Program-made: the position numbers and the translations under genes
In this document: in pieces, positions 1-64,000 of the stretch
Layout: each line of letters opens with the position of its first letter
How positions within the stretch are numbered: the first letter of the stretch is position 1
Notes under the pieces: model-generated
Seen by the model: only the letters and a program-made list of their open reading frames with translations
Told to the model about the DNA's origin: nothing
Databases searched by the model: none
Assembly (NCBI GenBank): GCA_021234155.1
Contig: JAJEKV010000005.1
Coordinates: forward strand, 15,784,826 to 15,848,825
Reading direction: 5' to 3'
DNA length: 64,000 bases
Source of the DNA: Isoetes taiwanensis
Lineage: Eukaryota > Streptophyta > Lycopodiopsida > Isoetales > Isoetaceae

Positions 1-1249
1 ATCCTTGTCTACAACTCAATTGTGGAGTCATCATAAATGTGTGAATGCATAGTAATATCCATAGCTTTTAGCCTCCCAAGACCTCGCGAATCAAAAGCTC
101 TATATATTCCTACATTAGATGTGAGGGACTTGGGGAAAGATTCTTCCTGCTTTAGCTATGCAAAATGCTTCAGAGAAGAGTCTTTCAAAATAGCAGCTAG
201 ATGATGCTATTTAGTTTTTAGAAATACCTCCATCAAACCATAGAAACTCGATGGTCCTTGTCCATTGGGAGGCACACATTCCATAATGAGGGAACCATTT
301 CCATTTCCTTTGGTCTTGTATTTTGTTCTTTAGGATCCCAAAGGTTCTTCAATCTCAAGATTCTTAATAATTAACGCTACCTCTTCTTATTGGTTTCTAT
401 GGTGGAGCCATCTTGATTGTAAATTGTAGGCATTGAGATCCATTGGAGATAGCAGATATCTCCTTTGAGACCAAACTGCCTAGCATCCACAGTTGGCTAA
501 CCATCTTCTCCCTGGTGCAGATCATAGGATGATTCATCCCTGAGATCTTCAAAAAAGCTACTATAATAAAATTAGTACTTACAGCTGTTCTCTCAGATAA
601 TGTAGCACTTTAGTCAATTTCACACCAATAGGAGTGATTTTAGCATTATAAAAGATCTTGCATTGATATAGGAAGCTTTGTCCACCTCAAAACCATACTT
701 CTTCATAAATATGATATGGCATGATGCTTCTGGGGATCCCCACCAAGTAACATCGCTTTGTAGCGGTATAACCTCCCAAAGTAGCCTCAACATGTGAATG
801 CTCCGCATTCCCTTTCCATTCCTACAAAGTTCAAAGTGCTGAGTGCGACGAAAGTGCAAATTCACACAAGCATTCAATGCCTCCACCTCCACCAAGCTTG
901 TTGCAATACTTTTCTATAGCTAGGTTAAATCTTTAGCAAGGCAGCTGTCCACACTACTTCTGTGGAGTTTCTCGAGCGCAACACCAACCCCATCAAAAAT
1001 CTTGATCTTCTACTTTCATATTTTTGTCAGGGTGGAGCTAGCGATTTGAAAGCAGATTCCACCATACAGTGGTAAAGATCTGGCAAGTGATTGTCTACTT
1101 TGATTCAAAGATGTACATGAGCTTCATTCATGTTTCTAGTTTGCACTAATTATTAGACCTCTTCTCAGATTTGGGAACTTCCGAGTCAATAAATCTTATA
1201 GAGGTACTTGGTTCAGCAAATCTCACAGAGGTTTAGGCTCCATCGGTCT
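1..1249. other. Unassigned decayed sequence
   Basis: No recognisable gene. The longest open frame is 620-895 on minus (91 codons), with no motif I know. The stretch lies downstream, in minus-strand sense, of the gag-like relic at 1250-2850 and could be the pol side of that element, but I see no protease, RT or integrase motif. Confidence 0.4.
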
Positions 1250-2850
1250 TTTTCCCGCTTTTGGTGGTAAAAACATTCTTTAACAGCTATTACATCTAAC
1301 ACTGTACGTCCACTTCTTTACAAAAAGAGCAAACAGATTATTCCTTTTCTCCAAAGTGGCCTTTTCTACAACATTTAGGACACACTTCGCCACAGTAAAA
1401 TTCTTCACATGGATGAGAATTCCTGGCTGCAACGAATACATCTCGCGGTAAGTTTTACCCTCGCTCTGAAGGCTTCTTCCTTGAGTTCACAACCAATTGT
1501 TTGGTTAGTTCTGGTTGTATTTCAAGAATCCTTAGATAAGTCCGACTCTGGACCTCGCGAACTTGAGAATTAGCTTCCTCCCTCTTTTGATTTCTTCTTT
1601 TCTTTCAGGTGGCATAAACCTGAAATGAAGGGTGATGATCATAATGTGCATCAAGAGCATCGTAGTAAAAAGGATCAAGCGGCTATGGTGAAAACATGGT
1701 GTCATCGCGCGAGAGATCCTAGAAGTTAGGTCGCTGGTTTTGGCAAAACTTTGTAGATAGAATCAAATCCTCGCAGCCTGGATCCTCAAGCAACTTCCTT
1801 TGGATATCCTGGGTCTTCTTTCCAAACCATTGATAAATGCAAAGAATCTCAAAAGTGCTGTGGTTGGAATCTGTACTCGTGCCTTTGGACATCCGCTTCA
1901 TGAATGTGCTAAATCTTTCTGCATCGGTTCACACTTTCTCCTACTTGTATAGAAAAACCTTTGCAACCATTAACCAAATCTTTTAGATGTACTAATTCTA
2001 CTAAACCCATTCAGAACTTCGATAAGTTCATCCCATTGAAGTGGTAACGAAGAACTTCCTTGTTAACCAAACACCAAAATACTTTGAAATGATTTTTCAA
2101 AACCCCAAAAGCTTGCACCCTTTCTTAAAACCATAATCTCCGCGGATAACTCCAAATATCCCTTGCAAAAGTTGTACACTCAAATCAGGGAACCGGGTAA
2201 GTAGGCAAAGGAACATGGACATTCAACTCACCAGAAGGGCATGTTTTGAAGCAGGTTGAAGAGAAACTTTGAAGGTGGGAATGGCCTTTCTCTCGCACGA
2301 TCCGTGCATCACAACATCTTCCAACGTTTTGTTCCGCTACTGGAAACTTTTGCTTTGGAGCCATGAGTTCCGAATCCAGGAGAATCTCGAACTTCCAAGA
2401 TGTTGACCCTCAACCCGCTAGAGAGTCAAATTGATAAGAAGCCAACTTGAGTTTATGCCTCAAGTTGGGGTTAGGAACTCTCCGTATCACTTAAGGTGAT
2501 TAGTCTACAAGAATAGTATTCATCTTTCCCTAATTCAAGAATATGGAACCTCACTCAAATTCGATGTAAAGTACCAGCTACTGTGTTAAGATTTCAAGGT
2601 CAAATGCTTGGTGGACTTGTACGTAAAGTTATGAGCAAGCAAGGGAGAAGATCTTTGACTAAGTCTGAGTTCTTAATCAGATATTCGATCCTTTCAAAGT
2701 TGGTCAATTTTTGGTCAATACTAAGACAGCAGATGATCTCGCTAAAGATTTTGTAATCCAGGGGTTGCAAGAGAGACTTTTGAGAGATTCCAACAAGTGA
2801 AGTATAAGTCCCAAATGTGAGGCATCCAATCAAATCCATATTTTGATCAT
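1250..2850 (-). pseudogene. Degenerate retroelement gag-like relic with zinc-knuckle remnant
   Basis: Minus-strand frames between stops read like a gag. An N-terminal piece (2600-2839) is followed by 1719-1901, then a Glu/Arg/Gln-rich linker at about 1480-1620. At about 1345-1400 there is a CCHC-like box, CPKCCRKGHF, with three of the four zinc ligands in order (C-x2-C-x4-H); the last Cys is replaced next to a stop. Several stops and frameshifts interrupt it. Zinc knuckles of this type bind nucleic acid in the Gag of LTR elements and in LINE ORF1. I cannot say which class this is because no pol follows clearly and no LTR was found. Confidence 0.4.
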
Positions 2851-5600
2851 TAAACTACTATTTTTGTATAATCGCTTTTGTGTATACCACTTAAAATTAT
2901 ATCGCATTAATGCAAAATGATAATCCCAGTTTGGAATGGTTTTTTTCGAACTTTTTGTGCACGCAGGCAAATAAGATGGAAAAGAGGGCAAGTGGTCATA
3001 TGCAAGAAAAAATAATGGAATACTCCATCGTGAAATCGTTTTAGTGTGGCAAAAATACTAAAAAGATCATGATACCAACTTTTAACATAAGGTGAATTTC
3101 ATTGATATGAGAAGGTAATACAAGATGAATAGAGGTCTCTGGATTCAACCAATCGTCAAAATTGTCCTTCAGATACTATAAATAATATCATAATAGTGGA
3201 CATCTAATTTTCTCAACCGAACTGGTGTCACCGATAATTTCCATGAACGTGCTCAGATCATGCCTACCATGTATCATCGTTGAGGTTTGATGCGGCCTCA
3301 AGGCTTCAAAAACTTCTCTTCAATTGTTTCCCTATATAGGATTCGATTTGACAGATTCGTGATCTTAGGGCTTAATTTTTAGGCTTAATGAAATGCTGCA
3401 GGAGCGGAATCCAAGAATAGGTATTGTTATAGTTTGCGAATCTAATTCGCTGATTCGAAAGCAAGTTTACGTGATTGTATTGCCTTAACCGTGATTTTTC
3501 CCGGCACGGTGGCCGATTTTTGGGGAGTATATACTTGAATATGTCAGATTTCAAGTTTTGAAAAAGCTAGACTATGTATTTGCAAGGTGCCTATAGCTGG
3601 TTATGAAGTTTGGATCATTTGAGGCAATTGGCAAATCTTAATTTTGAATATAAAGTTAGAGGTCTAGATACCATAAAGTTTTGGAATATCATTTCTCCAT
3701 ACGTGATGGGTAATACGGGTATTTGCTTTCATAATAGTGGGAAAGGGTATAAGAAATTTCCGTACCTGACTATTAGGTATTTGCAAAGGTAACATGGGGA
3801 TAAGAATGAGGAGAAAGGATATGAAATAGGAAGTTCATCTTGAAAGCAAAAGGCACTTTGTGTGAAAAAGGAATTAGGCAACTATGGATCGGGCAAAATG
3901 GGCGGAGCATGTATATATAGCATGTAGGAGGAATATATGACTAGAAAAATGCCAAAAATGTATAAGAATATCATGGATAATAAAAATGGCTAGGAAATGA
4001 AATCAAATACCATGGTCTTCCTAAACTTTGTCTCCAATCTTCAAAGTATCTTAATCTCTAAACCCGCATCTCATAAAGCATCCTTTGACTACCTTTGACC
4101 TCAAATAGAGTACCTCTTTCATGGAGTTGACTTTCGAATATTGGTGTAGATCCTTGAAAAAATTGATGCTATTTGACCTTCACATCATCAATGTTGACTA
4201 GCCAGTTTTGGATTTGGTTTTCACGATCTTTAATCTATAATCCTTTAATACATGAAATCCTCATCAGGGCTAGTATGTTGCCCTCCTTTGGGTACAGCAA
4301 ACCCCAGCACTAAAAAGACAAAAAGGGTCGAGGTCAGTCAGCAAATTTTTCTTACCAAAACAAGAATTACTCAATAAATCCACCGTATACATCAAAAACG
4401 GTGACAACGCTTCCATCGAGCTCAAGAACACCTAAATCATACCAAAAAATCTCAAGTTATGAGAGAGCAAAATATTAACCAGGTCGAAAACCCTTAAGCT
4501 CCATCATATGAGCAAGAGATTTCCGCAGGTGGTGATAAATTGAAATTCAGAGATCGCAAGAGCAAACCGGAAGAGGCTCATGCATAGCACGTGGACACAT
4601 TGATGGCATCCACTCCACCACCAAAAAATATCCATCGGCTCTCGTCAACCATGAAATTCAAATTTTGGGATCTAACTCTTGCATCCCAAATTTCACATTC
4701 TCGCCTCCCATTGCATCCAATGTGGTCGCTTGATCCGCCTGCTGATTTCCAGTTCGATGTGAGATTTCATCGCCATGCCGATGCCCAGAGATATCTTCAA
4801 ATCTCGAAACAATTACCGCTTCATCCTCAATTCATGGCTCCCTCTATCACATACACACGCGGTTAGCTCTAATAGAATGTTCAAGGGTAGCCTCCTCCCT
4901 CCTCGCCGTGTATCATATTTCTTCATACTCTATCTTAGATTGGATGCCGCTTGTAATGTCTTCAAGACAATAAGTATCATGGGGAGACGATCAAACCTGC
5001 GCATATGATTGGTCGGTTAGTTTAATATCCTTGGCCTATAAATTAAATCGTGATTCTCACATAACGGCAGGGTGATGATAGTTACGCCGACTTCCTTCGC
5101 TAGTCATCCGGTGATTCAGCTAATCTCATTTTGGTAGAAGTTTAATTGTATGAAGCAGAATAATCAAGGGGTTAAGTATGGTCTTAATTGCTTGACACTT
5201 TACACCCAATAGGGCCCTATAATGCAGAGTTTCATTAGGGCTCTTAAAGTAGGAAAGATGCCTTTGACCGCCACATTTCCTACGGCTTCTTTGCTTGGGG
5301 ATATTACTGGCGGCTTAAAAATAGAGTTCTCGGGGACGGCCAGGCTACCTCAGCTAAGCATGTCCGGGTTTTGAATGCCAAAGAAGTAAATCTGCCTTAC
5401 TCCATGGCGAACCTCTAGATTTCGATGGTGAAGGTGCCTTTTACTTGCGTAATGGTCAAATTGGTGGGGTCGCAAAATGCTCAGCTTGGTGATGCTTACC
5501 TGAATGCAGATGCCGTTGTGGCAATCATTAAGTCTCTTCCGGTTTTATTCCCTTAAAGACAACTCCGCCTTTACTCACTCATCGAATTCTTCGATGAGCT
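2851..5600. other. Unassigned region
   Basis: No gene recognised. Short open frames (3610-3792, 4591-4866, 4775-5008 on plus; 3372-3554 on minus) overlap one another and have no motif or homology I can name. A TATA-like string near 3912 is not followed by a convincing ORF. The part after about 5200 may be the decayed 5' side of the LINE that becomes recognisable at about 5640. Confidence 0.4.
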
Positions 5601-5639
5601 CGCGAAGAAATGTAATTAACGGAGGTGGACGCGTTTTCG

Positions 5640-8202
5640 CTGAATGAAGTTCTCAGTTGATGCCGATTGCGGTCAATAGAGGTATGCCATATGACAGCTT
5701 GATGATTTAGGATTGGCATTTGAATTGAAAAGAGGCAAATGCCTAGGATTTGATGGCTTTGTCACCCGAGTTCTTCCAGAGCATTGAATGATCGAGCTAG
5801 ATGTGTATGATGCTTCGGTGACTTCGCCGTCCACCGCTTTAGATAGGAATTCTAAACACAAAAGCCATCTCACTAACCTTGGGTATATAGTCATGAGGGA
5901 TCCTCTATTTCACCTTATTGTCATCTATCTATATAAGATCTTCTTCGCCAAGGTTAGCAGAAAGGTGAAGGACATCTCTTGGCAGAGTCCATCTTAACAA
6001 CTCAATCAAAGCTTTCTTCTAAAACTTTACGCGCTCTCAACAATGTTGCCGCTGCTTTACAAGGGAATTTATTGGGCACGTAAGCAAAACCTTTAGTTAG
6101 GTGCATATCTTGCTTCGATTTTGCAAAGGCTGCGGCGCAGCAATGCTAATTCGGCGCGCCGGAGCATATGCTAAGATCGATTTGGGGAGCAATTCACATC
6201 AAATATTATGAAGCTGCATGTCTCTGCTCGGGGGACTATTCCATGGTGAGTCGTCAGATGCCTTCTCACTCGGTCGTGGTATTCGCCAAGGATGCCCTTC
6301 AGCACCATTATTTTTCACAATTGTCGCAGAGGCTTTGTCACAGTTATTCACCGTTGCAACCACAGAGGGACATCTCCATGGTCTTGCAATGGAGGATGAC
6401 ACACAAGAGGTTTGCAATCAATATGTAGATGACACGTTCCTCTTCCTAGTCGCTAATGCTGAGAATATTGCAGTTGCCAAATTGCTCTTAGACACTTTTT
6501 CACTGGCTTTCAGTGTCCTTATGGGGTGGCAGAAGTGTACAGCTTTATGGACATTGGATACTCCAACTCCGGCGTGTGGTCACAATTATCCATGACAATT
6601 ACTTGCGCATGGATAAGCCATCATGTTGTTGGGGATTCCAGTTGGCATCCATGTTACTATGGGAGCTGCATGCGAGGAGATCATTAGGTGGTCCACCACA
6701 AGGTTGTCGGGTCGCATTACAGTAGCCAAGTCAGTCCTTAGTAGTGCCCATTTTTTTATGGCATGCTTACTGCTAGCCCCACAGATCAAAGTACGTGAGC
6801 TCATTGCAATAGTTCAGAACTTTATATGCGCGCGTACTGAGGAAGGTGCTGTGATTAAGGTGGCTTGATTGAAGTGCATCCTTCCAAAATGGGCAGGTGG
6901 TCTGGGTATGATGGACTTCTTACTGCAAAGCAAAGTCCTTATTTCAAAGTCCATTTAGAGACACTTGAATGGTGAAGACGACTCTCCTAGTTTACGTCTT
7001 CTTAGATAAGCTCTTGATCACTGTATCACTCTAGGCAAGAAGGCTGTCAAACTAGTCCTACCTTGGGCATTATGTCATACTCTGCAGCCTCTTCCAAGTG
7101 CTTCTCCATTTTTGCGTGGCTTGTTGACAGCATGGGAGGCAGTCAAACATCTTTTCTGGCCATGCCCTGCCATCCACACCCTATTGGAGACTCTATGGTG
7201 GTGGCACCACTGCCTCCAGACCCTTCAGCACCTCCACTGATAGCATCAGTTCATCCCCTTACACAGAGACGATGGGTTCTTGCAGGTGTTGTCTTTATTC
7301 AAGCATGGTATGCAGTGGGTCGCCTACTATTTTGGCCTGAATTTCAGGCAAAGTTCCTGCTCTCTCATTGGGATGTGTCTCTATGGGAGAAGGTTGCAGA
7401 ATTTGCCTCTTATAGTGCAAGTTCATGTTGCTAAAATGGTGCCATGGGACTGTCATGAAAATATTCACAAAGGCAAGCACTTTATCAGATCAGTATATCG
7501 CCTTCGTTTAGCACCACAACCCCTCCAGTTACCAGATGGGTGGCACCTACAGGTTCCACAGCCTACTTTGTGTCGTACATGGCGATGGCTTTGGGATAGG
7601 TTGCTCCACCCTAAAGTCTTTGTACTATGGTGGTAGGTTATCCACAAGTGCCTGCGTGTTAATGTCTTCCGACATGGTGATGATCCTCGCATATCTGTAA
7701 TATGCCCCCTCTGCCTTTTAGACGTTGAGACTCTTGAGCACTGTCTCTTTGATTGTCCAGAGTTTCAACCAGCGTGGTCTTGGCTACAAGGTTTGTTTAA
7801 CAGTACATTGGACTGCTGATGCATCCTCTTGGCGTCCTATCCCAATGCATGGTCCCCCAGCTAAACAGAGGGCATTCCATCTTGGTTCTGGTTGGCTCCT
7901 GGCTCCTGTGCATCTTTCAGGGCATTTTTTCATCTGCATGTGGTGTTATTACGGTGGTCCTGAAAAAGATACTGGCAACCTACGACCTTCCTTGAATCAG
8001 AAATGATGGAATGCATCTGGATTTAGTATCTTCGAATTGATTCTAATCTTTAGTCTCCTATTTTGGAGTAAGTATATTGTGCTCCAGGCTCGTGCTCCTG
8101 TGGCATTTTTTTGTGCTTACACAGTTAGATGAGACATGTACATTTTGTACTTTTTATCTGATTAATAAACTTTTTGGCTTTCGTCCTTCAAATAAATAAA
8201 TA
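5640..8202 (+). pseudogene. LINE (non-LTR retrotransposon) ORF2 relic: reverse transcriptase and zf-RVT
   Basis: Reverse transcriptase of a plant LINE, broken by many frameshifts. In order: the fingers motif KRGKCLGFDGF near 5725; a VIYLYKIFFAKV box near 5920 matching the conserved IYKIFAKVLANRL motif; GIRQGCPSAPLFF at about 6272-6312; the catalytic box QYVDDTFLF at about 6418-6445, with both Asp kept; thumb-like GGLGMMDFLLQSKVLISKS at about 6895-6950. A C-terminal zinc-binding domain follows at about 7580-7780 (WRWLWDRLLHPKVFVLWW, then CPLCLLDVETLEHCLFDC). The 3' end is AT-rich and finishes in TAAA repeats at about 8191-8214. The endonuclease half was not found, so the element is 5'-truncated or too decayed to read. 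Confidence 0.85.
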
Positions 8203-8276
8203 AATAAATAAATAATAGCTCTCGAAGGCACTCCTTCTATTAGTATGCACCCAAACAAACACAAATGTGGCCCGTG

Positions 8277-9265
8277 TGAGGAAGGTGCTGTGATTAAGGT
8301 GGCTTGATTGAAGTACACCCTTCCAAAATGGGCAGGTGGTCTGGGTATGATGGACTTCTTATTGCAAAGCAAAGTCCTTATTTCAAAATCCATTTGGAGA
8401 CTCTTGAATGGTGAAGACGACTCTCCTAGTTTACGTCTTCTTAGATAAGCTCTTGATCACTGTATCACTCTAGGCAAGAAGGCTGTCAAACTAGTCCTAC
8501 CTTGGGTATTATGTCATACTCTGCAGCCTCTTCCAAGTGCTTCTCCATTTTTGAGGCTTGTTGGCAAAGATGGGAGGCGATCAAACATCTTTTTTTCCAT
8601 GCCCCAAACCCCCTCCGGTTACGGATGGGTGGCACCTTTCCACCCACTTTGTGTCGTTCCATGGCGATGGCTTTGGGATAGGTTGCTCCACCCCCAAAGT
8701 CTTTTGTACTATGGTGGCGGGTTATCCACAAGTGCTCAGTTAATGTCTTCCCGACATGGTTATGATCCTATGATATCCGTAATATGCCCCTCGCCTTTCA
8801 AACGTTGAGACTCTTGAGCACCGTCTCTTGATTGTCGAGAGGTTCAACCCAATGCATGGTCTTGGCTACAAGGTTTGTTTAACAAAGACATTAGGGACTG
8901 TGGTTTTCCTCTTGGCGTCCTATCCCAATGCATGGTCCCCGGTAAACAGAGGGCATTCCATCTTGGTTCCCGTTGGCTCGACTCTTTGTGCATTTCGGGG
9001 CATTTTTTCATCCGCATGTGTTGTTATTACTTGGTTGGACTGCGTCCTACGGACTTCGGTCCCTTAATTGATTCTTATCATTAGTCTCATAACCCGAGTA
9101 AGTATATTGTGTTCCGTTTTTTTTTGGACGTTAGATGAGACATTTTTTTTCCTTTTATCCTTAATAAACTTGTTGGCAAATAAATAAATAAATAAATAAA
9201 CAATAGCTTTCGAAGGCACTCCTTCTATTAGTATGCACCCAAACAAACACAAATGTGCCCCTTCC
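8277..9265 (+). repeat. Tandem partial duplication of the LINE 3' part and its flank
   Basis: Sequence from 8277 repeats that from 6838 at an offset of about 1439 bases, beginning at the same string (tgaggaaggtgctgtgatt). It carries internal deletions, notably of the part matching about 7130-7500, so this copy is shorter. It includes the zf-RVT-like segment and ends in the same TAAA tail (about 9178-9201). The copy also repeats about 60 bases beyond that tail (aaggcactccttctattagt), at 8223 and 9215. Because flanking DNA is duplicated too, unequal exchange or a segmental duplication explains it better than a second retrotransposition. Confidence 0.85.
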
Positions 9266-10300
9266 TTCCCCAAGGAAAACCCCCACGTGCGCATGCGGTG
9301 AGATGTGATCTTTGCAGTTAAGGACAAAATAATTGTGCATACAAAAATCAATGCCCTTGCACACGCGCATGATGCATGAGGTTGCACAAAATCCACATCC
9401 TACTTGTTAGGAAAGGCTTGGCTTTCATCAACAAGAATAAAGTTGTTTTTAGCAACAAGTGTAGCACGAATGTTTTCTAAAACATGAGAAAAATAGTACA
9501 ATCGGGAGCAACTTGACATAAGTTTTGCATCTCACAACATGCATGTAACTCGTAATATTTTGTGCAAGATGTTTTCGTCTACATTCGACAATCGAGCACC
9601 GAATTAGGAAGTTGTTGACTTTAGATGAATGGCAATATAGAAAATTGATAAATGCTTTCAAGCTTGAAAATAATCAAGTTATCCAGATCTATGGCCTCCA
9701 ACACCTAGATCTTAGCTCTCCACTTGTTAAAAAGAGTACTTGATCTACATTTTGCATCCTATCTGCAATATCCTGATGTGGTTTTATAGAAGCAATGACA
9801 AAGTCTTAAGCTATAGAGATTCCCCTTAACTATGGCTCTACATTAGAATGAATCAAGATAGGGGCATATGTTGCGGCATGTTGGACATTATGCCCAAATG
9901 TATTGCTGTTTCATGTATGTGATTCCTTAGGACCAAAAACAAACCCTTATTCTAGCCTATCCACGTGTCAAAAAATGTTCTGGGCTCTCTCCACACCGGT
10001 TGATGATGATCGATAGAATGGACGGTCTTAAACTCAAATGCCGTTGTGCAACTGGGGCACGGTTATGAAGCAGCCATCAGATTAGCTAGAACGGAAATGA
10101 TTAAGAGTGGTTCCTTTGCAATTCGAAGATTGTAACAGCCTGGTTGTGACACAAGCTATGTGCAAGAGCTTGCTCAGAATATCGGCGTTTCTCTTCTAAC
10201 CCTAAAGTAGGTTATTTGGATCTTCCTGGTCGCAAGTAGAAAGGGACTTTCTGTTTTCATATATATTTTCTAAATCCATGTTTGTTGTTTATGCGCAGAA
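9266..10300. other. Unassigned spacer
   Basis: Nothing recognised. An open frame of 70 codons on minus (9449-9661) has no motif. The sequence is AT-rich and of mixed composition, without visible repeats. Confidence 0.4.
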
Positions 10301-11700
10301 TTGGATCTACTGGAGGACTAGGGAATATTTTCATAGTGAACTATATTCACATAAGCTACCTTCCTTTTCTAGACTATAAATACAGGTAATTTATTACATA
10401 TGATCTTTGCAATTTATGGTTTCCATTGTTCTAATCTTCCATGATTTGTCTCTTTCTCATATACCATCTCTGAACCTTTCTTTGGTTTCTTCTGTCCCAC
10501 CTCATGGGTGGTGTTTGCAACAAGGGTAGTGGCTGAGAAATTCTAGTTGTCAGACACCACGCCTGCATTGTCCTATTGTCATGCTTGCATTTTCCACCAT
10601 CAAAATAGATACTTATCAGAGCACTTTATCGGATTCCCCCCTATGCAATGCGCAAAACCAGCTCAGGCCGCCCAAAAAGTGGCATCTAGTGGTATCTCAA
10701 TTACCGGCTCTGTCTTAGCATTTCATATACTGAAAGGTGACAAGCTGATAAGTTTTATGTGCCCTTGGTTTTTAAGCTCGTGCATGCTTTTAAGGCTTCT
10801 GGAAGTTGAAAGGTAATCTGTAGACTATAATATGGAAAAGTGGGATGTGTAACATGTCTTGAGGCAGAACAATCTTCAACATCTTCTTAAAAAAAGTCTT
10901 GCTATCCGAAAAAACGCTAAATGCCATCAAATTCAATGGCCATTCTGGACCGGCGCCTTTATTTATTGGTAGTCATGGATTGCGACTCCGCAATGGTAAA
11001 GAGCTTGTTTTTCAGCTGGTTTATGTCAGAAGCTTGCAATCGAAGATTTTGTTCTTTGTAGTGATGTTCACCTAGAAATAAGAGCTGACTGGTGGGGCAT
11101 GGCTACTCATAGACTACTGACTATTTCGCATTTTTATAAACACTAATTCTGCATGGGGCATTCCTATATATTTGTTCCATTTCATTGCAGATGCTTGGAA
11201 CAAGCTCCAGTGAAGTGCCCTTCTATATGTTTGTTATGATCTCAACTCAGGTACCTTGTAAACACTTATTTGGAAAGCATAATACGTTCGAATGTGTGCT
11301 ACTGTGCAATGCTCTAGGAATCTGTAGATACTCAAACTTGCCATGTAACTAATATTCCAATTACCAAACTAGTGAACAAATTTATCTTCACAATCCCTTC
11401 ATTGTTGAAGCATAGCCAAAATGGATGTTTGTTCTTTGTTGGTGTCTACCCTCCATACCCAAGCCTTATATCATACATCTCGTCAAATTTAGCTGATGGA
11501 TTCATGTGCAATATGCAACCATAGTGGAAGATCATTTTCTATAGAATTTATATTGGCATGGAGGAGGAAGATGGCTTGGCAAACAGCAAGTCTGTACAGC
11601 TGCAGAGAAGACCTAGCTGTAGAGAAGACCCTGCTTGTGGCTAAAGTTCTATATCAGGGATCTTGCCAGTTTTTTGAATAAGTAGCATCGCTGCTTTGGC
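10301..11700 (+). other. Possible exon-like fragments, unassigned
   Basis: The plus strand has short open stretches next to plausible splice sites. One is 10547-10816 (89 codons). Another lies between an AG at about 11190 and a GT at about 11249; it starts with an ATG and reads MLGTSSSEVPFYMFVMISTQ. I cannot assign either to a family. They could be a decayed host gene with AT-rich introns, or chance frames. Confidence 0.25.
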
Positions 11701-13659
11701 ATTTTTTTTTTGAACTGCAGACCCTGCTTATAAGGAGTAGCAGCTGCTTTAACATAAATCTATCCATCAATTCTTTAATTTATCCGTGTTTGTTTTATCG
11801 TTCTATCATAGCCTTTAGATCATGTGAAATTCTCGGGGGTGCCATTCCTAATAAAACACTTGCATGAATGTTTCAAACGTTTCTTTCCTTAAAAAGATTA
11901 GAATATATACATTCTGCCTCAGAGCGTCTGATACAACTGCAAACCGCCAGAAGCAATTATCTTTTGCACTGCATCACTCACATGTTTAAGTTACTGCAGA
12001 TTTGGATCTTCAAGGGCTGAACGGGTTTTGCATTCACGACCAACTCCTGCCTAGACTACAAAACAGCTAATCATGAATCTGTTATCACAAACAAGAAATA
12101 GAATAGACAACAGAAAATTTAAAACCATTGACCAACTACTACGAGGTCGATTATTTTGTGTGATGCCACAACGTGTGGCAAAGTTTCTATACCAAAAACC
12201 TCCATTTACTAACATTCTGCTTTTTGTTACCATTTTTTGACAAGTGGTATAGAATATACCTTTGATTGTCTTCCACCCCGCTGACATGCCAAAGCAGGCT
12301 TAGCACTATTGCGTATTGATAGACATGCCAGGAATGGGCCTATGGAAGGGCCCCCTTTGCTTAGATCACCTAAATAATCCAGCTCCCTTTCATTTAAATA
12401 GACATGCAATGGGCACAACTCACGTGCAAAAAATATTGTCTTGTAGATGATCTCTACGTTCGAAAATGTTCAAATGATCTCTATGTTCGAAGCGTACTTC
12501 AAATAATATGAATTGCTAAGTCTTGCAACAGTTGGGCTTGGCCCATATACTAGTATGTTGCATGCATGTGCGGCCTTGGATGCATGAATGTTGTGAAGAT
12601 CAAGTATTGAAATGGGGTTCAAAATAAGGGTTTGGATGCATTGCTGCGTATATCATTGCAAGGAACTGAAATAAAGAACTGCACATATCATTGGAAGAAA
12701 CTGAAATAAAAAACTTTGATTTTAGTGCCAGCATTGAGTCTTGGAAAAAAAACTGCATATTATCGTCCAACATTTGTAGGTTGTCTTCGCGAGAGCGAAC
12801 GAACTCGTGTAGAGAAGGGTCATTTCATGGATAATGTTTTTAAGGCCAATTTAGAAGGCGATATATTTGAACAATGAGTACCATCTAGTCTCTTTCATTT
12901 CATGAGTATCAACTATTCTCGTTATTGTAAGTTTCTCTTCTTGATAAGTAAAAGGTTTTGTGTTAAATGGTTGACATTTTCAAGATCTTAATTAAATTAT
13001 CAAGTTCATGCCATTTGCATGTGTGTTTAACCAAATATATGCTGCTTTTCGAGTTTCTAATGTAAAAGAATTTAAGCGTTGATTTTGTATTATTTCGTTT
13101 AGATATTAGTAGAAGGGAGCTTGCGAGTATATTTTGTAAATTCCAAATGGTTTTAGGACTTGCAGGTCCTAACAAGGTTTGAAAGTTTCTCCAACTTATG
13201 TGTCAGAACGGAAAACCTATTGCGAATTGGAAATTACATGGGCCGACAATATGCCTGGGATCTGCCTGTATTGTCAGGTGATATTTTGCATAAAGTCATC
13301 ATTTCATTAATAACATAGCCAATTTTCGCTTTCTTTGGACCGATCTTCCGACATCTCGTGGATACCCTTGAGGAAGCTCCATAATGAAAATTCCTAAGAG
13401 TTTATTGCTAATATTAGAATGGATAATTGAAAGTCATTTACAATGGAATATTCACATTCAATTTCTCAATGCTGGGGAGCACTTAGACAAGATTTTCGTG
13501 TTTGATTTGTCATAAATGTTCTAGTTCTACCTGGGAGTCATTCTTTGGCATTCCATTGTGACTACTTGACTAATAGTTGTTATCACCCTAATGTTGATTT
13601 TCATGGGATTGGGGAACATATTACCTTGGCTTTTATCAATCCAACACTCATAGAAGCAA
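11701..13659. other. Unassigned spacer
   Basis: No gene recognised. The minus-strand frames at 12051-12287, 12227-12418 and 12963-13175 overlap or are short and carry no motif. The base composition is AT-rich, as in neighbouring intergenic DNA. Confidence 0.4.
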
Positions 13660-14010
13660 CGGACCTTCGCCCGATACTGGTTACTATAGAAAGACTTTAC
13701 ACAAGTACCTCATGATCCACAGATGTAGAACATACGTATTGTTCCAAAATACGCAATAATATGTTGCAGCATCCCTGAGCTATTGGTCTCTAGCTCAAGA
13801 GATAACCCTTAACTAAATGCAGCTTGATATGGCCAACGTCATGCCCTCTCAGTGAGCTTCATCTGTGTCCACTCGGTACCATCAAATGATAAACACCCAT
13901 GGCTTTGGTTTCTGCTTAGTCTCTCCAGAGAGCTCTGGGCAGACAAAGGTGCAGCTAGGCTAGCAATGTGATGGAAGTTCAGTTTCATTTAATTGTCAAG
14001 TTTGAACATT
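13660..14010 (-). repeat. LTR-like relic, inverted copy of 57890-58240
   Basis: The reverse complement matches 57890-58240 over most of its length. Shared landmarks are ggtagctcagggatg-like and ctttctatagtaacc-like strings. In the right-hand copy the repeat is followed by a degenerate initiator-Met primer-binding site (agtatcagagtt), which suggests the repeat is the 3' part of an LTR. The left copy has lost its flanking site. No coding sequence. Confidence 0.5.
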
Positions 14011-14696
14011 CTACATGTTCTATATATTGTCGTACTTCAAATAATTTATTTTTCATGTAAAGTGTAGTTAATAGACAACTCAAGGGCCATTCTAATCTAT
14101 TGGGATCTATAGATATAATCAATAAACATAGGTAAATATCAAATGTCCTTGGGCAGAATATGTTCCAATCCTAGGCATAGCTTCTGGTTATAAATGCTAG
14201 AGCAAAAAAGCCAGGCAAATAGATCGCCTTGTATCACCAGTTGGTGTTGGTTTTTAAAACATCGTCTCTACACTTTAATATATCAACGATACATCTCTCA
14301 ATATGTGACCCTGAAAAATCAAAGAAAGCTATTTTTAACAAATTTTCAAGTGTCAGACGAATAATGATTTAGAGATTGCTTGCTAGAGATTTGAAAACTC
14401 ATCATTTTTATTAACAATTTTATTCAAAAAGTAGACACGTGTATGAAATTTTAAATACGTCAATTATAATTAATGAGGTGGCGTTGCATTTATTACATAG
14501 CTTTCTACGAAGCTTCTTTTTTGTGCCTCGAATTCAAATGGACATCTCTCCTAAAAGAGGCGACAGATCAAGGCGAAACCTATGTCATCGGATTCCTTTC
14601 ATTGAGGACTTTCTTAAGACTAATTTGCTATTGTTTTGTCACTGTTGAGGCCAATGTGTTTGAAATGGATATCATCACATACATCATACTTCTCTC

Positions 14697-14760
14697 GGGT
14701 ATCTCTGTAAGCAAGGCAATGCAAAAGCTCGAGTATCTCTGTAAGCAAGGCAATGCAAAA
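14697..14760. repeat. Two-copy tandem repeat of about 32 bases
   Basis: The string gtatctctgtaagcaaggca, with its downstream atgcaaaag, occurs twice in direct tandem. It lies inside the candidate inverted-repeat element. A local slippage duplication is the simplest explanation. Confidence 0.85.
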
Positions 14761-14987
14761 GTACATGTTCCTCATCTTCAAGTATCCCTACCTCACATAA
14801 TCTACACAGTCTAAGCTCATGAGGGATGTCATTCTACCTGCATACTTCAACACCAAGCCTATTTGTAGCTCATCCTCATCTTGCAGATAGCATGACTATG
14901 CTTCGTGGAAATCCCCTCTGCCAGAGAGAGGGGACATGGCATAAATAAATGACATGCCAAATTGGTGACTCAAAGAGTAGTTAGAAA

Positions 14988-15071
14988 TGGAAAACATAGG
15001 AGGAGAGAAGGAAAAGAGGATAAGGAAGAAGGAAAGGAAGAAAAAAGAAAAAAAAAAAAGAGAGAGAGAAG
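14988..15071 (+). repeat. Purine-rich (GA)n-like tract
   Basis: Over 80 bases of almost pure A/G on the plus strand, ending in a run of A and then GAGAGAGAG. The Lys/Glu-rich frame through it (14962-15222) is a product of this composition and is not called as a gene. Confidence 0.85.
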
Positions 15072-15404
15072 TTGTGACAGGGCAGAAATGGGTGACATGA
15101 CTCTTGGTGGCTCACCCGATTGGATGAGGCCACGTCACCCTTTCATAAGGGCTTTTATTGGTTATGTTTTATTCTTTAGTCTATTAATTGTTCATAACAT
15201 GCAAATGCACCGTCATGTATAAAATCGGGATCGCTTTTGTGGGTTATATAGGGTCATCCAATTGCCTGTTTGTTTTTCCTCCAATATGTATAAACAGAAG
15301 GTACGTTTGTGATTTGAAGTCATTTTGTTCAAGGTCGTTTGATATTTGCCTATAGTTTATTGATTATATCTATAGATCCCAATGAATTAGAATAGCCCTC
15401 GATG

Positions 15405-16064
15405 TTCTCATTTCTGTTAAAAAATAAAATAAACAGGCAAGAAAGCACCATAGACAACCCCAACAATGAATTGTCAATTTTTTTTGTCCACAAAACTATG
15501 AGGGCGGCGATGGCGGACTACTGGAAGAGCGAAGTTTGCTTGAACTAATAACAATGGTTCTCCAACAATATTTTGCAATCAAAATCTACATGTGTTGCAG
15601 ACACTGGCCTTTTTTCAACTCTCTGTTCCAACTCTTCGAGAGGCTACAAAATGGGCCTTGAATTCACCCTGCAAAAACCTGTGGAAAATGCTTTGTTTCT
15701 GCAAGAAGCCTTAATAACCTATTGTTAGGACCATTCGAGCCCAGCATGAGATTGAGACTAGAGAGGTCAATTAATAGATTAAGCAAGGAAGAAACGAATC
15801 TCTCGAATTTAAGTTCCCAAGTCGATTGTATCCTTTTTTTTAAGCTAGCATTAGTCTTGGAGATCCCATGTTCAACTCTCTCTTACTGATTTGGAACTCC
15901 CAGATTCGTTTAAGACTTTGGCCTTTTTCCACCTGTGCCGCAAACCAGTTTTCGGTTGTGTCCCTTGTGCAAAATGAACCCTTTCAAAAGAACGGGTTTT
16001 TTAATCAATAAAGCCGTGGCGATGAAGGCTGCTGATGCTAGAATCTGCCTGCATTTGCTGAACC
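15405..16064. other. Unassigned spacer left of SIM-element copy 3
   Basis: No gene recognised. A short plus-strand open stretch (15935-16064, ending MKAADARICLHLLNQLNQ) is cut by the LTR relic that follows. It may be an exon piece, but no family could be named. Confidence 0.35.
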
Positions 16065-17405
16065 AATTAAACCAAACTAGAAATATGCGAAAAATTGTAT
16101 TGATTCAAAGTTCTTTGGGTTAACCTAAATAGCCTAGATTGTGGCTTTACATAGTATGTGAAGAGATGCGAATGGCATCTCTTCATGAATGGACACATTT
16201 CAATTATTATGTCCTTTGGCACGGATTGATGATGTGTACAAGCACAAACTAATTTGTGTTTGTTCAGGAACTTAATCTTCATTACAAACCTTCTTTTTGA
16301 GACTTTGTGGGCAGTTTCACATTTTTGGAGTCTTCATTGCTCCTTTCTATACTTGCAGCGTCATCCATATAATTATTACCACCATAATGTGGTCTTCACT
16401 AATATGGGTGCCAAGTGTGGTCTTATTCCCAAAAATACAAGTTAGGTGCCATTAGGGTTGTGGATTTACCCTTAATTACATAAGCTGCAATACTTGAACT
16501 TATCCAAGTCTTTGGAAGTTTACAAAATCAAATTTCCAGAATAACTCCAATTACTCTTCTCTTTAAAATATAGGTGCCATGTACTTATGGCTTTCCTTAA
16601 CTTCTCCCCTTTTTGATCTTGGGAACTTCCAACAAGATCTAGGTTGGGAGTATTGGGCCTTGAGTGAACGTCTTCATCTTCAAGGATCTAGAAGAGTTAA
16701 TTCCCTATGGAGTACCACACAAATGTAGCTTTAACATCGTATAGATGACCACGTATTCGTGGGTTTATGCATCCGATTATTATGGATATCGTTTATTGCT
16801 TTGCAAATTTGAACAACTTAACTAGAGTTCAATGACTTCGGATACTCTTGAGCACCTGATGTGGCTGCTTCTATAAGTGGGCGATATTCTTCATCAGTTG
16901 CCAACGAAAAATCTTCTTCTTCAGAATTATAAGTGCTTATGCTTGAGCAATCTGTAAGGTGCTTATAATAGTTATATGGGGATCTTTCAAGATCAGAGGA
17001 ATCACCTTCATAAGACTCGGTTGGTAGAATAGAGGAATCACTTGAAATTTCAATAATAGAAATAGTAAAGGGAATTTGAGTCTCTTCCTCTAAAGTAATC
17101 TCTCTAGGACTCTCATAGATGCGCGGACCATTCAAGGAACAAGGTTCCTTGGTATCTCCTCCTAGATGGTATAAAATATACACCGGTTGTTGGAGCTCTT
17201 GTTGATGTTTTGAGCAACAATATGAGTTTAAGTTCAAAGTAGGATTATGTAAAGGTAATTCACAATCCAAAATTTTAACTCTTTTATGGGATGTATTAAA
17301 GTTTTCTAGCATGATTGCAAATAAATTCTGAGAGTACTTCACTGCTCTCTTTTTGAAACTTGAGAGTTTGAATATTCATTGAATCCGGTATCTTTAGCAG
17401 GCTAT
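16065..17405 (-). mobile_element. SIM-LTR element copy 3, 5'-truncated relic (second subfamily)
   Basis: This is a minus-strand partial copy of the short LTR element seen complete at 17705-20368. It keeps the 3' LTR (about 16070-16268), the 3' untranslated part and the SIM-type ORF (16818-17342), and it stops where the complete elements would continue into their first ORFs. The LTR and ORF are clearly diverged from A and B and match copy 4 (56430-57420) better. A and B therefore form one subfamily, and copies 3 and 4 another. Confidence 0.8.
16818..17342 (-). CDS. SUMO-interacting-motif protein of the LTR element, subfamily 2
   Basis: Open frame of 174 codons, homologous end to end with the ORF of element A from its KYSQNLF segment onward. 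It keeps RVKILDCEL, LNSYCCSKHQ, the SUMO-interacting motif SIIEISSDSS, the Ser/acid-rich SDLERS and LTDCSSIST segments, and the C-terminal ATDEEYRPLIEAATSGAQEY. The first motif of subfamily 1 (EIIEITSDDD) is replaced by REITLEEETQ, so only one strong motif is left. The N-terminal part, including the nuclear signal, is missing or out of frame. That the frame remains open in a diverged, truncated copy suggests past selection on the protein. Function is inferred from motifs only. Confidence 0.65.
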   Translation of the reverse strand: MKYSQNLFAIMLENFNTSHKRVKILDCELPLHNPTLNLNSYCCSKHQQELQQPVYILYHLGGDTKEPCSLNGPRIYESPREITLEEETQIPFTISIIEISSDSSILPTESYEGDSSDLERSPYNYYKHLTDCSSISTYNSEEEDFSLATDEEYRPLIEAATSGAQEYPKSLNSS

Positions 17406-17699
17406 TTGTAGATTTCGCCAACGTAGGTATTGCTATGTGGCGACATATTTTAGTATCAAAATATCAACGCATTTATGTAAGTTTCCCTTATCTCTGTCTA
17501 TTCAAACAAAAATTATATCAATGTCAGTCCTGTTTTCCAATACCTGCTAGCAGCAATTTGACTAACAAACCCATCTTTGAAAGTCTAGCAATTGGGTTAG
17601 AAAATCCTGTTTCAAAGTTCTGAAGGCTACTGGGTTAGATGCTGGAGCTTTGAATTGGTGGAAAATTCTAATCTGGCCTCAATACTTCTGGTGCTATAT
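17406..17699. other. Spacer between element copy 3 and element A
   Basis: About 290 bases with short open stretches and no named motif. It ends in aatat, one side of the target-site duplication of element A. Confidence 0.5.
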
Positions 17700-17704
17700 A
17701 ATAT

Positions 17705-17936
17705 TGTTATGAAATAGAATTGTGCGGAAAATTGTATATATTAGAGATTAATCAGAGTTAATCCAAAGAGCCTGGATTATGGCTTTACATAGTCAGTGAA
17801 GAGGCATGAGTTGCATCTCTTCATGAATGGACACATTCCACATCATCATGTCCTTTGGCATGGATTGATGATGTGTACAAGCACAAACTGATTGTGTTTG
17901 TTCAGGGAGATTAATCCTTATTCATTTCTGTTAATA
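17705..17936 (-). repeat. 3' LTR of element A
   Basis: The 232-base LTR distal to the ORFs in element sense. It begins tgttatgaaat and ends ctgttaata on the plus strand. It is nearly identical to 20137-20368. Confidence 0.95.
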
Positions 17937-17947
17937 CTCCCCCTTAA
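17937..17947 (-). other. Polypurine tract of element A
   Basis: In element sense this reads aagggggag directly before the LTR start TATTAACAG. It is the usual site for plus-strand priming. The same tract precedes the 3' LTR of element B (23551-23559). Confidence 0.85.
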
Positions 17948-18500
17948 TCTTCATGAACAGACCTTTATATAATCTTCTTGTTGAGAAGTTTGTAGCGGCT
18001 TCTTAACTTGGAGTCTTCATTACTCCTTTCCATACTTGCAGCTTCAATATAAACATTACCACCATAACGTGGTCTTTACTAAGATGGGTGCCATCTAATG
18101 TGGGCTTATTCCCAAATTACAAGTTAGACGCCACTAGGGTTGTGGACTTACCCTTAACTTTGTAAGCTGCAATACTTGAACTATTCAAGTCTTTGGAAGT
18201 TTACAAGATCAAACTTCCAGAATAACTCCACTACTCTTCACATATGAAGTGGGTGTGCCATGTGCTTATGGCTTTCCCTAACTTCTCCCCCTTTTGATCT
18301 TGGGAACTTCCAACAAGATCTAGGTGGAGAGTTTTTAGGCCTTAAGTGAACATTGTCATCTTCAAGAACCTAGAAGAGTTAGTTCCCTATGGAGTACCAC
18401 TTAGAGGTGGCTTTAGCATCATGTAGATGACCACTAATGCGTGGGTTTATGCATCCAAATTATTATGGATGGCTTTATTACGTTTGCAGAATTGAACAAC

Positions 18501-19139
18501 TTATCTGGAGTGTGATGACTCCGAATACTCTTGAGCTCCAGTTGTGGCTGCTTCTAAGACTTGACGGTATTCGTCATCAGTTGCCATAGAGAACTCTTCA
18601 TTTTCAGAATTATGAGTACTTATGCTAGAGCAATCTGTAAAATGCTCATAAGGAGATGAAGATCTTTCAAGGTCAGATATATCACCATCATAAGACTCAA
18701 TTGCCAGAAGGGATGAGTCACTGGAAATATCTATGATAGAAATTGGGGATGGAGCACTCCCATTAATTCCGTTGGGAATTGGAGTGTCATCATCTGAAGT
18801 GATCTCAATAATCTCAAGAGGACTCTCATTAATCCGGGGACCATTCAAGGAACTGGGTTCCTTGGTCTCTCCCCCTGGATGGTGTAAAATGTACACTGAT
18901 TGCTGAAGCACATGTTGATGCTTGGAGCAACAATATGAGTTGAGGTCCAAATTTGGATGATGTGAATTTAGTTCACAATCCATGATTTTAACTCTTTTAT
19001 TAGAATTCTTAAAGAGTTCTGGCATTATCATAAACAAATTCTGAGAGTACTTCACCTTTCGCTTTGGAGGAGGTGAGTACTTTGAACTGCATTGAGAGTT
19101 CGAAGATTGGTCTTCAGCAGGTCTTTTGCCTTTGTCCAT
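18501..19139 (-). CDS. SUMO-interacting-motif nuclear protein of element A
   Basis: Open frame of 212 codons from the first ATG (19139); a longer frame to 19175 would need a TTG start. Near residues 23-30 is PPPKRKVK, close to the SV40-type nuclear signal. Two hydrophobic-acid motifs follow: EIIEITSDDD (about 109-118) and SIIDISSDSS (about 134-143). Both fit the SUMO-interacting consensus of three or four Ile/Val followed by Ser/Asp. The C-terminal third is rich in Ser, Asp and Glu, including SDLERSSSPYEHFTDCSSIS. No zinc knuckle, protease or capsid motif is seen, so it does not look like Gag. Copies exist at 16818, 22461 and 56382. I infer a nuclear protein that contacts SUMO-modified chromatin or silencing proteins; this is not demonstrated. 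Confidence 0.75.
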   Translation of the reverse strand: MDKGKRPAEDQSSNSQCSSKYSPPPKRKVKYSQNLFMIMPELFKNSNKRVKIMDCELNSHHPNLDLNSYCCSKHQHVLQQSVYILHHPGGETKEPSSLNGPRINESPLEIIEITSDDDTPIPNGINGSAPSPISIIDISSDSSLLAIESYDGDISDLERSSSPYEHFTDCSSISTHNSENEEFSMATDDEYRQVLEAATTGAQEYSESSHSR

Positions 19140-19449
19140 CAGTACCAAAAAAAGGTCTTGAATAATATGCTCCAAAATCAGAATGATATTCTACTATAAG
19201 GATATAAGTCTTGAGGAGGTGATCAGGCTCTTCAAGAGCAATTTGAAAAATGTAGCAATTGGTGGAGCTAAGAATGTAAATTTTGGGCTGGGTGCAGGAA
19301 GAAGTGGCCGGAAGAGGTGCGTCGGTTAGGGTGCACCTGATGGTTTGCTGGCCACGTGGCACATTTGTGCCAAAAAAATTTGGTTTGGGCGACGGCAGAA
19401 ATTGTCGCGATCTGTTGGAGATCTGGGCAAGAGCCATATCTTCGGGCAT
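19114..19449 (-). CDS. Element A upstream ORF (unknown product)
   Basis: Open frame of 111 codons starting MPEDMALAQISNRSRQFL. It overlaps the SIM ORF by 26 bases if that starts at ATG 19139, and by 62 bases if it starts at TTG 19175. The downstream frame is +1 relative to this one. Element B has the equivalent ORF (22001-22384) with a 14-codon internal duplication. No domain is recognised; SSTNCYIFQIALEEPDHLLK gives it a protein-like, amphipathic look. A run of seven T (element sense) lies in the overlap. The two ORFs could be parts of one ancestral frame. Confidence 0.5.
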   Translation of the reverse strand: MPEDMALAQISNRSRQFLPSPKPNFFGTNVPRGQQTIRCTLTDAPLPATSSCTQPKIYILSSTNCYIFQIALEEPDHLLKTYILIVEYHSDFGAYYSRPFFGTDGQRQKTC

Positions 19450-19521
19450 AGCCTAAACTGGCTGATTAGCAATGGCGGCTGGATAAAGTAGACCGAAAGA
19501 TTTTTTTTTTTCTGCCTTCTG

Positions 19522-19737
19522 CTACCGTTTGACAGCAAGGGTTAAAATTCGATTCCACCATAAATCCAGAGTGCTTCTATCTGTTTTCTGCTGGCGTTGT
19601 TCAAAAGGAGGGGCAGGGCCTTCTTGCCCTCCATAGATTGGATGGATCGAATAACTCAGATTGGCCCATTTTTCTTTCTGCAATTTTCTTCTGCGGCATT
19701 TATTCTTCGCAGAGTTATCTCGCTGGGAGATCTTCAT
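19522..19737 (-). CDS. Element A first small ORF (unknown product)
   Basis: Open frame of about 70 codons near the 5' side of element A, rich in Lys/Arg at its start, then WANLSYSIHPIYGGQEG. Element B keeps the same frame open (21741-21941) with a few substitutions. No family recognised. It could be a leader peptide or simply noncoding sequence that remains open because both copies are young. Confidence 0.35.
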   Translation of the reverse strand: MKISQRDNSAKNKCRRRKLQKEKWANLSYSIHPIYGGQEGPAPPFEQRQQKTDRSTLDLWWNRILTLAVKR

Positions 19738-20123
19738 GCAATTTTATGCATGATCTACAGTGTCTTGTTCACTGGAATAACTGTTGAGCATCGTTTGATG
19801 GCTACAGCATCATTGACGGTCTTCCCAGCATTCTTTGCTGGGACCTTGTGATGAATTTGGCAGGGGGGATGCCAATTCAAAATTCTTGTATAGAAGCCTT
19901 TAGAATTTTGCTTTGATGAGCAATATCATGGCAGCATGATCTCGCTGCTCTTTATATGCTTGCTTAAGATAGATTTAGAGAAAAAAATTTAAGATTTGAA
20001 TAAACCTTAATTTCTTCCGCATTCTTGTGTCCAGGATCATTTGCTTCCATTGCTTGATGACTTTTGCTTGGGTTGCTTGGGCTGCTCTACAAGGCAGCCC
20101 TTGATTTCTTTAGCCTTTAACGA

Positions 20124-20136
20124 GGCTCTGATACCA
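20124..20136 (-). other. Primer-binding site of element A
   Basis: The element-sense sequence TGGTATCAGAGCC directly follows the 5' LTR. It is complementary to the 3' end of plant initiator-Met tRNA, the usual primer of plant copia and many gypsy elements. Confidence 0.9.
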
Positions 20137-20368
20137 TGTTATGAAATAGAATTGTGCGGAAAATTGTATATATTAGAGATTAATCAGAGTTAATCCAAAG
20201 AGCCTGGATTATGGCTTTACATAGTCAGTAAAGAGGCATGAGTTGCATCTCTTCATGAATGGACACATTCCACATCATCATGTCCTTTGGCATGGATTGA
20301 TGATGTGTACAAGCACAAACTGATTGTGTTTGTTCAGGGAGATTAATCCTTATTCATTTCTGTTAATA
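20137..20368 (-). repeat. 5' LTR of element A
   Basis: 232 bases, paired with 17705-17936, bordered on the right by the AATAT target duplicate (20369-20373). It must contain the element promoter; no strong TATA box stands out. Confidence 0.95.
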
Positions 20369-20767
20369 AATATGGACTTCCAACTATTTCACAATGGTTT
20401 AGGCTTGGCTTCCTGTACGTCTGCAACAGATAAAGGGACACAAAGTTCTATATTCTTCAACAATGCTAAAAGCTATTAAATGAGTTTCGAATCTGTCTGT
20501 GCGCCCAAATAAAAAGTATGATCCAATATATTCTCTGGCACTAGTTTTGGGCTTGCTTGATTTGTTTTTGCTTTTCAAGGTTCCATCAGATGATCAAATG
20601 CCCTTCTGAGACTTATCCTTCTGTGGTATAGCAGTAGACTACGTAGTTGCTGCTCAGGAAAATAAAGCCCAAATGCATTGAAGTGAATATCTGTGACAAC
20701 ATAAGAGGAAGGATTGAGACACAAACAAAGCTCTTCTCTGTAAAATCCATCCCCAATTCATAGTTAT

Positions 20768-21127
20768 TTGCGCTCCTGCACAAATTCCAACCACGAGCAT
20801 AATTTAAACTCCATTTCCGGTAGCAAATCGGCTCTGGTTTCTAGCACAGCCAAGAACAAAGTGGATTTTCACTTAGAAACAGGGGATCTCGGGCTAGAAA
20901 CAGGGGATATGATCTCTGAATCAAGAACAGGGGCTAAAAACAGGATTAGAGCTTATAAAGCCCCTAGCAATTGGGCGACCCCTTTGCAAAGAATTGCAGC
21001 GTACAAATTTGGAGATTTTGCTTTCAATTCGGCAATAGAATCTGCTGAGCTATGACGGACGTCTGAGATCAATGCCTTGCAAACAGCCATCGCGGATATG
21101 GGGAAAGGGAACACCGCTCTCCATTGG
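20768..21127 (+). pseudogene. Ankyrin-repeat gene fragment, 5' part, split by element B
   Basis: The plus-strand frame 20768-21055 continues in the same frame after a single TGA (21053-21055) into ALQTAIADMGKGNTALHW, up to the element B insertion. GNTALHW is the start of an ankyrin repeat. The frame resumes after the element at 23777 with AAIEGSSQVIYTLIS. Ankyrin repeats mediate protein contacts; the full protein cannot be identified. Upstream residues (ATPLQRIAAYKFGDFAFNSA) are in frame but not diagnostic. The TGA and the 2.6-kb insertion make it a pseudogene or gene fragment. Confidence 0.65.
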
Positions 21128-21339
21128 TATTAACAGAAATGAATAAGGATTAATCTCCCTGAACAAACACAATCAGTTTGTGCTTGTACACATCATCAAT
21201 CCATGCCAAAGGACATGATGATGTGGAAGTGTCCATTCATGAAGAGATACAACTCATGCCTCTTCACTGACTATGTAAAGCCATAATCCAGGCTCTTTGG
21301 ACTAATCTTGAATACATACAATTTTCCTGATTATTAACA
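21128..21339 (+). repeat. 5' LTR of element B
   Basis: 212 bases, TATTAACAG...TTATTAACA. It lacks about 20 bases present near the 3' end of the element A LTR. Paired with 23560-23771. Confidence 0.95.
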
Positions 21340-21353
21340 TGGTATCAGAGCCT
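21340..21353 (+). other. Primer-binding site of element B
   Basis: tggtatcagagcct directly follows the 5' LTR; complementary to initiator-Met tRNA. Confidence 0.9.
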
Positions 21354-21740
21354 CGTTAAAAGGCTAAAGAAATCGAGGGCTGCCTTGTAGAGCAGCCCAG
21401 CCCGAGCAAAAGTCAAGCAAACGATCCTGGACAATGCGGAAGAAATTAAGGTTTATTAAAATCTTAAATTTTTTTCTCTAAATCTTAAGCAAGCACATAA
21501 AGCAGTGAGATTATGCTGCCATGATATTGCTGATTAAAGCAAATTCATAACGGCTTCTGTACAAGAATTTTGAATTGGCATCCCCCCTGCCAAATTCATG
21601 TTAAGGTCTCTGCCATGAAGGGAATAAAGACTGAAAAGGATGCTGACGCTATCAAACGATGCTCAGCCTGAATTCCAGTGAACAAGACACTGAGAAATAT
21701 GCACAAAATTTGCATGAAAATCTCCTAGAGAGATAACTCT

Positions 21741-21941
21741 GTGAAGCGTTATGCCGCAGAAGAAAATTGCAGAAGAAAATTGCAGAAAGAAAAATGGGCC
21801 AATCTGAGTTATTGGATCCATCCAATCTATGGAGGGCAAGAAGGCCCTGCCCCTCCTTTTGAACAACGCCAGCAGAAAACAGATAGAAGCACCCTGGATT
21901 TATGGTGGAATCAAATTTTAACCCTTGATGTCAAACGGTAG
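21741..21941 (+). CDS. Element B first small ORF (unknown product)
   Basis: Open frame of 66 codons, counterpart of 19522-19737 in element A. It shares KWANLSY and IHPIYGGQEGPAPPFEQRQQ. No domain recognised. Confidence 0.35.
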   Translation: MKRYAAEENCRRKLQKEKWANLSYWIHPIYGGQEGPAPPFEQRQQKTDRSTLDLWWNQILTLDVKR

Positions 21942-22000
21942 CAGAAGGCAGAAAAAAAATCTTTCGGTCTACTTTATCCAGCCATCAGCCAGTTTAGACT

Positions 22001-22384
22001 ATGCCCGAAGATATGGCTCTTGCCCAGATCTCCAACAGGTCGCGACAATTTCTGCCGTCGCCCAAACCAAATTTTTTTGGCACAAATGTGCCACGTGGCC
22101 AGCCCAAACCAATTTTTTTTGGCACAAATGTGCCACGTGGCCAGCAAACCATCAGGTGCACCCTAACCGACGCACCTCTTCCGGCCACTTCTTCCTGCAC
22201 CCAGCCCGAAATTTACATTCTTAGCTCCACCAATTGCTACAATTTCCAAATTGCTCTTGAAGAGCCTGATCACCTCCTCAAGACTTATATCCTTATAGCA
22301 GAATATCATTCTAATTTTGGAGCATATTATTCAAGACCTTCCCTTGGTGCTGATAACTACGGACAAAGGCAAAAGACCTGCTGA
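22001..22384 (+). CDS. Element B upstream ORF with 14-codon duplication
   Basis: Open frame of 127 codons, counterpart of 19114-19449. At about 22062-22145 a 42-base unit encoding a PKPNFFGTNVPRGQ-like stretch is duplicated in frame. Each unit contains the palindrome ggcacaaatgtgcc and gccacgtggcc, which includes a CACGTG G-box. The product is unknown. The following ORF is in a different frame, as in element A. Confidence 0.5.
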   Translation: MPEDMALAQISNRSRQFLPSPKPNFFGTNVPRGQPKPIFFGTNVPRGQQTIRCTLTDAPLPATSSCTQPEIYILSSTNCYNFQIALEEPDHLLKTYILIAEYHSNFGAYYSRPSLGADNYGQRQKTC

Positions 22385-22460
22385 AGACCAATCTTCGAAC
22401 TCTCAATGCAGTTCAAAGTACTCACCTCCTCCAAAGCGAAAGGTGAAGTACTCTTAGAAT

Positions 22461-22997
22461 TTGTTTATGATAATGCCAGAACTCTTTAAGAATTCCAATA
22501 AAAGAGTTAAAATCATGGATTGTGAACTAAATTCACATCATCCAAATTTGGACCTCAACTCATACTGTTGCTCCAAGCATCAACAAGTGCTTCAGCAACC
22601 GGTGTACATTTTACACCATCCAGGGGGAGAGACCAAGGAACCTTGTTCCTTGAATGGTCGCCGGATTAATGAGAGTCCTCTTGAGATTATTGAGATCACT
22701 TCAGATGATGACACTCCAATTCCCAACGGAATTAATGAGAGTGCTCCATCCCCAATTTCTATCATAGATATTTCCAGTGACTCATCCCTTCTGGCAATTG
22801 AGTCTTATGATGGTGATATATCTGACCTTGAAAGATCTTCATCTCCTTATGAGCATTTTACAGATTGTTCTAGCATAAGTACTCATAATTCTGAAAACGA
22901 AGAGTTCTCTATGGCAACTGATGACGAATACCATCAACTCTTAGAAGTAGCCACAACTGGAGCTCAAGAGTATTCGAAGTCATCACACTCCAGATAA
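22461..22997 (+). pseudogene. SIM protein of element B, N-terminus cut off by a stop
   Basis: Homologue of the element A protein. The upstream part in the same frame (about 22322-22454) still encodes PPPKRKVKYS, then meets TAG where A has CAG. The remaining frame has no ATG at 22461 (TTG); the first ATG is at 22467. Both SUMO-interacting motifs are kept (EIIEITSDDD and SIIDISSDSS), as is the Ser/acid-rich C-terminus. If translated from the internal ATG, the product would lack the nuclear signal. Confidence 0.7.
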
Positions 22998-23559
22998 GTT
23001 GTTCAATTCTGTAAACGTAATAAAGCCATCCATAATAATTTGGATGCATAAACCCACGCATTCGTGGTCATCTACATGATGCTAAAGCCACCTCTAAGTG
23101 GTACTCCATAGGGCACTAACTCTTCTAGGTCCTTGATGACAATGTTCACTCAAGACCTAAAAACTCTCAACCTAGATCTTGTTGGAAGTTCCCAAGATCA
23201 AAAGGGGGAGAAGTTAGGGAAAGCCATAAGCACATGGCACACCCATTTTATGTGTGAAGAGTAGTTGGAGTTATTCTGGAAGTTTGATCTTATAAACTTC
23301 CAAAGGCTTGGATAAGTTCAAGTATTGCAGCTTACAAAGTTAAGGGTAAGTCCACAACCCTAGTGGCGTCTAACTTGTAATTTGGGAATAAACCCACATT
23401 AGATGGCACCCATAGTAATGAATGAAGACCACGTTATGGTGGTAATGTTTATCATGAAACTGCAAGTAAAGAAAGGAGCAATGAAGACTCCAAGATGAAG
23501 CTACAAAATTCTCAAGAAGAAGATTATACGAAGGTTTGTTCATGAAGATTAAGGGGGAG

Positions 23560-23771
23560 TATTAACAGAAATGAATAAGGATTAATCTCCCTGAACAAAC
23601 ACAATCAGTTTGTGCTTGTACACATCATCAATCCATGCCAAAGGACATGATGATGTGGAAGTGTCCATTCATGAAGAGATGCAACTCATGCCTCTTCACT
23701 GACTGTGTAAAGCCATAATCCAGGCTCTTTGGATTAATCTTGAATACATGCAATTTTCCTGATTATTAACA
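23560..23771 (+). repeat. 3' LTR of element B
   Basis: 212 bases, preceded by aagggggag and followed by the ATTGG target duplicate (23772-23776). Confidence 0.95.
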
Positions 23772-23950
23772 ATTGGGCTGCTATAGAGGGATCTTCACAG
23801 GTCATATACACCCTAATATCTACAGCAAATGCTGATCATGATGTGTGGGCAACTAATTTCAATGATAAGCTGCCCATAGATTTAGCTTATGAATTCAAAC
23901 ATGCCCCTGCTGTCAAAGCAATTTGGGAGGCTATGAGAAGCTCTCTATAA
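23772..23950 (+). pseudogene. Ankyrin-repeat gene fragment, 3' part
   Basis: It continues the frame broken by element B: AAIEGSSQVIYTLIS, then a second repeat-like stretch KLPIDLAYEFKHAPAVKAIW, to TAA at 23948-23950. Removing the element and one ATTGG copy rejoins codons without a shift, which confirms that the insertion hit coding sequence. The stop probably marks the natural or near-natural end of the exon. Confidence 0.65.
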
Positions 23951-25540
23951 TTGAGCGCATGGCACGTAGCAGAGGGTTTGCATCAGATGGAAAAGGTGAC
24001 AAAAGCCCAGTGATTATCTTTGAAATGGGGATTTCAGGAGTTTTGTGAATTGAAAGAAATTGTTACGATATGTAGACTCAATAGCTTGGCTAGATTACCA
24101 AAGCCTTCCGGTATGGGCTTTGTGCAATTGAATGGATGACTCTCCCATCGTGTTCCTCATGAGGTGCAGGCCATGGTTGCATCCATGGATGTAATTCTAT
24201 CATCCGCCATTCTGTTTGCCGCAACTTTTCTATCTAAAAACTCTATTAGATGCCGGTTCATTTGTGGAGAACTCTAACTCAGAAAAATCAATTTCCCTGA
24301 AGATTTACACTGGCCCAATGTTGAGCTCCCCATGTTTTGGGCGATTAGACAGAAGAAATTTTCGGTTCAGGGCTTTAAAAAATTGAGCACTGAAGCCTAA
24401 TTTGTTTAAAGGACACCTTTTGCTGGATATTGATACGAAGTATAGCACGGGGGAGTGGTCCACAATGACAAGGTTATATGGCATGGCAAAATATGGCAAA
24501 GTTGTTGCTAATGGGCAAGGAATATTATTAAGAGACATGGGCATAGTTTGAACTATTGAACAATAAAAGGTGATCACATTTAAGATGAGGTCGAGGTTTC
24601 TAAAGATAAGGGCTTTTTCCTGGTAAAAGGGCATTGACATCTTTTGAAAAAGAGTGGACGATGTGCAACCGAAGGGAGATATTATCATAAAAAGGCAAAG
24701 GACGTTATATATGGCATCGATTTGTTAGTGGAGAACAGGGGAGCGGCTATTACAGAATAGGGAGGAGGGCGACCTGGATAGGACTTCCTGGCCGTGTACA
24801 GTAACTTGTAGACCATGAACAGGGATTTGTGGGCGAACTCCTGTATCTGGAAGTCTGGGTTATTCAGAGTGCCGACACATGGAGCAGCACTTTTGGACCA
24901 ATGAATAGTAACTCTTGGCCTATAAACAGGAGTTTTAGACGGTAGAAGGATCGTGGCTGAAAATCCAGAATCAGGAACACACAGATGAGCATCGGATTGA
25001 GCATAGAGGCAGGCCCAAAGCCTTTAGAAGATCACCAGAGTTGATTACAGCAAAGCCGAGTTATTGCAGGACCTGGTCGATCTCTGCTCAGAATTGCTGA
25101 ATCAAGATTTGGAGCCGAGTCCTTCAAACCAGCTTAACTTCAGAGATCACAACCATTCTGCAGCGGAGATTAGAGATTGAGTTACCGATTATTCAGATGA
25201 GGATTTATGATACAGCAGTGGATCTTCTTATCCGGTTTGCTGAATGCCAGTTGTGCTCATGGTCTTCGCGGAGATACCAGAGATTTGCTAAGCCAGTTGC
25301 CATGTTATTGCTGAAACCTTGTGGACCCGGTTGGGTGGTTAACGTGCTTACCAATGTATTTGTCTGGAATGTATGGTAATTGAATCATGTTCTACAGTTA
25401 AGATGCACTTAAGATGCTGTTGATCAGTTGAATAATTTCCCTATAAACAATGAATCGTATCAGATATCTCAAACGCAGAAGCAAAATAAGCTGTCAAGAT
25501 CAGAACTTACCGGGGTTTTTTTTAAGGGTTCCCGCGTTTG
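23951..25540. other. Unassigned region right of the ankyrin fragment
   Basis: No gene recognised. The longest frame is 24305-24688 on minus (127 codons), without a motif. The sequence looks like old intergenic or intronic DNA before the tandem array. Confidence 0.4.
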
Positions 25541-25890
25541 TGTTGCAAGCCGGTACATGAATTTTGCGAGTACCACACCATACAAAGCTGTTTGATAATT
25601 TCGTTCGCATAAACGAATTCATGAGTAAGGTGGCCTACCTATGCTGATGCCGCTTACGTGAGCAGGTGGGTAGACAGGTAGATGAAGCAAGCCAGAAAGA
25701 CGGCAAATTTGAGATGCGGCAAGCGCAGAATGCCTTCTGGGTGGGAGATGGGAGAACGTAGATAAAGCTAATTCTAATTCTAATTCTAATAATCATATAT
25801 ATATGCAAGAAAATTAATACGTCCTATACCGCATTGTTCCAGTTTTAGCATGTCCTTATATTCCCTTTAATTCTCCTGGATTCCCTTACA

Positions 25891-25943
25891 TTCTAGAAAT
25901 TTCTAGAACATTTTAGAACTTTCTGGAACATTTTGAAACTTTC
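25891..25943. promoter_or_regulatory. Heat-shock-element-like array 1
   Basis: Alternating TTC and GAA triplets spaced by two bases: four perfect units, one mismatch, then three more. Heat-shock factor trimers bind three or more such inverted pentamers. Binding is inferred. Confidence 0.55.
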
Positions 25944-26032
25944 AAAACATCCTAGAATATTATAGTCTATTTTATCTTAATTAAAACATTACCCTTAAGT
26001 AATTTGAAACATAAATTATTTATAGAATTAAT

Positions 26033-26098
26033 GCTTGGTCTAGTGGTTAGAGTGGGGGGTTTGGGGGGTTGAGGAGCAGGGTTCAAATCCCCCCAATA
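26033..26098 (+). repeat. tRNA-like SINE head, copy 1
   Basis: Box A tggtctagtgg fits the pol III consensus perfectly. Box B is ggttcaaatcc (one change from ggttcgaatcc). No acceptor stem closes, so it is not a tRNA gene. The head resembles tRNA-Gln or tRNA-Glu. Confidence 0.65.
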
Positions 26099-27037
26099 AC
26101 ATAAAAATTTTTAAAAGCCTTTCCTTAAGGAACGAGCATTCAATATGAGCCTTAGGATCTTAGACTTGATCAACGATCAAGATCTCACCATATAAAACCA
26201 ATATGAGCCGTAGGATCTATTACATATAATTCCCAAAGCCACGTGGACCGTAGGATGTGTCCCCAAGCCACGTGAGCCGTCGGATCTCGGACCGACGGTC
26301 AGGTAGACAGGTAGATGAAGCAAGCCAGAAAGGCGGCAAATTTGAGATGCGGCAAGCGCAGAATGCCTTCTGGGTGGGAGATGGGAGAACGTAGATAAAG
26401 CTAATTCTAATTCTAATAATCATATATACAAGAAAATTAGCACGTCCTACGGTGCATGTTCCTACGGAGCAAGTTCCAATTTTAGCATAATGCGTCCTAC
26501 GGCACATTGTTTCAGTTTTAGCATGTTCTTACGGTGCAAGGCCCTGTCGTGCTTTAAGTAACCAACGATTCTACAGAGATTCTCTTGTGATTCCTCTATA
26601 TTCTTCAACATTCTATGTACTATATTTAGCATTCATGAAGAATCCTCTAGATTCTCATGATTGAGGTGCTTACCCATGAGCATTTAGAACCTTCCAAAAT
26701 AATCTATTTTGGATCTGTGCAACATTTCTAAAACACTTTCTATTTTTAGACTGAGGCGCTTACCCTGAGCATCTAAAACATTTTTTTTTCAAGATTTATA
26801 TTGTACACCTTTATTATGAAACATTTTAGAACATTCTATTGTGGCTCTTTGCAAAATCTTAAAAAAACTCTAAGATTTCATCAAGATTTTCTTAGATTCC
26901 CTTAGATATTATGAAGATTCCTTTAGATTCAACTAGATTTTAAGAGATTCCCTTAGACTTGTAAATATCTTCCTAGATTCTCTTACAATTTATGACATTT
27001 CCTTAGATTCCCTTTAATTCTCCTGGATTCCCTTACA

Positions 27038-27095
27038 TTCTAGAAATTTCTAGAACATACTAGAACTTTCTGGAACATTCTGAAACTTTCAAAAC
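27038..27095. promoter_or_regulatory. Heat-shock-element-like array 2
   Basis: Starts ttctagaaatttctagaac (four perfect alternating units) and continues with imperfect units. Confidence 0.55.
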
Positions 27096-27236
27096 ATCCT
27101 AGAACTTTCTGAAGTATTTCCCTATTCCCTTACATTCCCGAAGATTCCCCTACATTCTAGAACTTATTAGAATAATTTGGGACTTTCTGGAAGGATTCTC
27201 TTAGATTCCCCTTAGCTTCTCTTATATTCCAAAACA

Positions 27237-27293
27237 TTCTAGAATATTCTGGAACTTTCTAGAACATTCTAGAAGATTTTAGAACTTTCTGGA
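27237..27293. promoter_or_regulatory. Heat-shock-element-like array 3 (eight perfect units)
   Basis: From 27237 eight TTC/GAA units follow one another at exact five-base spacing, then TTT-GAA-TTC. This is the longest perfect run in the window. Confidence 0.6.
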
Positions 27294-27408
27294 GCCTCCA
27301 GAACATTCTAGAACTTTCTTGAACTATCTAGAATGTTATATTCTATTTTATCTTAATTAGAATATTACCCTTAAGTATATTTAAAACATAAATCTTCATA
27401 GAATTAAT

Positions 27409-27475
27409 GCTTGGTCTAGTGGTTAGAATGGGGGGCTAGGGTGTTAATGACCAGGGTTTAAATCCCCCCAATAAC
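27409..27475 (+). repeat. tRNA-like SINE head, copy 2
   Basis: Box A tggtctagtgg is intact. Box B is degraded to ggtttaaatcc, consistent with C-to-T decay at CpG. Confidence 0.65.
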
Positions 27476-28621
27476 ATAAAACATTTTAAAAGCCTTTCCT
27501 TAAGGGACGAGCATTCAACATGAGCCTTAGGATCTTAGACTCGATCAACGATTAAGATCTCATCATATAAAAGCAATATGAGCCGTAGGATCTATTACAT
27601 ATAATTCCCAAAGCCATGTGGACCGTAGGATATGTGCCAAGCCACCTGAGCCGTAGGATCTCAGATCGACGATCAGGATCAAGATCAACCTGGACCGTTA
27701 GATCGATTACATATAAATCCCAAAGCCATGTGCACCGTAGGATGTGTTCCAAGCCACTTGAGCCGTAGGATCTCGGACCAACGATCAGGATCAAATCAAC
27801 CTGGACCGTAGGATCGCTTACATATGATCGTATACAAACTCCCAAGCCATATGAGCCGTAGGATACGTCCCAAAGCCACGTGAGCCGTAGGATCTCGGAT
27901 CAACGGTCGGATTCAAGAGGACAAACATAAAAACATATATATGTTATGTTATGATATATCTATACAAGAAATTTAATGCGTCCTACGGTGCATGTTCCAT
28001 TCTCTAAGATTCTACCAAGGTTCTTTTAGAGGGTTCGTGAGCATTTCTCTAAATTTTATAAGATTCTTTCTATATTCCATTAGATTTCTAAAAGATTCTT
28101 TCTAGATTCCATTAGATTTCTCTAGATTCTCCAAGATTTTATGAAGATCCCCTTAGATTCTCTTAGATTCATTTAGATTTTATGAGATTGCCCCAGGTTC
28201 CCTTACATTACATGAGATTCAAAGAGATTCTATAAAGATTCCCTTAGATACTCTAAGATTTCATCAACATTTTCTTAGATTCCCTTAGATTTTATGAAGA
28301 TTCCTTTAGATCCTCCAAATTTTAAGAGATTCCCTTAGGCTTGTAACTATTTTCCTAGATTCTCTTATATTTTATAAGATTTTCTTACATTTTATTAGAT
28401 TCTTCTGGATTCCTTTACATTCTAGAACTTTTTAGAACATTCTAAGACTTTCTGGAACATTCTAAGACTTTAAATATATTCTAGAACTTTCTGGAAGTAT
28501 TTCCCTAGATTTCTTTACATTCTCGTAGATTCCCCTACATTCTAGAACATTGCAAAACTTATTAGAACAATTTGGAACTTTCTGGAAGAATTTTCTTAGA
28601 TCCCCCCTGGATTCTCTTATG

Positions 28622-28656
28622 TTCTAGAAGTTTCTAGAAGATTCTAGAACTTTCTA
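28622..28656. promoter_or_regulatory. Heat-shock-element-like array 4
   Basis: Seven alternating TTC/GAA units at five-base spacing, followed by further imperfect ones to about 28700, just before the insertion point of element D. Confidence 0.55.
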
Positions 28657-28761
28657 GAGCCTTCCAGAACATTCTAGAACCTTCTTGAACTAGCTAGAAT
28701 GTTATAGGCTATTTTATTTTAATGGTAACATTACCCTTAAGTACATTTGAAACATAAAATT

Positions 28762-29318
28762 TGTTTGGGGTCTGGGTTCGGGAACTCCTGGAAGACAGCC
28801 CTCTGTGAGGACCCGTGGATCTAACAGGAGAATCCGGGAGACTATGTCACGCGGGATTTGCAAGAAGAGAACAAGAAAAAGAAAACAGAACAAAGAGAAC
28901 AATGAGAGGAAAATGATAAGCTTCCTTGATATCAATGATGAACATACATGAGCTCTCGCAATCGAGAGAAGACTGAAAAGAGACAAGACTCAAAACTCAT
29001 CTAGCCCTCATCTGCTAGCTCTACTCATATATATAGTACAATGGCCTTTGGCCCAATATAGACACTCTGACTGATCTCGGTGCCGACTCCTTGAAGGAGG
29101 CCTGATTTGCAGGAATGCTAGCGGTGCCTCTTGAGGTGCCTGGGATCACGCTGACGCAGGCGGTGATGGCCCGTCACTTGTCTGAGCGCCTCCTTTTCCG
29201 CGGCTTGGTCTTCTATGGGGCCTTGGATGACTGACCCGTAGTTGACTGTGGGTCCTTGTTCTTGACCTGGTCCGTCGTATGCATGAATAGTCCTGTACCA
29301 GGAGGCACAGGACTAACA
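28762..29318 (-). repeat. 3' LTR of element D
   Basis: 557 bases, matching 52258-52810. In element sense a TATATATA box lies at about 29028-29035, downstream of a CCAAT-type box, and would serve the transcript start in the 5' copy. Confidence 0.9.
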
Positions 29319-30495
29319 CTCCCCCCCACCAAACGACACTCAGAGTGAAGAAAAGGAGGAAGTGTTTCTGAGGGCGGGAAGCCATCTGTCTGAAAGTGAT
29401 CCTCACGGGAGTGAGGACGGGCACCATTATGGTACTTGCCAATGAGATCCTAGCGTGTTTGAAGAGCAGGAGGAGTGTTGAGGCCAAAGAGCGTGATCTC
29501 GCATCAATGAGAAAACGAGATCGCACCATGCTCTTCAAGGGCAATGGGCGCCCTCAAGAAACAAACTGACATTCCATGAGTAGGCAGGTCTGGAGGCCGA
29601 AGGCACTGACGCTGGCATTCGGATTGCAGTGAAAAATGGGACGCTGCCGATTTAAGGAGCTGAGCAAGATGCATTTGAGAGCAGCACAAAAACCTGCTTG
29701 AAGATGGACTGAAGGATCTGGTGAGGTGGCGGCATTCTGCAAGAAGGTGTCAAGACCATGAAGCGCATCAGCAGGGCATTGCCAACCACGCTCATTAGCA
29801 ATATAGATCCAATTCATGGTGTTATCAAGAGTGGCACCCTCCTCTTAAGTGGAGCGGCGAACAAAACGGGGATCCCACCGGAGATCCGTCGAGATCTGAG
29901 GTGGAGTCCATCCAGCATGGCCATCCATGACCTTGGTCCAAAAGGGGAGACGCCAATCAGGGGTCAGGAACCTGGGGCGTGGAGAAACACCTAGGGAAGC
30001 ATAGGGAGAGGGAACCATGCCCGTGGGCGTGGGTTGCTGAGCCTGCTCCCGGAATGCACTGACAAGGGCCGGATCAAGGGCTTTGCACCAACGATCCCAG
30101 ACAGAGGCAGAGAGTTGAGAGTTGACAGGAGGGCTATCCCAGCCCGTGGGGACTGTCTTGCTATCCAGAAGAACACTTAATTGATTATAACCTGCTAGGT
30201 GTTGGATATATACTTGTGCATAGGGAAGATCCCTGATGTCCCGTGATACTTCCTTATTTGTTGCAAAGACTTCCGCTTGCCGTAGAGGCAAATGATGAGC
30301 AAGCTCGTGCATGTACTCTTGATGAAGAGCGCAGTGTCCGAGCATGATCAGCGAGATAGGGGTTGTTATCCGTAGCAACCATTGAAGGGTGGGGGTCACC
30401 CCGAAAGTTCTGGCCGCGGCCCATCCCGAAATCTCTCCCCGTATCACCCAGATAGAAATCATGAAAATGTAAGCCATGGGCTGAACAACTCTCAA
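29146..30495 (-). pseudogene. Element D extra ORF, last part (unknown product)
   Basis: Minus-strand frames 29845-30495 (216 codons), 29554-29817 and 29146-29544 follow each other with short gaps and probably belonged to one protein. The first contains SVWDRWCKALDPALVSAFRE and several Trp-rich turns (WRLPFWTKVMDGHAGWTPPQ). No known domain is recognised. It lies between the coiled-coil ORF and the polypurine tract, where Tat/Athila elements may carry an additional gene. No signal peptide or clear membrane segment supports an envelope-like role. Confidence 0.45.
29319..29332 (-). other. Polypurine tract of element D
   Basis: Element-sense ggtgggggggag directly abuts the 3' LTR start TGTTAGTCC. 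Confidence 0.85.
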
Positions 30496-30936
30496 GGTGA
30501 TGAAGTCCCGGATCGTCGCAGTTGAATGAGATCAAAGACCAAAAGGGCACAAAGATAAACCTTTGTCTTCAATTGAGAGTTCCGCCGGATCCAAGAAAAC
30601 CGCAGCGCAGTGAACATCCACGTGACCATCAGCCCATGCCACTTCAGAAGAAAGAGGTGGCGGCGGGCAACCACATAATCCGGATAGCGTGAAGGAACCG
30701 GGAAATCAACAGCAAAAGGTTGCTAACGATGGCAATATAGCCGCCAAGTTTGGTCCGAGCCTCATCGCCAGATCGAATAGCGTCTTTATGAATCGTTGTT
30801 CAAGGTCACGGATCCGTGGTCCTTTTCTAAAAGGCGTGGACTGGTCACGGACCCGCTTCGAAAGTGTTGACCGTGAGGTGGATTGCCCAGAGCATTGAGC
30901 CGGGCATGGCAATCTCAGCCATCAAGAATTTTCGCT

Positions 30937-31716
30937 TCAAACCTCCGTAAGCTGATCTTGGAGAGATGTGAGCTGAGAGGTTAAAGAGGCAATTTGAGCG
31001 TCACGCTCAGTAAGGTTTTGAACTTGAGTGCTGTAATTGTCACAAAGCTCTGAGTACAAGGCGTCGAGCTTAGCAATATCTTTCTCCTTGTTACCCAGGA
31101 GGGTATCTTTGGACTTGTTTTGCTCCAATAAGTCCTGAATTTCGGATTGGAGCTGAGCCTGCTGATCTGCAAGTAGGCTGGTCTGATCCTGTGCACTTTT
31201 GAGATCTATACGGGCCTGTAAGAGAGCTCCGTGCTTTTCTTGAAGTTGGACCTCCAAAGTTTGAACTTGTGCAAAGGCAGCTTTGAAGGTCACTTGAACC
31301 GCGATCCGAGGCCTCCAGGGGCTTTGAACCCCATTCATAAGAGCTTCTTGGGATTCTTGTAACTTGATAACAAAGAGCTTGAGCATCCCGGCCGATATCG
31401 ATACAACAAATTTAATTTTAGGGTGCTGGGGTGGTGGAGCCTGCTGCTGCCTAGTTTGCGATGTTTGTGAGACATGGTGAAACTGAATTTTGGATTTTGT
31501 AGCGAGGAGGAGACAAGTGACATGAGTGCAATGTTGACATGACCAAAGAAGAAGGGCGTGAAGTGCCGACTTGGTGAGTCCGAGGAAGGGACCGAGTGGA
31601 ATCATGAGAATGAGGAGGTGGGGAGGAAAGTAATGATGGATGATGGCTTGAAGGTGGCCTCCCCACTTAAAACTTCGTGAGATAGAAGTGGCGGAGAAGA
31701 CTCGGTAGAACATCAA
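30937..31716 (-). pseudogene. Element D extra ORF, coiled-coil part
   Basis: Open frame of 259 codons. The first 90 residues are Leu/His-rich. From about residue 110 onward the sequence is strongly helical with heptad-like Leu/Gln/Glu spacing (QVQTLEVQLQEKHGALLQAR, then LLADQQAQLQSEIQDLLEQN), ending in SLTSQLTSLQDQLTEV. This predicts a long coiled coil, probably for oligomerisation. Its N-terminal frame continues, after a shift, from the ORF at 31845-32426. Together they may form one gag-like or structural protein downstream of pol. Confidence 0.55.
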
Positions 31717-31844
31717 TTGGGGCCAATCAATATGGTGGTTGGAGTGCGAAAGCGATGAGCACTATATTATAGAAAGGCTTATTGATATGGGTGTTCTTGA
31801 TAGAATACCCAAGGAACTTGCGCCACAGAAACTTAACAAAAGTT

Positions 31845-32426
31845 TCATGGGGCTTGTCGACATTTGTCGCGATGCACATTGGCTTGATAAGAAGGTGCAC
31901 CAAACTCGACATCTAGATCCCGTATGGCGCACCAAGATAAACAAGGGGTTTGCAAAGGAATATGGAATACCTCTGAAATCAGGTGTTGAGTCGGCGAAAT
32001 GGTGGTGCCATCGACCACAGTGGTGTATCCATGTGGGCTGTTGACGATGTGAGCGATGAACTGCTTCAACTGGTCAGGATTTGGAGCCGGAAGTTCCATT
32101 TGAGAGAATTCATAAAGCTTCTGGCGTTCGGCGACTTCACGATTCGGGCCAACAAGGGCTTCACGGAAAGTGGGCGTCAAGAAAGATACAGACTCGAAAA
32201 GAGCCGGTTCCCTGGGAGCAGTAGCTTGAAGTGTAGAAAATTTTGGTGCAGCCATGGCAAAGAGCTGTGGAAAAGCACGGTGATGCAAAGGCGGAGGATG
32301 AAGGCAAAGAACGGAGGACGAAGGCGCAGAGAGACGAAAGGGTTTAGGGCGCGCAAATGGAGGCGAAGGGGTATGATGAGGGTGAAACAGCAACCGTGGA
32401 TGGTGCCAGATGTCGAAAGATGCCAA
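31845..32426 (-). pseudogene. Element D extra ORF, plant transposon-protein-like N-terminal part
   Basis: Open frame of 193 codons, in the same sense as pol, just beyond the element C insertion. Its middle reads LYEFSQMELPAPNPDQLKQF, then VVDGTTISPTQHLISEVFHI. This recalls the putative plant transposon protein domain found in accessory ORFs of plant gypsy elements (a strand with GxxIxF/P followed by an IxxVFxI helix). The first 60 residues are Pro/His/Ser-rich and may be untranslated leader. An ATG at MAAPKFSTLQ is a likely real start. The assignment is by eye and tentative. Confidence 0.45.
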
Positions 32427-32644
32427 GGAGGCGATGGAGAGGCAAGAATTTGGCTAAGTCCCCCAAACAACAAAGGGAGAAGTAATGACCGGTGGAGATG
32501 AGACGTGAGAGAATGATCAGATGTGACAGGTGGCCAAAGGACACACATTAATGTTTGACGGGTATGAAAAGAAGGAATGGCATTTAATGCTGGCAACTCG
32601 GAGTGGTATAGCTTTAAAATGAAGGTGTCAGATGGTACCATGGC

Positions 32645-34290
32645 TGTGACGGTCCAAGGGAATATACGCCATAAATACGTATATTCCTGGATCCGTCACC
32701 ATACAAGTCTATCTTTATAGCCTTGTATACCATAGATTGTGGCACTAGGGGGCATGGCTAAGTTATTCTCATAACTTAGCCAACCATAGGTTAAGCCATT
32801 ATCCACGTGGCCTTAACCTATTGGGGCACCGCCACACAGGACTCACCCGATTGGTGCCACGTGGCATCCTAGGTGGACCTAAATTATATAGGCATAAACC
32901 CTAACCCTAGACCTCTTTCAGCCCTAGCACCCGTGAGACTCACCTACTTGTTCGAAACCCCGCTTCAACATCGCTCGCTAGGGCAAAGGCTGGTGCAAAG
33001 AGCCCCAGCAGGTAGACCCGCTCTTGGAGGAGGAACAACAGCTTGTGAGTCGAAGACTATGGAGGCGCCCGGATCTGGAGGGAGAGCATCAGGAGCAGGT
33101 ATGTAGGATAGTAGTTGTGATAGCTCATCTGGGATTAGCATTCCAGGTGTGCTAGTATTTTGTATCTAGAGTAGAGCCATCCTAGAACCCATATTCAACA
33201 TCTTGAACCCTAATCAAGGAACCCTAACTATTAGTTAGTTGTATGATTAGGTTAAGATGTTCTTCTTATGGTTATTCTCATGATGTGATGATTATGTGAT
33301 GATGGTTGATCATGTTTGCTCCTCTTGTATTGGGAAGGGGGGTAGAGACCTAGAGCCATATGTAGTATGCTCCTAGAGTAGACCCCTTAGTTCCTATTAG
33401 TTGCTGCCTGTGCATAGGAGCCCACCAGGCTATTGAGGCTATGATATGACTCAAAGACCAGATAACGGGCTAGAGGGAAAGTGGAGGGAGGATCCCCCGC
33501 CGAGTGGGGGCTTCTGGGATCCCATAGTGGGCTAGGCTTATGGTCGGTCACTCTGCGGTGGGCCGAGCATGGGTCCGACACCTCCCCGGGCAATGGTGTT
33601 GCCCTCCTCCTCGAGAGCCGCAAGTGATGGCTTGGCTCTCGCTTTGGGGGTTCGCCGGGTACGAATCGCGGTGTCGCCACGATTCTCTAGCCGCCCACGC
33701 ACCTCTAGACCCCGGAAGGGGAGATGCAACCCTTCCCGCCTCATCGGACCGTGGAGATGCAACCCGAGTAGTCCCGATGGGTGATGCCATGGGATTGTGA
33801 TCCCAAGGCTAGAGTCCCGGCTGTCGAGCCCGATCTAGCCCATCCGCAAAGCATGCACGTGAGGGGCGATGGAGTGGTCAACCCTAGCCATTAGCCTTAT
33901 GCCAGCCCCCGCCATTGCCATGACTCCTGGCCCCGCTTCTATCTTGAGGCTCTAGCCGGCCGGGCCATCCTCCTTATGAGTCCGGAGCCGGGTAGGAGCT
34001 CTCCCTTTTTATGGTTTGTGATTATCATCTTGGCATTGGTATATGTGTGGTGCACTACCCTTCGAGGTAGTATTTGTATATGTTTTATGCTAGTTCTCGA
34101 CGCGTTATCGCCTTCACTGCTATAGGAGCCCATAGGGGAAGGGCGCCGAAGACACCTTTCAGATTCCCCTTCCCGCACTAGAGTCATCTCGTGAAAGCGG
34201 GTAGACGGCGGGCCCATGCGTTGATGAGCCGATGGGGATTTCCTCGCCGAGGGTACGGCCGGCCGCCGTGTTTAGCAGTGGAGCGCCACA
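32645..34290 (+). repeat. 5' LTR of element C
   Basis: About 1646 bases. Promoter features lie in the first 270 bases (separate entry). Open frames inside (around 33387-33800) are not conserved in the 3' LTR, so they are not called as genes. It ends gagcgccaca before the primer site. Confidence 0.95.
32804..32910 (+). promoter_or_regulatory. LTR promoter of element C: two G-boxes, TATA, telo-box
   Basis: CACGTG G-boxes lie at 32804-32809 and 32858-32863, a TATA-type box attatata at 32883-32890, and aaaccctaaccctag (two telomere-type repeats, a plant telo-box) at 32896-32910. The same order is kept in the 3' LTR (TATA at about 44352, telo-box at 44364-44378). Transcription would start near 32915. 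Confidence 0.7.
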
Positions 34291-34865
34291 ATGGTATCAG
34301 AGCCGATGTTCTTGGTTGACCAAGAACTAGCACCGACCATAACCATGAAGTAGTCTAATAGGCCTATAGGAGTGTGGAATAAACATTTCCACCATCGAAC
34401 CGCGAAAAATGGGGAAAAAAAAAAAAAATTCCTCCTGTAGTGGGTCGAAATTAGGCTAAGTGTTAGACTAAGATTTGAGGGAGTCAAACGAACCTTCTAG
34501 TAAATTTGGAGTGAAAATTATGCATCTGCATCAAATTTCACCTAAAATGGGTCAAGAATCATGCCAATCGAGACCCAGTGAAAAAATGGCTAAAATTCAT
34601 AAATTGCACTTCTAACCATTAGGAAAATTCGAAAATTTTAAGATAATATCAATTAATATAGGTTAATATATACATTAATAGTTAAATAGTTAATTAAATA
34701 TCTTGTAATTAATAAGGGGGCTAATAAATAGGGGTAATTATGGTAGGAGAATATTCCCGTGGACCCTCTTTTTAAATATCCGACACCTCATTTTCTCTCC
34801 AACCCTTCACCTCCAACTCTCTCTTGCCCAAAATTTTCGTCACCCATTTTCTCGAACCATAAGAT
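34291..34865 (+). other. Primer-binding site and leader of element C
   Basis: tggtatcagagc begins at 34292 and is complementary to initiator-Met tRNA. The rest is AT-rich leader. Near its end TTTAAATA (34771-34778) is followed by a pyrimidine-rich stretch and then gatATGGC at 34866, an arrangement like a gene's own core promoter and 5' leader. Confidence 0.7.
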
Positions 34866-35954
34866 ATGGCTCGCACCAAACAAACTTACAGGAAGCCTGG
34901 AACAAGACCGACCCTCTCCATGGCGCAGGCAGCAGGGCGACATGTCAAGAAGATCCCGGAGCACCTCCGACCCAAGAAAGGGGAAGAGGAGCTTCCCCCG
35001 CCAGCCAGCAGAAGAAGAAATAAGCCTCCTTCCATGACGCCGGGAGACTCCCCCAGCAGTTCACCATCGGGCAGCACTCAGAGGGACCGGGCGAAGTCTC
35101 GGCATTTCGGGCCCTGACACCGAGGTGGAAGAAGAAGGGGAGGAGCAAAAGTGCAGCAGCAGTGGAGGAAGCGGGCCTCAAAGGCCCAAGAAGAAGGGAA
35201 AGGAAAAAGTAGCAGAGTGGCCGGAGGAGAGGGCCGCCAGGAAGAAGCGGGAGAGGGAAAGGGAGCTGAGGGAGGAGGAGAGGCGGACGAAGAGAAGGAA
35301 CGACGGGCCTCGCCGGACCGTCGTTATTCAAGAGCCACGCCGTAAGAGGAGCCGCAGTGGAGGAAGAGGGAGGAGGAGGAGCAGCAGATCCCGGACGCTG
35401 AGGCCACCCTACCCCAGTGGGTCGGAACCACCTAAGGTGGTGAAGAAACAAAAGGTAGGGGAGCTGGCATTTGGCGCCGCAGCAGACCGGAGTTCAAACG
35501 GAAGATGGTGGTGATATAAGGAGTACCTTCGCCGCTGGACGAGGTACAATGAGTGGTATTGCCAAATAGGAGGTGCAAATACGCCGCGGGTGGGCGGCAG
35601 TCAAGAAGAACCAGCCCAAGCCACCCCCACCTAGGCCGGAAAACCCAAGAGGGTTCACCACGGGCCGAACAAACACATACCGGGTAGTTTAGGGAGATTC
35701 TGCACTTCCGCATGTGCACGAATCTCCCCGATAAGGAAGGCGCTCTCTCGAGCGCCTCCTTAGAGAGGTCTTGCAGCCAGCCCTGACCGATTATAGGGTT
35801 ACCCCTCTAATGACCCGCCCCTGCAAGAGGCTTCCGGGCGTAGCTGGTCCAGCTCTTCGAGGAAGGGAACCTTCAAGCCATCCATGCTAAGAGAGTTACC
35901 CTTATGCCTAAGGATATTCACTTAGCACCTGAGGATCTGCAGGAGAGGCCCTAG
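34866..35954 (+). pseudogene. Histone H3-like ORF carried by the chromovirus
   Basis: It starts at an ATG in good context (purine at -3, G at +4) and encodes MARTKQTYRKPG; the first six residues after Met are those of the H3 tail, keeping K4, R8 and K9 positions but not S10. About 200 residues follow that H3 lacks, rich in Lys/Arg/Glu/Ser. From about 35671 H3-like pieces return across frameshifts: TYR and REI (alpha-N), RLLREVLQPALTDYR (alpha1-loop1), LQEAS, then at 35844-35927 LVQLFEEG joined to [17 protein letters not shown] (alpha2, loop2, alpha3). It ends ERP-stop where H3 ends ERA-stop. Loop 1 has about canonical length, so it is closer to H3 than to CENH3. Several indels make this copy inactive. 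Confidence 0.85.
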
Positions 35955-36640
35955 GCCTCAAATTTTGTAAATTTTGTAGAAGAATTAAAAATTTTCATGT
36001 AATTGTGTTTTTATTAATATAAAAGTCATTTTCCTCCAGAATTAGAAAAATGTTCTATGCTTGAAATATAGAAAATAGAACCCAATTGTGGTAGAATTCT
36101 TCATAGCATATATAGAAACACCCCCAGAAATCATGACTACAACAAAATTTTGGCAAAAAATCATCAAAAATGCAAAAATTGGGCCGGGCCGGGTGAGACC
36201 AAGGCCAATGGCCTCTCAAGGCCCCTCGACGCTGGCGCTGCTACATGGATTCACCCGGGCCACCCCCAAAATCTTGCTTTTAGATGTCGGGCTTTGCTCA
36301 AAATAAGTTGCTAGTTAGGTTAGAATTGGCCAATTAGCCATATTAGCATCTTCAAATTCCCTAAAATGGCCAAAAATTGGCTCCAAAACAGGCCAACCGG
36401 GTGAGATCACCGCCAAACGCTGTCAAGGCCCAAGACGCTGAGGCCATCCGCTGATTTCACCCCTGGTCGGGCCATCTTTGGCCCAAATTAGCCAAATTTG
36501 ATCCAACAAATTGCCATGTAGTGTTTCTTGCTTTGTTTTGCTTAAGTTTGCACTTCATGGTAGTTCATTTGGACACCTGCAGCCATAGAACCAAGGTCGC
36601 CTTTAGGTAAGCACCTTTTTGCACAAACCCCGAGGTCACC
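35955..36640 (+). other. Spacer after the H3-like ORF
   Basis: AT-rich 3' UTR-like sequence, then two related GC-rich blocks (about 36180-36260 and 36390-36470) sharing ccgggtgaga and a tcaaggccc...gacgctg pattern. No gene seen; the frame 36088-36306 lies in the repeated block. Confidence 0.5.
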
Positions 36641-36647
36641 CATAGTC

Positions 36648-36768
36648 TATAAAAATAGGTCTCATTTGCCATTTTTCTTCCTACGTAATCAAGCCCCCAA
36701 ATTTTTAGGCGATTTTCTCTCACCTCCACCCATCTTTGCAAGCCATTTTCTACACCCTTTCCTCGCCA
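36648..36768 (+). promoter_or_regulatory. Internal TATA box and leader before the second cargo ORF
   Basis: TATAAAAATA at 36648-36657 is followed by a C/T-rich leader and ATGGCT at 36769. Spacing and composition match a typical plant core promoter. It lies inside the element, between the H3-like ORF and gag. Confidence 0.5.
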
Positions 36769-38290
36769 ATGGCTTCAAAGAACTTTGAGAGATGGTACAA
36801 TGTTGCCAGCCATATCCATGTGCTTCCAAGTAGATCAAGCCTTCTCTCAGGTTTGATCACTTGTTTGATCTTCACGCAACTTTGACTAGAACACCCTACT
36901 ACACGCATTATATGTGCCAATATGACCAAAGGTCCCCCGCCTTTGGGAAGTTAGGATCGCCTCCTAGGGAGGGAATTGGGTTTCCCTTGAGACACTTACC
37001 CAAGCCTTAGGTCGAGAGTCGGGCAGATCCGCAGGCAAGAAGCAGCCTATGGGATAGGACTAGACCATGCCCCATTACATGACCCCGGCATACATAGGCA
37101 TAGGTACCTTTCAGCCTGCATGCCCCCCTGCCCTCTTCATGCATTATAAGTCAATCAACAAAGTAGGGGAACCCTCCTGCTCAGCCCTTAGACTTAGCAC
37201 CACTTGATACCCCAGAGGGCCCGTGATCAAATCCTGAATATAGAGTCCTCCCATACTTAATATTACGGACGACGCCGGGCTACCATCTCTACAGATCCAT
37301 GAAGACTACGAGCAGCTAGGGGAGCGTAACCCGTAATGGGAGAGCAGGAGGCAACAAGAATGCGGAGATATGCGGCCGAGGCATGACGACGACGTGAGAA
37401 CAGCTACCGATCCACCGGGCATCAGATCATACCTTTGTCGCCGATAGTCATCGACGGGAGGAGTACATTTTTGCAAATGACATCCTCAATTTGTCCCACC
37501 GTCGTGAATGTGGTCTTCGAATCGACGAGCTCTTGGGTATGATAGCACACCTGAAGAGCACGCACATCATCGACTACTCATACCGAGATCCCAAGGGAGC
37601 CGGGCGGAGAGACACTCTTATGCCGGGGAGACAATGTCGGATATAGCAGCCTATCGCCAGATAAGGGAGATCTATCGACGCCAGAGCCTATCATCTCGCA
37701 GGGAGGAGTTCCAGCAGATACAGAGCACACTCTACAAACCGGAAGGGCCCAAGCTCGCCCACCGCCCGAGCCGAGCATGAGGGAAGGGTCCAAAGAAGAT
37801 TAACTTGGACAACGCAAACCAAAGATGTGGAGGGATCATGAAGACCTTATGGCGGTGGATGCCTACGGCGGCAGCTCAAAGGAAGGGCAATCGGATCGCG
37901 AGGCGAGGGAAGGGCGCCGCACTTCGCTACTATCTTCCAGCCCTCACCAAAAGGCAAATGATAGTCTTCCACAAGGAGTTCAGCCCAAGGGGAAGAACTG
38001 CGGCACTTCTCATAGCGCTTTCTTCGGGCAAAGACTCAAGATATAATGCCATGCCGATCACATCATTCTTTTCAACAGGGGCCAGGGCCCATTGCCTCGA
38101 CTTTGGCGAGAGGGCACCGAGGGATGCAACACTTTCGGTAGCAAAGAATAAACCTGTAACTCCCGAACCGTAGATGGCCCGAAAGCACTTGAAGGAAGAT
38201 CAACGAGGAACATCTTTATGCAAACTCCCAAAGGCCTCCGATTCGTGGATGTCAAGAACTTCTTCAGGCTTCGAGGCCACCTAATAGTTG
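36769..38290 (+). pseudogene. Unrecognised second cargo ORF of element C
   Basis: A short frame begins at ATG 36769 (MASKNFERWYNVASHIHVLP) and stops after about 40 codons. Coding-like sequence resumes at about 37400, with HRREEYIFANDILNLSHRRE followed by LGMIAHLKSTHIIDYSYRDP. It continues in broken frames (37508-37780, 37805-38173) to a double stop near 38283 and an AT-rich 3' flank. No zinc knuckle or capsid motif is seen, so I do not call it gag. It could be an N-terminal gag region, a separate accessory gene or captured host sequence. Confidence 0.4.
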
Positions 38291-38489
38291 TAAAATTTCT
38301 TAAGTTTGTGCTAAATGTTTCTTGTACCCATTGTGCTAAGATATATCTACTTTATCATGTAATCCTTATGTATTAATGACTATTAACTGGTTTGTCAATG
38401 TAAGGCTTTGTATGATTTCTTATAACTAAAGATAATTCAATTTGCAAGTAAAATTGATCAACATCTAACCCAAATAAAATGTATTGATG
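38291..38489 (+). other. AT-rich spacer before gag-pol of element C
   Basis: About 200 AT-rich bases that look like a 3' UTR of the preceding ORF; no motif. Confidence 0.45.
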
Positions 38490-39760
38490 ATCAATCCTTG
38501 CAGCAAGGAACTCAAGTGCAGGATCTCAAGATCAGCACCGACCACGCAATTGGGTACCAAGGAATTTGTTTGGCAGGGAACAAGAAGATGTTGAGCAGGA
38601 TATGTCACCGAGGCAGCCAAACAAGGTTGGTGCGTATGAGGAATCAGATGCAACACCTCATCAACTGGGCGACACCTCTCATGAATGCACAGGAAGATGG
38701 TCACCCACCTCCACCTTGTTTTCCGGGTGGTGACGAAGTCCCTCAGCAGGAAGGGGAGGGCAACCAAGGGAACGTCAGGGATAGGAGAAGGAAGAGGAGA
38801 ACCAGGAGCCCATCATCATCCAGCTCCAGCCATCGACAGCTTCTTCCAAAGGAGGACAGCTCTAGCTCCGACGGTATGGGCCGGACACACCTAAAGCAGG
38901 AAAAGAGCAAGAAAGACAGTGATTATCGAAAAAGGTGGATAGTGCTATGAGCAATGTATGGAAGACAAGGAAGCTCGGCCAGCCTCGTGGAAGGACAGAT
39001 CGCATGGAGGCTGAAGCATGGCTTGATGAAATGGAAGAATTTGGCAACTCATACCTGGTATGAAAGACAAGGACATAGGGAAAGTTGCTACAACTAACCT
39101 TATTGGACCCAAGAAGGATCCGGGTGGAAGGGATATGCTAAATCCAACAAGCCGAAAAGGAACAACCGCAGTTTAAGACTTTCAAAGAAGGTTTTCCGCA
39201 AGCACTATGTGCCAAGGTCTCATACTAGTAGACGATCCAAAGAGCTTTTTTACAAAGTTGAATCGGTAGTTTATCGCTGGCTAAGTATACGTAAGAATTT
39301 ATGAGGCTCAGCCGCATGTTCCCGAGTCTCGAGAGGCAAGCCGTGGATACTTACATTGAGGGGTTGAATAGCAATATCAAGAGGCTTTGTTAGAGCAATC
39401 AACCCAAGTCGGGCCAAGCAGTCAAGATAAAGCTATAAGTTTGAGGAGGCACCAAAGAACTCCACAGAGAAGCAAATAACCTTCGTGGGTAAGAGTTCGT
39501 GGCAAAAGATCGTGGACAATATCGTAAGCAATCAGCAGCCTACACCATCGTGGAGTCAGCAGCAAGGTAAGGGTCGAGCAAAGCTTTTGGGGACCGTAGA
39601 AGCCACGTAATGCATCGTGGGCAGCGCCTTAAGCCGCCTCCTAGACAACACGGGGAAAAGAGACAGAATGCATTGAGAAGAAGTTATGCTTCAAAGCTTC
39701 CAGCCGTGGCACCGGACACATGATTGTCCATTCGCCATGCAAAGCCTTGGCGTAACTCTT
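38490..39760 (+). pseudogene. Element C gag
   Basis: The first 150 codons (38498-38950) are charged and Ser-rich (RRRKRRTRSPSSSSSSHRQL). A capsid-type segment at about 39298-39390 reads FMRLSRMFPSLERQAVDTYI followed by EGLNSNIKRL, matching the retrotransposon gag pattern of an RLS-x-P helix followed by a GL-x-x-I turn. At 39688-39727 a zinc knuckle is split by a one-base loss: CFK in one frame, then FQPWHRTHDC in the next, giving the spacing of C-x2-C-x4-H-x4-C. Gag packages the RNA. Many stops are present. Confidence 0.65.
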
Positions 39761-41780
39761 GGATTGGGACTCCCCAACGTAGTTTTATCGAGGACGATGA
39801 CCAGCCAGAGGCCCAGACTTCATAGATGGTGAGTGTCACATATGTGCAAACATTGAGCTCGATGATATAGAGAATCACCAACCGGCCATCGCTGCTGATG
39901 GGATCATAGATAGTAATCCTTATGTAGTCCTCATAGATACAGTAGCTCTCATAATTTTGCATCTCCTAGATTGGTCACGCTCTAATGAAGAACAAGGTAT
40001 TGAAGTCTAAGCCAAGGCCAAGAGGCTATGGCTAAATCCACCATTCGCACACTAAGGGGAGGAGGATCACCTTTGACATAGACCTTAGTGGGGCTAAGGG
40101 TCGATGGGAGCAGAAGTCATGGACATCGGAAGATATGATCCGATAGTAGGGATGGAATTTTTGAAGCCAGCCAAAGCCATGATTGATTGCGACCGAATGA
40201 AGTCACCATGACGGCACCTGCACGGCAGCAAGTTGATAGTGAAAGGTAAGAAGCTAGATTCTCCTATGCAAAGGTATTTCTTTGAAGCAGCCTAAGGAAG
40301 AGTATAGAAAGGAATAAGGTGGATTACATCTTGAGGATGGAATCGCGGAGCCAGTGCAGGGATGGAAGTGACACAAAGGGAAATCAGCCGCCCGCATTGA
40401 TAGCAAGGCTTATTTCAGAGTTCAAGGATGTATTTCCCGATGAAACCGCAGCCGCCACCTTATAGGGTGTGGAATGTGAGATCACATTGGCTCCCGATGC
40501 GGCCTACCAAGAAGGCGCCATATAGAATGAGCATCCCAGAATTGACTGAGCTCAAGAAACAAATGCAGAATTGCTCGAAGCTTGGATTTATAAGAGCAAG
40601 TGTGTCCCTTTCGAGCACCTATACTTTTGTCAAGAAGAAAGATGGAAGCTTAAGAATGTGATAGACTATCGCCAGCTTAATAAGCGCACGATAAAGAATA
40701 AGTATGCATTGCCAAGGGCGGATGACCTAATGGATCAGCTTGCAAGGAGCAAAGGTATTCTCTAAAATTGATTTGAGGTCGATACCATCGATAAGAATTA
40801 AAGAAGAGGATATCCATAAGACCGCCGTAACGCCAGTATGGTCATTTTGAGTTTACAAGAAATGCCCTTTGACTATCGAATGCCCCAAAGAACGCTTATG
40901 CGCCTTATGAACCACATCTTCGTGAGACTTCTTGATGAGTTTGTTATTGTCTTCTTCTCGACGACATCCTAATCTACAAAGAAGTCCCTTTGAAGAGCAT
41001 TGTCGATCTCGTGAAAGTGTTGGAGAAGTTGAGACGCCATCTGCTGTATGGGAAGCTCTAAGTGCCACTTTGCAACAGCCGGGTGGAGTACTTGGGGCAT
41101 GTAGTAACATCCGAGGGAATCTCCACAGATCCATCTAAGATTGAGGCAATAGTTGATTGGCCAGCCCAAGGAATGTGGCGAAGTAAGAAGCTTTCTGGGT
41201 GGCATGGATACTACGTAAAAGTTCGTGGAAGGACTTTGCTAAGGGGCGCCCTCCGGCCTGACCCTCACTAAGGCCAAGAAGATTAAGGATTGGGCTAGCC
41301 ATTGGCTAGAGAAAGTCCAAGCTTTTTTGAGAAGCTTAAAGAGGCCTTTAACAACAAAGACAAAGGCTTGTTCTCCCTGATCCGAGTAAGGATAAGTTGG
41401 TAGCAAATGATGCAAGCAAGATAGCAACAAAGGCGCCTTGATGCAAGAAGGAAGGGTAGTCGCCACGACTCCAAGAAGATGAACGACGCCGAGCAACGCT
41501 ACCCAACCCATGATCGAGCTGCTAGCCATTGTCGGGGCATTGAGGATATGGAGGCATTATCCACCGGCAAGGAAGTTTCAGCTTGGATACCGATCACCGT
41601 GAGCCTTCAAGATTTTTCACCCAGCCACCCTCAACTTAAGGCAAAGGAGGTGGATGGAATTCCTTGAGGAATATGATTTTGATATTATATATAAGCCCGT
41701 AAGCTTAATGTTGTAGCGCCCTCCGTGAGACCATTTCGCATAAGGACGATTGTAATGCGATTTCCACTTTTCGAAAGTGA
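39761..41780 (+). pseudogene. Element C protease remnant, reverse transcriptase and RNase H
   Basis: The protease end is recognised by YDPIVGMEFLKPAKAMIDCD at about 40140-40195; the active-site D-S/T-G is not visible. RT begins at about 40420. [20 protein letters not shown] and [13 protein letters not shown] lie at about 40660-40765, then [20 protein letters not shown] across shifts. The catalytic YxDD is lost in a broken stretch near 40950. Connection and RNase H are readable only in scraps (VRSFLGG; THDRAAS near 41508). Decay is heavier than in the integrase. Confidence 0.7.
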
Positions 41781-41954
41781 GTTTGGCAAGAAGATTGAGG
41801 AGTCCTTGCCAACAGATGTAGACTTCAAGGAGGTATGGGAAAGCCTTTCCAAGGAAGCCGTAATGATAAGGAGCCGGAAGCCTTCAAGCATTATAAGAAG
41901 GAAGGCAACCCGTTGTATCACAAACATAAGTTGTGTGTGCCCTAATCATCGTGG

Positions 41955-43015
41955 GTAAGGAAGCTAATTCTTCATGACACACATAACAGCCCAATAGCAG
42001 GGCATGCCGGCTTCATGAAGACCTATTTCAAGATTCTGGCAGCTACTTCGCCAGAATGAAGAGGCGATAGCCGCATATATTCGGGATTGCCGCTATGTCA
42101 CAGTACTGGCTAGGCGAAAGCAACTTCGATTCCCGGGCTTTAGAGCCATTGGGGTGCCAAATGCAAAGTGGGAGGTCATAAGCATGGATTTCATCACAGT
42201 CTCCCTAGAACTCTTCGAGGCAAGGATGCATTGATGGTGGTCGAGATAAGTTATCTAAGATGGCACATTTTGTGCCTTGCAAGACTACCGACACCGCATT
42301 AGATAATCGCCAAGTTATTCGTAAGGGAGATTTTCAGACTCCATGGCATGCCTCGAGATAATATCCGGATAGGGACCTAAGAAGTTTATGAGTGCCTTCC
42401 GGCAGACCTCTTCAGCACCATCTCGACGAAGCTTCCATGAGTACCGCATATCATCCCCAAACAGATGGCCGACGGAAAGGACGAATCGGATCATTGAAGA
42501 CATGCTTCGAGCTATGTGTGGAATAAGCAATCCAAGTGGGATGAGTACATCCACTTGGTGGAATTCGCCACAACAAGCCAAGCAGAGTCATCTCGTGATG
42601 TCTCCTTTATGGTAAATTACGGTACCGCTAAGCTTAACCCCGATACCGGCACAACCCGCGGTCCAAGGTAGAAGTATCCCAGCCAGATGTTAGGGGATAT
42701 GCAGCAGCTAGTAGAGGAAGTAAGGGGTTATTTATTGGCGCAGAAGAAGTCGGCGTAAGAGTGTAGCCGCACGCAAGCACGACCGTGGCGGGAGTTTAAG
42801 GTGGGCTGGCACCGCTTGGTTGAAGATCAAGGTGAAGCAAGCCAAGCCGCTGGATTGGGAGCTGCAAGAAGCTTGCCCCTAGGTGGGCCGGGTCCGCTCA
42901 AGATTTTGGAGAGAGTGGGCTCTCAAGCCTACAAGTTGATCTTCCAGCCCATCTTAAGGTCCACAAGGTCTTCCACGTAAGTTTATTAAAGAGGCACAAT
43001 CCTAACCCCAGGAGG
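41955..43015 (+). pseudogene. Element C integrase with GPY/F module
   Basis: The zinc-binding HHCC start is seen as HNSPIAGHAGFMKTY at about 41985-42028. The core shows KWEVISMDFIT (first catalytic Asp) at about 42168, KDALMVVEISYL nearby, GMPRDNIRI at about 42340, PNRWPTERTNRIIEDMLRA (catalytic Glu) at about 42458-42515 and KWDEYIHLVEFATTSQAESS at about 42534. A GPY/F-type module, GPLKILERVGSQAYKL, lies at about 42890-42940. This is the enzyme that inserts the cDNA; it has several frameshifts and stops. Confidence 0.8.
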
Positions 43016-43117
43016 TTTTGGATACTCCAACTTTGTTGGAAATGACTGAGGAGCAAGTAGAAATAGTGCCCTAATTGCTTCTTGATAAGTCATTCAAGAA
43101 GACTAGAGGTCCCAGCC

Positions 43118-43208
43118 CTCCAATATTTGGTTAAGTGGAAGCACTTACCCGTGGAAGATGCACATGGGTATTGAAGCAAGACTTGGAGAAGCAATACCCG
43201 AGTTTATG
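43118..43208 (+). pseudogene. Integrase C-terminal chromodomain of element C
   Basis: LQYLVKWKHLPVEDA is followed, after a one-base shift, by TWVLKQDLEKQYPSL. This is the chromodomain core: strand YLVKW, the ED-A-TW turn and the C-terminal helix. Chromodomains on chromovirus integrases direct insertion into chromatin by contacting histone H3 tails or associated marks. It follows the GPY/F module by about 100 bases, the expected place. Confidence 0.8.
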
Positions 43209-44120
43209 AAGGAGTTTGATGGGCGAAGTCGCCTCCGACTTGGTCGAACCCGACTCTGCCGTGTGGTTAGCTAGTATGTTGTTAGTTAGCCCTAAGCCCG
43301 GGCGATGCATTCTAGTTACTAGGGTGCATGTGCCGAACCTTGGATCGTGGGCTTATGATGGGATACGCCTTTAGGGCATTCTTTCTAGGCCACACGCACC
43401 AAGAGGTGCGCATGACCATTAGGGTCATGTGAGTGAGGAATGAGGCATGGTGGGCGATGATGGGACATCGACGATGATCTCTATGCCACGACGCGGGTAC
43501 GCACACCGGGCCGTAGGGAGGGTCATGGTGAGGCTTAAGCGATCATGCGCGATGATGGGATCGCGGAGACGCTCCCTAGCTGAAACCCCGGGCATGATGC
43601 ATCGGGTGTACTGATCCCGGGATCGTGGTACAAGGTAGCACTCGATCATGGGCAATGATGGGAGCATCTTAAATGATCCCTAAGCTCAAACCGGAAGGGC
43701 CATGATCTTGGGCAAGGTAGGGACAACCTTGAGCCAAGGTTCGCCTCAAGGAGGTAAGGGGGTGGTCCCCTAAAACCACAAATTATTAACTAAACTAACG
43801 TAATGTGCTCCTTTTGCAGGCAAGTAGAAGGAGGACTTCAACGAGGAGCGCTTACATTTAGAAGATAGGGGAGCCATAATTAGATTATGAACCCTAATAA
43901 CTCTTATAATAGTATTTTGAATTATTATAAGAAATAACGATGTTAAGGCTATATAATTTTGTATAAGTACAAATATGGCCTAAAAATTTTGACTTGAACT
44001 AATAAAACTTGATTGCTAAACTAAACTAAAGATTATGACATGTTGTTGATGTGTTGCGCATAAGGTAGGTTCGTCACCTTAGCGCAATGTCGAGGACAAA
44101 GATTGTCCTATTGAATGAAA
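43209..44120 (+). other. 3' noncoding part of element C
   Basis: No gene. Imperfect short repeats of a gatgatggga-type unit occur at about 43350-43700, and AT-rich sequence at 43880-44040. No clean polypurine tract is visible before the 3' LTR. Confidence 0.55.
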
Positions 44121-45738
44121 TGTGTCCAAGGGAATATACGCCATAAAATACGATATTCCCGGATCCGTCACCATACAAGTCTATCTTTATAGCCTTGTAT
44201 ACCATAGATTGTGGCACTAGGGCATGGCTAAGTTATTCTCATAACTTAGCCAACCATAGGTTAAGCCATTATCCACGTGGCCTTAACCTATTGGGGCACC
44301 GCCAATAGACTCACCCCATTGGTGCCACGTGGCATCCTAGGTGGACCTAACTTATATAGGCATAAACCCTAACCCTAGACCTCTTTCCAGCCCTAGCACC
44401 CGTGAGACTCGACCTACTTGTTCGAACCCCGCTTCAACATCGCTCGCTGTATAGGCTGGTGCAAGCAGCCCCGCCAGGTAGACCCGCTCTGGAGGAGGAA
44501 CAGCAGCCTTGTGAGTCGAAGACTATGGAGGCTCCTGGATCCGAGAGGGAGAGCATCAGAGCGGTATGTAGGATAGTAGTTGTGATAGCTCATCCGGGAT
44601 TAGCATTCCAGGTGTGCTAGTATTTTGTATCTAGAGTAGAGCTATCCTAGAACCCATATATTCAACATCTTGAACCCTAATCAAGGAACCCTAACTATTA
44701 GTTAGTTGTATGATTAGGTTAAGATGTTCTTCTTATGGTTATTCTCATGATGTGATGATTATGTGATGATGGTTGATCATGTTTGCTCCTCTTGTATTGG
44801 GAAGGGTAGAGACCTAGAGCCATATGTAGTATGCCCAGAGTAGACCCCTTTAGTTCCTATTAGTTGGTTACTCAGCATATTAGAGCCCACCGTGCTATTG
44901 AGGCTATGATATGACTCCAAACACCGATAATCGGGCTAGAGGGAAAGTGGAGGGAGGATCCCCCGCCGAGTGGGGGCTTCGGGATCCCATAGTGGGCTAG
45001 GCTTATGGTCGGCCACTTTGGTGGGCCGGCATGGGTCCGGACACCTCCTCGGGGCAATGGTGTTGCCTCCCTTCCTCGAGAGCTGCAAGTGATGGCTTGG
45101 CTCTCGCTTTGGGGGTCCATTGGCAAAATCGTGTGTCGCCACGATTCTCTAGCCGCCCACGCACCTCTAGACCCCCGGAAGGGGAGATGCAACCCTTCCT
45201 CGCCTCATCGGACCAGGGGAGATGCAACTCGAGTAGTCCCGGCGGGTGATGCCACGGGATTGCGTGATCCCGAAGGCTAGAGTCCCGCAGAGCCTGATCT
45301 AGCCCATCTGCAAAGTATGCAATGAGGGGGCGATGGAGTGGTCAACCCTAGCCATTAGCCTATGCCAGCCCTCGCCATTGCCATGACTCGGCCCGGCTTC
45401 TATCTTGAGGCCCTAGCCGGGCTTATCATCCCTCCTTATGGGGTAGGAGCTCTCCCCGCTTTATGGTTTGTGATTATCATCTTGGCATTGGTATATGTGT
45501 GGTGCACTACCCTTCGAGGTAGTATTTGTATATGTTTTATGCTAGTTCTGACGTGTTATCGCCCCGGCCGTTATAGGAGCCCATAGGGAAGGGCGCTAGC
45601 AAGACACCTTCAGAGATTCCCTTCCCCGCACTAGGAGTCATCTCAGAGTGGGTAGACGAAGGGCCCATGCGCTGATGAGCCGATGGGGATTTCTCGAGGG
45701 TACGGCCGGGCGCCGTATATTTAGCAGGGAGCGTCACA
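44121..45738 (+). repeat. 3' LTR of element C
   Basis: About 1618 bases, aligned throughout with 32645-34290 but with many substitutions and small indels. Its first bases are slightly degraded (tgtgtccaag against tgtgacggtccaag). Followed by the ATGGC target duplicate. Confidence 0.95.
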
Positions 45739-45743
45739 ATGGC

Positions 45744-46350
45744 TAGATATGCGGTGGGAGAAAAGATTCTCAGTTTAGAAACAGCCTTGCATTGCAAACA
45801 CATTGGCGATTTTTTTTTTGATTGGTCCACGCCGACAAGTAGTTCCTGGTTGGCTATATAAGACGAACCAGGAGGAAGCCGAAGACATCCGATGCGCCAA
45901 AGATGGCCGGGCTGGCCGGTTTGAACGAGAACCGCACTATGCCGGCTTAACCGCCGAGAGGATTACCTGCAAAATGGATTGTCTAGACCTCTGGCGCTGC
46001 CACAATCGTGGCCTGGCGATGGATGGCTGGTGTGCCGGGATGGCTGAACATCCCGATCCTAAGACCAACGGGATGGAGGTGGTTCTGGCGACTCGTTGGG
46101 ACCCGGAGTAACCTCTACCTTCTCCTCACAGATACCTCTCTCCGGCCCCCAACCCGAGTAGAGGGTTTTTCCTCTTAGGACTTAGTAGATAGGGCTCGAG
46201 CGGGCTTTTTGTATATAGGGCAGTGCCCATAGCGGAAATAGCTGGGCTGTGCCCACATTTTGTAAAAAATGCCACCTATAATATAAATATGCCGCCGTTT
46301 TAGTCACTATCTGTTGTGTTTAAGGCCTTGAATCAGATCTTTGTTGATTT
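45744..46350 (+). other. Element D interior between pol and the element C insertion; possible antisense ORF
   Basis: On minus there is no pol-like coding here. On plus a frame of 102 codons (45803-46111) reads WLYKTNQEEAEDIRCAKDGR and LDLWRCHNRGLAMDGWCAG, followed by a T-rich, 3' UTR-like stretch. Some Tat-type elements carry an extra ORF in antisense, so this may be one, its 5' end removed by element C. No family recognised. Confidence 0.3.
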
Positions 46351-46955
46351 TCACTTGCTGTGGTATGAAATGTTTTGAGGCGAAAAGCCATTTACCGCTG
46401 TAGGTAATGGAGTTCCATCTAACTCACCAATTTGAAAAACTGGGTTGAACCACTTGAACAATTTGATAAGGGCCAAGCCATCAAACTTAAGCTTACCCTG
46501 AAAATTTTTGTACCGAGAATCATAAAGAAGAACCAAATCTCCTTCTTTGAATGTTTTTGTCTTCGGACATTTATCATGTAAAAGATTTTGCAAATCATGT
46601 CCATGAAGAACACCAATATAAGCATCCCTTCGGGTTCATCCAACTGCTCCAATTGATATACCCTTTCTTTGAGTGCAGCAGCGGATTATGGGCAAGAGCT
46701 GGTTGAAAACGGAGAGTTGGAAGGATGTATTCAAACGATGAGAGCTTCATGACCATAAACCAATTTGAAAGGAGTGTGGCCTGTAGCTATTTTGAAACAA
46801 GTATTGTAAGCCCAAAGAACAGTAGGGAAGCTTGGTTTGCCGGTCCACGCAGAAGCGCCACAAATTTTCTTGAGAATTGTGACCGTAGTTTTGTTGGTGC
46901 TTTCTCGCCAAACCATTGCCTTGAGGATAGTAAGGTGTGCTCTTGTGATGATGTA
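46351..46955 (-). pseudogene. Element D integrase C-terminal part
   Basis: The end of the integrase core (VLWAYNTCFKIATGHTPFKL, then VYGHEALIV) is at 46731-46916. It is followed by FKEGDLVLLYDSRYKNFQGK and FNPVFQIGELDGTPLPTAV at 46351-46593, the SH3-like/GPY-F-type tail of plant gypsy integrases. The LLYDSR variant is typical of the Tat/Athila branch. Frames are shifted against one another. Confidence 0.75.
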
Positions 46956-48371
46956 TTAGGAGATAATCCGGCCAACTCCCTTGATGGTATGATTGATAAA
47001 ATGGACACCACGATCACCGACCAGCCCGGGGGCAGCCAAATCGCGGATAATTTGTTGATAGAGGACCTTTGGCCGCGTTTGCCGCAGTTGTTGTCCGAAG
47101 TGCGCAAGCCCGCTACCACTTAGTAGCCGTGAAGTCGAGAACTGTAACGTAGCGGGCCCGGGTGTGCCGCCAGAGGATCGGAGTGGGTCCTCCCACAAAA
47201 TCCATTCCCATTTGCTGAAGGAAGCATGCATGACCGGCGCCAAGGGAAGAGCCGCCACGTCAGTGTCGGCCCCACACCGGGCAAGCATCACACGCAGGGC
47301 GTATGCGAGCCGCTTTTGAAGAGCTGCGGCCAAAAATACGCCTAGAAGGATTTTATGCGTCGTGGTGTCACCATGAAAAAATGACCACCACCTAGCCCCT
47401 TGATGAGCTTCTGACAATATCCGAACTTCATGAGGTAGAACACAACGCCGTAAGGATGGTATCCTTACCCTTTTGTAAAGATGTCCCGCAACCATGGTGT
47501 AGTCACCTGACTTCGGGAGAAAACTGATGGCTTTTAATGATTGTCGCTTTGGCAGAGAGAGCCGCCGTCCTTCCGGGTGAAGAGCACCCGTGAGGAGGTA
47601 CTGCTGAAAGTCATGGAACCAATGTGGTGTTGCCGTGACTAAAAAGAGTTGAGCGTCGGAAAGGCGGCCTGAGACTCCAGTGGAGGGATCATCGGTGTGG
47701 ATGCGTGAAAGATAATCCGGGACAACATGAGATTTGCCGGCTTTGTGAACAATTTCAAAAGGTGCAAATTCTTGGAGAAGAAGGACCCAACGAGCAATGC
47801 GGCCCGTGGGCGTGGATTTGTTGATCAAATAAAGGAGTGCTTGGTGGTCAACAAAGAACTTGATTTGACTGCCCAAAAGGTAGTGACGGAAGCGTTGGAC
47901 ACAGAAAATTAGACCCAAAGCTTCACGCTCAGTGGCAGAGTAGTTGCGCTCAGCAGAATTGAGTTTTCTGCCGGCGTATCGGTTTGGTTTGTCAGTGTGC
48001 ACATCATATTCTTGAGAAAGAACGGCTCCAATAGCAAACGCCGAGACATCGACATGAACATGAAAGGGCTTGTCCCATTGAGGAGGAACAAGAACCGGGG
48101 CCTGAGTGAGCAAGAGCTTCAACTGTTGGAAAGCAGCTTCCGCCTGGGAATTCCAAACCCAGGTGGATTCATCACCCGTGAGTTTATGAATGGGATCTGC
48201 AATGGCTGCTAGTCCAGGAATGAAGGTGGAGTAATAATTGACCTTACCCAGGAAAGAGCGTGTGGTGCTTGAGCCTTTAGCACACAACTGATTTTGGCAG
48301 GATCTGTGGTGATACCTGCTTTGCTGACAACGTGTCCTAACAGAACACCTGAGGTGACACAAAAGGTGCAT
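46956..48371 (-). pseudogene. Element D RNase H and integrase N-terminal part
   Basis: Long open frame of 471 codons, the best preserved piece of element D. It begins with SFLGKVNYYSTFIPGLAAIA (RT connection), then RNase H: HVHVDVSAFAIGAVL, RNYSATEREALGLIFCVQRF and KFFVDHQALLYLINK. The integrase zinc-binding region follows (LPHEVRILSEAHQG). The core decays near its end, where KVLYQQIIRDLAAPGLVGDR and GVHFINHTIKGVGRIIS are still seen. Together these remove template RNA and insert the cDNA. Confidence 0.85.
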
Positions 48372-49090
48372 TTCTCTGGATTGAGACTAATGCCAGACTC
48401 ATCACATTTCTGAAAGACGAGTTCCAATTTATCCAAATGGTCAGCCATGGAACTGTAGGCAGAGAAGTCATCTTGAAAAATTTGCAAGAAGGGATTTTCC
48501 TTCATGAAATCATGAAAAACTGAGAGCATGATGCGTTGAAACGTGGATGGAGAGTTTGATAAGCCAAAAGGAACCACCTTGTAGGCAAAAGTGCCCTCTG
48601 AGGGTGGTGAAAGTAGTCTTGAGTTGATCGATTCTTTGATTGAGATCCGACAGCCGAAAACCATCCATGAAGGAGTACATCTCATGTCCAGCCTACCTCT
48701 TCGAGAACCCGGTCCGCGGAAGGGAAGTGGAAAAATGATCACGCCCGTGGCTTGATTGAGTTTTCGGTGAGTCCCACGCAAATGCGGATCTTACCATTGT
48801 GTTTGAGGGCAATGACGATGGGGCTCACCCATTGAGAATGTTTGACCTTATAGATCAAACCCGCAGCAAGAAGTTTGTCAATTTACGCCTTGACGCGATC
48901 GCGGTAATTAGGGTTGAGCCGCTTTTGTCGTTGCTATCTTCGTGCATCGATTTGGTAGGGAATGGTGAGTTCCCCAAAGGTTTTGTTGATCCCCAAGATC
49001 TCTCGTAGCTCGTGCGAAAAATGTGTTTGAACTTTTGAAAAGCGTGGACGGCCCTGCTACGATAGGGGGCTCCAAGATTTGCGGACAAGC
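48209..49090 (-). pseudogene. Element D reverse transcriptase
   Basis: At 48209-48781 the frame reads GTFAYKVVPFGLSNSPSTFQ, the gypsy-type RT box, then LQIFQDDFSAYS with both catalytic Asp at 48467-48472, and LNPEKCTFCVTSGVLLGHVV. The preceding part (48782-49090) holds the N-terminal RT boxes in shifted frames. It makes cDNA from element RNA. Overlap with the next frame near 48209-48371 reflects a frameshift. Confidence 0.8.
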
Positions 49091-49578
49091 TCCGGACGGT
49101 GATTGTTGCCTACGTCCACTATCTCGACTTCAGAGTCCGAATATGGGGTATCACTTCTGTCCTGGACAATGTGTGCGTGAGGTTGAAGCATAACAGATGC
49201 GTGGCACTCTGCGTGGTGAAAAGAGAGGTTGCCGAAGTTTCATCAAGCGAGAGGTTGCTTCCATGACAACGTGGACATCACGGGAGCTGCAAGAGATTCC
49301 ACATCTGAAAAGTGATCAACCCGTTGAATTCGGATTGCAAGGAGCCGTAGGGTCAAGCAAAGCCGCCTTTTGGTCCTCGATCAAGAGTCATTTCTCCCCC
49401 AAGGATCAAAGATATTCCCGGTAGGATGACGGAGGGAGACCTTCGCAGGAGCCTGAACGATAGATATTCTGAGCTTCCGCCGAGGCCATGGAGAGAGGGG
49501 GTTCAAAGATGGTCAACGTAAATGATCTTGTCCGCGTTTCCAAGTCCATGTTGGCATTGAGGCGACCATCGGTGATGA

Positions 49579-50721
49579 CTAACTCGATCCGCGGGCCCAA
49601 GAATGGATACTCTTGGCCCGGCGGAGAAAAGGTCTGCCGACCAACATTTCATAATCACCGGGATCTTCCCTAGCCTTCCAAACTCCAAATTCCAAAGGGA
49701 ATCGGAGGTCACCAATGTTGATGTGAAGAAGAGGCGTGACGCCTTGAGGTCTCGTGATATGGCCATTAGCCAATTTGATGTCATATGGGGCACGATAGAG
49801 TTCTTTGATGCCCATTTGTTTGCGGAGTTTATCCGTTATGAGATTAACTGCACTACCTCCGTCAATTTGAACATGGTTGACTTGCTGATTACCCACCGTG
49901 GCATGGACCGTGGGTGTAGAGGTAGCAACAGCCCCAACCAAGACAGTCGGGAGTGGTAACTGGTCCTTGAGAGCAGGACAGAGTTTCAAAATTGTTGCCA
50001 AACTTAAGGGAATTTTGATTTTTGCCAGCTCCTCTTGGAGTTCCAAAGGCACATGAGAAAAAGGATCTGCTGGTTCCACGGGTGCTGGAGTGCGTGGTAA
50101 TGAAGCAGCAACTTCTTTGAGTAGGTCAACCTCTTCAGCAATATTGGGATATGTCTGAGAGCGTGGAGGTTGAGATGTGGAAGGTGTATCTTGCCTTTGT
50201 TGAGCTCTGGTGGTGGCATGAACATTCGCAAGCGTGCGGCCTTCAGCAGCTTGCATGAGGTTCAAAATGCTTTGGCGAACTTTAGGCATGACATTCGGCA
50301 TGAGTTTCTCCAAGTCAGGTGCAAAGTGAACCTTTTTTTCATCTTCATGAGGAATGGTGTCTACTGCAAAGGCAGGTTGCGTGCCATTAGGAATAATGGT
50401 TAAGGGACATGACGCCCTGGTCTGGCGTGAAACCAAACCAACCCAATTTGATGGCTGAACTGGAGGATTAAGTGCCTGAAAAATTTCTTCCTGTGCTTGT
50501 TGATCCATCTGAGGTTGATTGGCAAGAGCGGGTTGATAGCGTGATTGCTGAGGCGCTCGAGGTGGCTTCTTAAGAACAGGACGCGGGCCTTGTTTGCCAT
50601 TAGCAACCCAGAGTTGGTAAGCCGTGAGGCGGACCGATGTGTGCCAGGAAGTTGCACTTGAACTTGTGGAAGTTGAGGACACGCCGTGGTTGTATGACCC
50701 CATTCTTGACAGTGATAACAC
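49579..50721 (-). pseudogene. Element D gag C-terminal linker and aspartic protease
   Basis: Open frame of 380 codons. The first part is a Pro/Gln-rich linker. The protease active site is HVQIDGGSAVNLI with D-G-G at 49855-49863, the form common in plant gypsy elements, and the second conserved box is YEMLVGRPFLRRAK near 49610. It cleaves the polyprotein. The linker follows the zinc knuckle in the overlapping frame 50400-50963. Confidence 0.8.
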
Positions 50722-52119
50722 TGAGCTTTAGAAGGATCAAAGGGAGGACGTGTGTTGGGTCCCGCTGTTGCTCCCCGCCATGATAGAGTTGATTTGGTTG
50801 CGCTGAAGGGTGGTGGCTGCCGATAGTCGCGCGAGGTGTGGTTTGCACTTGATAAACCCGCTTTGTTCTTGAATCCGTGTAGGATGAGTGCGCAGTGCAC
50901 TCGCGGGCATGATTGCACATGTTGCATCTTTACAATGAGGTGGGCCATTGGTCGAAGTTGCACTCATTTGCCAAGTGGCCTTGGTATTTGCGTATATGGC
51001 ACCGATCTGACCGATCATTTGCCGCTGATTGGCGTGTTGAGGTCGGATAGCACCATCGGGAACCATGGATCGGTGGAATAAAAAGGGAGCTCCCCGGAAG
51101 AGCCACGCATACGGGAGAAAACATTGACCGAAAGTGATTGACAAGGTCGATAGCTTGCTCCAAAGTCTTGGACTACGCAGTATTGATCATGAGTCCGATA
51201 GCCGGAGGAAGTCCTTGGAGAAACCGCACCAAGATCCGGCTCGTTGGGTACTCCTTGAGTTTGGCCGGAAGCGTAATGTGAAGTCGACCGCAAAAATCCC
51301 GCATCTCGTGGGTTCTTGTTGAAGGTCATTTAGTTGCTTGAGATGAAGTTGATCATCATCCGTGGTCCCATAATGAGAAAGAAAAAGCAGTTCTCATTTC
51401 GACCAATCTTGTTTCCGTGGCTTTTGTTGGACATGAGCCATTGATGAGGAGAAACCACGCAAATGTGGTGGAAAAAGATGTGGAATTTCGCTTGAGGTTG
51501 CGCATGACCATTCAGGACAGCCGAGCCTCAAATTCTTCCATGTGGGCCCGAAGCACTTTGTTCTAAAGGTTTGCCTTTAAGTATTGCCAAAAGGTGGGAT
51601 AAGTCCCTTTAAGAGTCCGGAAAGGTAGAGGTGAAAGTGCTTGGTGGGGACAGAAAAACGTAGTGATGATATTGAGGTGGAGTTGAAGGTGGTATAGTGC
51701 CCGAAGGACCCCGATGAAGGGGTGATCAGCGGTTGAGGTCTTCGGCTAGGTGCCCGAGCATTGGTTTTGAGATCGGTAAGGTTGTAAACAGGCAGAGTGG
51801 TGGGAAATGTAGGGAAAGGAAATTCCTGGGTAGGCGCAAAAGAGACATGTGGATATCCCCGCCACCGGGGAGATGATGGTTGTGAAGGAAGAGGCGTATG
51901 GCCTGAAGAGTGATGAATGTAGGTATGGTCAGGGGTATGAAAGTAAGGTTGAGAAGGTTGAGCCGATAGGGGCTCCGATAGTGATGAGGTGGCCCGAGGT
52001 CGCGAGCAATGTTTGCACGCTTTGGGCGGAACCGACGACAGGACCACGAGGGGTGGGTGGCGCCGACTGAGCCCGAGACCGAATGTGGCTCCCCTCAATG
52101 TCGTAAGCAGATCCATACA
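50600..52119 (-). pseudogene. Element D gag
   Basis: The likely start is an ATG near 52119 (MYGSAYDIEGSHIRS), about 140 bases inside the 5' LTR. The frame then shifts more than once (51577-52131, 51144-51329, 50737-51144). A complete zinc knuckle CYHCQEWGHTTTAC lies at 50679-50720. The capsid helices are only partly readable. Gag forms the particle and binds the genomic RNA. Confidence 0.7.
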
Positions 52120-52257
52120 TGTCGCAAACAACTTCCCTTCGATGATGTCGCTCCAAGCGAGATGCCGTCGAGAAAGGAGTTCTTCCGGCGTGAAATTTCG
52201 GACGTATTATGGCGACGGAAGAAATGAGGATCGAATCAGACCGGCAAGCGGCGGCGA

Positions 52258-52810
52258 TGTTTAAGTCCAGGTTCGGGAACTCTGAAGACAACCCTCTGTG
52301 AGGACCGATGGATCTAACAGGAGAACTCAGGGGACTATGTCCACATGGGATTTGCAAGAAGAGAACAAGAAGAAGAAAACGTAACAAAGAACAATGAGAG
52401 GAAAATGATAAGCTTCCTTGATATCAATGATGAACATACATGAGCTCGCTTCGAGAGAAGATCGAAAAGAGACAAGACTCAAAACTCATCTAGCCCTCAT
52501 CTTGCTAGCTCTACTCATATATATAGTACAATGGCCTTTGGCCCAATATGAACACTCTCGACTGATCTCTGCCAACTCCTTGAAGGAGGCCTGATTTACG
52601 GGAATCTTTGCCGGTGCCTCTTGAGGTGCACAGGATCCTGTTCACGCCGGCCTTGGCGGTGATGGCCCGCACTTGTCTGGCGCCTTTTCCTTCTGCTTGG
52701 TCTTCTGTGGGGCCTTGGATGACTGACCCGTGGTTGACTGTGGGTCCTTGTTCTTGACCTGGTCTGTCGTATACATGAATAGTCCTGTACCAGGAGGCAT
52801 AGGACTAACA
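52258..52810 (-). repeat. 5' LTR of element D
   Basis: 553 bases paired with 28762-29318. Just inside it, in element sense, is tcgccgccgcttgccgg, which resembles the TGGCGCCG-type primer sites of Tat/Athila elements more than initiator-Met; the primer assignment is weak. Confidence 0.9.
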
Positions 52811-52830
52811 AATTTTTTTATGAAATTAAT

Positions 52831-52895
52831 GCTTGGTCTAGTGGTTAGAATGGGGGGCTGGGGGGTCAATGGCTAGGGTTCGAATCCCCCACACA
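52831..52895 (+). repeat. tRNA-like SINE head, copy 3
   Basis: Box A tggtctagtgg and box B ggttcgaatcc are both perfect pol III promoter boxes. It lies immediately right of the element D insertion, whose target lies in the same array unit. Confidence 0.7.
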
Positions 52896-53450
52896 ACATA
52901 AAAATTTTAAAAGCCTTTTCCTAAGGGATGAGCATTCAACTTGGACCGTAGGATCTTGGACCCGATCAAGGGTCGAGATCTCACGCAACATGAGCCATAG
53001 GATCTATTACATATAATTCCCAAAGTCATATGCACCGTAGGATATGTGCCAAGCCACGTGAGCCGTGAGATCCTGGATCGACGATCAGGATCAAGAAGAA
53101 CCTGGACCGTAGGATCACTTGCATATAATTCCCAAAGCCATGTGCACCGTAGGATGTGTGCCAAAGCAACGTGAGCCGTAGGATCTCGGACCGACGATCA
53201 GGATCAGATCAACCTGGACCGTAGGATCGCTTACATATAATCGGATACAAACTCCCAAGCATCTGGGCCGTACGATACGTCCCAAAGCCATGTGAGCCGT
53301 AGGATCTCGGATCAACGGTCGGATTGAGTAGGACAAATATAAGAACATATATATGTTATGATATACAAGAAAATTAATACGTCCTACAGCGCATTGTTCC
53401 AGTTTTAGCATGTCCTTATATTCCCTTTAATTCTCCTGGATTCCCTTACA

Positions 53451-53514
53451 TTCTAGAAATTTCTAGAAATTTCTAGAACATTTTAGAACTTTCTGGAACA
53501 TTTGGAAACTTTCA
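53451..53514. promoter_or_regulatory. Heat-shock-element-like array 5
   Basis: Six perfect alternating TTC/GAA units from 53451, one mismatch, then three more, followed by imperfect units. Confidence 0.6.
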
Positions 53515-53603
53515 AAACATCCTAGAATATTATAGTCTATTTTATCTTAATTAGAACATTACCCTTAAGTATATTTGAAACATAAATTATTTATAGAATT
53601 AAT

Positions 53604-53670
53604 GCTTGGTCTAGTGGTTAGAGTGGGGGGTTTGGGGGGTTGAGGACCACGGTTCGAATCTCCCCAATAA
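53604..53670 (+). repeat. tRNA-like SINE head, copy 4
   Basis: Box A tggtctagtgg and box B ggttcgaatct. Same body and tail as the other copies. Confidence 0.7.
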
Positions 53671-54173
53671 CATAAAAATTTTTAAAAGCCTTTCCTTAAG
53701 GAACGAGCATTCAATATGAGCCTTAGGATCTTAGACTTGATCAACGATCAAGATCTCACCATATAAAACCAATATGAGCCGTAGGATCTATTACATATAA
53801 TTTCCAAAGCCACGGATCCCGGGGATGTGTCCCCAAGCCACGTGAGCCGCTCGGATCTCTGACCAACCTGGGGATCAGATTCCCAAAGCCACGCGGACCG
53901 TGAGGATATGTCCCCAAGCCACGGAGCCGTCGGATCTCGGACCGGCCTGGCCGTGATCGATCAATCAACGGACCGTGGACCATGGTACACATATTATATG
54001 TAAACTCCCGTGCCATCATCGGGCGTAGGATATGTCCCAAACCCCATGGAGCTTCGGATCTTGATCTCGAACGGATTCGGTCGGATAAGCGCGAAACATA
54101 AGAACATATATATAGATCGGATAGTAAGATAATGTTTGGCTGCAAGTAGTGCATCGCGCCCTAAATCTGACGG

Positions 54174-54485
54174 GTGAGATTTGATGTGGCAACTGAGGGC
54201 TTTGGGAAGACACGAAAAAACACCGTCCAAATGATGCCCGGATTGAAGCACGCCCTTGCCAAAAGCCCAAGCCTTCCTGCCTATTCTGGAGATGGTTGCC
54301 GTCACTGCCCTCTTCGTTTCTTGGCTCCACAAAAGGCATTTCTCTCCAGCTTTTCTTTTCTTGGTGTGAATCGCTGCCCTGTATTGTCTGTTAACAGAAA
54401 ACTTAGAAAATATGGTGCCATATCCAGATTTAACAACGAAGAAGTAAGCTGTAAGCTTATCCCAAAACTACTGTTTGAGTCTTAG
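54174..54485 (+). other. ORF of unknown origin, possible first exon
   Basis: Open frame of 103 codons (an internal start MMPGLKHALAKSPSLPAYSG at about 54230 is also possible). It is rich in Ser, Arg and Lys with few acids at first, like an organelle-targeting sequence. It lies about 0.5 kb upstream of the BRCT exons in the same orientation, but no link is shown. Confidence 0.25.
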
Positions 54486-54964
54486 GATCTTGGAGCATAT
54501 GGAGCTTCTGGATGCCTGTTCAGAGTTATGCTGGGCGGACTTTATGCCCACAGAATGTTCAGAGTTTTTCTTCACAGAATGGCTTATTTTAGGAGAGTCA
54601 AGGGCACCGGAAATTTAAGCTTCAGAATGCAAATTCTTCTGTAATTGAGAACTGTGTGCGATACTCTAAAGTTTTAGGCTTTTCGATACTCTGAAAGTAG
54701 ATTATCTAAGAAAAAAGATCTTGGACGTATTAGGGTTTTATAGCAAGGACGGTTTCCCTTACCTGTTTCTTCTGGCAAGTCACTGTAAGCCAAAACGATT
54801 CCGGCATGGCCATGATCATGTTTTATATTTTGCTATTATAGTATCGAATGTTTTGACTGCAGAAAGTAGACAAGATGGATCTATTAGAGCTAGACAAGAT
54901 GGAGAACATCACTGAAGAAATTTGCATTGTTTGCATTGTTTGCCATGGCGTTTTTTAAGCCTGT

Positions 54965-55434
54965 TTGATTGCCGGGAAAGCTCCTCTGTTTCCAGCAGAA
55001 CAGAGTGCAGAACATGGGTGCAACGGACTGGCGGAGAAGGATAGAGGAGATCCCTTTGAACCCCGTGGCTGGAAGCTCTGTTGTACTTATAAGGAAAATG
55101 AATTAGTAGAGCATCCTGCATCTATATTCGATGAGTTGCAGGCTAAGGTAAAGTTCATCTGATCATTTTCCATAAAAATTTGGCTCCTTTTTTCTTCTTT
55201 ATATTGCTCATGAGTTTGCAGTACTGGTCATCTTAAAAAGATCATTTGGGGAGAATACTGTTAGAGTTTCGGACATGAATGACAATTTGTATGCTATTGT
55301 CAGGTTCTTAAAGCTGTAGGCTCTGAAGGTGCAACATTTGTCGAGGATTGGTTCATTGGATGTAATGCAACACATGTTGTATGCGAAGGAACAACTCTTC
55401 TCAAGTAGATTGGATATAACACCAATTTAGTTAC
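54965..55434 (+). pseudogene. BRCT-domain protein, two-exon pseudogene fragment (TopBP1/MEI1-like)
   Basis: The first exon runs in one frame to FDELQAK at 55147, followed by a GT donor (gtaaag). The second begins after attgtcag at 55302 with VLKAVGSEGATFVEDWFIGC and NATHVVCEG, and ends NLVT at 55434 before a gtgagt donor. G-A-T-FV-x-x-W-x-IGC-x-x-THVV is the BRCT core as in plant TopBP1/MEI1-type DNA-damage and meiosis proteins. The second exon contains a TAG where such proteins have Tyr (LLK-stop-IGY). Downstream exons were not found, so it is a relic. BRCT domains bind phosphoproteins. Confidence 0.7.
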
Positions 55435-56429
55435 AGTGAGTTATTTTCAAGTAACGTAGTGTCTATGATATGTAAAATTTCAAATGCATATTGGATTGCA
55501 AGATAGCAAGTTAGTGCTTCTAGAAGCTGCTGTTGTTTTGTTGTATGCGCCATGATCCTAGAAAGATTATTGAAGCTTACCATCCTTGAAGGGGAGATGT
55601 TGTCAACAATTTTCGTTCGTTAAAGGGGAAACTTTTTTGCATGCAGGTCTCTATGCAGTTCCTGGTTTGCTAACACCAAAAGTCCTATGGAGCACTCCTT
55701 TCATCTTCTGGATTTTAGTTTGATTAAATGCAGATGTCTCAAAGTAAGAAGTCTTTACGTTAAACCTCTTTTCAGTTTAATACTTATATGATCGATTGTT
55801 GCTTTTTCTTTGTGAAGGAATTCCATGCAGGAAGGAGCCTTGATTCTAGAGCAGAAATGAAGGGCACATTGGACGGAGTAGAGCTGCTTAGACATACACC
55901 AATATTGCTTTCTTGAAAACTGACAATTGCTTCACAAACATAGTAGTTGCTACTATTCTATTGCATGCAAATGGGATCATGCTTTCACAAAAACAATGAC
56001 AATTTGGACACACTGGAGATCTTTGTGTATTGCTATTCCAATGAAGAGATTTATATATTAGAAAGAAAGAAATAAAGGATGACTTTTAGAGAGGTGAACC
56101 AGTTGTGGACCACTTAAAAATATGGGCAAGGAAAGGTTGAAAATAAAATTGTTTTCGTTAATTATATTGCTTCCTTGGTTTGAATTGTTATTTAGATTGA
56201 ACTTACTTTTTCACCCATTGTTGGAAATTTTTTGGTAACCCCTAAAGTGTATATAGTCAAAGCTAGATACACGTTAAAGCTATTGCAATGCGTTCGTCAC
56301 CATGTTTTATTTACAATGTACTATATTTGTTTTGGTGAAACTCAACAAATTCTTTAGCATATTCTTATAGCGTAAGTATGTATGTCGTGGCACAATCTAA
56401 GCCCTTCATGTTTGATCACAAAGGTGGGC
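55435..56429. other. Unassigned region
   Basis: AT-rich, intron-like sequence after the BRCT exon; no further exon or repeat could be identified. Confidence 0.4.
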
Positions 56430-56675
56430 AATTTACTAGTTTCTATTATTGAAATTTCAAGTGATTCCTCTATTCTACCAACCGAGTCTTATGAAGGTGA
56501 TTCCTCTGATCTTGAAAGATCCCAATATCACTATTATGAGCAACTTACAGATTGCTCAAGCATAAGCACACACAATTCTGAAGAAGATTTTTCGTTGGCA
56601 ACTGATGAAGAATATCGTCCACTTATAGAAGCAGCTACATCAGGCGCTCAAGATCCGGAGTCATCAGTTGTTTAA
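56382..56675 (+). CDS. SIM protein remnant of copy 4
   Basis: Frame of 97 codons. The first 20 residues come from flanking DNA; from about residue 22 it matches the C-terminal half of the SIM protein: SIIEISSDSS, SDLERSQYHYYEQLTDCSSI and ATDEEYRPLIEAATSGAQ. The motif and acidic tail are kept although copy 4 has diverged from copy 3. Confidence 0.55.
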   Translation: MSWHNLSPSCLITKVGNLLVSIIEISSDSSILPTESYEGDSSDLERSQYHYYEQLTDCSSISTHNSEEDFSLATDEEYRPLIEAATSGAQDPESSVV

Positions 56676-57420
56676 ATCGGCAAAGCAATAAAAGACATCC
56701 ATAATAATCAAATGCATAAACCCACGAATATCTGGTCATCTATAAGATGTTAAAGCCACATTGTGTGGTACTCCATAAGGAACTAACTCTTCTAGATCCT
56801 TGAAGATGAAACCTAGATCTTGTTGGAAGTTCCCAAGATCAAAAGGGGGAGAAGTTAAGGAAAGCCATAAGTACATGGCACCTATGTTTATAAGAGAAGA
56901 GTAGTTATTCTAGAAGTTTGATCTTGTAAACTTCCAAAGACTTGGATAAGTCAAGTGTTGCAGCTTATGTAGTTAAGGGTGAGTCCACAATCCTAGTGGC
57001 ATCTAACTTGTATTTTTGGGAATAAGACCACACTTGATGACACCCATATTAGTGAAGACCACATTATGGTGGTAATAACTATATGGATGACGGTGCAAGT
57101 ATAGAAAGGAGCAATGAAGACTCCAAAAATGTGAAGCCGCCACAAAGTCCCAAAAAGAAGACTATTTGAAGGTTTGTTCGTGAAGATTAAGCGGGAGTAT
57201 TAACAGTAATAAATAAGTGTTTAACCTCCCTGAACAAACACAAATTAGTTTGTGCTTGTACACATCATCAATCCATGCCAAAGGACATGATAATATGAAA
57301 TGTGTCCATTCATGAAGAGATGCCATTCACATCTCTTCACATACTATGTAAAGCCACAATCCAGGCTATTTGGTTCAACTCTGATGAACTCTGAATCAAT
57401 ACAATTTTCCGCATATTTCT
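56430..57420 (+). mobile_element. SIM-LTR element copy 4, 5'-truncated relic (second subfamily)
   Basis: Plus-strand 3' part of the element: the end of the SIM ORF, the 3' untranslated region with gggggagaagtt and gcgggag tract, and an LTR at about 57198-57410 ending caattttccgcatatttcta. The LTR end matches that of copy 3 rather than A or B. Confidence 0.8.
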
Positions 57421-57889
57421 AGTTTCTAGTTTGTAACAGAAAAAGGACAAGCCTGGCATCGTTGCATCACTAATTCTTGGGCCATGGAAGTTGTGGCAGC
57501 ATTTAGAGATGTTGGCACTACCAAAGGGCTTGACAATTCCGCCCCAACTTATGAAGCTTTTAGAATCAGACGGAAATAGCAAGCAAAAACCTCAAACATC
57601 TTACATGTTCAGCCGTCATATAAGAAGCCATGAAAGTTCTCTTCTGGCTTCTTGCATCTGGCATAGCTAAGAAAAACCATGGATCTACATTTTTCAGCGT
57701 CTGGGCTTCACGAATATGTGAGAGCTTTTTTTGAAAAAAAAAAAAAAAAAAAAAAAAAAACTTTTTTTCATTTTAATTACTTAGATATGGTCTCATAATG
57801 GTTTTCATGCCCAAAAATCCTCTATTACTTATGAGAACATTTTTTTTTTCAATTTGTAAAAAGCATTTGCAAATGTTATTGTCTATCAC
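57421..57889. other. Unassigned spacer with A27 tract
   Basis: No gene. A run of 27 A at 57734-57760 precedes a T7 run. It may mark an old retroposon tail, but no recognisable body precedes it. Confidence 0.5.
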
Positions 57890-58240
57890 ATGCACTTTAC
57901 AAGAAGGTAATGGAACTGAACTATCGTGTTGCTAGCCTAGCTGCTTGCACATAGCTCTCGGGAGAGAATAAGCAGAAACTGAGGCCACGAGTGTTTATCA
58001 TTCGATGCTAGCGAGTGGGCATTGATGAAGCTTGCTAGCGAGGACTTGATGTTGGTCATGTCAAGCTATATCTAGTTGAAGGCTATTTCTTGATCTAGAG
58101 ACCGGTAGCTCAGGGATGTTGCAACATATTATTTGGATATTTTAGACCATATATAGATTTTGCACCCGTGGATCCTGAGTTACTTCTGTAAAGTCTTTCT
58201 ATAGTAACCGATGTCGGTGAAGGTTCGTCACAAATTAGTA
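57890..58240 (+). repeat. LTR-like relic with degenerate primer-binding site
   Basis: Inverted partner of 13660-14010. It ends about 58235, where agtatcagagttagttatgg resembles a decayed initiator-Met primer site. No internal ORFs are recognisable after it. Confidence 0.5.
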
Positions 58241-58904
58241 TCAGAGTTAGTTATGGGCTGAACCTAGTTAATCTTTTAAAGAGTAGAGATGTGTCGATAA
58301 TGATTGCTTCCAGACCATATGGCGAACCATGACATAATCGCTAATTTTCACTCGGTAATTAATTCGAGGTTGACAAAAATAACTAGATTCACATGGAGTT
58401 GCAATGTTGGGATGGAAATGACAAACTATAGTAGATATTTAAATATTATAGGATGACTGTCATTAATAGTAAGCACTGTAAACACATAGGACATGCCTGT
58501 GTAGATCTGACACGATTATCGTAGAGCAAAACGCTGGACATGCAGGACACGCTGCACACATATGTGGCACCCGTGGAACCCGAAGTAGCAAAGATATGGC
58601 TGTGGAGGATCGATCCACTAATGGGTAGTATATGGTTTTGTAAAGAAACATACTGCTTCTCCTTCCAACTTGAGGAACCTTAAGATGTAAAGGCAGGTCT
58701 TACAAGCATAGGACCAACTTTTGTGTTTGCTATTAGCTAATTAACCTAGTTCACTCTATGATTTCTTGGAATCAACAAATGGATTGAATGAAGGCATGTG
58801 TAATAGTTAAGCAATAAGGTGATTATGTCATGGCCATCTATATGAGTCATGGAAGAAAAAATGTGATCAAAGTCTGTTTTGAAAGTACAAATAACGTGAT
58901 GTTT

Positions 58905-59020
58905 TGATAGACATACGAACAATAATAAATAGAATAGAATAGATTTTTTATCGTCAATAATGTAATGTTGTTTTGATAGACATAAGAAGTCAATAATAGA
59001 ATAGAATAGAATAGAATAAC
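58905..59020. repeat. Short tandem duplication with (AATAG)n microsatellite
   Basis: A unit containing gatgttttgatagacata and an aataatagaatagaatag tail appears twice (about 58899-58945 and 58965-59020); the second tail has four AATAG units. Confidence 0.75.
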
Positions 59021-59085
59021 ATAAATTTTATGTAATCTCCAGATGAGATTACCTTCTAAAGAGCATATATTTAGTCCCCATTATA

Positions 59086-59322
59086 ATGCTAGTAATGCTG
59101 GAGGAGAGAAGTTTTGAGACAATGAGGAAAACCCTAGAATCTTCAATCATGCAAGCTTTGTTAAGCTTCCAAACAAGTATAGAGAGTCAACTTACTGATA
59201 TGAATCTAGCTAGTGCAAAGCAAATGCAAAATCTTCAAATGCAATTGAGACATTGCGACAAGGACAAAGATATATTAGAGATCATGAATTTGAAATTACG
59301 TGTAAGGAAATATTTTTCTTAA
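59086..59322 (+). CDS. Short helical ORF of unknown function
   Basis: Open frame of 78 codons with Met/Leu/Gln-rich helical character (MQALLSFQTSIESQLTDMNL, MQNLQMQLRHCDKDKDILEI), possibly a coiled coil. It may be the N-terminal part of a gag-like protein of the decayed element around 57.9-59.3 kb. Existence as a gene is uncertain. Confidence 0.25.
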   Translation: MLVMLEERSFETMRKTLESSIMQALLSFQTSIESQLTDMNLASAKQMQNLQMQLRHCDKDKDILEIMNLKLRVRKYFS

Positions 59323-59419
59323 TCTTGATTGAATAAACAGAGAGGTGTTAGAAGTCCACAAATCATGAGAGCAGATAGTAGGAGAAGTTATCAATAAAAA
59401 ATATTTTACCTCTTAGACC

Positions 59420-60990
59420 ATCATCCCAGGACCTTCTGACGAAGGTGCTTAGAAAGCCAGTACAACCTACAAGGAACATTACTCTCGGGCAGTGGGGGCA
59501 ATACTCGCAGTAGCTTTACGATTCTCATGGCACACAAGCAGCGTTGACCTACAGCGAGGCCCGGCGCTCGAAACCACAGAGACAGATGTGGACTAGGGCT
59601 TACAACATCTTGCCAATGAAAAGCGCCAGACCTAGATGGTATGCAGACAGAGTTGCTCAAGTGGGCAGGACCATCCATACTGTCAGTACTAACCACGTTG
59701 TTCCACAGGGCGTTACAGAAGCTTCCCCTCCTGTGTAGTGGACTACAAGGAGAGTTGTTTCCATCTACAAGGCAGGGGATTCAGACTGCCCAGCCAATTA
59801 CCAAACAATCATGATTAGTTAGTGTTTGCAAAACTGCTAGCTGGGCTTCTTGAGCAGCAGTTGGTAGTCTGGGCAGAGACACTAGAGATGCGGGCCTCAT
59901 GCAAGGGGGATTTAGATTGTGGCCCTCAACCATTGATCACATCTTCACACATTGCGGACTCTGATTGAAGACAACAGGAACCATCGGCAAGACCTATATT
60001 ATTGCTTTGTGGACTTCGCCTTGACACTGTACCTCGGAAAAAGATATGGGCAAAATTGCAACAGCTGGGGGTTCCCTACAGATCTACGGAATGCAGTGTA
60101 CAAGCTAAATGAGACATGCTCAAGCCGGTTGCAGCTGCTAGGCCAACCATTCGATAGTAGTATCGGGGTTCGCCAGGGATGCTCCTTCTCTTTTACACTG
60201 CGGCGTTATATTGATTAGTTGGAGAGCTGGCTTGCGACAATAGGGGCAATAGAGCCCGCCTCTTACACCAAATCGCCATGCAGCTAATATGCGCTGGTGA
60301 TATCGACTCCTAGCTTACACTTCGTCAGACATGCTAAGCCATCTCGATGCCCTGGACACATTCTGTCAGGCGACTGACATGCATGTCAACCTGGCCAAGA
60401 CTAAGATGCTCCTCATATCATCCTCATGTCAGCCAAGCTCCCCTTCCTTCAGTTATCTGAGGCAATGGAGAAGTGATACCCACCTACAAATATTTGGGAG
60501 TGAAGTTTCCTTCTACTATACATTGGGACACTTCCATCTAGCTACGAGTGACAATGAACTGGAAGGCATTATATGCAATGCAAAACAACAGTCACCGAGT
60601 AGAGATGTATGGTTGGGTCCATTAGTCTCACCTATTTAGGTTCTTGGTAGAGCCTGCCCTTTTATACGGGGTCGAAGTCTGGGGCCTCATGGTATCCATC
60701 GCTACCTGAAATGACTTGGAGCAAGTGCAAAAAGCGCATTTACTACTTTCAAAAGGTAGTTAGTATGGACGATGCCCATCTCCCTAACTTGGCTTATGCC
60801 GTGGCAATGGGGCCCCAATGCCTTAAGGGCTGCTGGAAGGAAAATCGAGCTCAGTGGCTTGCCAGATAGAATATGCAGGAGCACATGTGCAAACAGAGGT
60901 AGATCGCCATAGCCTAAGACAATACCTTAATGATTGCTTAGACAACAAGTTCTGGGATGCTAGCGCCCTTGAACAATTCAAGTGATATGA
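59420..60990 (+). pseudogene. Second LINE reverse-transcriptase relic
   Basis: A different LINE lineage from that at 5.6 kb. Readable boxes in shifting frames: DGMQTELLKWAGPSILSVLT (about 59638-59695), VVSIYKAGDSDCPANYQTIM (about 59755-59812), DLYYCFVDF (about 59993), PTDLRNAVYKLNE (about 60081), IGVRQGCSFSF (about 60165), DMHVNLAKTKMLLIS (about 60379) and a thumb-like YGVEVWG (about 60668). The YxDD box is destroyed near 60290. It reads like an RT whose ancestor had GVKQGCPLSPTLF and YADD. Many stops. Confidence 0.8.
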
Positions 60991-60998
60991 TGTTTTAA

Positions 60999-61232
60999 CT
61001 ATCGTTCCCCAACCAGCTGGCAATATATTAAAGCATTTTCAAACAAACTCAATGCAGCTACTCCCATCTTCTCTTCTTCAGGAACTTGTATTACAACAAA
61101 ATAATTCTCACCTTTTTGAATGCGAATTTCTGTCTTAACTCCATCCTTATGGAAACATAGTTCCAACCTGTATTTCTTGGCAAAAATTTTTGTCAGATAT
61201 GCCTTATTGTCTTTATGTTTCAGCCTGATCAA
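60999..61232 (-). CDS. Unknown minus-strand ORF
   Basis: Open frame of 77 codons with protein-like composition (MIRLKHKDNKAYLTKIFAKK, then YRLELCFHKDGVKTEIRIQK). Its first 14 codons overlap the start of the repeat unit at 61190. No family recognised. Confidence 0.3.
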   Translation of the reverse strand: MIRLKHKDNKAYLTKIFAKKYRLELCFHKDGVKTEIRIQKGENYFVVIQVPEEEKMGVAALSLFENALIYCQLVGER

Positions 61233-61346
61233 TATTGCTAACTGAGTGGTTCGATTGGGTGGAGAGCTCTTTTGAATAAGGCTTTAACTACTAATTTGTG
61301 TAAAGGTTTTATATTTGTTCAGGTGGTCAGACGAATATCCTATCAA

Positions 61347-61358
61347 TTGGTATCAGAG
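61347..61358 (+). other. Primer-binding site, unit 1
   Basis: tggtatcagagc, complementary to initiator-Met tRNA. The second unit has the site degraded to tggtatcagaat at about 63548. Confidence 0.85.
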
Positions 61359-61639
61359 CGCGATTTAAATTTCCTTTGGAACAATGGTTAATGGAACCAT
61401 TGCCACAATCTCTGTCGTGATCATGAAGCAGGTCTAGAGTTTTGAAGGACCAAGAACTTGGACAATTTCTCGAGTCTTAACTAAAGTAGTTCTTAAGTTA
61501 CTCATGACATGAGAGAGTTTTGCATATACACATGCAAATCAATCTAGGGAGTTAGATGCGTAGCTTTTTTAAGGAGATAGGAGAAGAGGGAAGTGGCATT
61601 CGAAGAATTTTGAGAGGTCAAATTTGAGATCAAACTTCA

Positions 61640-61985
61640 CATTGATTTATGTTTATCCAGCGATCCACAAGTGGTAATCACGAATTAATGTGGAGTAGGT
61701 GATAATCACAAGTGAATGTGACCCACGAGGAGGGTTAACCCCGAGTTGAATTGATCTACGAGTAGGTGGTAACCAAGAACTAAACTTGTCCATGAGTAGT
61801 TGGTAACCAAGAACTAAATTGGTCCACGAGTAGGTGGTAACCAAGAATTAGTGGCCCACGAGTAGGTGACAATGACTAATATGTGAATACCACGAGTAGG
61901 TGGTAGACATAAAAACCACGAGTAGGTGGTAATCATGAACCAAGGTGGAAGCCCCAAGGAGGTGGTAACCACGAATTGATAATAT
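61640..61985 (+). repeat. Minisatellite of ccacgagtaggtggtaacca type
   Basis: About ten variant copies of a core ccacgagtaggtggtaacca, separated by 10-20 bases such as agaactaaattggt. Spacing and spacers are irregular. A second block is at 62615-62790 and a third starts at about 63860. Confidence 0.85.
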
Positions 61986-62046
61986 TTTATGATGGGGGAG
62001 TAGCCTTTAACAAAATAATAATATTGTCAATGGTTCATAAAAATTA

Positions 62047-62171
62047 TGAAGGCTAATAATCTTCATATCAAAGTTGATGTGAACGAGTTCTTGAAAGTTG
62101 TATTCAATGCAACTGAGGACAGTTGCATCCGAGAAGGGAAGGAATTGATATGGTTTAAGGTTAACACCTAA
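62047..62171 (+). pseudogene. Lys/Gly-rich ORF, copy 1, interrupted
   Basis: Starts MKANNLHIKVDVNEFLKVVF, runs to FKVNT and stops, where about 75 inserted bases divide it from the Lys/Gly tail (GTKSKGKSKGEVKGKVKD at about 62248-62301). Compare the uninterrupted copy at 62850. Confidence 0.5.
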
Positions 62172-62849
62172 CAATGAGCTCGGGTGAGTGGCCAATACGA
62201 TTATGCTTTAGGCAAAATCATATAGAGCTAGTATACATATCATGATTGGGACAAAAAGCAAAGGCAAATCCAAAGGTGAAGTCAAAGGCAAAGTGAAAGA
62301 CAAAGGCAAAGAGTCTGCTAAAGAAGGTTAAACTCAGTTGGTAATATCTCAGCAGTCAAATATTCGATTTGGAAGATTTTCACTTTTCAAAGCCATCCCA
62401 GAGTCTAGTTTTTGAATTGGGATGGTACTATGAAGTCTAGTTTCCGAATTGGAGTGGCACTATTTCTGGTTCGTCCGTATGAGGAAGACATGGAAAAAAT
62501 AGTAACTGGTTGTCAAAGAAGACTTCTTTACTTCTTCACTTTTGAATCTATAATGCTATCTCTTTTTCCTAGAGCTTCTGCTGATCTTGTCTATTAACCT
62601 ATTACTAGAACTAAGAACTAAATTGGTCCACGAGTAGGTGGTAACCAAGAATTAGTGGCCCACGAGTAGGTGACAACCACTAAAATGTGAATACCATGAG
62701 TAGGTGGTAGACACAAAAACCACGAGTATGTGGTAATCATGAACCAAGGTGGAAGCCCCAAGGAGGTGGTAATCATGAATTGATAATATTTTACGATGGG
62801 GGAATAGCCTTTAGCAAAATAATAATATTGTCAATGGTTCATAAAAATT

Positions 62850-63044
62850 ATGAAGGCTAATAATCTTCATATCAAAGTTGATATTAACGAGTTCTTGAAA
62901 GTTGTATTCAATGCAACTGAGGACAGTTGCATCCAAGAAGGGAAGGAATTGATATGGTTTAAGGTTAAATTTGGGACAAAAAGCAAAGGCAAAGTCAAAG
63001 GCAAAGTGAAAGACAAAGGCAAAGGGTTTGCTAAAGAAGGTTAA
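62850..63044 (+). CDS. Lys/Gly-rich ORF, copy 2
   Basis: Open frame of 64 codons: MKANNLHIKVDINEFLKVVF, then NATEDSCIQEGKELIWFKVK and a basic repeat tail KSKGKVKGKVKDKGKG. The tail resembles nucleic-acid-binding basic tails, but no family is recognised. It may be the N-terminal end of a decayed gag. Confidence 0.4.
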   Translation: MKANNLHIKVDINEFLKVVFNATEDSCIQEGKELIWFKVKFGTKSKGKVKGKVKDKGKGFAKEG

Positions 63045-63393
63045 ACTCAGTTGACAATATCTCAGCAATCAAAGATTCGATTTAGAAGATTTTCACTTTT
63101 CAAAGCCATCCCAGAGTCTAGTTTTTGATGGCATTATGGAGTCTAGTTTCCGAATTGGAGTGGCATTATTTCCGGTTCATCCGTATAAGGAAGACATGGC
63201 AAAAATAGTGACCAGTTGTCAAAGAAAACTGCTTTACTCCTTTGCTTTTGAATCTATTCTAAAAAAGCTATCTCTTTTTTCTAGAGCTTCTGCTGATCTT
63301 GTCTAGTAACCTATTACTATCCATAAACCCAACTCATGGTGTATCATATTGAGGACTACTAGCTCAATGGAGGAGCTACAACTGGAAGCTGAT

Positions 63394-64000
63394 TGTCAGA
63401 TATGCCTTATTGTCTTTACGTTCCGGCCTAATATTGCTAACTGAGTGGTCCGGTTGGGTTGAGAGCTCTTTTGAAGAAGGTTTCAGCTACTAATTTGTGT
63501 AAAGGTTTTATATTTGTTCAGGTGGTCAGATGAACATCGTATCAATTGGTATCAGAATTTCCTTTGGAACAATGGTTAATGGAACCACTGCCACGATCTC
63601 TGTCGTGATCATGAAGCAGGTCTAGAGTTTTGAAGGACCAACAAAACAAGAACTTAGACAATTTCTCGAGTCTTAACTAAGGTAGTTCTTAAGTTACTCA
63701 TGACATGAGAGAGTTTTGCAGATACACATGCAGATCAATCTAGAGAGTTAGATGCGTAGTTTTTTTTAAAAAGATACGAGAAAAGGGAAGTGGCATTCCA
63801 AGAATTTTGAGAAGTCAAACTTGAGAGCAAACTTCACATTGAATTATGTTTATCCAGCAATCTACAAGTGGTAATCACGAACTACTGTGATGCACGAGTA
63901 GGTGATAATCACAAGTGAATGTGACCCACGAGTATATAGGGTGAACCCCGAGTTGAATTGGTCTACGAGTAGGTGGTAACCAAAAACTAAACTGGTCCAT
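63394..64000 (+). repeat. Repeat unit 2 of the LTR element, cut by the window end
   Basis: Follows unit 1 from 61190 base for base apart from scattered changes: LTR end, degraded primer site, leader, minisatellite start. It runs off the end of the window. Confidence 0.85.

Follow-up and report, generated by a model that had tools for sequence, protein, structure and literature searches.

The window, a stretch of 64,000 nucleotides of the Isoetes taiwanensis genome, contains an LTR retrotransposon on the forward strand at 32645-45738, flanked on each side by the 5-bp target duplication ATGGC (32640-32644 and 45739-45743). Its 5' LTR (32645-34290; 1,646 bases) matches the 3' LTR (44121-45738; 1,618 bases) with 92.1% identity over 1,594 aligned sites, a K2P distance of 0.084. 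Directly behind the 5' LTR lies a primer-binding site, TGGTATCAGAGCC, at 34292-34304, which we take to be of the initiator-tRNA-Met type, followed by a leader (34305-34865) that reaches to an H3-like gene. Paired LTRs, target duplication and primer site identify this copy as a Ty3/gypsy LTR retrotransposon, its gag, reverse transcriptase and integrase content being recognised by motif only. Transposons of the hAT type make 8-bp target duplications and have no LTRs; a hAT element with H3 cargo was considered for the window and rejected, as the duplication is 5 bp long and direct LTRs were found (repeat search with a minimum of 60 bases).

All further regions of the element lie on the same strand and are decayed. 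A region matching a second extra ORF of other copies, here called ORFX, was placed by position only at 36720-38285 (approximate bounds), and the DNA within it aligns with other copies in two mid-region segments. Fragments of gag occupy 38426-39965, again with approximate bounds set by position; their counterpart in another copy was recognised as PF03732/PF19259. The reverse transcriptase region (40286-41300), which served as a DNA anchor for finding other copies, was identified from motifs by eye, and two pieces of it gave no match against Pfam. An integrase region with an SH3-like part and a chromodomain (42019-43250, approximate bounds, partly by eye) was matched by SH3_Tf2-1 (E = 1.9e-8) and, below the cutoff, by the Chromo domain (E = 0.0012). 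Elsewhere in the window, long open frames on the reverse strand at 46956-48386 and 49579-50727 belong to another gypsy-like element with RNase H-like and protease-like parts by eye, and a set of repeats, inverted as well as direct, about 0.2-1.6 kb long and with 77-99% identity is present at 16290-23740 and 56432-57426.

The H3-like gene of this copy spans 34866-35954, inside the LTRs as the earlier note had placed it. It begins with an H3-like N-terminus, MARTKQTYRK (34866-34973), continues with a decayed charged and proline-rich linker (34974-35690) and ends with the H3 histone-fold region through the stop codon (35691-35954), where the frame is broken. The block at 35844-35951 was recognised as PF00125 Histone with E = 6.7e-10. 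When the window was searched with canonical H3 by tblastn, the C-terminal 35 residues were found with E = 6e-9 and the tail, taken alone, with E = 0.078. A frame-tolerant alignment recovered H3 residues 50-135 at 35691-35948 with a score of 136, against a mean of 25.6 (SD 4.6, maximum 46) for 60 random window segments, a maximum of 42 for 60 shuffles, 28 for the reversed strand and 29 for reversed H3. A chance match was ruled out by the tblastn search and these alignment controls.

The gene of the window copy is decayed: tail and core are both present, and 10 internal stops interrupt the frame of the tail and the last block before the stop of the last block itself. The earlier note had described an ORF just behind the primer site that opens with the H3 tail and closes with an H3 core block. 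Its content and position stood, the tail being visible at 34866 and the core being recovered by profile search here and in an unbroken copy; the ORF itself did not, on account of the stops, nor did the direct adjacency, as about 575 nt separate the start from the primer site. The interpretation drawn from it, an H3-like gene carried by the element, was supported, neither of the two outcomes that the note had named as refuting it having turned up.

The last 36 residues served as query in a search for copies across the whole genome (1,658,258,908 bases in 1,110 contigs), and the best 150 of 5,834 first-look candidates were scored. All 150, the window copy included, match the C-terminal block, and 39 have an open frame of at least 300 aa. 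Among the top eight matches, of which the window copy is one, open frames do not exceed 169 aa; many copies of this family (family 1) are decayed. Twenty of the 39 copies with long frames were fetched. The succession of LTR, leader, H3 and the next 1.4 kb was the same as in the window element in every one of them, with a leader match in each, the LTR match being partial in two (L012 and L015), and DNA of the gag start matched in 18. The 12-mer TGGTATCAGAGC of the primer site was exact in 17 of these 20 other copies, chosen as they were for long H3 frames, and in 12 of the 20 the frame is unbroken between the MARTK start and the H3 C-terminus, with a length of 362-378 aa.

Because these 20 copies had been chosen for long H3 frames, a second sample was anchored on the reverse transcriptase DNA, taking 20 of 39 other matches, the best-matching ones and not a random draw. 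Seventeen of them have the H3 core where it was expected; in the remaining three (L059, L063 and L067) ORF1 was not found within the 1.4 kb fetched. In most sampled copies the H3-like gene was thereby shown to lie between the primer site and gag, and the expectation of the earlier note that other copies carry it at the same place was borne out in both samples.

The family-1 protein, as predicted from the 12 unbroken copies, consists of an H3-like start, a charged and proline-containing stretch of about 260 aa and a complete H3 fold. Eleven of the 12 start with MARTKQT and one with MARTKRT; at position 7 of mature H3 six copies have A and six have Y, K9 is kept, and K4 and K9 stand within ARTKQT(A/Y)RK in 11. 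K, R, E, S and P are abundant in the linker, which in most copies contains the conserved stretch RPPYPKW...YLRRWTRYN.WYC. The fold ends in LARRIRRERP and was recovered both by profile and against solved H3 chains: in L010, whose fold is shortened by a small deletion, PF00125 was found with E = 1.3e-22, and residues 275-371 matched H3 chains with a best E of 8.3e-26 (175 distinct sequences at E<=0.001).

Fourteen positions (R63, K64, R69, R72, R83, C110, H113, K115, R116, T118, D123, L126, R129 and I130) are fixed in all 20 long-frame copies. The kept residues include positions of the H3-H3 interface and DNA contacts. K56 is lost, with M in 19 of 20 copies, and so is Y99, with E in all 20. At the alpha-2 chaperone site (87-90) LMTR is found in 18 of the 20 family-1 copies and FAIL in all nine copies examined of a second family described below; five host H3 genes have SAVL (three), TAVL (one) or HAVL (one). 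According to a review, this site decides the assembly pathway (PMC9145170). The canonical tail with its modifiable lysines is absent, as family 1 keeps only about the first nine residues and lacks most tail lysines. Since K56, Y99, the alpha-2 site and most tail lysines are changed in family 1, normal assembly is not assured.

None of the 32 protein-database candidates for relatives of the linker (residues 186-292 of one copy) reached E<=1, and the family-1 protein had no match among viral contigs. The C-terminal block as query returned 33 proteins at E<=1, which are other H3-like proteins. The whole protein was scored against the 8,000 candidates sharing most words with it, a selection in which relatives sharing fewer words could be missed; 2,939 passed, and the six examined of the best 120 are gene models of tandem H3 or mixed histones. 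In three database proteins (P0001, P0006 and P0014) the H3 core is accompanied by a Ulp1-type protease domain (PF02902). Three others (P0002, P0004 and P0007), two of which stand for 12 and 15 member sequences, are long and charged with an H3 core at the end, and are possibly a similar case elsewhere.

A second family emerged when the genome was searched with the canonical H3 core and the best 150 of 9,028 first-look candidates were scored. Fifteen of these are host H3 genes with 96-97% identity, all starting with MART, and the other 135 have 82-87% identity to canonical H3, many with open frames of more than 300 aa. Counted from the likely start, two family-2 proteins, L046 and L048, are about 421 and 425 aa long; their first 315-320 residues or so are unlike family 1 and are followed by the H3 core. 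PF00125 was found in two proteins of this family with E = 2.6e-41 and 6.8e-40 (the latter L046), and no Pfam match above the cutoff was obtained ahead of the core of L046. The two proteins with a full N-terminus start with MA(T/I)TK(S/T)T, so that the H3 tail is replaced.

The 8 kb starting about 1 kb beyond another family-2 H3 contain the end of a long ORF, gag, protease, reverse transcriptase, integrase parts and a chromodomain, all on the same strand; in L049 the domains follow in the order Retrotrans_gag, RVP_2, RVT_1, Integrase_H2C2 and rve (rve at E = 0.003, below the cutoff). An SH3-like domain and, at the C-terminus of the integrase, a chromodomain (PF00385, E = 1.8e-9) are present as well. 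Family 2 thus has the gag-protease-reverse transcriptase-integrase order together with the chromodomain of chromoviruses, and the naming of the window element as a chromovirus holds, with the domain clear in this related family and below the cutoff in the window copy. Anchored on the reverse transcriptase, eight family-2 loci were examined, again best-matching ones and not a random draw: ORF1 was matched in six, with the H3 core included in five, and was not found in the other two within the 0.9 kb fetched. The short stretch of DNA upstream of five family-2 loci, which does not extend to the LTR ends, showed no primer site. The gag of both families has a zinc-knuckle match below the cutoff. 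Among viral contigs the family-2 protein had one H3-like match with 38% identity, a stretch at 1001-1285 of an IMG/VR viral contig (L078).

Degenerate DNA patterns gave 2,436 genomic places for the AIHAKRVT block, 463 for the family-1 form, 758 for the family-2 form KRVTIMPKDLA and 78 for the canonical form KRVTIMPKDIQ; these are places in the genome and not a count of elements, and some degenerate codons would also accept Ser in place of Arg, or Phe in place of Leu. The reversed pattern gave zero matches for all four forms. The 78 blocks of the canonical type stand against 15 host H3 genes, and among the matches listed many are nearly identical in DNA spelling, as if there were a third repeated H3-bearing group.

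Family-2 gag matched 17 of the 20 family-1 loci by tblastn (63-66% identity in four of the five matches shown, 46% in one), and both families have a second extra ORF ahead of gag (L047, 1852-3297, and L016, 4879-6441, both on the forward strand) without a Pfam match; family-2 ORFX matched 11 of the 20 family-1 loci, with 20-25% identity in the five matches shown, and had no match in PDB at E<=1. The N-terminal part of family-2 ORF1 matched none of the 20 family-1 loci by tblastn. A comparison of N-terminal profiles (seven versus two sequences) gave E = 0.19, on which a common N-terminal region was rejected; the start M-A-x-T-K-x-T, common to both, is no more than a hint. In a tree of H3 cores, which besides the family-1 copies took in nine of 10 family-2 loci (L070 gave no core by pattern), 18 proteins from the database and five of the 15 host genes, the cores of the two families did not form one clade, and because of this a single capture cannot be claimed over two. 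The shared ORFX and gag favour a common ancestor of the elements themselves.

Selection on the gene was assessed by pairwise Nei-Gojobori dN/dS, without a tree, on copies chosen for open frames. In family 1 the ratio was 0.117 for the whole ORF (12 copies) and 0.043 or 0.044 for the core (12 and 20 copies); values of 0.147, 0.046, 0.150 and 0.090 came from linker pieces and 0.163 from the first 38 residues. In its two other reading frames the core DNA gave 2.72 and 2.65. For family 2 a pN/pS run was made with nine family-2 and six host loci, in which the family-2 core had 0.087 over the nine copies and frame controls of 1.7 and 7.7. The earlier note had proposed to test the copies for dN/dS below 1, and it was found in core and whole ORF alike. 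These ratios demonstrate strong purifying selection on the H3-like gene.

A comparison with gag could be made for the five of the 20 loci in which gag is also open. Here the core had a dN/dS of 0.061, gag 0.087 and the whole H3 ORF 0.129; constraint on the core is thus no weaker than on gag, whereas over the whole ORF it is weaker. The noncoding leader of the same loci, used as a control in three frames, gave 1.00, 0.65 and 0.71, and ORFX gave 0.196 in five family-1 copies that form a partly different set. Synonymous divergence among L010, L011, L016, L019 and L020 was 0.72 in the H3 ORF and 0.52 in the gag start, versus about 0.1 in the leader; constraint on the leader or methylation-driven change could possibly account for this excess.

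We consider it probable that the H3 gene, as ORF1 of a Ty3/gypsy chromovirus family with high copy number, encodes a retroelement-borne H3 variant, kept by selection as a working part of the element, that would pair with host H4 and enter nucleosomes. As both families keep the fold and differ ahead of it, a nucleosome or H3-H4 complex is also the function that they more probably than otherwise have in common; the fold, which they share, is a likelier common denominator than mimicry of the tail, since the N-terminal region is not recognisably shared. The element RNA would be translated into the H3 variant, which would enter the nucleus and pair with host H4, as suggested by the kept interface and DNA-contact residues. 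H3-H4 tetramers and nucleosomes might then form on element cDNA, on new insertions or on target chromatin, the altered alpha-2 chaperone site and the long N-terminal region setting the destination and possible marks. The likely gain would be that silencing is weakened or redirected, or that integration is steered. A more specific version, in which the element's own H3 replaces host H3 on element DNA or targets and, together with the integrase chromodomain, controls the chromatin of its own silencing, is put forward tentatively, somewhat short of even chances. In the integrase chromodomain (YLVKWKHLP) W45 is kept by eye and the third aromatic residue is not; since that residue is missing, as in group II, simple reading of H3K9me by this domain is doubtful.

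Other readings of the gene were weighed against the H3 variant that enters nucleosomes, which itself has several results against it: the changes at K56, Y99, the alpha-2 site and the tail lysines, the reverse transcriptase-anchored loci in which ORF1 was not found in the DNA fetched, the many decayed copies, the lower constraint on the whole H3 ORF (0.129) than on gag (0.087) in the shared loci, where the core alone exceeds gag, the H3 tree that leaves the two families apart, and the excess of synonymous divergence in ORF1 over the leader. The protein might build no nucleosomes and serve as a decoy or sponge that ties up H4, H3 chaperones or writers and readers of the H3 tail, thereby weakening silencing. 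The ARTKQT(A/Y)RK start with K4 and K9 in 11 of the 12 unbroken family-1 copies, the altered chaperone site and the long charged linker would all suit such a role. Constraint on the core would be superfluous for a tail decoy, however, and family 2 is without the H3 tail in its two full N-termini, yet has the fold nearest to canonical H3; we regard this reading as rather unlikely. Somewhat less likely still is a structural role, in which the histone fold and basic linker would package RNA or cDNA inside the particle or the pre-integration complex, with host chromatin uninvolved. It would fit an ORF1 upstream of gag with a linker rich in basic residues, but the gag of both families already has its (sub-cutoff) zinc-knuckle match, and a fold so near H3 with so many fixed residues seems more than packaging needs.

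That the gene is a passenger, either a captured H3 fragment hitch-hiking in the element or a one-off pseudogene insertion, agrees with the broken window copy and has a precedent in Pseudocercospora fijiensis, where H3 captured by a hAT transposon is reported to have been amplified and every copy but the original inactivated (PMC6710886). Against it stand the family-wide position, dN/dS values of 0.04-0.13 and the presence of H3 in two diverged families, which make it very improbable; the one-off insertion was rejected on position and dN/dS. The long variable N-terminal region ahead of an H3 core recalls CENH3 in outline, and the loci could on that ground be a family of host genes, CENH3-type or ordinary H3, invaded by retroelements. 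CENH3 has a longer loop 1, and a CENH3 origin was rejected because loop 1 is of canonical length in both families. With the spacing of LTR, leader and H3 nearly constant in all 20 copies and the host H3 genes forming a separate set (15 matches at 96-97%), a host gene family is hardly credible.

The reading as an element-borne H3 variant matters in that transposon silencing works through histone H3, and an element making its own H3 would attack or bypass silencing at its base. The H3s of these elements would form a natural set that differs in tail, K56, Y99 and chaperone site with the fold retained, and the general question of whether a transposon alters its own chromatin becomes testable on one protein.

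The earlier note knew of no LTR retrotransposon with an H3 cargo, and no retroelement with a histone gene was found in the open-access literature searched (titles and abstract starts of the papers listed). The word histone is absent from the main text of the two published Isoetes genome papers (including PMC8566536), of PMC5408684 and of PMC6431247. Within that literature the parts are known and a selected H3 in LTR retrotransposons appears to be new. Plant chromoviruses with group II chromodomains lack the first and usually the third aromatic residue (PMC3350952), to which the Isoetes motif is similar by eye; the text consulted makes no mention of H3 cargo. Non-histone cargo is described for other LTR elements in PMC9289625 and PMC5408684. 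The former reports orchid Ty3/gypsy elements with an ORF for an AlkB-type m6A demethylase. There too gypsy elements of plants have acquired an ORF of host-like character with a proposed bearing on host control, but the cargo is an RNA demethylase and not a histone.

Transposons multiplying an H3-like coding sequence are known from the fungal hAT elements of Pyrenophora tritici-repentis (H3L, PMC3538342) and Pseudocercospora fijiensis (PMC6710886). These are DNA transposons, whereas the Isoetes case is a plant LTR retrotransposon with the H3 core fused to a long N-terminal region and under selection in two families. In the way it would work, a selected H3 gene in a virus-like replicon, as Ty3/gypsy elements are, the Isoetes gene compares with virus-encoded histones. 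The bracovirus histone CpBV-H4 joins host nucleosomes and alters host gene expression through its N-terminal tail, according to PMC5423620; it differs in being an H4, of a polydnavirus, that acts in a moth. PMC9145170 covers six DNA viruses with a single H3 gene (xenomavirus, DSLPV1, three MAGs and Sylvanvirus), likewise H3 alone in a selfish replicon. Some of these have an extended or divergent tail, and three have SAIL or TAIL at the alpha-2 site, versus LMTR and FAIL in the Isoetes elements. None of the six replicons is reverse-transcribing, and the N-terminal additions reported for their H3s measure 35-68 residues (PMC9145170), compared with about 230-290 residues beyond canonical H3 in the Isoetes elements.
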